Source of the DNA: Ptychodera flava
Taxonomy: Eukaryota > Hemichordata > Enteropneusta > Ptychoderidae
DNA: 64,000 bases
NCBI RefSeq assembly: GCF_041260155.1
Contig: NW_027248277.1
Location: forward strand, 19,992,872-20,056,871
Direction: 5' to 3'
Shown: positions 1 to 64,000 of the stretch, piece after piece
Numbering within the stretch: the stretch's first letter is position 1
Layout of the letters: every line of letters starts with the position of its first letter
Program-made: the position numbers and the translations under genes
Notes under the pieces: model-generated
What the model saw: the letters and a program-made list of their open reading frames with translations, nothing else
Told to the model about the DNA's origin: nothing
The model's database searches: none

Positions 1-1911
1 TGCCAATGAAACTCCCAATATGCTTGAAATCATAGGTAAGCCACAACAAGACTACATATCTGGTGGTGATTTTGTGACGTAGTTAGTCCGTAAAAACACT
101 GTAAGTATATAAGCACACAATGGAATGATCTTATATGCATGGCCCTCTTTATTCACACAATAACTTTATGGATAATGTACACACCACCCCACTATATATC
201 CCTGTTTTTGTTTGGTATGGCTTCAGTTTGAAAAGAAGACAGCCAAAGTTGCATGATTTACAGGGGGGAGAAGGGCTTTTGGCAAAGGGCAAAATGAAAA
301 TGTTTGCAGTAACTATTGATGTCAAATCTGAACTGATTTGAAAGTGAATGTAAGTAGCCTGTGGTCAAGACTGTTGGAAACGAAAAGTTCAAACCTTTAT
401 GTTAAAAACCCTCAATGTTTCAACTTGTGAAGAATGAATTATTTACAGCATGAAGTATTTCAAATCATGTGGAGTTTTTAGGATTGAAATTAAAATAATT
501 ATATTTATTATTCATTGAAATTTCACAAAGGTATTTCAAACGCTATTTCCCCTGTCTTTCTCCAAGGTTCAGCAAGCTCATGTCGAAGTGCGCCCCCAGC
601 CAACTCTAACTCACTCAAGACAGAAGGTGAGTACAATGAGCAATCTGCTTTATTCTGTATAGCGCCCTCTTGGGCAGGATTGGAGCAACTCCTTGGACCT
701 CTCTTAGGAACAATGCAGGATTTAGAATGATCAGAGCTGGTGTGAGTAAAGTCTCTGGATCAATATTCATGCATGTAATGCCATCATGTGTAGATTCTTT
801 GCCTGGTCCTGTGAACATTCCTTGGACCGCTTAGTTTGCTCAATCTTTTCTGTTTCTTTACAAAATACTATTTTTAAGATTGTATTTTCTATAGCTCACA
901 ACATTTAACCAAGAATTTATTGTACCTACATTGCCCTGAACATGTACAGGAAACTGAATATTTCAAATTGTAAGTGAAATTCATGGCGTAATTTCCCCCT
1001 CATTTTTCAAGGCTCACTGAGTTCCACAAAAAGTGCGCCACCAACGTCCAGCACAGGAAGTGACAGTGTCTTCCTATCAGCTGGGGAGCAGCAGCAGCAG
1101 CAACTCCAACAACAGCAGCAGCAACAGCGACTGAAATCACCAACTTCCAGTGAGATTAAAGGTGAGCGCCCTCTACAGTTCAAAGATTTCTGATATTTCT
1201 CATCTCTTTCTATGAGAGACAGTGAGCAATCAAAAGTGTGTATATCTCATTTTACATGTTTGTGCAGTCGGAACATCTCTCATTAATTTTATTTTTTTTT
1301 CAAATTTGGATTTGCAAAATAAAGGATTATTTGAAAATCTAAATTTCAATGGTGCTAAAATTTAGAAGCATCAAATCTTGCCGAGGTTATTTTTGAAGTC
1401 CAGCCAGGGATGAGCAAGTTCATTTGGTATTTCACCCTTTCAACACCATGGTTTGGCCCAAACCTATTATTGTCAATGATGAGTGTGGACCTGTTTACAG
1501 GGAATTAGGGTGAATAGGTAAATGGTTCATCAAAGTCAAGCAGTCCTGTCCTCAAGTTTCTGAGTTCTACATTCATTCTTTATCATACGAGTGTTATGGA
1601 TGCTTATGATTTGAAACAGAAACTCAATTTCTAAGAAAAAACAGGACACGTCATTGGACTTCATAGCCCCGGGTTATTCTTGTACATCCAATTACTATGT
1701 TCTTGCTTTATTACAATAATGTGCATTTATCATTGACTGAATCGTCTTCTTTGTTTTCTGTGTTTATTTATTTTCAGGTCAACGACAGATGCCAAACAGC
1801 ACAAGCACAACCAGTGTGGACAGTGTGAACGGTGAAAGACTGCCAGAAGTTATCCTGAGTCCCCAGCCAATATTGATGTAAGTGAGAGTGTGGTGAGGTG
1901 TGTGTGTGTGT

Positions 1912-1969
<58 letters not shown>

Positions 1970-3159
1970 GAGGAGAGAGAGGGATGAGGGGTTGAGGGAT
2001 GGAAGGAGAAAAAGATGAAGAAAGGAGGACAATGGTACATTGCAGCAAGAAATAGGCAAGACATCTCAGATTGTGAAATCTTGACAAACAAATGAATTGC
2101 CATAAAGAGGTCTTTTTTTGAACGACAAAAAATGAACTTTGATATCACTTCACGTTGAAAAATACCCATAATTTATGTAAAAGGTATAATCAAAATCATA
2201 ATTCAGAGAAAAATCATTTGAATTGTTGTTGATAGGCTGGACTCAACAGGTTCACAGAGTACAGAGGAAGGTGAGACGTTTCCGGTAACTCTCAATAATA
2301 TTATTTGCCACGGAGAAAACTTATTCCTCCAAGTTGAAACCACTGCCCCGCCTCCTAGAAGGAGATCTAAGAAGAAGAAGAGGAGTCTCCCTAAACGGCA
2401 GTAAGTGATTTAATAAGTTTAACGACCTCAGTCAGGTCAATATCAAAATTTGGCAGGTAGTGATTTGCTAAGTTTAATGACCTCAGTCAGGTCAATATCA
2501 AAATTTTATTGACCACATCCTTTGAAACATGTTGTATTGCCTGCTACTATAGCATTACGTTGATGGACATCCAAGAAGAGAAGCTAGGAGTCTGCCTGAG
2601 TGCAAGTTATTAGCTAAGTTAATAACTTCATGCAAGTCAGTATCAAAATTTATGGACCCTTCCCTTCAAATCATTTCCCTTTTGCTCTCACTCTACCTTG
2701 AAGGAGATCCAAAAATGACAAAAGTTTATGAGTGATTTTGCATGTTTAGTGACCTCAGCCAGGTCAATATAAAAATTACTGAACCTCTGTTCAAAGCTGT
2801 TAGCACTGCCCTGCTGTTTACAATATAAATTTGGATGATCACATATTACTGTAAAGGTAGGGTAGAGAGTCCCATTATACAAAGGAGATGACAATTTTGG
2901 ATCTGGCTTTGTAAACTTTTCCAGAAGCATTTTAATGGGCACCATATACTTTGTATGGCATGTTCATATGGGGTGTATTGACATCTATTGTTTTATTTCA
3001 GGAGTAACAATAATACACTACAAGTGCCAGAGGGCAGTAATGCATTGAATTCTGCATCAAGTCATGAAGCCGGAGATGAGTACACTAGCTCAGAGGCCTC
3101 GGAACTGGATTCCATGGGAACAGTAAGTTCAAAGTTCAAAGATGAAGGAATTGGGGGGG

Positions 3160-3254
<95 letters not shown>

Positions 3255-6200
3255 GTGGTGAGAGAGGATTACAAAGGACTTGATTGCACCATATTTGAAA
3301 GTTGAAGGGTCACAATTTGCATGATAAGAGGATGTAGAATGTGGAGTTTGCATAAAATCCTGGTTTTCCTGCTGAGCTTTAACCCTTTGAGTGCCGTAAT
3401 TTTTTCCAACCAAAATTTTAGTACAACATTTTCCAGTTTTTGCAAATTTTTCTGTAATTTTTTGATAATTTTGGACCAAATAGATATCATATTTTATTTG
3501 CTACAGTTTTTTATCAAAATTTTGGCAAAAATCTGAAAAAAATTACTAGAATACATTTTATAAAGGTGACAAAAATTGACTTTGGCGCTCAAAGTGTTAA
3601 ATGAGACCGTTCAAGCCTGTGTGGGTTTTTCGTATTACAGAAGGGCTCTGTAATTATCGTTGTTGTATCACTTGTACGAGTACATGATGCACAACTACTA
3701 AATTGTAAAATTAGTAAAATGTGTCAGAACTTGAAAGGAAGTGTGCTGTGTGACCACAAAATGTTGCGATAAAAAAGTACACTTACATTACAAATTTTAA
3801 TAAGAGATTGCCGTCTGTCTCTGATCCAGTTTATGCAAAAATGCAGTTCTTGTTTATTTCTGAAATCCTATGTCGCCCAGTCCCTCTGATAAGTCTTCAA
3901 CTTGTCCTTTTTTTTTGTATTTTTGTCAGATCCCAACATGGCTCAAAAAAAGAACTGAAGGACTCAGAGACCACGTTGCCTGACGATAGTGAAGACGATG
4001 ACGACGCGTCTTCCGACGATGAACACAGCAGCCATGGAAAGTTTGGCAGCATTAAGATTAGCACAGGGTTAAAACAAGAGATTAAAGGTAAGTTTTCATC
4101 TGATATACCTGATATTTGTTGATGGGCTGAACCATTTTCAGTGAGAGGGGTTACAGCATCTGTATGCTAATATTTGTATTTAATGGGTATGAGCAAGGTA
4201 CCTCAGATATTCTAGTGTTTCATATAGGCTGCAGAATTGTTGGATTACCCCATGTTTCTTCTGTCAAATGATTAAAAAGGGCTGTGACGTACAATTGGAC
4301 AACATCCAGTCAATCCATGTTCTCATCGTAGACAATTGTTGTCTGTTTATAGCCAGGCAGCATTGTAACGTGTGCATTTTAAAAAGTGCAGACCCAAATT
4401 AACATTGTGTTCTTGGTATTGGAACTCTTTATGGCATTCCTTCGAATTTTCTACTCCTAATTAAGGTAGTACACACCTCCAAAGTGAAAAACTTAAACTT
4501 TTGCTCAAACTTTCCTCAATGAAACTTTCAACCATTCTCTTGAGAAATCCAGAATAAAAATCAGTTCTCTCCGCGCAAAGTCTGGTACAAGACATTTAAA
4601 TTGTCCAATATTAAGCGATCTTTGAAATTCAACATTGCTGCCATACACTGTGTTAACTCTGCGGGCAAAAGTGAATTTTGATTTTCAGAAAACTTAAGAT
4701 GGTGAAAACTTTACTTACGCCAGGAGTTTTAAAATGAGCGCCCTCAAGTGGTAGACCAGAAAAGAATTGTAAAAATTTGGAAATGCAAATAACTGCCCCC
4801 AAAGCACATATACTGCCTTCAAGACTAAGATTTTGTGGCCATGAACATGATCACTTCTCATTATCAGTGGGAAACCGTTCAATGGTACTGTTCTATGCAC
4901 TTGTCAGGTTAATTAGCTTGTATGTTCCATTTTCACTTAAAAAATCAAACAGGTCATGTGAAACAAAGAATTTCTATGAAAACCATAGATTTTTAAGCCC
5001 CCCTCAATAATTCCACATCCACCTCTGTAAATGTGGCAAAGAGGGGCACAAAGTGACCCCTGAAAGATACCCTGATATACACAGAGGTTTAATTCTGCAC
5101 ACATACTCAGCTTTCAATAAACCATCTACCCTGCACCCTTCATATGAATGTGTCATGTGATCAGTTAGAAAGAATGGTTCAGTCTGTGTGCCTGACACTG
5201 CCTGTATGTGTGTGTAGAATACCATCAACGTCCGAGTATGACAAACCACTGATTCTGTAGTGATCTTATACATGTAAATGTAGGCCCAACAAAGATTCCA
5301 TATAACATGATGTTTGCACAGGGCTGGCTGACTTACAGATATCTCAAGAAAATGTCAAATTTTAAATTGACTCTAAGAGATAAAAAAGTGTAGGAGGACA
5401 TTGTGGTGTGTGGATTTGTGTGTGCACTAGCGTGCATGCAATGGAAGAGTTTTATCAACAAGCACTATTTTAGCTGAATATGTTGTACATGACGCAATGG
5501 TTGTTAGTTGGAGCACCCTGCAATAATAAGGCAGTTGCAGTCCCATGAGACCCCCAAAGTATCCGATGTACTGTAGTTGAAAAGTATCAAGGGGATAGGG
5601 GATGTCATATAGGGCCCTCTAACTTCAATTATATTTTGAAAAATATCTTCCAACAAAATTTCTCGAATCATTTAAAAACTTACTTTTGAAATGTTGATGA
5701 AGTATTCCGTGATTATCAAATTTTTGAGCAATCTTATTATTTCTTATGGAAAACTTTAACTTGTAGATATGGAAATGGAGGATAAGTGGAAAAGGTTTGA
5801 AATTGTATGAGCTTGAAATGTGAAATAATGGTTGAAACTTATATTATCAAACTAGACTGACATATTCCATGCTGGTTCCTTTCTCTGTTGTTTCTAATGT
5901 TGGATGCGTGTGTCACTGGATGTAGGCCAGAATGGAGTTGTTCCCACGGCAACCATCCCAGCTAGCCATGAAACCGGTAATTCAATAAGTATCCATTAGT
6001 TGTTAACCTTACCCATAATGCACTACAGTAGCACCATAGCTCATCACTCATATCTGTGTGTCTCTGTGTGTCTATGCATGTCATTGTGTATGTGGGTCTT
6101 TGTGTGTATAAGCATGTGTGTATATAAACATACAAATCACCCCTTCTGGGCATGGCAAGGTTTACACTGAAGGTCATGGGGTCAATAATGCCACAATATT

Positions 6201-9200
6201 GCTAACATCAATCGATGAAAAGTGCTATTTAGCATATTAAAACCCTTCTCCTGCCAAGTTCATATTTACCCTTAAGTTCAAATTGGTTAAAGGTTGAGCA
6301 AGCACAACATGTCCACATGGTGAATTTTAACATAAAATTCAATATTTGAAGGCCCCTGAAATCACAGATACTGTAAATGTGATTTTTACTGACTAAAGCT
6401 GCAATGACATTCCAAGCCAACACATGGTTTGGCTAAATATGGCTTTTTACTTACATGGCAGATGGGGAAGGGATACTGTCTGACAGAAAAATGTGACTCT
6501 TACACATGAAATATATTCAATTCAACTGAAAATTCTCCAGACTGTTATATAACTGAGAAATCAGTGGTTTCTAATCCACACCGGCAAAATTGACCCGGTG
6601 ACCTTCCTTTAAGTCATTTTCTCATGTCACCCTCGACATCTGTAAGAGTGGTTAACAAACCCTGTAGCTAACACTCTGTTCACGTGTCTTTCTGTCTGTG
6701 CATGTGTAAATTTTCAATTTATATATACTGATGTTAGTATTTCTTCTGTAATAGAACTACTGTAGAGCTGTTGACATCGCTGTATGTGTGTGTTTATACA
6801 AAAGCCATCGTGAAGGTGTTTAAATTGCTTGTTTTTCTGTCTGTACATAATAGGTTTAAACTCACAGCAGGCCATTTTCTTGTCTCCTTATTGACACACA
6901 TCCTGTCAATTGTTAATGCTATTCAAGTTTCAATATTTTATTATATTAAAAAAATGCAGTAGAGACTTCAGTAAAAGGGTTCAGTGAACCATCCTGCAAA
7001 AAAAAAAAATGCCAGGATATAAAATCATTTTTGGGTCATAAAATGGTTGATATATCTTTGATATCATTAAGAGTGATCATTCTTGTAATTATTAATATAC
7101 AAAGTCAGTAGATTGATCATAATAATGTATTATTGAATGTGCACCAAACAAAATTATTGGTGCTCTTTAATTGACTTGTCTCCCACAGGAATAGCTTTGA
7201 ACTTCATGTTTCTACATTGTGCTATCTGAAACCTAAACTTAATGTTATATGGTTCTTCAATGAGTAGGCTATATTGACCCTAACCCTAGCCCAGCCTGGT
7301 AGATGGGAAATGTAAACAGGGATCTCCACTTTTGGATTTTTAGGGACGGGCCACCTCTCTGTTTTTTTGAGCAAGCTATTCATATGTTAATACTTGTACA
7401 AAAGAATACATTTTCACAATATAAGAATTATGCAAAGTATGCATTGTTATGTAAATTTGCAGTCCTATTTTCCAAGCTGTGTGGAACAGTGGTAAGGATG
7501 GACACAGTCCAGGGAATAACCTTCCTTCTAGCCACTGTACATAACACAGAGTGTACGGAGTTTCAATTTGGGTGATTCTTTGATCAATCTAAGTCTCTTG
7601 CAAGAAATACATCTTGAAGAGAACTATGAAGACATTAACCCCATCTTTTTCTTCCCTTCCTTCCCCTCTACCTCCCCCTTGCCATCCCCTTTTTGTGTTT
7701 CAGTTGGTCGGTTGGAGTTCTCCAAGGCTGCAAATAGACAGAGTACCGGTAAAGAAAATGCCACAGCAGCGTCTAAACAGGTAAGTATTGCCAAGTTTTT
7801 GTTGTGCTTTGATGAATTTAGAATAGGCCAATATGTGTCTCATGTCTGTGTGTGTGTGTGTGTCTGTCTGTCTTTGTATGTATGTATGTATGTATGTAGG
7901 TAGGTAGGCAGGCAGGTATCAGTAAGTAGGTAGGAAGGTACAGGTAGGTGGGTACATAAAGGTGGATAGATGGGTGGTTGGATAGGTGGATGGGTTGGTG
8001 TCTGCTGGTATCTGGTATGTACCAGTACATGCATAATTAGCTATGTAATAAGTGGATGGAAAGTGTATGACATGTTTTGTTTGCTGTTAGATATTTTTAT
8101 ACAAATGTCTGTATCCCTATGGGTCAGTATAGGCTGTATTTTACCTATTTCCTCAGTGCAAAATTCTTATGTAGAGTTGCATGTTCTCAGCAAGATGAGC
8201 TATTGACCTAACAAGTGTATTTAATATGTGGCTGTATTTTTAATTCCTAATCAAATCAGGTCTGTTTTGTTGTGAATGTTTGTAACTTCCTGACTTTGAT
8301 TTGATTGGCAGAGTGAGAAGTCAGAGAGAGCGCCCCCTGTCAAAATGAGACAGCGGGCGCGTGCTGCATCATCGGAAAGTGGTGTGGACGTGGTGGAATA
8401 TTCCACAGATTCCAGCTCCAGTGATCTCAGGGCTACAGCTCAGGCATCTGAGTATGTATACTTTTCAATCTGAATCTGAATCTGAATCACCTTGGCTCTC
8501 ATTTTACAAGTTTGCTGAGTCCAAGTGGATGGATGCTCAATCTGAACCTGAATCTAAATTACTTTTGCTTTGGAATTTGCAATAGTAAGGCAGCACAGTT
8601 GGTAATATTTGGTAAATATTCAGGCTTAATCTGAATCCAAATCATGTTGTTTTTGTCACTTTTGCTGATTCATGATAAACATGTTGAAGAATACTATAGT
8701 CCAGAAATGATTTGCTTCATTAGATATTTTTTTACTTCTGAACAGAACGTCCAGGAGTCCAAGATCAGCCAAGAAGGCATCATACGGACCCCCTGCATCA
8801 ATGTAAGAAACTTTTTCAACCATTTTATCTTATCTCTATATAAAATATCTGTAAATGTCTATGCATTCAGTGTTTTATGAAAAACAATTCCTGTTTAGAG
8901 CAATGTAGAATACATTGATGAATGACAGATGTCAGATTCTTAGCTGTTATGCAAGCCTTTATAGACTCAAATTATTGTTAGATATTTGTACTCTGTTGTA
9001 TACATAGCATGGTATTGTTTATCCTGTGTTTCTAAATTCCCTGTAAACAGGTCCACACTTATGGAACAGGGCCGTACATTCCTGGAACGTCCTTGAATTT
9101 TACAGCTTTTTTGATAGTCCTGGAAAAGACAGTGAAAATAATATTGAGAGTCCTGAAGTCCAGGAAAATTAATAACTAATAATCCACACACAATTTTCAA

Positions 9201-11248
9201 AAATGACTTGATGATCAGCCATGATATCCTAAAAATGATATGTAAAATGACATATAAAATTGATATATCACTAAAAGGATATCTTGAAAATGGTATTTTT
9301 GACCAGAAAAATGATGTTGAAAATTGCTGAAAAACCCTTGAAAGTCCTTGAAATTTAAGTGACTTTGAGTGTATGGACCCTGCCATATTTAGCAGTAGGT
9401 CTTTGCAACACCACGACAATATGATACAGATCTTATTCCCAATGGCAGTGGTCATAATATGCAAATTAGATGTCCCTAGCAACCTAAATGTCCTCACATA
9501 AATGTAATATGTGCAATCCTTCTCGACTATAGGAAATAGTCAATATTTGTAACATCCACAATTTGAGCCAAATTGTTCTTTTTTTCTTTGCAGTCCCTCC
9601 GCAAAAATATCCAATCCGTCCCCTTACCATAAACCAAAGACACCAACTGGAGTACAGGGTCAAAGACCGCTGAACAGGTTGAGAGCTGGGAGAGGGAGAG
9701 CCAGAACAAGGTAAGTGTGCAACTGGTGCCCACTGTAAAAATATTTTCAATGTCTTCAAATAATCTGGTACGTTTTTGTCTCAAAACCACACATCAGTGT
9801 TGCAGGGTCCCGAGTATAATCTGTTGGTCTAACTCTGAAAAAGGGTGTGGGAAGATGGATTTTGATTTATTGTAGTGGAATGATAAGTGTAGTCTGATTT
9901 TATTAAACCTTACCTCATACCCTGTGCAACAGGTTTAGGCTCACAGGAAGGGAAATTTGTGCATAAAAACTCTTCTGAAATTTTTGTATTTTTTTCCTTG
10001 CAGCTCTTGGACTATTGACGGCGTTCTGAAAGAACCAAGCAGATCACACGCGCAGCCCATGTACCAACAAGATGAGCAGTTGAAGGCTGAATACATAAAG
10101 TTATGCAAGAGAAAAGAAGAGCTGAAGAAATGTTAGAGCAACTTCAAGAGCATAAGTTGTACCATCAACAGCAGGTACATGTGGAAGCAGAAAGACTGGC
10201 TGAGGTAAGTGTTTGATGTATTACTGTAAAACCCCTATTAATTCAACGGCTCTATTAATTTTACCACCTTATTTTTTTCTCAAAATGTAATTTTATTGTA
10301 CTCTTATCAATGTGACCATAGATGGAAATTGAGACTTTCTCAATCTCTAATAATTCGACCAACCAATCATGACAAACTGTTTTGAACATTTTATTTTCGA
10401 TAAAATACAAAAAAAATACAATGTACAGCACAGACTTTCTAAGTCAGGACTTCAGGAAAGTCACCTTTTTATATTTCAATCATCCAAGATAGTAAGCATT
10501 ACTTATAAACTGTAAAAAAGTTGAAATCCTTAATAATTCAATCACAAAAATTATTTTTGCTTTGTTAATTTTCAAATAATTCAACTATTTAAAATCGTAA
10601 TTAAATTTTTTGGTTGAATTGATGGGGTTTTACGGTACTATCTCAGTCATAGATGTTTTCTTTTGTTTCCCATATATGGTGTATGGTGAAGTACAATTTA
10701 CATTTTTGATATTATTTGATCAATATTCATATTATGATTTAGGTATTGTGTGGTATTTGCAGAGCTTGAATTGAGTGGTGGGCCAAAGGAATATTGTAAA
10801 AATTTGAGTCTGAATATCTGTCCCTGAGGCGCATTCTACCTCAAGGGAAACCCAATTAACGTGACTGGGGAAACTTGGTAGATTTTACCATCTATAGGTA
10901 CCGCTGTTAAACAAAAATACTGCTTGGTGTTCCCATAACAGAGACGGATCCTGTCAGTGCATTTTTGGTTTCATATAATCAAAAATAATCAAATTTTGAA
11001 TTTTTATAATGCAGGAGAGAGAGAAGAAGCTCCGTGGGGAGATTGACATTTTGAAAAATGAACTCCGATCTCAGAACAGCAAACTGCAGGACAATTACCA
11101 CATTGTGATGCAGCTGCAAGAACAGTTGGTCAAGTTGCAGTCAGAGCAAATGAGACAGAATGCACGAGAGAAAAGAGCAAACAGTGCCGTGCCAAACAGA
11201 AAAGTAAATCTCCAAGGTCCACAAAGTAAAGTTTGTATCGTCATGTAG
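1..11248 (+). CDS. 3' part of a multi-exon gene: Ser/Gln-rich protein with C-terminal coiled coil and CaaX box
   Basis: Not recognised as a known family. Exons read from splice sites and phase: 1-35, 567-626, 1012-1161, 1778-1877, 2236-2400, 3002-3122, 3930-4087, 5926-5976, 7704-7780, 8312-8451, 8746-8802, 9594-9710, 10004-10204, 11015-11248 (stop TAG 11246-11248). About 555 residues are visible; the N-terminus lies left of the window. In order: two short exons sharing an SxxSxxSAPP motif, a polyglutamine run, a basic [12 protein letters not shown] stretch (possible NLS), an acidic [14 protein letters not shown] stretch, Ser/Pro/Arg-rich sequence, then a Glu/Lys/Leu/Gln-rich coiled coil ending in CIVM, a good CaaX prenylation box. 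That points to a coiled-coil protein with a lipid-anchored tail (inference). Two joins are out of phase: exon 3930 (A7 run at 3945-3951) and exon 10004 (in-frame TAG 10134-10136 beside an A-run). A one-base change in each A-run restores the frame, so assembly error or a broken allele are both possible. Confidence 0.75.
1431..1512 (+). repeat. Short dispersed repeat, CCCTTTCAxCACCATGG type
   Basis: About 80 bp in an intron. The same sequence recurs at 34270-34350 (plus) and in part at 53520-53575 (minus). Shared core words are CCATGGT, GCCCAA and CTGTTTACAGG. Probably a small MITE or the tip of a larger element. Family not recognised. Confidence 0.55.
1914..1981 (+). repeat. (GA)n microsatellite
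   Basis: Almost pure GA dinucleotide run in the intron after exon 1778-1877. It produces Ser-Leu-rich minus-strand ORFs that are not genes. Confidence 0.95.
3164..3254 (+). repeat. (GA)n microsatellite
   Basis: Roughly 90 bp of GA repeats with a few AAAG interruptions, starting shortly after the donor site of exon 3002-3122. The Arg-Glu repeat ORF that reads through it is intronic. Confidence 0.95.
3378..3600. mobile_element. MITE with TTTAACCCTTTGAGTGCC termini
   Basis: About 220 bp of AT-rich DNA bounded by inverted ends: TTTAACCCTTTGAGTGCC on the left and GGCGCTCAAAGTGTTAA on the right. Short AACCCTTTGAGTG-ended elements are common in invertebrate genomes. No coding capacity. It lies in an intron of the CaaX gene. 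Confidence 0.65.
4461..4780 (-). mobile_element. M2 MITE (about 350 bp, TTAA-flanked), inverted copy
   Basis: Begins TTAAGGTAGTACACACCTC and continues with a reverse-complement match to the better preserved copy at 31936-32294, including the word for CTACCACTTG near its far end. Intronic. Other copies lie at 22515, 30524, 33326, 50282 and 60171, with a stub at 10791. Confidence 0.7.
7845..7960 (+). repeat. (GT)n / (TATG)n / (GTAG)n compound microsatellite
   Basis: GT, TATG and GTAGG repeats run together in the intron after exon 7704-7780. The Thr/His-rich minus-strand ORFs here are by-products of the repeat. Confidence 0.9.
10222..10637. mobile_element. Mariner/pogo-type MITE, TACTGTAAAACCCC termini
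   Basis: Inverted ends TACTGTAAAACCCC (left) and GGGGTTTTACGGTA (right) extend inward for about 25 bp each. The outermost TA could be the target-site duplication. No ORF of note. The AAAACCCC end and TA boundary resemble the Tc1/mariner/pogo group (inference). Intronic, between exons 10004-10204 and 11015-11248. Confidence 0.75.
10791..10852 (-). mobile_element. M2 MITE, truncated end
   Basis: About 60 bp matching the terminal part of M2 in reverse orientation (TGTCCCTGAGGCGCATTCTACC). The rest of the element is missing. Confidence 0.6.
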
Positions 11249-11465
11249 CTTTTACAGAGCAATGTCTTCACTATCCCCGTACTCTGTAGCGGTGACAAAT
11301 AGGTTAGCAAGAAAAGTTAGCATCTTGCGAAAGCCAGCAGGTTACGCAACGAAAGCTGAAGATTCTGGAACTAAGAAGGGTGGAGAGTGACATATAACAG
11401 CAAAATATCAACATTTTGGCTTCTTCATTTCTTCCAAAACAGGCTGACAGTTAGCTAGAAAAAGT

Positions 11466-11544
11466 TTGGCACTTTGCCAAAATGTTTTGGCAGATTGCCA
11501 AGAGTAAATTGGCATAGTGCCAAAACAGGTTGCCATGTTGCCTA
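11466..11544 (+). promoter_or_regulatory. Tandem array of three perfect NFI-type palindromes plus one decayed copy
   Basis: TTGGC-N5-GCCAA occurs at 11466-11480, 11487-11501 and 11509-11523, with starts 21 and 22 bp apart. A decayed fourth copy starts at 11530. The match to the nuclear factor I dimer consensus is exact in three copies, and the spacing is two helical turns. It lies in the 3' UTR, so it could also be a series of small RNA hairpins or a minisatellite. Confidence 0.7.
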
Positions 11545-12214
11545 ATGATGGTATTCTGCCAAATGTGATCCTGAAGAGTAATTTAAAAGTAAATAATAAC
11601 AAAAACTTTCTAAAAGGCCAGGAAGCATTAGGCAGTTCACCAAAAGAGGGGCAGCAGATTGTGAACAGAAGTTCGTCTTCTTTTGATTCTAGTCAAGAGT
11701 GTCTCTTGAGAAGAGAAAGCTGATACTATACTGCTGCAAGTCTGTACTTCATACGAAATGTAGAATTGTGTGTATGCTAAATTGTGTTAATACACTTTGA
11801 GCCAAACTTCAACATTCTACACATGTTCTGTAAGACTTCCAACATTTGCATAGAGCTATTGTGTTACAGTTGGATATCTGAACTCTTAAACTTTGGGGCT
11901 GTCATGAATTAGCTCTTGAAGTAGGTCTGTTCTTTTAAATGTTTTTTTTTACATCAAAACACATTCTTGTCCCTTGTTTATGAACAGTGGCAACTGCACT
12001 TTTGAATTCCTTATAAAGTAATGCAGAATTTTTTTTTCTGTGTTACACAGAGATGGCAATGCTTCAAGTATATTTTTATTTGACAGGTGTGCAATATTTT
12101 TCTTTTTTTTCCTCGGTATTTTTTACCCAGGTGTATTCTTTTTAAATTGTTTTGGTATCAAAATTAAAATTTTGTGATATAGAGAGAATCAAATATGTTG
12201 GATTCTTTTAGATG

Positions 12215-12506
12215 CCAAATATGGCCCTAAAGTGACATTGAAATGTAAACAATTTCATTTCATGCATTTTCAAAGGTAAAAGACCTTGATATGCTAACCA
12301 GGAACACCATATATGGTATTCATTTTGCAATCAGTAAGGAAAAGGGTGACTGAGGATGCCATATTTGGTCAATGGTGATGTTATCAGTGTTGGCTACATG
12401 GCAATACCATATATGGAAGTAATTAAGTGATGGACTAGCCAAGGCTACAAGAGAATGTCATATATGGTAATGATTTTATAACTTGTGAAAGGACCATTCC
12501 ATTTGG
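12215..12506 (+). promoter_or_regulatory. Cluster of CArG-box sequences with about 50 bp period
   Basis: Perfect CC(A/T)6GG boxes at 12215-12224, 12307-12316, 12359-12368 and 12407-12416; a one-mismatch copy at 12458-12467; a shortened one at 12499-12506. The last copies are 48-52 bp apart, so this is probably an old tandem repeat whose best conserved part is the SRF/MADS-type core. Binding is not shown. Confidence 0.6.
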
Positions 12507-12890
12507 TAGAAAATTTCAAATGAGGTGGTGGGCAGTACAAACACAAAATCACTTGTGTGAAAAATTGATGAGATATTGGTTACTACTTAAACTGATTATC
12601 AGGAATTGCATATTACTTAAAAATAAATGTATTTTTATTGAAAATATGGTATTTTGTAAACAATGTTACCGGAATAGTACCAGTACTCCTGGAGCCTTGT
12701 AAAGTGTTAGCAAAATCTTCATTTGTAAGAAATATTTTCCTTTGCAAAGAATAATGTGTACTTTAAATGTGGATATTATATTGTAAATATTTGCTTAAGA
12801 TGAATTGTCTGTATGCTGTCCACTTAATACTCTGGAAAGAATTTTAGAACATATATAAAATATTTTTCTAAATTCTACATTTGTTTGTGT

Positions 12891-13166
12891 CTTTTTTATT
12901 TGCACCACTGTTTATGTGACAAGCAGTCATTAATCAGTCTTTTCTGGTTTGCTCAACGAAGAGTATCAAGATCATAAAGCAAAAACTTAAAAATGAAACA
13001 TATAAACTACAAAATATAGAACGTCAGAACCACCTGGTGTGTTGAGACAGAATCACCTGGTAGGTTCTGACACAAGCTCTGCAAATTGAGGACTTTGTGG
13101 AGGTAAACACTGCAGAGAACAATACTGTGACGCAGGGATTGTTGTTTAAATTAGTGAAAGCACAGT
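12891..13166. other. Intergenic DNA, nothing clear
   Basis: AT-rich. A short direct repeat, ACCTGGT(G/A)(G/T)GTT, occurs twice near 13030-13070. No gene, RNA or mobile-element signal was seen. Confidence 0.5.
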
Positions 13167-13379
13167 AACACGATTGGAACTAATTTGGGATAATTGGATT
13201 TTCATATTTTTTAAATTTCTCAAAAGTGTTAGGTGCTAGATAGTTGAATGTTGCAATAATACAAATTACTCATAAAAATAAGTGTGTAATGTAAAAAGAA
13301 AAGCAGATGAGATTACATTTGTAGATTAAATCGGCATTACTTCACCATCCAATTATCCCAAATTAGTTCCAATCGTGTT
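13167..13379. mobile_element. M1 MITE copy 1
   Basis: 213 bp with long, nearly perfect inverted ends (outermost AACACGATTGGAACTAATTT, about 30 bp in all). The AT-rich interior has no ORF. Six copies are seen in the window. This one has the best preserved termini; its flanks share only AGT. Confidence 0.85.
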
Positions 13380-14681
13380 AGTACCAATAAGAAAATTTAT
13401 ACATGCATCAGGGAGCCTACTAGAGTCACAGGGCAACAGTCAAAGTCGCTTGTGACATGAGAAATCTTTCAAGTACCAAGACAGTAACAAGTTTGATTGA
13501 ACGACTTCACGTAATTGAGCATGTGTGTGAAGGCAAAAATTCATTTCTGACACGACTGATGAAATTTTTCTGAGCTGTTGAAAATTTGTGCAATATCTGA
13601 AAAGCACCAAGTGTATAGTGAATCTAAAAAAAATTAAAGGTTACTTTATGCAGTCGGGTAGGTATAAGTTCCATACCATCAAGGAGCTGTGGGAAGAGCT
13701 GGTATAAATGTGCAAGGGTAACTGACCTATTGAATTCCCCTTTTACTACATGTGTTTTCTGACATGCATAAATGTTTGTGTAACGTGAGATTAAGATGTG
13801 AAAGATATGTGATAAAAACTTTTAAAGTAAAGTGAAGTCAGTGTTCTTTTAATAGCACCCTAAGAAATGAAAAGTGCTTCGGTGCGCACAAAAATTGGCT
13901 GAATTTTCCCTTTTTTTCTGTCAAAATTTGAATAGACTTGCTTTACAGATTTAGCTTATATGCAAGCATATAGTTGACCTTTTTTTCAACATAAAGCTAC
14001 CTAGCAGGTAAATGTCTGGATGAAAAGCCCCAACAGGTAGGTAAACTTTAATCCAATAAAAAAACGTGGTGTTATATTCTTTGTAGAAGACATTTCGCTA
14101 CGAAAAATCGGGTATCTCCCCAAATTCATCGCACCAAAAACAGCAACGTTTTGCGTGCCTAAACCTCTAATACTTCGGTGAACTTCTGACGTCAGTGACT
14201 ACGTATGTGTAAAGAGAAGTGAAGAGTCAGCCTATGAAAATGTCACTCTCAAGGAAGCAGAGTCGAGTACTCGGCCGCGTGCGGGCGATCTTTTGCATGC
14301 CACAAAAAACAATTCTGCCGGAGCACTTCCTAAATTAGCCGAGCTTTTATAGGGTTTTTTCCTCGAAATTCAGATAAGTAGACTTGTTTTGCAGATTCAG
14401 CTTATATCCAAGCATTAACACACATCCACCTAGCAGGTCACTATTTTGGATGAAAAGCTTGTAAACTTTTATCCAATTAAAAACTAAAAGTGCCGCATTC
14501 TTTGTAGAAGACATTTAGCTACGAAAAATCGGGCGCTTCTTTCTCAATTCATCGTGACCAAAAGCATCAACGCCTTGCATTCTTAACACTCTTTTAGGGC
14601 TCCGATGAACTTCTGCGGTCAATGACTATGGATATGTAAAGTGAGGTGAGGAGTGAGTGTAATAAAATCTTTTTCCTCTCA

Positions 14682-15098
14682 GAGGCGCTTGGCACTTTTC
14701 TGGGATACTAATTGTCTTTAATATGTAGAATGTCTATACAACATGATTACTCAATAAAAGAATCACCTACATGATATCACTGTTGACTTCTGTACAGCAG
14801 TGGACTATACGTGTGTTCATCGGGCCCAAGCCGGCGGCTACAGCCACTCGGTTAGGCTGGCCGACATGCACAGTAATATCACGAACCATTATTCTTTATC
14901 GAATAATCAAGTCATATAGACATTCTACACATTAAATATGATTATGCTGTGTGTTCGCCGGGCCTGAGCCAGGCATCCACGCATAGGCACTCGGCCTTAT
15001 CATATACCGTGATTCTTTTATTGAATAATCAAGTCGTATATAGAAATTCTACATATTAAATACAATCATTATCTCAGAAGTGTGCCAAGCGCCTGTGG
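14682..15098. mobile_element. 417 bp inverted-repeat element inside the satellite
   Basis: Bounded by GGCGCTTGGCAC and GTGCCAAGCGCC inverted ends and by a direct repeat TTCCTCTCA at 14673-14681 and 15099-15107 (9 bp). The inside holds a diverged tandem duplication of about 130 bp with GC-rich GGGCC-type cores. A 9 bp duplication suggests a Mutator-like (MULE) non-autonomous element. No transposase. Confidence 0.7.
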
Positions 15099-16199
15099 TT
15101 CCTCTCAAAGAAGCAGAGTCGAGTGTTCGGCGGTCTTGGGCACCATGATAAAAAATCACCGGAGCGCTCACATTTCTCACATTGGCCGAATCTTCTGAGT
15201 CTTTCACTGGAACTTCAAATAAATGGATTTCCTTCTTAGATATAGCTGATATTCAAGCATATAATTGAGGTTTTATTAACATACAGCCACCTAAAAGGAC
15301 AACATTTTTGGATGAAAAGCCCCGACAAGGAGGTAAACTTTAATCCAATCAAAAAACAAAAAGTGTTACAATTTTTCCAGAAGCCATTTAGCTACCAAAC
15401 AATCTAACATCTTCCCAGTGAACTTGTAAGGTCGATGACTAGTATGTGTAAAAAGAGGTGAGGAGTTTAACGTATGAGAATGTTGTCACTCTCAAGGAGG
15501 CAGAGTCGAGTAACGGGACGCGTGCAGGCGATCTTTTGCACGCAACATAAAATTCCAGAGGAGCACACGAACTTCGAAAATTGGCCGAACTGTTTTTCCC
15601 TCGAAATTCAAATAAATGGACGTGGTTTGCAAATTTAGCTGATGGGCAAGCATATAATTGAGCTTTTACTTACATAAAGCGACCAAGTATGTCAACATTT
15701 GGATGAAAAGCCTCAACAGGCAGGTAAACTTTCATGCAACCAAAAAAATCTTCAAATGTCACATTCTTTCTGGAAGTCATTTAGCGACCAAACAATCACG
15801 CATCTTCCCGATGAACCTCTGACGTCAATGACTGTACTTATACGTATGTGTAAAGAGAGGTGAGGAGTTACCGCATGAAAATGTTGTCACTCTCAAGAAA
15901 GCAGAGTCGGGTACTCGGCCGCGCGCAGGCGTTGTTGGCACACTAACAAAAAAATTCCGCGGAGGGCACAAAATTCCCGAATTGGCCGAATCTTCGGAGT
16001 CTGTCCTTGAAATTCAGATAAACAGACTTGATTTGGAGATTCAGCTTACATGAAAGCGTATAATTGACCTTTTCTTAACATACAGCCAAATAGCAGGTCA
16101 GCCTTACATGCCTTATACCACTCATTGCCTCGTGCCCATTGTTTCAACCATACTTCTTATTTTCTATAACCGACTCTGCCTCCGGGAAGTCTTTTGTTT

Positions 16200-16285
16200 G
16201 AAACTGTTTGGTGTTACAAAGCCTTTGTTTGAAAGTGTGGGTTTACAATGTAAACCGCACACTTTTCTTGTAAACCCACACTTTT
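16200..16285 (+). repeat. Short hairpin in the insertion within the satellite
   Basis: AAGTGTGGGTTTACA near 16216-16250 is repeated inverted near 16270-16285. It is part of a 640 bp segment (about 16100-16745) that replaces satellite sequence. Confidence 0.5.
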
Positions 16286-16371
16286 TGACTTCAAACTTTC
16301 AAGTGTATGTATAGGTGAACTGTTGATATAATGTGGAAACATTCTTTTCACTTGAAAAAAACATCAAAGAG

Positions 16372-16445
16372 CCGTGCTAGGATTCGAACCCGAGAGCTCT
16401 CGTTCAATGAGTCTCTACTGTCTCCATTACTCCACAAGGGAATTT
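16372..16445 (-). repeat. tRNA-related sequence (SINE head or tRNA pseudogene)
   Basis: On the minus strand, a B box GGTTCGAATCC (16380-16390) follows an A-box-like TTGTGGAGTAATGGAG (16421-16436) at a distance that leaves room for a long variable arm, as in class II tRNAs. The 3' end GCACGGC has no pairing 5' partner, so an intact acceptor stem is absent. A working tRNA is unlikely; a tRNA-derived repeat is more probable. Confidence 0.5.
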
Positions 16446-16583
16446 CTGCTGATCGCTCGTCACAGATGTTATTTAGGTATTCAACACCAAGTAAATGCGG
16501 ATGTGACGTAATGCATGCGAACTAGAGCTACGATCTCGATTCTGACAGTGCCAAAAACACCCGAAAATTCGTGGTATAAGTCG

Positions 16584-16738
16584 GAAATACCACTCGTTGT
16601 CGTGGATTTACAATGGAAACCGTACAGTTGCGGTCAGAAGCTTGTAAATGTCACTCGGCCTACGGCCTCGTGACATTTACAAGCTTCTGACCGCAACTGT
16701 ACGGTTCCATTGTAAACCCACTCCAACTCGTGGTATTT
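16584..16738. repeat. Snap-back palindrome with about 70 bp arms
   Basis: Arms 16584-16654 and 16670-16738, nearly identical when inverted. The 15 bp centre TCGGCCTACGGCCTC is itself self-complementary, so the hairpin closes down to three bases. It lies within the satellite-array insertion. Similar palindromes lie at 31026-31181, 34366-34494 and 62512-62668. Confidence 0.85.
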
Positions 16739-17959
16739 CTATACTTAAACTCTTCTACTCTAGTGAAATTCTCAGGTCAATGACTACGGATGAGTAAAGA
16801 GAGGTGAGCGTCAGAAAATGTTGTCCCTCTCATGACCGTGTGCGGGCGTTTTTGGGCACCCGAAGAAATAAAATACGCCGGAGCGCACAAACTTCCAACT
16901 TTAGCCGAATTTTTGGTGTTGTTCTCTCGAAAGTCAAATAAATAGACTGGCTTGGCAGGTTTAGCTTATACACACATTATTAACATACAGCTATATGGCA
17001 GGTCAATATTTGGATGAAAAGCCTCAACAGGCAAATAAACTCTAGTCCAATAAAAAAAAACTAAGAATGTAACATTCTTTCCAGAAGACAATTAGCTACC
17101 AAAAATCGGGCATCTTCCAAATTTTAATCGGAACCAAAAACATCAAAGCCTTGCATGCCTAAAACTCATGTACTCAAGTGAGCGTGTAAGGTCAATGACC
17201 CTGAGTGACCCCATGTCACTTCAAAATGCAGAAAATTGTTTGTTTTATTGTTTGTTTTTTTCCCTGTTTGAATTTTTTCTAATATTGGTTGAACCTTTGT
17301 TGAGATCAGTTAGTTCACTGTCATGCGGAGTGCTTTAGTTACCCCGGATGATAGTTCGTAAAGAAAGTAGTACCGGAGTTTGAATTTTTTAATCTTAACA
17401 ATGCTTGCCTAAGTTGAGCTTCAGATTTGAAAGGTCAGTGAGATATCTGTTTTAGCTCCCTGTATATCATTGAATATTGGTGAACATTTGTGGAGATAGT
17501 GAGTTCACCGTCAGAGGGAGTACTTTGGTCACCCATACATAAGTCCATAATTAGGCCACTGTCATGCCGAGTGCTATCGTATAAGGAAAGTAGTACCTGA
17601 GTTTGAGTTTTGGACATGAGTAATTCTTATTTAACTTGAGATTAAGATGTGAAAGTTAGGTGATAAAATCGTTTGATACTACTATTGATGTGCGAAGTGA
17701 GATGAAGAGTTAGAGTGAGAAAGTGTTGTCACTCTCAGGGAAGCAGAGTTCAGTACTCTGTCGCGTGCGGCATTCTTGGGCAACCCACAAAATATCCGCC
17801 GGAGCACACAAAGTTCCAAAATTGGACAAATTTTCGTTTCGCGTTTTTCTCTCGAAATTCGAATAAATAGAATTGTCACTTGTGTGTAGATTTAGCTTAC
17901 ATTCAAGCAGGTTCTTGACCGTTTATTAGCATACAGCCACCTAGCAGGTCATTTGAATA

Positions 17960-19770
17960 GATTGACATGCAACTTTGTCATAGAAAACTGGGTTTCAGAG
18001 ACATGGAACAATTACATGGATAAAACATTTCAAAATCACTTTGGCCATTTCATGTTACATACCTTTTGATAATTTTGGTATATTCGCAGAAACTTCAGCA
18101 TCTCAATTGGTATAAGTGTAAAATTGCTAGAGTATATAGGTATGGCATACAGTCAGTTATGGGGGATATGATCAATTATTGCATCAAGTCTCTGTTTTTA
18201 ATGTTCTTGTACATGTCTGATATTTTGACAGGAAATTCACCATTTCCAGAAAATCATCAGACGAGGGGCCAGGGCTCAGAAAGTTTGGAAAGAGCTGTAT
18301 TTCTCAATTATGAGCTTCATCTCATTTATTATAGACCTGAGGAATACATTCAAAAATTGGACGTTTCTTCAAAGTCTGGGGCAACTTTACACCTTTGATT
18401 GCAAATCGATCATTCCATCCATACTGTTCTCTATAGAATTTTACGTCCTATGTACTACCAAAATGGGGATGACAGGGTGGCCAAAGCTATCTATCCATCA
18501 TTAATTCATAGTTAGAAAAGTACTGACATAATGATAATCTGACACATGATTCTCTGGAAGTCTTCATAGTTAAACACCCTGTTCTGTAATGGAAGATTCC
18601 GTGACCTGGTTGACGACCACTAGAAATACTCCGTTCCAAGTCTGCTTGGACCAGCTCCATTTTCTAGGGTGTAGTCAAGTGTACCGTTGTTTGTGCTGTC
18701 TATAGAGTATATTCCAGTTGGATAGTGTATCGGTTGGTATATTGTCAATGAAAAAAATACGAAAAGAGGAAACTCAAATCTAATTCTGTAATCTACTGAG
18801 TAGAAAATTCAGATTACGTGATCCATCACAACTGACAGAGACTGTAGTGATGAAATAATAAAAACATGTTTTATGAAAAGTTTGACAAAAATACACATGT
18901 AAGCATATAGAAATGATCTGTCAGTGCGATAATTATTTTAATAATTCATGAAAAAAAGGAAAAAATAATATTACAACTGTGACTGTGTTTTTATTTGTTT
19001 TGTGGTTTCTCAGGAAAGACAAAATCCATTGGGTATTTGATTGTATTAAACAAGAATCACAATTTGATGTAGCATCATTTATCACAGCTCCAATTCAGCA
19101 TAATTTATGTACATGACATTGTACATAAGAGTGACATTGTTAAATATAGTGTATTACGAAGTCTTCTTTTAGAAATAATTAAATCAAAACATTGTATTCA
19201 AAAATAACCAAAGTTCTTAATTGTGTTGAATAATTCATCAGTTAGGATGAAAACGATTGGAACTAATTTGGGATAATTGGACGGTGACGTAATGTCGATT
19301 TAATCTTAATGTAGTCTCATCTGTTTTCTTTTTACATTACACACTTGTTTTTATGAGTAATTTGTAATATTGCAACATTCAGCTACAGGGCACCAAGAAA
19401 CACTTTTGAGAAATTTGAAAAATATGAGAAGCCAATTATCCCAAATCAGTTCCAATCGTGTTGATGCTACATAAACTGTGGCTCTACCAGGACTGAATTT
19501 GAAATTTCTCCTTCTACACCAGCATTGTGTAAAAGTGACCTCCGACCTCAGTCACATGTCAGTATTCATAGCACGTGGATCCCCTGATCAAGAAGTAGGT
19601 CACACAAGAACTCCCTGGCTGAGTATATGAAATATTTGTTTCTCTACAATTTCATTAAAGTCACTTAGTGAGTCATGTGACACCGTGAACAGTATTTGCA
19701 AAGTCATTTAGAGGAGCGTTACCTGCTATCAGCTTAGTACCTGTCTCAGAGTGGTTTTACAGAAACACAC
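17960..19770. other. Upstream part of TRIM duplication unit A
   Basis: No gene of its own. Sequence from about 17960 on is similar to 57370 on (unit C), and from about 18470 to 46170 on (unit B). Shared landmarks are TTCATAGTTAGAAAAGTAC, GACGACCACTAGAAATACTC and ATTCCAGTTGGATAGT. It may include the TRIM promoter and 5' UTR, because the last 80 bases before the ATG are also conserved between copies. Confidence 0.7.
19250..19462. mobile_element. M1 MITE copy 2
   Basis: Starts AAAACGATTGGAACTAATTT and ends CCAATCGTGTT. It is flanked by GATG at 19246-19249 and 19463-19466, a clean 4 bp target-site duplication. It sits in the upstream region of TRIM copy A and is absent from the matching places in units B and C. 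Confidence 0.85.
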
Positions 19771-21973
19771 AATGGCTGCTGCTTCTGGACGCGCAGTTTT
19801 GGAAGAAATCAGTGAAGATTTCCTGCATTGTACCATCTGTCTGGAGCAGTTCAAGTCTCCTAAAATTCTACCATGTCTGCATACATTCTGTGAGCAGTGT
19901 TTAGTCACACTGGTTGAGAAATTGGATCTCTAAACTGTCCAGAATGTCGACAGCAATATCAGCTTCCTGTTGAAGGAGTGCCAGCGATAAAAAGCAACTT
20001 CTTTATGAGCAATCTGATTGAGATATTCAAGCAACGCCTGGAGTCTATGCTGGGAACTGCGATTAAATGTGAAGGCTGCCAACAGATTACAGCGACTCAC
20101 AGGTGTGTGGAGTGCAAACACTATCTCTGTGACAACTGTGTTAGGGCACATAAATATCGCCATAACACGTACACATAAACTTATGACCAAGGCAGAATAT
20201 GAAACAGCAAAGTCAACCAGTCCTGTGACTCTTCAAGCAGTGGAATATTGCAATGTTCATACTGAGAACAAAATTGAATTTTACTGTGAAACCTGTCAGG
20301 TACCTGTCTGTTCAAACTGCACCATAGTCAAACACCGCATACCAGAACATGTACACAGAGACTTGAAAGATGCAGCAGATGAGTATCTAACAGAATTGAA
20401 AGCCATGATCGACATACTGAAAGTGAAAGAACAGGAAGCTGAAAAGAACAAAACCTGGCCAAGCAGATACACACTGACCTTAAAGAGCAGTTCGGCAGAG
20501 AAGAAAGGAAGGTGAGAATGAAAGCAGAAGAAATCATCAAGGAAATAAAGAGAGAAGAGCAGAGACTGATAGATGAACTGAAAAACAATTACAAAATGAA
20601 AATTAAAAGAGCAGCTGCTGATATCGATGAAATGGAATTAAAAACATGGTAACATTAAGAGTGCAGGCAATTACATAGATACACTGATGCATCATGGGAA
20701 TGCTGCTCAACTTCTCTTCACAAAGGGTGATGTCAACACTCGTATCAAGCAACTGATTACCATGGAAACTACAAGGCAAGCTGAATATAACGACTTCATA
20801 TTCAGACCACGAGAGGAACTCTCTCAGCATGGAATTCTGGGAATTCTTGAATCTCAATATGACATTGAAATCTCCAAGTGTACGGTTGAAAACATTCCAA
20901 AACAACTCCTGAAAGGTGACTCTGCAGACCTACTGATCACAACCAGAGATTCCACAGGAAAACAAGTCATCCCAAAACAACAAGTGAAAGCCAAGGTAAG
21001 AAAACCTGATGCATCATGGGAAGACATCAATGTAGCTGATAACAGAGATGGTACACACAATGCTAGAGTGCGTGGACAAGTAGATGGACAATATCAAGTT
21101 ACCATGACAATAGGAAATCAACCAATGCCGGGCTGTCCTGTCATTATACCTGTCATCAAAGGATTGTTGATTGGCAGTCAAGGAAGTGCTGAGGGATACT
21201 TCAATAACCCGTTTAGTGTTGCCATAAACAAAGACAGAGGCATTGTCACTGCTGACAGAGACAATAATAGGCTGCAGATAACCACCAGAAGGGGGAAAGT
21301 TAAGAAAAGTTTGGCATTCAAACAGTTTAAGAAGCCTTTCAAACCAAGTGCTATAGCTGTATCAAGTGATAACACATACTATAATTTAGATACGGGCAAT
21401 AAGCAAGTAGTTGTCAGTGGTGAGAAGGGACATGTCATCAGATGCTTTGGACAAAATGAGTTGAACGATCCATATAGTATTGGGATTAGTCCTGTAGATG
21501 GTCATGTCTATGTGACAGACTATGGTGGGAAGTGTGTCAGGGTTTATTCACAACATGGCAAATACCTAAAGTCATTTGGGTCCTATGGTAAAGGTCAAGG
21601 GCGATTGAATTGTCCCTGGGGCGTAGTCATTTCAAGTAATGGAACAGTGTTTATAGCAGACTACTATGACCAGTGTATCCAGGTATTCAATGCACATGAC
21701 CAGTATTTGTATTCCTTTGATTGTCAGACTGGGGATTGTAAGAGGAGACATCCCACAGGCATAGCAATTGAAAATGATAAATATGTCTATGTTACTACTA
21801 ATTTCCCTAGTAGTCTTTTGAAGTTTGAGAGTAGTGGTAGGTTTGTTTGTCGTATTGATAGTGATAGTGATGGGCTGAACTGCCCCTCTGGAATAGCACT
21901 GACAGATGATGTACCTTGCAGGGTGGTTGTAGCTGATACCAAAAACCACTGCATCAAAGTGTTTGTACAGTGA
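19771..21973 (+). pseudogene. TRIM-NHL gene copy A, frameshifted (RING / B-boxes / coiled coil / filamin / NHL)
   Basis: Intronless gene of the TRIM2/3/71-like class: an E3 ubiquitin ligase with an NHL propeller for target or RNA binding. Start MAAASGR matches copies B and C. Visible parts: a RING with CTICLEQF, two zinc B-boxes, a Lys/Glu-rich coiled coil, a filamin-type domain (about 20870-21170) and NHL repeats to the stop at 21971-21973. Against copies B and C it has indels near 19920, 20155-20165, 20455 and 20645, so the front third is split over several frames. The back 428 residues (20687-21973) stay open. AATAAA lies at 21983-21988. Either a decaying paralogue or a copy with several assembly errors; the number of breaks favours decay. 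Confidence 0.88.
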
Positions 21974-22514
21974 TAAAATCGCAATAAATTGTTCCAAATT
22001 GTTTTTATTGATTGGTATTGGTCAAAATCAAACACAAAGTTCCAGTGACATTCTTATGAACATCTTTCAGTGACATTTTAATGTCTATCTTTTGAATGCT
22101 GATGATTTCTTCTGAATATTTCTTCGTCTTCTTAATATCAGTATGTTGTGGTGGAATGGAAAAAATCAATTTCCTCGCAACAATATTGGATTCAGGCTAT
22201 TTCTTGTGATAAACAACTTCAAAATGTAAACAAGTGAAACAAAAGCTTTTTCATGGTTTTTCACAGTTAATAATACTTAATATGCTACTGGTTTGTATTT
22301 TTTGCACATAGTTAAAAAATTAACAAGTTGTAGAGACATTTTTACCTTGACTTCATTCACGAGGGAACTTTATATTCACATCATATTCTTCCATTATCAG
22401 AAATAGTGCCTTTGTTTCGTCTTTGAAGAGCTTCATTTGTCATATCAGAACAGGCAGTATACACAGGGTTAATGTGTGTACAGAGAATTTTCCTTCTCTC
22501 TTTACTTCGGGAGG

Positions 22515-22856
22515 TCAAGGTAGAATACCTTTTCAGGGCAGCTACCAGACTTAAATTTTACAGATCTTTTCTGATCTACCACTAGTTGGGGTTCATTTTA
22601 AAGCTCTTGAAGTGAGAAAAATTGCCACTGTCCTAGTTTTTTTCAAAATCGCCATAAAGTTGACAAAGGAATGGGGAACATTTTGAATTTAAAATACTTG
22701 TATATATTGAAAATTTGATTCTCTGTAACCAAAACTTGCACGGTGACTCGTGAATTTTAGTGATTTTGAAAGAAATTGGTTAAAAGTTTACTTGATGAAA
22801 GTTTGAGAAATCCAAAAGTTGAAGTCTTTCATTTTGAAAGCATGCACTACCTTTAA
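22515..22856 (+). mobile_element. M2 MITE downstream of TRIM A
   Basis: About 340 bp matching 31936-32294, with a GGTAGAATA start, CTGATCTACCACT near the front, TTTGCACGGTGAC in the middle and GCACTACCTT at the end. It is at the same relative place as the copies after TRIM B and TRIM C. Confidence 0.75.
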
Positions 22857-23214
22857 AAAGGACAACAGTTGACATCTTTATAATATTCTCAATATTTTTT
22901 CATTAAACAAAAAGGTATTTGACCCAGCAGAACAACTGTTTATTTTGACTTTGCATCATTGGTAGACAAATTAAAGTTATCGTTTTAATTTAGCACAATA
23001 ATTTGTACCTTAACTGCTGTGTTTTAGTGTATTTTCTGTGTGTAATTATTTCTTTACTTAAAGCAATAAATCAGCATTTTATTCGTACAATATCAGATGT
23101 AACTGTGTCACTGATGTGCTAGATGTACAGGTTTGTACTCATATCTTGTTTGGGTGTATGACACTGAGTGCAATGTAAACACGGTATGAGTCTCAAAACT
23201 TTTACTCTCCATTT

Positions 23215-23425
23215 AACACGATTGCAACTAATTCGGGATAATTGGATTGGGAAGTAATGTCTGTTTAATCTGCAAATGGAAGCTGATCTGCTTTGCTTTT
23301 TAAGTCATACATTTGTTTTTAAGGAATTTGTAATATTGCAACATTCCTCTATATCGCACCTAACATTTTTGAAAAATCTGAAAAATATGCAGATACAATT
23401 ATCCCAAATTAGTTCCAATCATGCT
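23215..23425. mobile_element. M1 MITE copy 3
   Basis: Starts AACACGATTGCAACTAATTC and ends AGTTCCAATCATGCT. The matching place in unit B (near 51520) reads straight through CTCTAGTTATGTTTATA without the element, so this copy arrived after the A/B duplication. Confidence 0.85.
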
Positions 23426-24950
23426 AGTTATGTTTATACCGTTTGATTGAACAAGGAAAACTGAAATGGTCCAAAATAAGGTTATTGAAATGAATAATTG
23501 GAGGCATGGTTTTCTGGTTTCAGGCCATACAAGATAAACCTGCCATCAAGGAAGGGCATGGGGTCAGTGATTGTAGCAAAAAGCGACACCAGGGGTCAAA
23601 GCTCAAACTTCCAGCAAACATTAGTTTCTTTTTAAACTTTGATCCCAATGTGCTTCTGTAGTGGCCGGTAAGCAACAATATGTAAATATTTAACATATCT
23701 AACTCTAGAATATCAAAATATCTGACAGCTCTGCTCTACCAGCATTGTAATACCGCATTGCTATACACACATATGGCAAAATGGGGATCACAAATCTGTC
23801 TTGAAGTGTTACAAGGCTAACAAGCATAAACAATGTAACAATTGAGTGTCTTAATACACTGGTCTCATGAAAATTGATCATAAAACAGCAGGTATTAGGA
23901 GTGTAAAACAGGAGTAAACAGTGGGTTCAAGAGAGAGCAGTGGCTACAACCTGACAGAATGCAAGGTGCAAAATCATAGAATTGGTAATGTTACTAAGTG
24001 GCAACAATAATCGTTTTTTTAAGTTGCGGATTTTATAACGTAGTAAAAGAAGTAATTGCCATGGATTTAGCCACAAAATTAAAAACAAAATGATCCTGTG
24101 TTAAGTCACAGAATGAGTGTAAGAAAGGTATCAAATACTGGATACTGACTTCAAAAAAATTGTAACAAGGAACACAAACTTATTGTATACCAAGTTACAG
24201 AATGGCAACAATGAAGCAAAAGAAACTGGGTAATAAGTACCGCACTGGTTACAAAGTAACCAATATTACAGCATACCGCAGTCACAATTTTTGAAATAAT
24301 TGAAATAAGCATTGAATGAATGGAGGCAAATAATGACAGACAGGTAAGCATACAGACTCTTACAGAAATCCAATTCTCTACAGCTATGTATGTACCATAA
24401 ATTGTGTTGAATTATGTGGAATGTTGAAATTCATTAGGCTTTCGCAAATCAATACAATGAGGACTGCATATGCTAGACAGAACAGAGATAACACAACTCC
24501 AGACCACTAGGAATATGTAGTGAAGCATGTTGATGTGTTAGTATAATCCTATTCTACACATCAAACACTAAATGTAGAAGTCCATCTTTCAAGTATACTT
24601 CTTTTTTCATTTAAACTGCTGGACTGTGTTGACCCCAAAAATATCTGAAATTGTTTGAGCCATAGTTGCCAATATAATTTCTCTTCCTATGAAATCACAT
24701 TGAATGAAATTAAACTTTTCCTGAAGTGTGAGGCAAAAGTAAATAACAATAATACATTCACAATCACAATATTCATCTATCTCTGCTGTTCACTTCCTAA
24801 TATTAAACTATTATCACATTATTTAAAACATCGCCATTATTAAGTTCTGGAACTGCTACGAATTCTAGTCCAGTCGAAGTGTTTTGAGTTCAAGTTAAAA
24901 TTTTATGTTGCATGTCAGTGATGTTGCAAGATCTAAATATGCAAGGTGTG

Positions 24951-25430
24951 GTCATGGGCAAGCTGATGAACATGTTGTTATGGACAAAGAAATGAGAGAC
25001 ATTGCGACTCAGATGACCAGTACTAGACAAGATTCTAAAAGTTTCAGGACAGGCATTTAAGAAATGGAAAGAATGGGCGGAAAGAAAAATGTGAGTCCAC
25101 TACCTGTTAATGCCATTCATGTCGAATTAAGTCGTCTGATATGTAATAACGTTAGTTTTCACAGTGATCACAAGATACTCAACTTGGAATCAAGTAAAAC
25201 TGACCAATGTAGAAAAGGGAACGAAGTAACAATAGCCAAGTTGGCATGTCCATATGCTAATGTGCAACGTTATACTAGTCTATGTACCGGTAATATTGAT
25301 ATTCATAGTAACGAGCTTTTGTTTCAAGTGTTATTTCACACACGCAGTGGTATTAAGCGTGTAACTGTAAGAACAAAACTTTGGGTCATACCAGGGCAAG
25401 GGAAGCGATTTATCAAAACCGTTTTATAAT
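24951..25430 (+). other. Unassigned stretch with a 121-codon ORF at 25064-25429
   Basis: The ORF has ordinary amino-acid composition, including Cys and Trp, and no simple repeat. No family was recognised, no splice partners were found, and it abuts satellite block S. It could be a fragment of an old mobile element or of a host exon. Low support as a gene. Confidence 0.25.
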
Positions 25431-25754
25431 ATCCTATGGATGTCTATAGTTACGTGTTGAATTGTCGTCAGAAACTTTTTTCAGTCTCAAGGAAGCTGAG
25501 TCGAGTACTCGGCCTCGTGCAGAAGATGTTTTTCACCCAACAAGAAAATTCCGCCGGGCGCACAAACTTCCATAATTGGCCGAATTTTCTTTTTTCCCTT
25601 GAAATTCAAATAAATAGACTTGCGTTCCAGATTCAGCTTACACATGTAGGCCCAATTGACCTTTTATCAACATACAGCCACCTAACAGGTCAATATTTGC
25701 CAATGAATGAAAAGCCTCAACATCTAGAAAAACTTTAATCAAGTAAAAAATCTG

Positions 25755-25812
<58 letters not shown>

Positions 25813-26510
25813 GTGTATAGACAAATATCCAAAGTTAAACAATGCTCAGTGGCGCTCAGAGTTACAATGAAAATGCTCTCTGGAGGATGTATGTCATGAT
25901 ACGTAGATTTCTAGGAGACATTTAGCTACAAAACAATCGGGCACCTTTCTGAAATTAATAGGGACCAAAAACAGCAAAGCCTTACATGTCTAAAAGTGTT
26001 TTACTCCGGTGTGAAATTCTAACTATAATGACGACGGATGTGTAAACATAGAAGAGGAGGTAAAAGCGTCGGAAAATTTTCTTCTCAAGGAAGCACACTC
26101 GAGTACTCGGCCGCGTGCAGTTGATCTTTTGCACGCCAGCAAAATATACTGCCGTATTTTGGCTAAGTTGAGCTTCAGATTTGAAAGAGTAGTGAGATAT
26201 CAGTTTTAGCTCCCTTTATGTTATTCAAAATAGTGAACATTTTGTGATCAAGATTAGTGAGTTCACTGTCACACGGAGTATTGTGGTCACCCATACTCCA
26301 TATAAGGAAAGTAGTAGCTGACTTTCAGTTTTCCGACATGCAGTAATTGTTGTTAAACTTGAGATAAACATGTGAAAGATGCGTGATAACAATTGATTTT
26401 TTCCTCCTACGGATGTGTAAAGTGAGAAGAAGAGTTAGCGTCAGAAAGCATTATCCCTCTCACGGGAGCAGAGTCGAGTACTGTGCCGTGTGAGGGCGTT
26501 CTATGCGTGG
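25430..26510. repeat. Satellite-like array S, second block
   Basis: Two to three diverged units with the AGTCGAGTACTCGGCC landmark near 25495, 26095 and 26467, and the CAGCCACCTAACAGGTCA landmark near 25675. The variant segment at 26160-26340 (TTGAGCTTCAGATTTGAAAG, AGTTTTAGCTCCC) also occurs at 17413-17560, so both blocks share a higher-order pattern. Confidence 0.8.
25759..25808 (+). repeat. (CT)n microsatellite
   Basis: Pure CT run inside a satellite S unit. Confidence 0.95.
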
Positions 26511-29500
26511 CTCTCCAAACCCCCGCGAGAGGGCCCAAAGAAAGACAAATCGTATATTGGCTATTTCCATTATATATTTAGACAAAATGTGGTAATGGAA
26601 TGCTCAAAATCCTCCCTTGGGTGTAAGAGATAATGTTTACCCCTGATAAACCATCATTTCAAGAGAATTCAAAATATCTTTTGTGCACCGACGGTACTGT
26701 ATATTCCCGTTTAAATCCGGCACAGCTAATATCAATATGAGCCGGCAGTGTCAAGATGCTCTGTATTGGTAGTGTGGCATCTTCTTCGTTTAGGGGAATA
26801 AAATTTCATTCCCTCTGCATCAAATTGTAATAATACAGATAAATTTACACTAAAATGTTGCATGTGTTACAGAATAATACATATGAATTCACATGAGTCC
26901 ACATAAATATAGCCTTGCTGAATACAAGCAATGGATTATTGACAGTATTCAACTAAAATACAGGCAATAATTCATGCTATTACTAAAAGTATTATAGGGG
27001 TTTCATGCAGTGTCCGTTGTTTTTCCTAATCCAGACATTTTCAAAATATTAGGCTAGTTGGGGCACACGGAATTATAAATGCATTGAAAATTAAATACAG
27101 TTTATTCCAGGAAGTTGAATTTGCTACTGTGGATTATAATGTGAACTGTTTTGTAATAATGTTTGCAATAAATTATTTCATTTCCTGATAGTTTGCGGAA
27201 AAATATGCTCTCCTCTAGTCTGCCTTGGTCATGGTCGCCTGATTCATTTTGCGATACAGTTTATTTGTCCGTGGCTAATGACGGCCAAGTAAAATTTGAA
27301 TATTTCTTGAAATCGACGAATTTGCTTTGGCGAAATTTTAAGTTTTGGGATTAGTTTTATTTCAGATATTACGCTCGTTTTGTACTCATTATTTGGAATT
27401 TCCTACGATTTTCGAATTTGGTACTGCTGTATTAGTCTAGAAATTCAGTGTGCCAAATTAAAGGAAAGCGTTCCAATATTGCTGGGTCTGTCTGCCGAGT
27501 TGCCATGGCGACAAGTTGCTGACCGGTCTCTTTCACGCTTTTTTGACAACTTCTCTTGCCCTTGTGACGTTCGCTTCTTGTAACGTTCAACTTGCTGTGG
27601 CAAAAGAAAGGTTTGTAGTCGAATACATCGTTCCTGATTATCGAGCTTGGATAGGTAGTCGACGCTACAAAGCACTTCTCACGCCGAGATAAGATGTCTA
27701 TTGGCAGCCCGATATCCAACTATGCGGAGATTTCAGGGACAGCGCGCCAGTCACGACATCCACAATCTCTCCGCAACTTTGAAATATTGAAAATAGGGTG
27801 ATTTAATTCCTATCCCGTGTATTGATAACTGTACAATAAACACAACATGGATGGGCTTCTTTGATTCTATTCTCTGGTACAAATGCATGTGATAAACGTG
27901 GCATGAGTAGGTAGGAGAATTTGATTATCCGGCACCTCTCGTTATGTAACAGGTGAAAGGGGCACATGCAGTGTGTGTGCAGGGGTTGATGTGAATGGGA
28001 CTGTCTCGGTTGCTTCTGTAGAATGTTTTTATTTTAGTCAGAATGGTGTTTTTGTGCTTTGCTGAGATGGACACCTATACGATTTCAAGTTTTCCTTACC
28101 AACTCAGTATTTTTTGATGCCGCCCCTGCATCCCCCCTTTTTTTCAATCCCCAGTCAATTCTCCAACCATTTACAGTACAAAGGTGTTTGTCAACAGACT
28201 TTCGTCAGCCTCCAAATGAACTAGTTTTAGTCATTAAGTTTTTCCCAATTTTCGCGCATTGTAGAATCGTGTCGTCCTCGACTGATGGCATTACGATGAG
28301 TAGGCCTATTTTGAATCATATAAAATCGTATGTAAACGTGTGCACTACAAATCAGAAATCTCCCGGGCCGCCTTTCAAATTGATTTAACAATAACTTTTA
28401 GACCTTTAAAGCAGATTAAAACGTTTACATCTGAGGCCATAAATATCGTCTGGCGCGGATATTAAGAAGATTATCGCAAATACAAACACGACAGAAAAGC
28501 CAAATATTAAACATTTACAAACTCGCTTTTCTCTGATCTTGGCTATACTGTTGATATCTAGATGCGCCCATATATGCGATACTCGCTAGCACCCGTGTAA
28601 AATTGGACGCTTGCTATGATATCTGATGAATTTCAAAAACGAGATTAGAGATGCACGAGATTAGGCCAAGAAAATAAAAAGTTTGTTTCTCATGCTCGCG
28701 CGAGCCAATTAAGACCCGCCGCGTCAACCTTTCTTTCTGCACATGAGGAAATAAAATGAACAAACCGCAAAAATACGTGACGATAGTGCATAACATAATG
28801 CTGTATAAAACAGAACCGTAAACAAAATAACTGACTCTAACACTCCATTGAGAACTGTACACATTTGTCACTGTTATATTAAGCTGTCAAAACTGTGCAT
28901 TGCTGCACTAAAAGTAAAACCACAGAACTGTTGCTATGCAAAATTGCTAAAGCAACACTGCTGTGCATTTGTCTCGGCGTGCATTCCTATGTTGTTTTCA
29001 TGTTTTTTCCGCGTTCTTGTTGTTTGAAGAATAAAAACAATTGAGGAAAAATAAAAACGAGTCACAGCATCATTTTTGCAATATGTCTATAAGATGATAA
29101 ATCAAACTTTTTATTTTTCTTGGCCTTATAACGACAAAACCAAATTAGAAAATTGCGTCAAATTCTAAATGGAATGAAACAAGATATGCAACATCTTAAT
29201 CACAATACGATTGAAACTAAGAAGGGATAAATGAATGGTGAAATAATGTCGGTTAAATCTAAAACTGTAAACTTATCTGCTTTCCAAAATACACACTTGA
29301 TTTTGTGAGTAATTTTTAACATCGCAACATTCATCTTAAGAGCATTTAAAATTTGGAATTTGAAAAATATGAAGATCTAATTATCCCAAATTAGTTCCAA
29401 TCTAGACTTGAAAGTACATCAAAAACAAATTCGTCGATTTCACAAAACAGTAATAGAATTTTGCTTGGCCGTCATTAGACACGGACCTTTATTCTATAAA

Positions 29501-30523
29501 CTTGTTTCGGACATGTCAGAAATTTGTCATTGTCAATAGCTACTAGTTATGTATTAATTTTAAAAGGGCGCTGTACGAAATATAGCGTATTTTCCTAAAA
29601 ATCACGTTTTGCAAAATATTCATTCAATTTTAAGTAATTGTGAACCCAAGATTAAAATATTGGTCAGGTTCACCTTTTAGCTTCTCAAGCAGTCGTACGT
29701 TTAGTGAGAAAGAAGTGTAAATTTATGTTAATTTATGCGTGTCACCCGATTTCTGGTTTCCCTTTCTTACAATTTCTAGATTTCCATAGAATTCCACTTT
29801 GGCTAGGTCAAACTTTCTGAAATTGTCACATTATCTTTTTTAAATACTATTTTTACCGAAAGACAATTTTGCTTAGCAATTAAATTCTGACATTTTGAAT
29901 AAGAGACATTTTAATTTTGCTTAATACAATTTTAATAATTTTTTAATTGTCAGTCTATCAACAGAATGGGGATAGAAAATACAAAATAAAATAGTGGTCG
30001 TAATACATTTACTATTGTTCGAATTGAAATATTGAATTTCAGGAAATAGTATAGTTTTTTACTTAAATTAATTTATATCAGAAATACCAAAATTGAAGTT
30101 TTCTTCCCAAAATATATAACCTTTTCTAGTAAACTGTTGCTGCAACACTAAAGTTAAGATTTTCTGCGTTTTGAAAATATATAGTACGAGGGGGTTTACT
30201 TGGCATCTTTGATGAGAAAATATTCATTTGAAAAAAAAAAAAAAAAAACCAAAAAAAAAAACTGTGTTGGTTAAGTGCAGTACGATGTCTCTTCTCAGTC
30301 TTTCTAAAGATTTCCATCACTAGTTTTGTAACAAATGACCAATAATGCATTCAGCTCGGTCCTTTCTGGAATTTTTAATCACAATAGTGCCCCATATTTA
30401 TTTGCTAACTTCAACTTCAGCCTGACATTTTATTTGTGAAATATTACCCCGAATGCGACGATTCAGACTATTCCGGTTCCGGGTCTAAACTGTAAGAGTG
30501 ACAACATTTCCACAACTTTTTGT
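26511..30523. other. Gene-free stretch, with a 2.2 kb segment bracketed by inverted repeats
   Basis: No exon or RNA gene was recognised; the short ORFs lack family features. Inverted repeats of about 65 bp at 27259-27324 and 29426-29500 (sharing AATGACGGCCAAG and AAATCGACGAATTTG) bracket 2.2 kb, which could be a non-autonomous DNA transposon. An M1 MITE (29211-29404) lies just inside the right repeat. Poly-A tract at 30231-30261. Confidence 0.5.
29211..29404. mobile_element. M1 MITE copy 4, diverged
   Basis: The left end is decayed (ACAATACGATTGAAACTAAG); the right end is good (ATTATCCCAAATTAGTTCC). It is the oldest looking of the M1 copies with two recognisable ends. Confidence 0.7.
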
Positions 30524-30620
30524 TTAAGGTAGAATGCATCTCGGGGAAGATATTCGGACTCTCAAACATTTCAAATTCGTTTCTGATCTACCACTTGTGG
30601 GGGCTAATTTCGATCGTGTC
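30524..30620 (+). mobile_element. M2 MITE, truncated
   Basis: TTAAGGTAGAATGCATCTCGG followed by CTGATCTACCACTTGTGGGG, then unrelated sequence. Only the first 95 bp or so is present. Confidence 0.65.
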
Positions 30621-30649
30621 GTTGCATTAACTTCATAAATATAATTTGT

Positions 30650-31400
30650 AAATATTCTAAATAACTCAAAATACTATGGCTATCCGTCGCTAGCGCGGTG
30701 AAAGCTATGTCCGCCGATGGCCGACTTGCCTTGGCATCGGTCCAGCGCGAGACAATGATTGACACGCGCACGTGACCTAATCCGTATGTCTGATTGGTGG
30801 AGATACCATTTGATGTATCAAAATTTCAGCTTAATCGGATTTATGAATGAAAGTATACCTGTAAACATTTGCACATCTCCTGGGTGACGGGCCGCTTTAC
30901 TCATTAAATGAAAGTAATCCGCGTAAATAAAACACAAAATCGCGACAAAAATCATGCAATTTGTTACAATAATTTTGATCCATCCACATCAAAGAAAAAT
31001 AAGAAGACTGTTCATGTGATAAATATATAATCCCATGGAATTTTCTCTGTTTGACGTCATCGTATACTCGTGTTTTTCGCGGAGCCGCACAACTTCTCGC
31101 CTTCGGCTCGAAGTTGTACGGCTCCGCGAAAAACACTCGTATACGATGCGTCAAAGAGAGAAAAAATACCATGGGATTATAAATAAGAATTCACTGGTCT
31201 GCTGGTGGCTGGTTGATCTGGTTGATATATAACTAAAATGTTATAACAAGTAGAATAAATCATCCAAAAGAGGACGCTAATACGGAACATGTTGCCTCAC
31301 ATTTGTCCGATTTGTAATAAGCTATCTTCGCAAAGGTTGACGGGTAGGCTTTGGGTTGGATATCGCAGACGTTCCATCAATTCCATCAAATAATGAATGT
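30650..31400 (+). promoter_or_regulatory. Candidate promoter region of the fucosyltransferase-like gene
   Basis: CpG-rich patch at about 30685-30790 (CGTCGCTAGCGCGG, ACACGCGCACGTGACC) in AT-rich surroundings, followed by a snap-back palindrome (31026-31181) and the first coding exon at 31457. Placement rests on base composition and position only. Confidence 0.35.
31026..31181. repeat. Snap-back palindrome with about 70 bp arms
   Basis: Arms 31026-31096 and 31110-31181 are inverted copies with few mismatches; centre TCGCCTTCGGCTC. The left arm contains TGACGTCA. Same design as the palindrome at 16584-16738, whose centre TCGGCCTACGGCCTC is alike. Confidence 0.85.
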
Positions 31401-31456
31401 GTCCTCCACAGTTTTTATTTCAACGGCAACTTCTCTTTTCAAAATCATTCTTGAAC

Positions 31457-34400
31457 ATGTTTCTACGAGGCTTCGTTGCAATTCTTACAATGTCAATTGT
31501 AGTTTGCTGTTTTGGGTTCTTATGGCTAGAAATTGATGATGATCATTTGAGAAGAGGCTATCTACCACGACCGAAGAAGAAATTGAAGACTTTAGAAAAA
31601 CCGAAAACAAAAACTCCTCGCAGCAGACACCTTTTCAATCTGTAAGTGTAAAAATTGATTTCAGCAACAATTGTGTTATTACGTTTGGATAGTGATATGA
31701 CTGCCTCTTTTACACTGTATTGGCTCTCTGTGTCGGACTTCAACTCACATCCGCCAAATTAAGTTAGGATTTTGATGCAATCTAAAGGAATTTGATAGTT
31801 TAAAGTTTCTTTAAAATGGGTATTCGCTATTTCTATATATTCTGCAAAATTCATCCTCTCCATCAAGGTTAGGCGCTAACATGTACACATCATCGAGTCG
31901 GCCAACAAATTTAGAACAAACTTACCAACAGGTATTTAAGGTAGAACGCACCTCGGGGACAGAAATTCAGGCCTTCAAATTTTATCAATTTTTCTTCTGA
32001 CCTACCACTTGTGGGGGCTCATTTTGAAGCTCTTGCGAAAGAAAAGTTTTCACCGTCTTAGTTTTTCGAAAATCGAAAATTTTATTTTTTCTCATAGAAT
32101 TAACACAGGGATGGCGGCCATTTTGGATTTCAAATATCGAGAAATCGCAAGTTATTTGTCTCTCTAGTACAAAAGTTTGCACGGTGACCCCTGATTTTTA
32201 TTCTTGATTTGGTAAGAGAATGGTTGAAAGTTTCACTGAGGAAAGTTTGAGCAAAAGTTTAAGTCTTTCACTTTCGAGGTGCATATTACCTTAATGAAGT
32301 TTCATGGTTTTGTGAAATACGCCATCCCAAAGGTAGGCTACACATGACCTTCACATTTAACAGGCAGCATTTGTAAATGCTTCTCTGCACTTCACAAGCT
32401 GTCCAAATAGTCCTTTCCTTAACTAATTGGGTCAATATTAAGGATGTATTACTTTCTTTCAATACTTGTCACAGATCAAGACAATGCCACATCGTTGCGT
32501 ATCATTGTTATGCTGTACTTGTATTAGCATCATAAACACAAAGGTAGACTTTAAACTTGGCTTATATAGAAGAGTTTGAACTGTTACCTTTATGGTTAAA
32601 ATTAACAGGTTAATTTCAATACATCCTATTACGTCCGTAGGTCTATACGAATTCATCTACACGACTCCTGCTGTATATCAATCCCATAGGAAACGGCGGC
32701 CCTAACTGTCAGTACGGTCATTTTAAATCGGCCCTGCAATACTCTATCGCGCAAAATCGTTCTTTGGTGAACGCAATTATGTTTTATGAACATTCTATGT
32801 TCGGAGCACAGGGACAGCTTAAATACGCAAGGACACTAGAAGAGACATTTGATATCAACAAGTTGAAGGAAATTGTAAATATTATCTCTCTGGAAGAATT
32901 CAACGCTCATTGCAACAAAACAGTCGAAACTGTATTAACATCTCCTAATAAAGAAGGAAAGCACTTGACCAATGCGTATTCAAATGCTGCAAGACTTTAT
33001 CATTCTGCATTCGCTGTAGCAGTACCAGAGTACGAACACCTACCGGCAACAACAGATCAACTAACAGAACGACTTGAAACAGCGTCTTCGATGAACTGTG
33101 TTGGAGTTTGGGCCCTAAGCGCTGCAGGTCTTTTCACACCGACTATTCAAGAAAAATTCGTCAAGCATCTGGTACCGTCACTAGGTATACGCCATTCAGC
33201 GGATAGCATTCGTAAGAATGTATTGAAGGGACGGCCATACCTTGCGATCCATTGGAGGAACAAGCCTAAAGAAATGTAAATAAGTTGATATCACTCATGC
33301 CTCTATTGTAAAGGAAATTTTATGATTAAGGTAGAATAAGCCTCGGGGACAGATGCTTCAAATATCGGTAAATCTTTGGTAAATTGTTTCTCTAGTACCA
33401 AATTTGAACGGTGACCCCCCCCCCCCCTATTTTATTCTTGACTTTGAAAGAGGATAGTTGAAAGTTTCATTGAGGAAAGTTTGAGCAAAAGTTTATGTCT
33501 TTCAGTTTCGAGGCGCATATTACCTTATGTAAAAAACTCACTTACTAAACGGAGTAAGTTTGTATCTGGAACTGATGTGTGTTAGAAAATATCACCAAAA
33601 TCAACAAGCGTTTCGCACATCAGACAAATTGCTTCAGGAGAGTGTCTCTGATGCTTCTTTCTGCGAAAAGAAGGACTCCTTATCTTCATGTGTCTGTGTA
33701 ATTGATGCACTCACATTCTATGGGTAAACTAAAACACCTTTAGAAGCACTCACATTCTGTGAGTAAACTAAAACACCTTTAGAAGATTTAGCCAACCTCT
33801 ATGCCTTGAACATGACGTAAACTATTATGTATTATCACGTAGACGATTGCTTACATATATTCTGTATTACCAACAAGTCATTATCAATAATCCCCAGTAC
33901 TTAAGGTTGCGGAAAATATTTTAAAGCTGAAATTGTGATGATTTAATCGCATTGCTATTGCATCATAAGAAAATCTGACCATTTTTTATAATCACTGCAC
34001 ATAGCTTAATCGATTTTGTTTGAATGATATATTATATTTTTTGCAGTTACAAAAAAATTTGTGAACATGTCGACAGAGGTGAAAATAAAAGATGTTAATA
34101 CTATACGCGGGACCTTGGATTAATGATGAATCTCACGGGCGATATTGCTAAATCTATTCAGAATTTCATGAACACCACAATCTAACACAAGTGTACGTCG
34201 CTAGTCCACCTATCTCAACGGTAAGTTCTTGAAATACCCTTCTGCTGATTCACGCTTTTGCATCCCTTATTTAACCCTTTCACCACCATGGTATAGCCCA
34301 ATCCTATTATTATCAATGATTATTGTGGACCTGTTTACAGGAAATTGGGGGGTGAACAGGCTAAGAAATAATGTACCCCCTCCCAGCCCATAATGGACGA

Positions 34401-37400
34401 AAGCAAACTTTGCAAGACATAATGTACGAGGCGAAGTCAAGTACAGTGCAAAGTTTGCTCGAGTCCATTATAGGCCGGGAGGGGGTTCATTATTGCTATT
34501 ATTTTATAGTTTGGGTAATGCCAGTGAGTTTGTAGAAAACGAATACAAAAGCAAATGAAAACTGAGTTTGAAGCCAATGAGCATCGCCCAGTATGATCGG
34601 CCCTGAATCTGTATACTGCATACATTTAACAATATTCCGCATTCACTGCACTGGACATGCACGTTCAACGCACAAAAATGAGCAGCACATTTATGGTTCA
34701 AATTACATTCTTATCGTCTATATCCAGCTTGAAACATCAAATTTCAATATCATGTCATTCAAAGAGCTCAAAGCACGTGAAATGCAAGGCAAACAAAAGA
34801 ACGGATTTTTCATTAATACGAATATCGACATCATGTCAAGGGCCTGTTGCAGCGAGCTTCATGTTATAAGCTGATTGATGCGATCAGTATCACAGACAAA
34901 AAGACATTCTATTCGCTAGTAGCACAACATTCAATTACAGACAATATCAACGTAGTAGCCACGTCAAATATCGACCGTTGGCATTAAGAAAGTGTGTTTT
35001 AAAAATGTTACCAAGTGGGAGTGCCACTATGAGGGTGATCGAGATGCTTGCTACGTCATCATAGCTGCGAACAATAGAACGCGCCCTCTACGACGCGCGC
35101 GTCCACTGTACGTGACCGAGACCCTGCGATTCGCGTTCTTCCCTGTTGGAACACGCGCGCCCTTCAGAGACGCGACGCGAATCCCAGGGTCTGGACGTTC
35201 TTGCTTGGCTGGTCCCCGCCTCAGTGACTTCGTGCTGCGTCTAGCTAGTCACGTGAGACGCAGTGATCAGCGAACGTTCTTGCAAGCGACCGGTCGGATT
35301 TCTGCCTGATCCGGGTACTTTATAGAACTCCACGCATCCGTTAGGCCTAATCAAAACAAAAATGACAAGTAGCAGCGCCAAATAAAATGAAAAATGAAAA
35401 ATAAAAACATACCACGTATAGGTCTACCGGCTACTAGTATATATTCTCTCCGCCCAGTTAGATCTGAGGTGTTTGTTTTGACGTCACTACCCTTATGATA
35501 TTCATACCCTTGCAAAAACGGACAGTCGCTGTGTCTGGCAGCGCGTGCTCACAGCTGCACAGCGTAGTCTTCGTAGTCTTCGAATGAAGGCCCATCGTGG
35601 GCGCGCACAAAACAAGGCACAGCGACTGTGGAGAGTCTATACGTGACCGTGCTCACTGTAATAAGGCCAACGTAATTAAATTCTTTGTTTTGCGTCCCTA
35701 CCCGCCTAGGTTTTTAAGGTTTTCATGAAAAGCACACACAGTGTATTTGAATAGGATATTTTAGGACATAACCGCTTAGCTTTTCTGAACTAAAATTTTG
35801 TTACAATTTTTTATTTGCTGCAATCAAATTACATTGTGTTAATTTTCTTGTATGTGTTTTTCAGCCGTTTAGACGCGTACTTTTTCCATTAAGAGTGGAC
35901 GCAAACAAATAATTTAGTTACTTTGGCCTAATTACACCGTGGTTTAATGGAAACCTATCTTCATATACATCTTATTGTCAGAGCTTTTAGCATGAAAGCG
36001 GACGTTGTTAGTGATGATTGAATGATCATTATAATATGTTCGACTTGAACGTTTTAAATATTTGAATGTTGATACATTTACAGTATTTAAAAATAATTTG
36101 AAAAGGACATATTTCTCATCAAATTGTGATTTTTCCCATTTCACATATGGGGAGAGGGTGACATAGCATTGTAAATAGGCTGGTGACCCCATATTGTTAT
36201 TTGATGCATATAATGTGCAATATCTGAACAATAATTTGTATGAAAATAAACGAAATTGTTGGATTGGAAATCTAAATAATTCTACAAAGTATGGATAAGG
36301 CGTGGTCATTACTTTTAAGTTTGCAACAGCTTTAACTGTTGTTTTGGAAGGCCTGGGAAATGGTAATTTAAATTCATATGCACATTTTCAGCGGAAAAAA
36401 TAGCTAAAACTGTCATTTATTATTCAATGTGGTTCACATGTAAATAAACAAGAAAGGAAGTGAAAGTAAATATATCGGGTAGGGCAACGCTTACGGGAAA
36501 TTCATAATTTCTGTCATGCCAATGGGATAAAGTGGGTATATTTAAAATCGCTGTTGCTGCCAAATTAATCTGGTGACACATTGATTTTTGTCGTAATCTC
36601 ATCATCACATATAAGTCTCACTGTTATAGAAAAAAAAACGAAAATTGTTGGTAAAAAATTTAGTGGCTCGATCACCCTTAAATTCAACATTTTTGTTTCG
36701 TTTTGGTTTTGTTTTTTTCCTGGTGAATATTGAGTACTATGTGAACAGCTAATTAATTTGAATATTAATATATATTAATATAAGCATCAGAAGTCATAAT
36801 ATTCACTGTCGCCTCGCAGTGACTAGATGTATTTTCCACTCATTTTCGTCAGCGATGAATCGAAAAAAAAAGATAAAGAAATTTACCTCGGAATACTCAT
36901 ACTCCTCGTTTGGTTTGTTGCAATTTTCCAGCGTACTGAGTTCGGTTTCACCTACCTATATACACATGATATTATATATCAACAAAGCGAGCCATGTTGT
37001 AAACAACGTAGCACTGAGTACTGCATAGTATCGAAGGGGAGCTGAGCGCGAGCAAGACGGAACAGACGAAGAGTACACCCAGGAGGACTAGAAATTTTTG
37101 ATAAATCGCACAGAAAGACATTATTATCGATATAGTACACCATTATCAAGATTTATCGTTAAATGTATTGCATGTATGTTTACTCCATAATATCCCTTCT
37201 TATAAAGCGCCAATGGCTGCTATTTTATGCACTATTTTCATGATTTTATTTTCAAACCAAAGTTGATTCGTGTAAATGTTCTAACTGAAGGACGTGTTGA
37301 AGTACACTGCTAGCTGATTTGCAATTGGATCACGCCTACAAGTTTTAACAGGCTTAATAATAAACGGGTGCCTCATCCATAAATGGCGCCGTCACGGGAA

Positions 37401-38396
37401 AAATACAAAAAAAACCCCAGTATTTCCTACACATACACATCGTGATCATACCAGAAACGAGCATGATGGCATTTACTTCAATGCACAGCACAGGATGGCC
37501 AACATTTTGTCGTTTTAATCTTTATTTTCTATGTCATATGATTTTTGTTTGATTTTCTATGATTTTTAGTTTTTGAAAATGGCGGGAAATCTAAAATGAC
37601 GTTAAAACCTTTGAATTTACGAATTTACATGCCACTTTGACACTCGTGGAAGCGTTATACACTTTACAGACTCTAAAGGGTCTTATTCAAAGAAAACTCT
37701 TGTAAAACTAAGGGTATTTTGAGATCGGTCTATTAAACATTCGTAGCTATTGGGGCTTACCCACGCCTTTATTCGTTTATAAACAAAAACCTTGTATTGT
37801 TATGCTCGCTGAGGGGCCACGATGCTTTATAATGGGGTACATTATCAGTAATAATCAGGGGGTAAAACGGCACAAAATTCACTTCTTTTGACAAAGCTGT
37901 AATATAATATAATGTAGATTAATTACCCAAGTAATTAACACACCAAAACGCGAAAAAGTTCACCGAACTAATTGTTGGACCTTGTGACATGAACGCTGTA
38001 TATAGGTCTTTACTTTTTGTATACAAGCTCAATTCGAGACAACATTCCTGATGCTACAGGGTAAATTATTCCATAGTTACGATAATATTGAAACTATTTT
38101 GAGAGTCTTTAGCTCAAATGGTATATGAACGGAAAAAGCACGTAGAGTGTTGTATCTATGGATGAGGACACTACCGACTCATTAATCCTCGCATTTGTGA
38201 CATCTCAGTTAGATTATAATAGTCACTTGTATAGATCAGCTGCATCGTTTGCAATCTCTTCCAAACTTCTGTTTTCAGTCTCGCCTTTGTATGTGTTTTC
38301 TCTTGCAGTATAGTTGTTTTATTATTTTTTGGGTGTCTGTGTTCAGTCTTGTTATCTTTGAATGCCAGTGAGGAAGTATAGGAAATAAATAAAAAA

Positions 38397-38439
<43 letters not shown>

Positions 38440-41400
38440 AAACACCGCAGCACGTTTAATCAGCCGTTCTCGCAAATTTGATCATACTACACTTGTACTT
38501 GTTGATTTACATTGCCTGCCTGATGAAGTACATATTAAGTTTAAGTTTATGCTATTTTCCTTTAAAGTATATAAGTAACTGCTTTTAAATTACTAGAAGT
38601 TTTGCACGTGTGCATTTGGCAGAGCTGATAGAGCAGTATGTTCCTTCCAGAGATCGCCGTTATGCAGATAAGTTACGTCTAATTCCACTTCGCGGTAAAT
38701 TCAGTAAGACATACAGCCAGAGAGCCTTTTCAGTGTGCGTGCCATCTTTGTGAAATATGTTGCCTGCAGAGATTCGTACGGCAAGGAATGTTGAGTATTT
38801 TGAACGCGGTTTAACATGAATTGTAAGTGATTTGTTTCACCGCAGGACTGCTCGTGTGGTGTGTTATTATCCGTGCTGCTTGCATTAAGTATTTTGTAAA
38901 TGTTGCATATTCTTTTGAGTGTTCTGTACAGCGTACTATGACTTATATGTGTATGGCGATTGTTAAGAAGTTTTAATAACAATGATAATATTTTGTCTCA
39001 AGGGTACAGTTACAGACAAAGAAGACGCTCCTTGGCCATGAACCATCATATGCATCAAGTTTGGTTTTACATATGCAACCTTTTGTTCAACTGAAAGCGA
39101 GTTTAATTTCTCAAAATGCGTGACATCAATGTGTGTGCGGGGAAGCAGATCCAAAATAAATCTGAAATTTTGTTTTGTGTTATTTCTAAACGACGTTAAT
39201 TTGTTGTGATACATTAAGCCCTGAATAAGAGAAGGAGCATGCATAGTCGTAATCAAATTATTTAAAGCGTAATACGAGTTTGAGCCTAGAAACTTTCTCA
39301 ATATAACGTGTCTGGTTGTACTGTCGCCCTTCAATCTTCGGTCTAAACCAGACAAATATTGGCAAAACTTTAGCACTCTCAAATAAAGCATTGTAAAGTA
39401 TAATATTACGAATATCTGTCGCGAGGCGCATTTCTACATTAACTAACCTTCAGAATGCAATTTTTATTTCAATTCTATTTATTTTCCGTTTTTATGACAA
39501 AAATTTGAAATAACGTTTTGGTAGTATTTTTGCGCCCAATCCATTCTGAAATATTTTAAAAAGCCTATTGTAATAGAAGGCATTATTTCAAATGTTGTCA
39601 ATAGGATTTCTTTTTCTCATATTTTTTTCAATGAATCTTTTTCAATAAAGCTCCCGTTTTTAAATATTAACAAAATGCGTTCTGCTTTTTCATGTTTGAA
39701 ATCCGACATATGATTCCCAATATACTAAACTCGAAATTACATATCAAAATGTAATTTTTTGAACTTTTTAATGTTTTTTAAGTATTTTTTTTTAAAGTAA
39801 AGAAAAGTAAAGAATGTTTCTTCTTTTTCAACGAAATGAAAATCGTATTTTTGAAAGTTATTTTAATTTTTCATTTATCACTGCATGGATTTGGACCGTG
39901 ACGCTGGATACACGCATTGTGCACGTCCATAATATGTACCCACACTGGCATTGAGTAGAGAAGGCTTATGGCCTGTGGAGACTACATTCGTTTATCGGCA
40001 AGATTAAGACATGCTCAGGTGACAAGTCAAACGCGCTCAATATACGATAATTCTCGAATTTACATTTACAAATAAATTTTAGAATGCACGTTCTGCTCTC
40101 TGGCATTTATGAATGTTGAATACGTTACTTGCTTGTGGAGTCATGTAATATCAAGTTTATTTCGCCTGCGTTTATTTGTAGGGCTACTGGTATGTCGGTT
40201 TGTTGTCTTATGGTGAGAGACGATTGTTCGAAAGTGACGAAGTTGTGTGAAGTCGGTAATTGCGGTCGCATACCATTTTAATACCTCCATTTGTACTTAA
40301 TTTCTGTTTATAAAGGATTTATGTAATATCTAGTTTATTTTCCAAATAAATTGCATATGTTTCAAGCCATTAAAACCTGAATGCAGCCCTGGACTGCATA
40401 TTATCCCCAACGATTAGCTGTAATCATTGTAATTTTTTCATTGATTGTTTGGTAGGCATTTTCCCAAAACAAGGGGGTAGGATATTAATTATCGGTACAT
40501 TTATTCTTAGTGCACGATAACATTTCATACATCACAAAATCCACATTCTCTCTTTGCAAATATCAACATTCTCGTTTCAGTCCATAGCACACACCAAGTG
40601 GCTTGATTCGGAGGTATTGTTTCGACTGTCTTGACTTTTATAGCAAATTATGTGGTGTGGCTTTTTGTTTTGTAGAATTTCGTGCAAATACTTAGGAATT
40701 TAGGAGTCGCAAGTACGTTTTCTGCTGAAAATATCACAAGTGACATAGATACCAAAGCAAAGAATGATCCTTACATATGGTCTCTTGTTGAACAAGAAAT
40801 CTGCACAAGTAAGTTTACATTTGTTTAATCTTATATTTAAAATAAAAAAGCATTGCACTGATAAATAAGCTTACCTCTATGAACTATGCATTTTATGAAC
40901 CACCGTCCCATGCACAGATGAACTAAGTCTAAGCAAAGAGTCTATTCAAAGTTACCTATAAATCTGTTGAAGACAGCACCTTCCAATTCTCGTTATCAAT
41001 CTACCTGATTTACCGATTTCTGCAATTAAAAATGACATGTGTTACCCATTTAGAGAAAGTTTATACTTTGGACTTTTACTAACCTAACGAAAACAGCTAC
41101 GTTGATGCTATTTCAACAGTGACAGATAGTTTTGATGCCAGTCTAAGTCTACTAATCCGATACTACCACGATGACATCATCTTATACAACATGAAAAATT
41201 GCTGTTTTGATCGTTTTACGCTTTAGATGATGGGTATCTTTCAAAGAAATGCTATGCCTAAAAGGTTTTCAGCAAACACGTTACCTTACACAGAACATAA
41301 AAATGATTCTTCAGGAAAATTTCGCCTTTAACGAAATATACTCTTTCATGATTAATTTCATTTTCTTGTCACAATCACTTATTCTCGTGAAGGACACAAA

Positions 41401-41772
41401 TAACGAAGTTCACTATATATAAAATGTAAACTACTGTGTTTTTAAAGTACGGCTGAAGATTTTCGGCCAGAATAAGTCAATGAAGGCAAAACCACTTCAG
41501 ATAAAAGTCGATTTTTTGACGAGACGTCCGCATAAGTTAAAAATATTTATTTTTATTATGTTGCCATTTGAAATTACAGTTATTCCTGTCCTTAACCATT
41601 ATTTTTAATGATTCTTCCCTGTCCTTAACCATTTTTTTTAATGATTCTCTTTCACAGAGAAAAAATAATGAGTTGATATTGTGTAACGTTTCTCTTCGCA
41701 GATGCCCACGTATTTATTGGACACTACAACAGCACTTGGTCGCGGAGAGTATGCGAGAGAAGGTATGGCTAA
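31457..41772 (+). CDS. GDP-fucose protein O-fucosyltransferase-like enzyme, seven exons
   Basis: Exons 31457-31641, 31868-31931, 32641-33275, 34047-34078, 34162-34220, 40676-40808, 41702-41772 join in phase with GT-AG ends and give 392 residues; POFUT1 is about 388. Start MFLRG is chosen because a membrane anchor (VAILTMSIVVCCFGFLWL) follows at once, as in type II Golgi enzymes; an in-frame ATG at 31397 is an alternative. After a Lys/Pro-rich stem comes LLLYINPIGNGGPNCQYGHF, in the place of the family's N-terminal glycine-rich GDP-fucose loop, then YLAIHWRNK, equal to the conserved HxR motif, and FIGHYNSTWS, equal to the STFS-type C-terminal motif. The likely role is transfer of fucose from GDP-fucose in the secretory pathway; the acceptor cannot be told. 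The 6.4 kb fifth intron holds LINE remnants. A divergent member of the PF10250-type fold rather than clear POFUT1 or POFUT2. Confidence 0.85.
31936..32294 (+). mobile_element. M2 MITE, reference copy
   Basis: TTAA at both ends, then inverted termini GGTAGAACGCACCTCG and CGAGGTGCATATTACC; 359 bp with no ORF. A TTAA target and short inverted ends resemble piggyBac-type non-autonomous elements (inference). It starts within the donor region of the intron after exon 2 of the fucosyltransferase gene. Confidence 0.8.
33326..33528 (+). mobile_element. M2 MITE, internally deleted
   Basis: Starts TTAAGGTAGAATAAGCCTCG and ends CGAGGCGCATATTACCTTA, about 200 bp. The middle third of M2 is missing. It lies in intron 3 of the fucosyltransferase gene. 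Confidence 0.75.
33721..33783 (+). repeat. Short tandem duplication
   Basis: Two copies of a 38 bp unit (ATTCTATGGGTAAACTAAAA and continuing) in the third intron of the fucosyltransferase gene. Confidence 0.7.
34270..34350 (+). repeat. Short dispersed repeat, second copy
   Basis: TTTAACCCTTTCACCACCAT, then GGACCTGTTTACAGG, as at 1431-1512. Confidence 0.55.
34366..34494. repeat. Snap-back palindrome with about 48 bp arms
   Basis: Arms about 34366-34414 and 34447-34494 share CCATTATGGAC/GTCCATTATAG and GCAAACTTTGCA words in inverse order. The 32 bp centre contains GAGGCGAAG, the complement of a CTTCGCCTC like that in the 31.1 kb palindrome. In intron 5 of the fucosyltransferase gene. Confidence 0.75.
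34992..35330. other. GC/CpG-rich block with imperfect palindrome inside intron 5
   Basis: Rich in CGCG words, with inverted halves (GAGACCCTGCGATTCGCG against CGCGAATCCCAGGGTCT). The 105-codon ORF across it is Arg-rich and follows the base composition. It is either a CpG promoter-like patch or a GC-rich fold-back element. Confidence 0.4.
36827..37045 (+). other. ORF with Lys-rich head and single membrane segment inside intron 5
   Basis: 72 codons: a Lys-rich KKKDKE head, then hydrophobic IYLGILILLVWFVAIF, then polar sequence. The form is that of a type II signal anchor, as in a Golgi enzyme's first exon, and it lies on the coding strand of the fucosyltransferase gene. No donor clearly joins it to exon 40676, so an alternative first exon is only a possibility. 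Confidence 0.25.
38150..38830 (+). mobile_element. LINE remnant, reverse transcriptase C-terminal region
   Basis: Translated plus-strand pieces match the usual end of CR1/L2/Jockey-type LINE reverse transcriptases: FVTSQLDYNSHLYR (about 38185-38240), NTAARLISRSRKFDHTTLV (about 38440-38500), LHCLPDEVHIKFKFMLF (about 38510-38565) and RAFSVCVPSL followed by NMLPAEIRTARN (about 38720-38790). Reading frame is lost between pieces. A (TAAA)n-ended segment of about 165 bp (38275-38441) interrupts it. Confidence 0.8.
38375..38441 (+). repeat. (TAAA)n microsatellite
   Basis: About fifteen TAAA units, probably the tail of a retroelement that inserted into the LINE remnant. Confidence 0.9.
38963..39391 (-). 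mobile_element. LINE remnant, reverse transcriptase C-terminal region, opposite strand
   Basis: A 142-codon open frame containing LLPRTHIDVTHFEKLNSLSV, then EQKVAYVKPNLMHMMVHGQ, which corresponds to the THFxKLxWLxVxxRVxxxKL...GxAPSYL segment at the end of LINE ORF2. It is about 130 bp beyond the plus-strand LINE piece and in reverse orientation, so it is a second insertion. Confidence 0.75.
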
Positions 41773-42830
41773 ATGCTTGACGATTAAAGATTTTGCAGCT
41801 AACCATACGAATGAACTATTTAGCCGTCGTCGCTAACGTGATAGCAAAATGGAAGTACACATTTTTATCGTTTTATTAAATTTGAAAGCTTTTATTTTTT
41901 GAAAGGTGTTAGGCATGATCACATGCACATGCCAAATTTGTCGTCTCCGAACAAAAAAATACGGGATTTATTCTCTGGTCGTTCTACGTCACGACAACCC
42001 GCGTCTATGTCATCAATTTTGGTGCGTCGGACCTTTTTTTGCGTCGATCTTCGGTGTGCTCGTAAATGTAAACAAACAACATGGCGGCCGATATTTCTCC
42101 CACGATCAAAATGTGTCTGACGTGAAAATATCGCAAACATTAGTCATGATTATTAGAGTCTGACAATACATCAACTAGGCAAATTTTTGAGACCTCGTGT
42201 TTTAGTTTTGTCGCCGATATGCATGGGGTTTCGTATTCGTATGGACCCCGCCGACGCCTGAACTTTCGACGCACTGTGTACTTTCATGCGGTAGACTAGA
42301 CCACGGTAGACATACGGTTTCCACTGCAACAAGGGGGTCAAGTGCGGTGTCCATGCCTCCAAAAGTCATGTAATGAAATCGATATTTTCACAGACTACGA
42401 CATTTAATCCGAACAATATAAACACAAGAGTGTACCGCCTGTATATTCCGAAGCCGTGAATAATTTGCGGAAACCACGAACTCGAAGCTGGTAGCGTTAC
42501 CGTGGGTCAGGCTCGACGTTTACAGTGTTTGCGCCGTCGAGATTCACACGATATTTTTTCCCGAAAAATAGCGTATCTTCGTCTGTGATAAATTTCTAGG
42601 CCTATGCTGTCTTTGAAATAGTGTATAACTTTGCGGAAGGTAGTCGTGTTGACCGAGAGGTCCTCAGGCATTTGCTTCATACACGAACGAACGTGAACGC
42701 CGTGTTCCTCGCTCACGCGCGCGACGGACGACTGGAAATGATTGACAACTTGCGCACGGCGTACTGATATTATTCCTAAAGTAGTTCAAAAGTTTAAAAC
42801 GCGGAATCGTCATCCTTCCATCCTGACTAA
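41773..42830. other. Gene-free stretch with a CpG-rich part
   Basis: Downstream of the fucosyltransferase stop. CpG-rich between about 41980 and 42750, with a YY1-type AACATGGCGGC at 42078-42088 near stretches rich in CGTCG words. It could be a promoter of an unseen transcript. No exon is convincing on either strand. Confidence 0.35.
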
Positions 42831-44110
42831 TCTACATAGATTTACTTTGCAGATTTAGCTTATATCAAAGCATATACTCTAGGTGTTTTCAACGTACAGC
42901 CACCTTGTAGGTCAATGTTTGAATGTGAAGCCTACACAGGTATGTAAAGTTTACTTTAATCCGATCCAAAAACTAAAAATGCCACATTCTTTCTAGAAGA
43001 TGTTCAGCTACCAAACAAGCGGGCATCTTCCTGAAATTAATCAGGGCCAAAAACAGCAACGTGACTTCGGTGAACTTGTAAGGTTAAATACTACGTATGT
43101 GTAAAGAGAGGTGAAAAAGTTAGCATGTGAAAATGCTGTCGCTCTCAAGGAAGCACAGATGAGTACTCGGCCACGTGCGGGCGATCGTTTGCTTGCCAAC
43201 AAAGAATTCCGCCGGAGCGCACAAACTTCTGACATTTGCCTAACTTTTGGTTTTTTTTTCGAAATTCAAATGAATAGATATGCTTTGCAGATTTTGCTTA
43301 TATCTAAACATATAATTGAGGTTTTATTAACATACAGCCATCTAGCAGATCAACATTTTGGGATGAAAAGCTAGAACAGGCACGTAAACTTTAATCCAAT
43401 CCAAAAACTTAGAGTGTCAAATTCTTTTCTACAAGGTAAATTAGCTATCAAACAATCGAGCATCTTCCCGCTGAAAAAAAAAGTATATATGTGTAAAGAG
43501 AAGTGGAGAGTTAGCGTGTGAAAATGATGTCACTGTCAAGGAGCAGAGTCGAGTGTTCGGCCGCGTGCGGGCGATATTTTGCACGCCAACAAAGCGTAAA
43601 TTCCGACGGAGCGAAGCTTTTACCAAATTGGCCAAATTTTCGGGTTTTTCCTCTCGTAATTCAAATAAATAGATAACATGCAGGCATTTAGCAGGTAAAT
43701 ATTTGTGGTAAATATTTGTGGTTAAAAAGCTTCAACAGATTGGTAAACTTTAATCCAATCAAAAAACTAAAAATATAACATTCTTTTTAGAAGACATTCA
43801 GCTACCAGACAATCGGGCATCTTCCCAGTTAACTTCTAACGTCAATGACTATGTATGTGTAAAGAGAGGTGATGAGTTAGCGTGTGAAAATGTTGTTATT
43901 CTAAAGGAAGAGGAGTCGAGTTTCCAGACGCGTATATATGGGCGATCTTTTACAAGCCACTCAAAAAATCCGCCGGAGCGCACAAACTTCCCAGATTGGC
44001 TGTACATTCGGGTTTATTCCTTTGAAAGTCAGATGAATGGATTTATAGCTTATATCAAAGCATATAATTGAGCTTTTTTAAGATAAAGCCTACCAGGAGG
44101 TCAATATTTT
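42830..44110. repeat. Satellite-like array S, third block
   Basis: Three to four units; the AGTACTCGGCC/AGTGTTCGGCC landmark falls near 43160, 43545 and 43922, so the period is 377-385 bp. Same unit as 13850-17950. No ORF conserved between units. Confidence 0.85.
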
Positions 44111-44284
44111 TGGATGAAAAGTTAGACTTGGTTCAAGTCGGTGACTTTTTGAAAAATAAAATCATTTAAAATATAGTTTCTCTTGTGTCTCTCCTATTTC
44201 GTACAAACCTATTCGAATTTGGTAGCCCAGGACAGGTTTTCCCAGCGATTGAATGCGTTACCTTTGAATCTGTGTAGTATAGCC

Positions 44285-44948
44285 ATATGGGATTCGATCT
44301 CCGATGATGACGATGATGATGATTAAATATTTAAAAATGAAGAAAAATAAAAATATATTTGGACTCAGTAAATTTGTTGTTGTTGCTGTTATTGTTTGTT
44401 GTCGTTGTTGATACTATTTGCAGAAAAGAACAAAGTATGCGCTGCAAAATTCAACATAGCCTAACTATACATGTGCGTTGCAAATTCAATACAGCTTAAC
44501 ATTACCCAAGGGATGTCACTTCATTGCCACACACTTTTTTTCAATCGCCAAAAATGCACCTAGTAAGCATAGAATTTTACCGATTTCGATGCATGCTAGG
44601 TGCATTTTTGGCGATTGAAAAAAAGTGTGTGGCAATGAAGTGACATTCCTTGGGTAATGTTAGGCTGTATTGAATTTGCAACGCACATGTATAGTTAGGC
44701 AGCAACGCACATGTATAGGTAGGCTGTATTGAATTTGCAACGCACATTTATAGTAAGGCTGTATGTGTTGAATTTTGCAGCGCATAATTTGTTCTTTTCT
44801 GCCAATACTATCGACAAAGACAACAACAATAACAACAACAACAACAACAACACATTTACTGAGTTCAAATATATTTTTATTTTTCTTCATTTTCAAATAT
44901 TTAATCATCGTCATCGTCATTATCGGAGATCGAATTCCCTATGGTATA
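44285..44948. mobile_element. Fold-back element with about 280-350 bp arms
   Basis: The left arm (44285 to about 44563) returns inverted in the right arm (about 44596-44948): GATTCGATCTCCGATGATGA, GCAACGCACATGT, AATGTCACTTCATTGCCACA and CGCCAAAAATGCACC appear in mirror order. The right arm is longer because a 60 bp segment is duplicated. Both arms contain an AAC/GTT trinucleotide run. No ORF. Confidence 0.9.
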
Positions 44949-45089
44949 GCGAGTTAGTTTCTGCCGGTGATTCCGGTGAACTGAACTCATCGCGTCCACT
45001 TAACTCACGCGCGCGTTTCACATGAAAGCAAAATACATATCATTGCGTTCACTCCACTCAAACATTAACAAATCACAGACTTGAACCAA

Positions 45090-45480
45090 ATCTAGATGAA
45101 AGCTTGAATAGGCAGGTAAATTTTAATCCAATCCAAAAACATAGAGTGTTATATTCTTTGAAGAAGACATTTACTACGAAAATCGGGCATCTTCCCCAAA
45201 TCATCGGCACCAAAAACAGCAACGCTTTTGCATGCCTAAGACTCTTTTATTTCAGTGAACTTCTGAGGTCAATGACAACGTATGTTTAAATAGAGGTGAG
45301 GAGTTAGCGTGTGAAAATGTTGTCACTGAGAAAGCACAGTTGAGTACTCGGACATGTGCGCAAAAAGATACGTGATTAAAATCGTTTTATACTCCAATAT
45401 ATATGGCAGTAGCAATTAAGTGAGATGAAGAGTTAGCGTCAAAAAATGTTGTCCCTCTCAAGGAAGCAGAGTCGATTATT
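45090..45480. repeat. Satellite-like array S, fourth block
   Basis: One full unit and part of another, with GTAAATTTTAATCCAATCC, ATCGGGCATCTTCCCC and AAGCAGAGTCGA landmarks. It ends where the fold-back element at 45497 begins. Confidence 0.8.
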
Positions 45481-45496
45481 TGGACGTGTGACCATA

Positions 45497-46121
45497 GGGG
45501 AAAGAAATCAGTCCCCTGGGGTGGGAGGGAGTTTTTTGTGCAACGGTTTACCTTATTTGATTTTATTAATTTTGACTGTGATATTTCAAATAAAGTTCAA
45601 GTCCAAACCATCTGACTGCTTTCTTTATTACTACAAGTAATTTTATTAATTTTGACTGTGGTATTTCAAATACAGATTTCGACTCCACACCGTCTGACTG
45701 CTTTATATATTACCGACAAGTCCTTATCTCCTCTCCAACTTGTGTATACGCCACTGTAATTGCTCCGAAAACATTGCCAACTTGCTAATCCGCTGTCGGT
45801 ATCAGCGGATTAAGTGATTGAGTCAACACCACAGCCGTCCTTATTTCACTACGTGTGGGACGGCTGTGGTGTTGACTTAATAAGCTAATCCGCTGATACG
45901 CTCAGTCATTAACAAGTTGGCAATGTTTGCGCAGCAATTAGAGTGGTATGTGCACTGGTTGAAGAGGAGATAAGGAATTGGAAACACAGTCAGACAGTTT
46001 GGAGTCGAAAGCTTTATTTGAAATATCACAGTCAAAATGAATAAAATCAAATATTAAAGGTAAACCGTTGCACAAAGAAAACCTCCTCCCCACCCCAGGG
46101 GACTTTCATCTGCCCCCCCGT
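45497..46121. mobile_element. Fold-back element with about 300 bp arms (GGGG...CCCC ends)
   Basis: Arms about 45497-45840 and 45857-46121 share TCCCCTGGGGTGGG, GTGCAACGGTTTACC, ATTTTGACTGTG and GCTAATCCGCTG in inverse order. The innermost 19 bp GTCAACACCACAGCCGTCC pairs perfectly around a 16 base loop. The left arm carries a tandem duplication of about 80 bp. A deleted relative lies at 46894-47464. Confidence 0.9.
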
Positions 46122-46218
46122 GTCCCTTCTGATCTTTAAGTAGGACCTGCATACTACAATATTGGATGACGGGGTGGCTATAGGCCTAAAGCTGTCTATC
46201 CATCATTTTGCATTCATA

Positions 46219-46426
46219 AACACGATTGGAACTAATTTGGGATAATGTATGGTGAAGTATTCGATATAATCTGCAAATGTAAGTTCATCAGCTTTTCTTT
46301 TAAGTTACACACTTGTTTTTATGAGCAATTTGTAATATTGCAACATTAAGCTATACGGCACCTCAAACTTTGAGAAATTTAAGAAATATGAAAATCCACT
46401 TATCCCAAATTAGTTCCAATCGTGTT
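46219..46426. mobile_element. M1 MITE copy 5
   Basis: Starts AACACGATTGGAACTAATTT and ends CCAATCGTGTT, flanked by CATA at 46215-46218 and 46427-46430. Units A and C preserve the empty site (TTCATAGTTAGAAAAGTAC at about 18507 and 57973), which confirms both the ends and the 4 bp duplication. Confidence 0.92.
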
Positions 46427-46893
46427 CATAGTTAGAAAAGTACTGACATAATGATAATCTGATACACAATTATCTGGAAGTCTTGATAGTTAAACACCCT
46501 GTCCTGCAAATGGAAGATTCCTTGACATGGCTGACGACCACTAGAAATACTCTGTTCCTTGCCTGCTCGGGCCATCTTCATTTTCCAGGGTGTAAGCTTA
46601 TAGTCAAGTGTACTGTTGTTTACACGGTCGGTAGTGTATATTCCAGTTGGATAGTATATCGGTTGGAACATAGTGTTTCTATTGTGATAATAATAATCTT
46701 AACTGTGGTTCTACCCGAACTAAATTTAAAATTCCTCCGTCTACACCGGCGCGGCATTGTTGTAGAAGTGACCTCCAACAGCAGACACATGTCTGTATCA
46801 CACTGGATCACCTGATCAAGATGTAGGTCACACGTACAGACCTCCGTAGCTGAGCGTATGAAATCAAAACAATTTGCTTCACTCCAATACTAC

Positions 46894-47464
46894 CACAGGG
46901 AGAAGAGAAAGGTCCCTGGGGTGGGGAGGGAGTTTTTTTTTGTGCAACGGTTTACCTTATTTGATTTTGTTAATTTTGATTATGTTTATTTTGTTAATTT
47001 TGACTGTTAATTTAAGGAGGGCACCGTGGTCCAGTGGTTAGGATGGTGAATTCGACGCCCGGTTCAAGACCGGGTAGGGTCAGAATAATGGTCTAGCATG
47101 GTGTTGTGCCCTGAGCCCCTGATGATGGACTGATTAAAAAAAAAAGAAAGAAAAAAAAAAGAAAACTGTTTATTATTTCAAATAAAGAGTTCAACTCCAC
47201 TCTGACTGACTGCTTTATATGTTACCACAAGTCCTTAGAGGAGATAAAGACTCCGAAAACATTGCCAAAACTTGCTAATCCACTGTCCGTATCAGCGGAT
47301 TAATTGATTAAGTCAACACTTGAAGAGGAGATAAGGAAATTGAAAACACAGTCAGACAGTTTGGAGTCGAAAGCTTTATTTGAAATATCACAGTCAAAAT
47401 TAATAAAATCAAATAAGGTAAACCATTATACTTAAAAACACTCCCTACCAATCTGCTCCCTGTG
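46894..47464. mobile_element. Deleted fold-back element with 7 bp target duplication
   Basis: CACAGGGAG and CTCCCTGTG ends, flanked by ATACTAC at 46887-46893 and 47465-47471. The inside matches the outer arms of 45497-46121 (GTGCAACGGTTTACC, TATCAGCGGATTAA), but the central palindrome is gone. A tRNA-derived SINE is inserted at about 47015-47165. Unit C shows the empty site. Confidence 0.85.
47015..47165 (+). mobile_element. tRNA-derived SINE
   Basis: Pol III A box TGGTCCAGTGGTTAGG (47027-47042) and B box GGTTCAAGACC (47061-47071), with the GTGGTCxAGTGGTTAGGA spelling of tRNA-Glu. A 60 bp non-tRNA body and an A-rich tail follow. Flanking ACTGTTAATTT and ACTGTTTATTA look like an imperfect target-site duplication. 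Young-looking and nested in a fold-back element. Confidence 0.85.
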
Positions 47465-47563
47465 ATACTACAGTTGGTGAGTCATGTGACAATATCTTGT
47501 TGAGGGGCCTTATCTGCTATCAGCTCTGTACCTGTCTCAGGTTGACCGACGCTCCTATGCACA

Positions 47564-49759
47564 ATGGCTGCTGCTTCTGAACGCAAAGTTTTGGAAGAAA
47601 TCGGTGAAGATTTCCTGTGTTGTACCATATGTCTGGAGCAGTTCAAGTCTCCTAAAATTTTACCATGTCTGCATACATTCTGTCAGCAGTGTTTAGTCAC
47701 ACTGGTTGAGAAGACTGGATCTCTAAACTGTCCAGAATGTCGACAACAATATCAGCTTCCTGTTGGAGGAGTGCCAGCGATAAAAGGCAATTTCTTTATG
47801 AGCAATCTGATTGAGATATTCAAGCAACGACTGGAGTCTATACAGGGAACTGAGATCAAATGTGAAGGCTGCCAACAGAACACAGCCACTCACAGGTGTG
47901 TGGAGTGCAAACACTATCTCTGTGACAACTGTGTTAGGGCACATAAAAATCTGCCAATAACACGGATACATCAATTGATGACCATTGGAGAATATGAAAC
48001 AGCAAAGTCAACCAGTCCTGTGACATTACAAGCAGTGGAATATTGCAATGTCCACACTGAAAATAAAATTGAATTCTACTGTGAAACCTGTCAGGTACCT
48101 GTCTGTACAAACTGCACCATAGTCAAACACCGCATACCAGAACATGAACACAGATACTTGAAAGATGCAGCAGATGAGTATCTAACAGAATTGAAAAGCC
48201 ATGGTTGACAAACTGAAAGTGAAAGAACAGGAAGCTGGAAAGAACAAAACCCTGGCCAAGCAGATACACATGATCTTACACAGCAGTGCAGCAGAGAAGA
48301 AAGGAAGGTGAGAATGAAAGCTGAAGAAATCATCAAGAAAATAAAGAGAGAAGAGCAGAGACTGATAGATGAACTGAAAAACAATTACAAACTAAAAATT
48401 AAAATAGCAGCTGTTAATATTGATGAGATGGAATTAAAACATGATAACATTAAGAGTGCAGGCAATTACATAGAGACACTGATGCATTATGGGAATGCTG
48501 CTCAACTTCTCTCCACAAAGGGTGATGTCAGCACTCGTATCAAGCAACTGATTACCATGGAAACTACACCAAAGAATGAACATGAGGACTTCATATTTAC
48601 ACCACATGAGTTCTGTGAGCATGGAATTTTGGGAATAAATAAATCTGATGTATATATGTCAAAGTGTACAGTTGAAAACATTCCAAAACAACTCTGGAAA
48701 GGTGACTCTGCAGACCTACTGATCACAACCAGAGATTCCACAGGAAAACAAGTCATCCCAAAACAACCAGTGAAAGCCAAGGTAAGAAAACCTGGTGCAT
48801 CATGGGAAGACATCAATGTAGCTGATAACAGAGATGGTACACACAGAGTTACAGTGTCTGGACAATTGGATGGAAAATATCAAGTTACCATGACAATAGG
48901 AGATCAACCAATACCAGGCTGTCCTGTCATCATACCTGTCATCAAAGGATTGGTGAAGACCATTGGCAGTCAAGGAAGTGCTGAGGGACAGTACAACAAT
49001 CCCTATAGTGTGGTCATAAACAAAGACAGAGACATTGTCACTGCAGACTATGGCAATAATAGGTTGCAGATAACTACCAGAGAGGGAACATTTAAGAAAA
49101 TTTTGGAATTCAAACAGTTTATCAAGCCATTCACACCACGTGATATAGCTATATCAAGTGATAATACATACCATAGTTTAGATGACAACAATAAGCAAGT
49201 AGTTGTCAGTGATGAGAATGGACATGTCATCAGATGCTTTGGACAAAATGAGTTGAAAAATCCATATGGTATTGGGATTAGTCCTGTAGATGGCAATGTC
49301 TATGTGACAGATGGCGGTGGGAATTGTGTCAGGGTTTATACAGAACATGGTAAATACCTGAGATCATTTGGGTCAGGAGGTAAAAATCAAGGGCAATTTA
49401 ACTGCCCCAGGGGTTTAGTCATAGGAAGTACTGGAATGGTATTTGTAGCAGACTACTTGAACAAGCGTATCCAGGTATTCAATGCAGATTACCAGTATTT
49501 GTATTCCTTTGATTGTCAGAGTGGGGATGGTAAGATGAGATACCCAAGGGGAATAGCAATTGAAAATGATAAATATGTCTATGTTACTACTAGTAACAGC
49601 ATACTGAAGTTTGAGAGTAGTGGTAAGTTTGTTTGTCGTATTGATAGTGATAGTGATGAGCTGAACTGGCCCACTGGTATAGCACTGACAGATGATATAC
49701 CTTGCAGGGTGATTGTAGCAGATTCCAACCACCACTCTATCAAAGTATTTGTACAGTGA
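47564..49759 (+). CDS. TRIM-NHL protein copy B (RING, two B-boxes, coiled coil, filamin, NHL), near-intact
   Basis: Single-exon gene of 731 residues, the size of TRIM2/TRIM3. RING at residues 20-59 with C20, C23, C35, H37, C40, C43, C56, C59; B-box 1 about 100-137; B-box 2 about 161-196; coiled coil about 205-330; filamin-type domain about 366-460; six NHL blades about 464-731 (for example NPYGIGISPVDGNVYVTD). Expected role: RING E3 ubiquitin ligase with a propeller that binds protein or RNA targets. Against copies A and C there is one extra base near 48197 and one missing near 48269. Overall frame is kept, but the 70 bp between them are shifted and contain a TGA, so as written the protein ends at 214 residues. 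Either two assembly errors or a recent lesion. The start is supported by identical context in all three copies. Confidence 0.92.
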
Positions 49760-50281
49760 TAACATCACAAAATATTGTCCAAAATTGTGTTTTATGGATT
49801 GATATTGCTCAAAATCTAACACAAATGTCCAATGATGTTTCAATGTACATCTTTTAAATGCAGATGATTTATACCGAATATTTCTTTTTTGTCAGTAATC
49901 CAATCACAAAATTGTTACGTTGCAGAGGGGAAGGAAAAAGTTCATTTTCTTTCTGTAACAATATTGCATTTACACTTTTTCTTGTTATAAACAACTTAAG
50001 TAAAACAATTTAAAGCTATTTCATAGTTTGATCTCACTCAATCACATATAATTTGTGACTGGTTTGTACATTTTGCACACAGTTAAAACATTAAGAAGTT
50101 TCAGAGATATTTGTACTTTTACTTCATCCATGAAGGAACTTTGTATTCACATCACATTCTTCCATTATTAGAAAAAGTGCCTTTATTTCAACTTCACTTT
50201 GTTCATTTGTCAGAACAAAGCTGAGTAGATGGACGTAATTGTGTGTACAGAGATTTTTCTTCTCTATTTACTTTGTGAAGT

Positions 50282-50636
50282 TCAGGTAGAATATTCAATT
50301 TCTCAAATTTTTACAATTCTTTTCTGATCTACCACTTGTGGAGGTTCATTTTAAAACTCTTGGAGTAAGAAAACTTTTTAAGGTCTTAGTATTTAAAAAA
50401 TTGAAAATTTGATTTTTCCCTATAGAGGTAACCCAGAAATGGGAAGATTTTGAATTTCAAATATCAGTACATATTGGATTATTTTATTTTATTCCCATGC
50501 ACCAAAATTTGCACGGCGATACCCGAATTTTATTCTTGCATTTGAAAGAATTTTGTTGAAAGTTGCTTGAGGAAACTATGATCTAAAGTTGAAGTCTTTT
50601 CTTCTTGAGAAGTAAACTATCTTAAAGGGATAACAG
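50282..50636 (+). mobile_element. M2 MITE downstream of TRIM B
   Basis: Same relative place as in units A and C. It has the CTGATCTACCACTTGTGG and TTTGCACGGCGA landmarks. Ends are decayed. Confidence 0.75.
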
Positions 50637-51561
50637 TTGAAATCTTTTCAATATTCATAGTATTTTTTCCATATATAAAAAGATGTTTCCTTCTTATTCT
50701 CCTCATAGAATGCATATGTAGAAGGAATCGGCCTTCTATGCACAATATACGATTTCATAGTTGACAATATATTTTATTTTCGCACAAAAATTAAGTTGTC
50801 AACATTGACATTTCCTTATCGCCAGAGAGATCAATGCTTGGTAAGTTTGGCAGACTGGTATTTTAAATGTTTTTATAAATCATCAAATGTAAAGAGGTCT
50901 CACAAAAATATACTTCTTTAGATTCATTCAAATGTATTTTAAAACCACATCGATGTTGAGATGACAAAGGATTGATATTTACGATCTTTGTTGATAAAAA
51001 GACATAATGTACATATTTCACAGAAACTAGATAAATATTCAATACAATGAAACCACGCCTCTCAACATTTTCAAGTTTGTGTAAGTTTACTTGTATATGT
51101 TTCATTCTACAAAAAGAAAGACAGATGTTTTGATTTCCACATTTTACAGTTTGAAATTTCTGAAAGTAAAACATAGCAAACTTTCAACTACTTCATTTTA
51201 AATAAGCTGAATGAACTTTTAATATTTGATGTACCATGTAAGAACTGCAAAATTGGCTGACAATATAAAGCTATCTCTTTGAAGTGGTATAACAATTTTG
51301 GGACTGGTTTTCTTTAGTTTAAAGTGCTGTTTTTTAGTGTATTTTCTGTGTGTAATTGTTCCTATACTTAAAGCAATAAATCAGTAATTTCTTCGTTCAA
51401 TATCAGATGTAACCGTGTCACTGATGTCTACGATGGACTGGTTTGTACTCACATTGTGTTTCATTTTGTAAGACTGAGTGAAATATAAACACGGTTAAGA
51501 TTCTCAAAAATTATACTCTCTAGTTATGTTTATATCAAGACAAGCGACCTAGCGGCCGATA

Positions 51562-53097
51562 TAGCTCCGCTGTGTTTATGTACAGAATAACTATTTTTGA
51601 CACATGTTGATGAAGAAGGTGGAAATCTTTGATAACTCAATGCAGTGGCCATAAAAAAAGTGGCTAAAATAAGCTGCAAAAATACATATCACATTCGATC
51701 ATCCCTAAGAACATGTCAACCAAAGCTATCTGATAACTGGTTTTTTGAGAATAAAATATTCTGACCAAAAATGGCAACAATTGCCCCCAAAAATAAAAAT
51801 TGCAGATTTCATCATAATTTCAAAATATCACACTTAGTTCATATATTGAAACCTGTATACCAAATTTCAAAGCTGTTAGACCAGTACTGTTTGAGAAACG
51901 CTTTTTTTGACCAAAAATGAGAAAAATTGCCCTAAAATTCAAAATTGCAGATGTCATCATTATTTCATTCAATATCATTTAGTTCATCTATGGAAACCTG
52001 TATACCAAAATTGCAGATGTCATCATTATTTCATTCAATATCATTTAGTTCATCTATGGAAACCTGTATACCAAATTTCAAAGCTATCAGATAAGTAGTT
52101 TTGGAAATACACATTTTTTGACCAAAAATGGCAAAAATTGCCCCAAAAATACAAAATTACAGATTTCATCAGAAATTCAATATATATTACTAAGCTTATC
52201 TATAGAAACCTGTATACCAAATTTCAAACTATCAGACCAGTACTTTTTGAGAAATACATTTTTTGACCAAAAATGGCAAAAATTGCCCCAAAATTACAAA
52301 ATTGCAGATTTCATCATTGTTTCCATAAATATCATTTAGTTCATCTGTAGGAACCTGTATACTGAATTTCAAAGCTATCAGGTGAGTAGTTTTGGAAATA
52401 CACATTTTTTGACCAAAAATGGCAAAAATTGCCCCAAAAATACAAAATTACAGATTTCATCAGAAATTCAATATATATTACTTAGTTCATCTATAGAAAC
52501 CTGTATACCAAATTTCAAAACTGTCAGACCAGTACTTTTTGAGAAATACATTTTTTGACCAAAAATGGCACAAATTGCCTTAAAAATGCAAATTTGCATA
52601 TTTCTGCATAATTTGAACAAATCTGAAATAGATCACCCCTAGGGACATATGTACCAATATAAAAGCTATCTGACCAGTAGTTTTGAAGAAGAAGATTTTT
52701 AAAGATTTTTTTACCAAAAATGACAAAAATTGCCTTAAAAATACAAATATGCAAATTTCACCACGATTTGAACAAATCTGATTTAAGTCACCCTAAGCAA
52801 ACTGCATATCAAATTTCAAAGCAATCGGACGAGCGGTTTCAGAGAAGAAGATTTTTTTACCAAAAACACCAAAAAATGCCCCAAAAATACAAATATGCAA
52901 ATTTCACCATGATTTGAACAAACTGAAGTGAGGTCACCCCAAGTGAACTGCATATAAAATTTCAAAGCAATTCGACTTGTGGTTTCAGAGGAGAAGGCAA
53001 TTGTTGACGGACGACGACGGACGCCGGACGCCGGACGCCGGACGACGACGGATAATCAACCTATTTGATAAGCTCCGCGTCGCTGACAGCGGAGCTA
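51562..53097. mobile_element. Non-autonomous element with TAGCTCCGCTGT ends and 145 bp tandem repeats
   Basis: TAGCTCCGCTGT (51562-51573) is mirrored by ACAGCGGAGCTA (53086-53097). Between them are eight copies of a unit of about 145 bp marked by TTTTTTGACCAAAAATGGC, near 51765, 51909, 52119, 52265, 52410, 52557, 52712 and 52857. One copy carries an extra internal 67 bp duplication. The right end has a GACGCCGGAC minisatellite and a hairpin AGCTCCGC...GCGGAGCT (53071-53096), which recalls Helitron-like 3' ends, though the terminal inverted repeats argue for a cut-and-paste type. No ORF of its own. Absent from unit A. Confidence 0.8.
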
Positions 53098-55800
53098 AAA
53101 AGCTGAAGTGGTCCAGGGCCCCTTCTCACCTAAACATCGATCATGGAAAGATGGGTTATGGGAAAGAGTAATTGGAAGGCATGTCATGTGATGATTGTTG
53201 TTCGGGTTTCAGTGCCTACATGATATCCCAGCTGTCAAGGAAGGGGATGGAGTCAGTCATTGTCACCCCCCAAAAAACCACCAAACAAAATAAAAAAACA
53301 AAACACCAACTGGGTGTGCAATGGTGTGGTGCTAATACTGCAAGGAGGGCATGCTATGAGCCCTGAATTAACTCTGGGGCATTGTCTGTGAACACCAAGA
53401 GTGTTATGTTGTATTCTATATAAAGCTATCTATCGCATTGACATGCCATCAGACCAAATAGATGGAAAAAAAGTTTCACTTTCTTAACAATTTCACTCTT
53501 ATTTCCTTCTGTAAAGGTCAAACTTACCACAGAAACCAATGGATTGGGCCAAACCATAGTGGCGAAAGGGTAAACAACTGACCATGGTACATTGCCACTG
53601 TTTTCAATACAAACTTGAACCTTCGTACCCAGGAATGTTTCTGAAAGAAACCTTACTGAAAAACTCACCCTAAGTTCAACATCACGGGGACATTCACCTA
53701 TCACTGGATCTCTTTGATTTGCATTTTGTTGTTCCAGTTCAAGGTTTCCAAAATCCCTATCATAGAGTGTGGCTCTGAGTAACCCAGGTTGATATCCTGA
53801 TGACCACAGCAACTCATTAACATATTCTTTTTAATTAGCATGTACACCGTCTTTGATGGTTGTCAGCTTCCAAAAGTATACGGTACAAAGGTATTGCATT
53901 ACAAGAAGCAGCCTAAGTGGGTTAAAACATGGACTTCAGTGAGATTCCGCTACCTGTATGAGGATTTTTTTGTTCCAAAATCGGAATTAAAAATCTAATC
54001 AAAGTCAAAACAATGCAGTGAGATAATTTAGTGTCTAAATACACTGCTAACATGAAAACTGCTCTCAAGTTACAGGGCAAGAAGTGTAAAACAAAAAGTA
54101 AATAGTAGGTTCAAGATCAAGCACAGTGGCCACAACCTGGCAGAATGGATGGTAGAAAATCATAGCATTGGTAATGTAGTAGCCTAAGTAATATCACAGA
54201 TTTGAAGTTGTAAATTTGGTAACACAGTAAATTATTACCATGGATTTGGCCACAGAACTAACACTGTGACCCAATGTGAAGTAACAGAATAGGTAACAAA
54301 GTCATCAAATACTAGCTACTACATTACAGAGTCTGAATTGGTTGCAAAGTAATCAAACTTAGTAAGTCACAGAATTTGCAAGATATAACAACAGAAACTG
54401 GGTTGTAAATCACTGTATTGGTAACAAAGTAACTGCAGTCACAAAACTGGAAACAAAGTAAGCATTAAGTCAGTTGAGTGAACGGAATGCAGTGAAAACT
54501 GCAAGTCAGGTTAGCACATAGACACTTGCAGACAGGTAAATCCAATTCTCTACAGCTGTGCATGTACCATCAATTGTGTGGAATGTTGAAATTCATTAGT
54601 CTGTCACAAACTCTGTCCTAAGAGGCTGGCATAGGCATGACAAAGCAGAGACAGTTGTCAATCAGAGTAACAACATTAATGACATGGAAACTCAAGACCA
54701 CTAGTCTGAGAAATATCATATGTAGTGGAGAATGGTGATGTATTATTAATCCTTTTCCAGTGTCAAATACTAAATGTAGCAGTCCATCTTCCAGTAACTA
54801 AATAGGAATAACACCAAAGATTATTGTGGTTGTAGGATTCATGGCTTCAAAGACAGTGGCATGTGAACAATTTAGGCTGACTGAGAAATATATTGTCATG
54901 CTTACATGTTTGTGCTTCAGCCGCCAACATGACAACTTGGTATGGCAAATGCATGTTACCTTAATGAACTGTCAATATAAAAACAATATGTCAAGAAATA
55001 TTATAATTATAACGCATAAACTTTATTTACAACTTGTGTTACACATAAAATAGCTCTCTTTAAATAAGTTATTTCTCTTGAGAAAATCTAATAACAAAAC
55101 TTGAAATTATAACAACAGCACACAACCGTGTAAAAATTGTAAAACAACAAAAATTGTAATGGCAAACACACACTGCCAAAACTCAGAAGTCTTATAGAGG
55201 CAGAATGATAAAGGCATGGACAAAAATGATACATTTCACCTGTTTCTAGTTTCTGAACATTTTTAAAAGGTAAAATAATCAAGATGCACTCTTTCTTTTT
55301 CTAATTTTCATAATAACAAGCAATTCTTTCATCTCAAGCTTGCCAAACATTCTTTTTAATTTAAACTCTGGGTGCTGTCGTTTCACGCTGAGTATTTTTT
55401 CAAAATAAGTAAATCCTATAGCTATACACCATTTTGTACAGCATTGTTGAACTTCAAATTTTCTGTTTTCCACACTGAAAAAATTTTCAGAATTACTGGA
55501 AGCTAGAAATGAACATTAAAATTCAATATTTGGACTCAACAAGTAAGTCAAATTGTTTGAGTCATAGTTGCCAGAGTCATTTCTCTCACATGAAATCAAA
55601 TTTTTGTTGAACTAGGACTCAAAATTAAATAACATACTTTCAAATCACAATTTTCATATGTCTCTGCTGTTCATTTGATGATATTAAACTATTACCACAT
55701 TGTTCAAAATCCTCCATTGTTAAATTCTACAGCTGACATCATTTGCAGTCTTCGTTATTGAGGGTAAATGTGAGCAACATTTTATGTTGTTTATCACTTG

Positions 55801-57370
55801 ACTGGCAAGTCAAAAGACGATGCCAGCACAAGGACCCCATCAACACCCACCACAATGACACATCCCATGTCTCATATTGTGTCTTGGATAAGGGTTTAGG
55901 ATGGATATCAAGGAAGTAACTGTGGTTGAACTACCATTGGTAGGACTTATTACCGTGGTAAAGAAAGACATATTGTTATTTTGACTTCAGAATACGGAAT
56001 AACAAGTAAGTTGTTAAGAAGTAATATTTGTATCACCTTTTTATAGACCTTAATTACATTTACAGAAATGGACAAAGCTGTAACAAAGTAGCAAAGAAAA
56101 ATAAATTCTTTGGCACGTTTCTTTCTAAATTCTAGCTGCCTTTGGCACTTTTTATTCTCTTTACATTGCTTTTTCATCTGAAAAAATTGAATACTGCTAG
56201 GTAATTTTAATGGCAAAATGTAAACAAAAAGGTTCATGACAAGCACACGCAATAATGTATCTTGTTGATACATAAATAAGACATAGTCAAGATATTGGCA
56301 TCAAGTCTTTGATGGCTCTTGGTTTACCAAAGTATACGGATTAGCCAATCAAGTAGCTTCTGACAAAGCCAATGCAAATTAAAGCATGAATGGCTGACTA
56401 TGATTGGACGACTGTAAATAGTGAAGGCTGGCAAGTTATAATCTTCTCTCTTGTGGAAGATTATGGAATAGCACACATGATTTCAAAAGTCCTCATCATT
56501 TCAAACATTACAGTCTGAAAAATAACAATAAATAGAAAATGTATCGCTCAACAAAATTGCAAATAAGTGTTAACACAAAAATACCAATTTCTTACTTTCA
56601 CAGGATGTGATGAAAAATTACAAGTCATGCAAGAAAGCTTAGTTTTGTAGTGGTCATTGACTACAAACAATCCTACTTTTAGATTGAAAGTGCCGTGTTT
56701 TGTACAAGCAGCCGTTATACTTTAAACAGTTTTGACAAGGTTCAAATGAGAAAAGTGGTAAGACTTGAGAAATCTTCTGATCGTCACTCTCTGTAATCTA
56801 GTATTTTCTTGATGATGTACTGCAGCGGACAACATAACTGTCCTTATTTTGCTGATAAAATCAATGTTTTTCTTAGAAGATGTACTTCGACTAAAGGTTA
56901 CATGATAAAATTTGGAAGTAATAGATGGGAGCAGTTTGAGGTTTATGGACAAATGCCTGTTTTGGGAACAATATCAACTGGTCTTCTTGTCCATAAATAA
57001 GAGACCTGCAGTATTTGAATTTTTGTTCAAGTTTTTGCCTTTTAGCCCCTGCCATCAAAGCTTGGTAGACATGAAAATTCACGGTTTTTTTTCAGATACT
57101 CGTGTAAATTTTGAAGTATTTATGTGTGATAGTTTAGTAATGTTGGTTACCTGCAAATGTAAGCTCATCTGCTTTCCTTTGCACTGCACTTGTTTTTGAG
57201 GGTATTTTGTAATGTTGCAACTTTCAGATATAGGTCACCTAACTCTTTTGATAATTTCGAACAATTAAAAGATCTCATTCTCTCAAATTAGTTTCAATCA
57301 TGTTCAAAATGAACGTCAGTTTGTGTGAAAACGTGGTGCATTTATGAGAATAAATAGTGAAAATGGGTAT
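55801..57370. other. Spacer between units B and C
   Basis: AT-rich and no gene recognised; the ORFs on both strands are short and without family features. A decayed M1 MITE occupies about 57150-57306. Confidence 0.5.
57150..57306. mobile_element. M1 MITE copy 6, left end lost
   Basis: Interior words (GTAAGCTCATCTGCTTTCC, TTGTAATGTTGCAAC) and a decayed right end (CAAATTAGTTTCAATCATGTT) match M1. The left inverted repeat is missing. Confidence 0.65.
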
Positions 57371-58935
57371 AGGTGCCTTGCTGTTTAACAGAGTGTCTGA
57401 CATGTCACTTTGTCATAGAAATCAGTGTTTCAGAGATATGCAAGCCTAACATGGATACAACATTCAACATCGCTTTGGTAGTTTCATATCACATGGTTTT
57501 TGATAAGTTTGGTAAATTTACAGAAATGTCGGTATCTTTACTTGCATATGCAAAATTATACTCGTGCTGGTATGGTATGGTATAAAGGCAATGGTATGAT
57601 GTGATTCATGGTTGAACCCAGAGTCATTAAATAATGTTCTTGTACATGTCTCAACTATTTCAACAGGAAATTCATGTCTTCCAGTGAATCAACAGATGAG
57701 TGACCAGGTGAGACAGTTAAGAAAAATACTTTAATTTTTAAGAGAAATGTTGGGGCGGTGATTTCTCAGTTATGATTTCACATCTAATTTATTATGGACC
57801 CGAGGAATACATTTGACAACAGGACTGGTTCCTTTAATGTCTCAGACAAATTTACACCTTTGACTGCAAATGATTCATTCCAACCATTTACTGCTCTCTA
57901 TAGAATTGTAGGACCTGTGCACTGCAAAATGGGGATGACAGGGTGGCTAAAGCTATATATCCATCATTTTTCATTCATAGTTAGAAAAGTACTGACATAT
58001 TAAATGATAAACTGACACATGATTCTCTGGAAGTCTTCATGGTTAAACCCCCTGTTCTGTAAATGGAAGATTCCGTGACCTGGCTGACGACCACTAGAAA
58101 TACTCCGTTCCAAGCCTGCTTGGACAAGCTCCATTTTCCAGGGTGTAGTCAAGTGTACTGTCGTTTGTGCTGTCTATAGCGTATATTCCAGTTGGATAGT
58201 GTATCGACTGGTACTGTGAAGGAAAAAAAAAAATCTTAAATGATAAAATTCAGATGTACTATATGCATTACCCCTACATATAATATATATATCCTATCAA
58301 ATTCGACAGCGAGGGGCATAATTTCTTGCAAGATTTTTAACTACAAATTAAACAAATGTAAAAAATATACTGAAAAGAGGAATTTACAGATACTATTCTA
58401 TGGAATAAAGTTCTTATTAGTAGTCTTATTCACGATTTCATTACGGCAAGAAAAACACATGACATTTTATTTAGATCCAAATTTCTGTTTTAGATCCGAA
58501 ATTCCATGCTGTTCCGCTCCAAAATTGAGTGGACAGAAGAAAGAAATGGACTGTTATTAAGAGAAACTATTTTTCTTTTTTGTGTGGCTATTTCGTTCCG
58601 TTCCGTTCCGCAAATCAGTGTAAGCCAACATGGACTATATGTACTTAAAAGTTTCAACAATATGAGCAAACAAAGGCAGCTTTTGAATGTGTCACATGTC
58701 AGTATCCATACTATTAAAGTGGATCGTCTGATCAAGAAGTAGGTCACCAAGAACTCCCCAGCTGAACGTATGAAATCAAAACATGATTTGCTTCGACCGT
58801 GATCATACAATACTCAAGTCAGTTGGTGGGTCATGTGACACCATGAGAAGTTTTGCAATATCATTTTATAAAGGGGCGTTGTCTGCTATCAGCACTGTAC
58901 CTGTCTCAGGTTGTTCACTGACACACCTATGCACA
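57370..58935. other. Upstream part of TRIM duplication unit C
   Basis: Matches 17960-19770. It keeps the empty sites of the M1 MITE of unit B (near 57973) and of the fold-back element of unit B (near 58810). No exon is seen apart from the conserved run-up to the TRIM start. Confidence 0.7.
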
Positions 58936-60125
58936 ATGGCTGCTGCATCTCAACGCAAAGTTTTAGAAGAAATCGGTGAAGATTTCCTGTGTTGTACCAT
59001 CTGTCTGGAGCAGTTCAAGTCTCCTAAAATTCTACCATGTCTGCATACATTCTGTGAGCAGTGTTTAGTCACACTGGTTGAGAAGATTGGATCTCTAACC
59101 TGTCCAGAATGCCGAAAGCAATATCAGCTTCCTGTTGGAGGAGTGCCAGCGATAAAAGGTAACTTCTTTATGAGCAATCTGATTGAAATATTCAAGCAAC
59201 GACTGGAATCCATGCAGGGAACTCAGATCAAATGTGAAGGCTGCCAAAAGAACACAGCCACTCACAGATGTGTGGAGTGTAAATATTATCTTTGTGACAA
59301 CTGTGTTAGGGCACATAAAAATCTGCCTCTATTAACACGGACACATCAACTTCTGACCATTAGAGAATATGAAATAGCAAAATCAACCAGTCCTGTGGCA
59401 CTACAAGCAGTGGAATATTGCAGTGTTCATACTGAGAACAAAATAGAATTCTACTGTGAAACCTGTCAGGTACCTGTCTGTACAAACTGCACCATAGTCA
59501 AACACCGCATACCAGAAGACTTATACACAGAGACGTGAAAGATGCAGCAGATGAGTATCTTACAGAATTGAAAACCATGGTTGACAAACTGAAAGTGAAA
59601 GAACAGGAAACTAAAAGGAACAAAACCCTGGCCAAGCAGATACACACTGATCTTACTGAGCAATACAGCAGGGAAGAAAGGAAGGTGAGAATGAAAGCAG
59701 AAGGAATCATCAAGAAAATAAAGAGAGAAGAGCAGAGACTGATAGATGAACTGAAAAACAATTACAAAATGAAAATTAAAAGAGCAGCTGTTGATATTGA
59801 TGAGATGGAATTAAAACATGGTAACATTAAGAGTGCAGGCAGTTACATAGAGACACTGATGCATCATGGGAATGCTTCTCAACTTCTCTCTACAAAGGGT
59901 GATGTTTGCACCCGTATCAAGCAACTGATTACCATGGAAATTATAAAAACTGAATATGAGGACTTAATATTTACACCACATGATGAGCACTGTGAGAATG
60001 GAATTCTGGGAATATTAAAATCAGATGTGTGTATGTCAAACTGTGCCTCCAAAAGGGTTTTTGTTCCTTTTAGTTTCCTGTTCTTGTTTCATTCGTTAGG
60101 ACAAAGTTGGGTAAATGCAGGGTAA
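58936..60125 (+). pseudogene. TRIM copy C, truncated: RING, B-boxes and coiled coil only
   Basis: MAAASQRK start in the same context as copies A and B; an in-frame ATG at 58783 lies upstream. RING (CTICLEQF to CPECR) and both B-boxes are intact. Two extra bases near 59515 shift the frame, which stays open as the coiled coil from 59535. Near 60042 the sequence jumps from the start of the filamin domain to DNA that in unit B lies downstream of the gene, so filamin and NHL parts (about 1.5 kb) are lost and the last 25 or so residues come from former flank. The copy cannot make an NHL protein. A short RING/B-box product is conceivable only if the frameshift is an error. Confidence 0.88.
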
Positions 60126-60170
60126 TTTTGTGTATAGAGAAAGTTTCCGCTCTATTATTTTGGGCAGTCA

Positions 60171-60506
60171 GTGTAGAATGCACCTCGGGGACAGATATTT
60201 GAACTCAAATTTTTCATTTCTTTTGTGATCTTATGGGGGCTCATTTTAAATAAGAATAAGGAATAAATTTACAATGTCAGTTTTTCAAAATCTTGATCAT
60301 TTTACTTGTCCTCTTAAAGTTTACACAGTAATGGCAGCCATTTTGAATTTCGAATGTCGATAAATGTTAGGCAGTGCGTTTCTTTAGTACCAAAATTTGC
60401 ACAGTGACCCTGATTTTTATTCTTAATTTGGTATGAAAATGGTTGAACTTTTCATTGAGGATAGTTTGAGCAAAAGTTTAAGTCTTTCCCTTTAAAGCGC
60501 ATTAAA
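60171..60506 (+). mobile_element. M2 MITE downstream of TRIM C
   Basis: TAGAATGCACCTCGGGGACAG start, CAAAATTTGCACAGTGACC middle, GCGCATTAAAG end. Same relative place as in units A and B. Confidence 0.75.
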
Positions 60507-62401
60507 GGGATGACCGTTGTAATCTTCACAATATACACAGTATTTTTCCATATGAATATAAATATGTTGTCTTCTCATTTCCCACAGAATGCAAATGTGC
60601 AAATAATCATCCTATTATGCACAATATGACATGTCATAGTTGACAAATAATTCTAGTCCTGACAAAAATCAAGTTGTCAATAATGAGACTGACTTATTAA
60701 AAAAACAGAGTAACGTATGGTAAATAGATTAATGGTTGGCATATTTGACGGACCATATATTTGCTTGGAGTCAGTATTTGGAATATGTCTATCAGTTAAA
60801 ATATTTCTCATGAAAATATTTATTCAACTGTATTCCGACACCATATTGACTCCGGAATCATAAGAGATGGATATTACAGTCACTGTAAATAAAAAGAGAT
60901 AATGCACGTACCTTAGAGACTACACCTTTATGCATAATCAAGCTTGTGTAAGTTTACTGCATTTCATGCTACCTTGAAGACTATTGAATCAAAAAAGACA
61001 GTCAAAAATGTTTTGATTTCCACATTTCATTGTCTCAAAGTAAAACATTGCAAAATTCAACACTATTTCATGAATTGAAAGTAAAGAAATTTGTAACTGT
61101 TACTTAGACTTTGCATCATTTGTTGACAATCTCAACTTATCTTTTTGTAATAGCATTACAAATTTGTGACTGGTTTTCTTTTAAGTGCTGTATTTTAGTG
61201 TATTTTCTGTGTGTAATTAATCCGTGGCACAATTCGGCCAACCAATAAACCAATTTACATTTTCAAAAAAGAAAATCGAAATGGAGCTAATTTCCAATTT
61301 TCAAATGGTTTTGTCATCTTGATTATTAACTTTTAGGCCTATTTCTAAATTTAAAATCTTTGGGCTGAGATTGAAATATAGGAAACAGGTGTATACTGCT
61401 GTGAGGATGGCACTTTCGGCCATTCAAATTTCCCTCTGACAAACTCTATTTCCCACAATTCGCATTTCCGTTTTTTCAATTTCCAATATACCAAATGTCC
61501 GATTTTCCCATTCATTTGGGGAGTGGCAGCTGATAGTATCTATCTTTGGCCTTGGAATGCATCAAATTGTGACAGTTATTTGCGCGGGTAACTCGTTCAA
61601 TGGATCGAGTAACGAACATACAAGGAACAATAGTGTTGCGGCCGCCGGAAAGGAAAGTCCGATATAATCAGTTTGACCTGACCTGCTGAAGTTTTGCGCG
61701 CTTCTCGTCAACGTCGCAAACTGGAACATTGTGTAAAATTGTGACAGTCATCAGCCCAATCAGAGCGCGGCATCCACATTTAATTTTATCTGATCAATTT
61801 ATTCAGCTGTCAATCTTTGTACGCAATGATGTTCTCCTCATATCATAGTTTTAATCCGTATGCCGGCTCACTTTATAAATTGCACCCGTTCCAACCCGAT
61901 CCAAATCTTGACCTTAAAGGCGTTTGATATCATGTTTGAGACATCACCGTCTAACAGTTCGTTCAGGGATACCACTTGCCCTGGGCAAAACACATAATAT
62001 GGGGTGAGAACATTTTGGAGATGAACACCTATTTCGCGGTGACTTCTTCCTTTATCACCCATTTCTTGAATTTCCTGCGGCTGAACGCGCACCCTCACTT
62101 TACCAACCAAAGAACAGCTTTTTTTCTTGTCTTCAAGTATGTGAGACGATGTTAGGGATTGGCCAGTTTGTTCAGCCTCGCGCGCTCTGTACGTAAGCTT
62201 ACGTGTGTAGTACTAGTACACACACTCCAGAGTTTGCAGAAGCCGTCTGAGATAGCGTTCTACATTTGCACTATAAATCGGAAGAAAAATGTTGACATTG
62301 CACTAAAGCGGTCACTACTCTGACAATTTGTAGCTGTGGTAACGCAACTATTGTTGGCAGGGTATAGCGTGCGCCGCTATGCGGGTCTCAAAAGGCGGGG
62401 T

Positions 62402-62428
62402 TGACCTTTGATGACCTTTTGATGACCT
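62402..62428 (-). promoter_or_regulatory. Triple AGGTCA half-site cluster (DR5 then DR4 on the minus strand)
   Basis: TGACCT occurs exactly at 62402-62407, 62412-62417 and 62423-62428, with spacers of 4 and 5 bases. On the minus strand this reads AGGTCA-N5-AGGTCA-N4-AGGTCA. DR5 and DR4 spacing are the classic arrangements for RAR/RXR and TR or LXR/RXR. A GGCGGGG box lies just upstream at 62394-62400. Binding is not shown. Confidence 0.55.
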
Positions 62429-62511
62429 GCATAGCCACGCACCCTACCAGCCAACAGATATCTTCCATAGCACAGCTAGACAATTTGATGCCCAGTGAAG
62501 AATGTAGATGT

Positions 62512-62668
62512 ATAATAATAAGATTATCACGAAAATACCGCAAAGGATGCACTATGACATCGGCGCCGTACATCACCCTCCGCTTCGCGTCCAGCGATAC
62601 GCTGCGCCAATGCCCGGGCGCCAATGTCCTCGTGAATCCTTTGCGGTATTTTCGTAATAACCTCATAT
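62512..62668. repeat. Snap-back palindrome with about 55 bp arms
   Basis: CACGAAAATACCGCAAAGGA on the left returns as TCCTTTGCGGTATTTTCGT on the right, with further pairing inward to GGCGCC. The GC-rich centre of about 45 bp contains CTCCGCTTCGCGTCC. Confidence 0.8.
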
Positions 62669-64000
62669 TAGTAGGGATTTTAGGTCACGTGACATTTGTG
62701 TTGAACGTACGCGTTCGATACAGGTCTAGTCCGAACTTTCGTGTTAATTCTTAAATAGACCAAATAATCAGAGAAAATGAAACTGTTGTGTTGAAGATTA
62801 TTATTTTAACTTCATTTTGGGAAATTTTCACTTTTGTACTACGATAAATGGCAAAACAGCACGACTACAAACTCACGCGTACCGGCGATTTTGGCGTCCA
62901 ATTATGAGCGTTGTACCGTGACCTCAAATGTCCCGCGAAGGAGATCGAACATATACCTCTTTGATAGGCTCTCCGCATGACTTATTCTGATCGCATCACT
63001 ATTTTTAGGGTTGGTACGAAAGTAGAGATCATGGGCTTCATTTTGAGGGGGCGAACGTTAAAATCGGCCGAGAAAAACTCAATCTGTGATCAAACTTTGT
63101 GTTTCGTTTGTGTTTTTTTGAAAGAAAATCTTGATTTCCTTAAACGTTCGGCCCCAAAATTAATTTTATGATAAATATTAATTGTAATTCTGCAATAATT
63201 ACGAGTCTGACGATGCGAAAAATGATGCTTAAGGCCCTTTTTAGCGAGTATGGTTTCACCCGAACTTTACATCCGGGCACTCCCAGGAATAACATACAAG
63301 TAATCGGCGCTTCGCCGCATGTTCTGTGTCAGGAGGTCTAAGCTGAGTTCCGACGTTCATGATTTTGCAGCTTGATTTGTCTGATTTCTTATCTAACGCA
63401 AGGATCTAGAGAAATATACTTTTCCCTTTCAAACGTTATCTTGTTCGAAGTAGTTTGACTTCCGGGTGATATTTTTCGATAGATACTGAGAAGTTATCAA
63501 GCCAGCACTGCACTGCAGTGTACAACACACTTTGCCGATACTATACTGAAATTTTAGTTTCGATCTTTAGTTCCCGAGAAGGGGACTATTTTGGTTTTCT
63601 CTGAAGAACAAGGCCATAGATCATTAATTTGTTCTTTCCTCATTGATGGTGTCCCTGACTTTGGAAAAGTTGTATTTATACTGGTTTGTATTTCGGACCG
63701 CTGACTTCGACATGTTCGAGGGTCTATGTTATTTCGGGGGCAGCTTAACTTTACATCCAGTTAAATGCAGTTGTTCATTCTATAAATGCGTGTTGCTGTT
63801 TTACGGCATTGACAAAGGGTTGAGAACGAAGTTTTTTTGACTTTTTGGAAGAATATTTTGTTAAATTCCAATCAAGTTCTAAAATGTCACAGGTATCATT
63901 TGATTGTTTACAGGTATTGTTGTTTATTTGTTTACCTTGTAAATATAAATCTAAATAACTGTTTTCATATATGCAAAGTAAATATGATGGAATATGATTA

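Follow-up and report, generated by a model that had tools for sequence, protein, structure and literature searches.

Exon structure of the gene

A gene in seven exons occupies positions 31457 to 41772 on the plus strand of the Ptychodera flava DNA analyzed here, a stretch of 64,000 nt that we call the window (assembly GCF_041260155.1, contig NW_027248277.1, 19,992,872-20,056,871, forward strand) and to which all positions below refer. The exons lie in the sequence where a preliminary description had placed them, and they join, as it had also claimed, with correct phase throughout, giving 1179 nt that read as 392 codons and a stop codon. There is no internal stop or frameshift in these 392 codons, and GT and AG border all six introns, which measure 226, 709, 771, 83, 6455, and 893 bp from the first to the sixth.

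Exon 1 (31457 to 31641) carries the start codon, a hydrophobic N-terminal segment that is probably a type II anchor, and a basic stem, and exon 2 (31868 to 31931) encodes stem as well, placed by its splice sites and frame only. Neither exon has a domain match, none to PF10250 being expected for exon 1, and junctions 1/2 and 2/3 are without homology support. The N terminus, described from the letters as a type II anchor, is strongly hydrophobic, with a mean hydropathy over 19 residues of up to 2.49, at residues 6 to 24, and the joined protein contains six N-glycosylation sequons; together, these features fit a secretory-pathway protein with a membrane anchor. A further in-frame ATG at 31397, upstream of the modeled one, is an alternative start.

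Exon 3 (32641 to 33275) encodes the N-terminal catalytic part through the HWR motif, and if intron 3 were left unspliced, an in-frame TAA at 33277 to 33279 would terminate the protein, a hazard about which the preliminary description was right. Because exon 3 ends in phase 2 and exon 5 starts in phase 1, the two can be joined only through an intervening exon. Exon 4 (34047 to 34078), which joins the two, has the highest splice score of 18 open bridging candidates, 12.94 against 10.88 for the runner-up, on splice weights that, here and for the sites scored below, are textbook values and not trained on the host organism. The small dimensions reported for this part of the gene, 32 bp for exon 4, 59 bp for exon 5 (34162 to 34220), and 83 bp for the intron between them, are those found in the sequence. 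Exon 6 (40676 to 40808) carries Glu364 (codon 40790 to 40792), and exon 7 as modeled (41702 to 41772) carries an STWS motif (41731 to 41742) and the stop codon.

The window also holds TRIM-type frames (RING/B-box and filamin/NHL), which by themselves suggest DNA of an invertebrate animal, and TRIM-like frames of the window, 1375 codons in all, served as the training set for a codon score. The outcome is mixed: in six of the seven exons this score puts the claimed frame ahead of the other five, in part because it penalizes stops in those frames and thereby favors any open frame, while its absolute value is negative in five of the seven.

Match to the O-FucT family and the 3' end

The joined protein matches PF10250 (O-FucT) with an E value of 1.6e-15 and 58 bits, for a curated cut-off of 31.5, which bears out the proposal that it is O-fucosyltransferase-like. 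The match can be divided among the exons: exon 3 alone reaches 2.8e-8 (34.2 bits, profile positions 6-187), exons 4 to 7 alone reach 1.2e-5 (25.6 bits, under the cut-off when taken alone, positions 245-323), with exons 5 and 6 both inside this match, and exons 6 and 7 alone reach 0.0029 (positions 288-323). Consecutive pieces of one domain thus follow one another in profile order on a single strand, across exons spanning 9 kb. When the whole protein was shuffled, none of five copies matched any Pfam family at E values up to 10; a search of NCBIfam with the protein returned no family at E values up to 1.

In the PDB the best match, a weak one, is worm (Caenorhabditis elegans) POFUT2 (E = 0.0051), in an alignment that spans junctions 3/4, 4/5, 5/6, and 6/7, and the 13 PDB sequences found at E values up to 10 comprise four POFUT2 sequences (0.0051 to 1.5), no POFUT1 sequence, and nine unrelated ones. 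In hhalign comparisons, which were run without a shuffled control, the POFUT2 pair gave a P value of 2.8e-7 and a probability of 93% over 102 C-terminal columns, and the POFUT1 pair gave 2.9e-4 and only 41% over 276 columns (residues 93-388).

The three motifs named in the preliminary description are all present in the translation, namely, the donor loop NGGPNCQY from residue 101 (its NGGPN, residues 101-105, at 32692 to 32706), HWR at residues 287-289 (33250 to 33258), and STWS from residue 380. Short motifs such as these were rejected as proof of family, as they are common in the window: its six frames contain 89 matches to [HY][LWFIM]R, 8 to GGxN, and 2 to a looser pattern made for the FIG..STWS segment, one of them inside exon 7. 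The case for O-FucT therefore rests on the profile match and not on the motifs. The gene is genuine, as indicated by the in-phase join with GT-AG introns, the PF10250 matches of separate exon groups, the lack of any match among the five shuffled copies, and the standing of exon 4 as the best available bridge.

The sequence does not establish that the gene is complete, as had been claimed. Exon 7 contains a strong donor, AAG/GTATGG (41760 to 41768, plus strand; last exon base 41762), ten bases upstream of the end of the stop codon, and POFUT1 and POFUT2 both extend past the same point, so that the last modeled codons may be intron. It is a real prospect, if a little short of an even one, that exon 7 and everything before it are correct and the transcript nevertheless splices after 41762 into one or more unrecognized 3' exons encoding a POFUT-like tail, an arrangement that is compatible with our best explanation of the gene. 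The donor scores 8.46, at the 98.6th percentile of plus-strand GT sites in the window and higher than all but two of the model's six donors; only 9 residues follow the ST motif in the model, versus 18 to 39 in the POFUT1 and POFUT2 stretches compared; and the codon score does not favor the frame of exon 7, ranking it fifth of six. Against such a tail, a search for an eighth exon between 41830 and 47540 considered 26 phase-fitting acceptors with scores of at least 5 and yielded no convincing or recognizable one, while possible polyadenylation signals (ATTAAA) at 41783 and 41875 and a PF10250 match that already extends to profile position 323 of 326 favor an end near 41772. The C-terminal residues of the model, examined for a KDEL-like signal, are RRYG at a C terminus that is itself uncertain.

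Comparison with POFUT1 and POFUT2

For comparison, we used chains of POFUT2 (GT68; human 4ap5/4ap6 and worm 5foe/8ay1) and POFUT1 (GT65; human 5ux6 and worm 3zy2), GT65 and GT68 being represented by the POFUT1 and POFUT2 chains only. The suspected distance from both enzymes is real, with identities of 20% to human POFUT1, 20% to worm POFUT1, 20% to human POFUT2, and 18% to worm POFUT2, versus 42% for the human and worm POFUT1 pair and 47% for the corresponding POFUT2 pair. The MAFFT alignment of the five proteins misplaces the HLR region of POFUT1, and correspondences in that region were therefore taken from motif anchors, hhalign, and published contacts (PMC6096484).

The GDP contacts reported for human POFUT1/POFUT2 are Asn46/57, His238/292, Arg240/294, Asp340/371, Ser356/387, Ser357/Thr388, and Phe358/389 (PMC6096484), and their counterparts here are Asn105, His287, Arg289, Glu364, Ser380, Thr381, and Trp382. 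Five of the seven are identical to those of POFUT2 (Asn105, His287, Arg289, Ser380, and Thr381), and the other two are conservative replacements, Glu364 for Asp and Trp382 for Phe. The essential arginine of the HxR motif is kept, with Arg289 of HWR aligning with HLR/HWR of POFUT1 and POFUT2. Arg240 is the key catalytic residue of worm POFUT1, whose Phe357 matters for GDP binding (PMC3180450) and is replaced here by Trp.

The donor loop carries neither of the residues that characterize the two enzymes at this site. The position of the POFUT2 base Glu54 (EGFN loop) falls on Gly102 by motif count and on Asn101 in MAFFT, with no Glu at either, and that of POFUT1 Arg43 (GRFGN loop) falls on Gly102 when counted back from Asn and on Asn101 in MAFFT, with no Arg at either. 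In both aligners, Cys106 rather than Asn105 is the partner of the POFUT1 Asn; the POFUT2 register alone pairs Asn57 with Asn105. After HWR, the sequence continues as NKPKE and lacks an equivalent of Asp244, through which POFUT1 contacts fucose, and the donor sugar may therefore be a different one.

Plant GT106 rhamnosyltransferases are related to PF10250. They use UDP-rhamnose as a donor (PMC7343896), and a PF10250 enzyme that likewise takes a different donor sugar would suit a protein in which POFUT1 Arg43 and Asp244 and POFUT2 Pro53, all fucose contacts, are not kept. We consider such a donor unlikely, since the guanine-nucleotide contacts common to POFUT1 and POFUT2 are mostly retained and the two are themselves reported to contact fucose in different ways (PMC6096484).

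With POFUT2, the protein has in common its PF10250 type, the HW/LR, S-T-aromatic-S/T, and [DE]Q..C..A..FIG segments, and a short spacer after HWR/HLR (26 residues here and 33 there); unlike POFUT2, it has 181 rather than 232-234 residues from donor loop to HWR, about 50 fewer (the human POFUT2 distances of 234 and 33 residues are hand counts from H253-R255), no base Glu, a membrane anchor, and a model without a C-terminal tail. With POFUT1, it shares a similar distance from loop to HxR (181 versus 191-194), the donor-loop Asn, and the lack of an acidic residue where POFUT2 has its base; it differs from POFUT1 in its 20% identity, in the absence of equivalents of Arg43 and Asp244, in missing the insert after HLR (26 versus 63-65 residues from HWR to the next strand), and in a model without an ER-retention tail. 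The stretch that follows HLR in human POFUT1 lies over the donor and excludes TSRs, which POFUT2 binds through its loop 141-155 (PMC6096484), and this loop faces a gap in the MAFFT alignment, made at 20% identity. The absence of these POFUT1 and POFUT2 features speaks against an enzyme that simply modifies EGF or TSR domains, without naming a target.

That the gene is a divergent POFUT1 or POFUT2 orthologue acting on the usual EGF or TSR acceptor is, in our judgment, improbable. The resemblance to worm POFUT2 in HWR, in the DQ/EQ..C..A..FIG segment, and in the ST-aromatic strip speaks for such a relationship, but an identity of 18-20%, set beside the 42% and 47% that each enzyme retains between human and worm, speaks against it, as does the joint absence of the base Glu, of a counterpart to POFUT2 loop 141-155 in the alignment, and of the POFUT1 insert after HLR. 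Orthology to either enzyme is thus disfavored by active-site residues, identity, and spacer lengths. It is more improbable still, indeed very much so, that there is no working gene and the exons are decayed remnants or have come together by chance, for although the absolute codon score is negative in five of the seven exons, the 392 codons are free of stops and frameshifts, separate exons match PF10250 in order, and none of the five shuffled copies does so.

Proposed activity and place in the family

We consider it probable that this animal gene encodes a glycosyltransferase of the PF10250 (O-FucT) family that is distinct from POFUT1 and POFUT2 and works by the mechanism set out below, its product most likely being an uncharacterized GT-B fucosyltransferase of the secretory pathway. 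As to expression, topology, fold, donor, and catalytic route, we infer from the sequence a protein that would be held by its N-terminal anchor, probably in the ER or Golgi membrane, with the catalytic part lumenal, and that would act as an inverting GT-B enzyme in the ER/Golgi lumen on a GDP-sugar, by homology most likely GDP-fucose. The beta-phosphate would be held by Arg289 of HWR and the nucleotide by Asn105, His287, Glu364, and the Ser380-Thr381-Trp382 strip.

As the position of the POFUT2 base holds no Glu, activation of the acceptor hydroxyl would probably proceed without a classical base, perhaps by a proton shuttle through Asn105 as proposed for POFUT1, for which a computed route has the active-site Asn relay the acceptor proton to the beta-phosphate (PMC8631701). 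The shuttle idea is weak at the level of register, because of the pairing of the POFUT1 Asn with Cys106 by both aligners. The loss of features specific to POFUT1 and to POFUT2 fits a different acceptor.

To our knowledge, POFUT1 and POFUT2 are the only well-characterized animal PF10250 enzymes, and many invertebrate proteomes contain unnamed PF10250 proteins. Among the matches listed in the open-licence literature, no third animal PF10250 class is described. We tentatively suggest, as a possibility that we hold with some reserve, that the gene may represent such a class, an anchored GDP-fucose transferase that would O-fucosylate a folded domain other than EGF or TSR, or a glycan. Its mixed active site would combine a POFUT1-like absence of the base with a POFUT2-like HWR and ST strip, and both of the inserts known to select acceptors would be missing. 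EMI domains, too, have recently been described as O-fucosylated, by POFUT3/4, which belong to CAZy family GT10 (PMC11990869).

Scans of viral contigs and of prokaryote genomes with exon 3 and the 65-residue exon 6-7 piece as queries, which reach close relatives only and are thus no evidence of uniqueness, found no relative in either set, and a tblastn search of the window for a second copy gave, beyond the gene's own exons, only matches at E values of 2.0 or worse. Eight PF10250 subfamilies, two of them plant specific and the rest fungal, have been reported, and the POFUT2 Glu is retained in only two of the eight and the Arg in all (PMC10481521). Compared by description only, these subfamilies resemble the protein studied here in belonging to PF10250 and, in several cases, in having the Arg but not the Glu of POFUT2 (PMC10481521), and the Arabidopsis ESMD1 group resembles it in having a transmembrane domain, ESMD1 being one of 39 proteins with both such a domain and PF10250 (PMC4958334). 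Low identity to the POFUTs, 16-20%, is also reported for the plant protein AtGTLP, which is unclassified in CAZy (PMC11500582). Divergence alone is unsurprising, given that fungal PF10250 subfamilies without the POFUT2 base have already been described (PMC10481521); a divergent, anchored PF10250 protein is a known kind, and what is new is the animal gene at 31457 to 41772.

With divergent PF10250 subfamilies already reported from plants and fungi, we regard the protein as a candidate for assay rather than as a surprise. An animal PF10250 enzyme without the substrate-selecting features of POFUT1 and POFUT2 could indicate an undescribed target of fucose.

Repeats in and around the O-fucosyltransferase-like gene

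An interspersed repeat, at most about 330 bp long, is found at seven places in the window (4460-4779, 22653-22835, 30523-30610, 31935-32295, 33357-33527, 50303-50599, and 60173-60493) with 74 to 85% identity, and introns 2 and 3 of the divergent O-fucosyltransferase-like gene carry copies of it. Intron 5 of the same gene holds one member of a separate repeat pair (1428-1521 and 34268-34364; 86% identity). By eye, one frame at 38757-38816, also in intron 5, gives MLPAEIRTARNVEYFERGLT, which we take to resemble the C terminus of non-LTR retrotransposon proteins; this stretch is probably a decayed fragment.

About 300 bp 5' of the gene's start codon, a hairpin is nested in a second inverted repeat (31023-31184). 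The hairpin arms (31058-31101 and 31105-31148) are 44 nt each, are separated by a 3-nt loop, and show 89% complementarity, and the whole structure is perhaps a foldback element.

Other repeated sequence in the window

Two more long inverted repeats were seen by eye at 44510-44720 and 45770-45940, as was a stretch present as several degenerate copies across 42800-45400, one of which keeps a 105-residue open frame (43754-44071) that had no Pfam match at E values up to 0.01. A likeness to a tRNA-derived SINE, with a GGTTCAAGACC box, was noted by eye at 47025-47085; neither ARAGORN (bacterial setting) nor Rfam at gathering score reported anything in the window. At 51940-52996 lies a tandem array in which about six copies repeat at a period of 146 bp, and which also shows a higher period of 291 bp.

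TRIM-like copies

Three TRIM-like copies are present (20018-21973, 47546-49759, and 58774-60125). Pfam placed RING and B-box domains at 47546-48205 and 58774-59535 and filamin and NHL domains at 20642-21970 and 48209-49756, and found no domain at 59460-60122 in the third copy; the scan of the first copy left out 20018-20515. The reading frames of these copies are interrupted by stops or frame changes, which therefore point to introns or decay.
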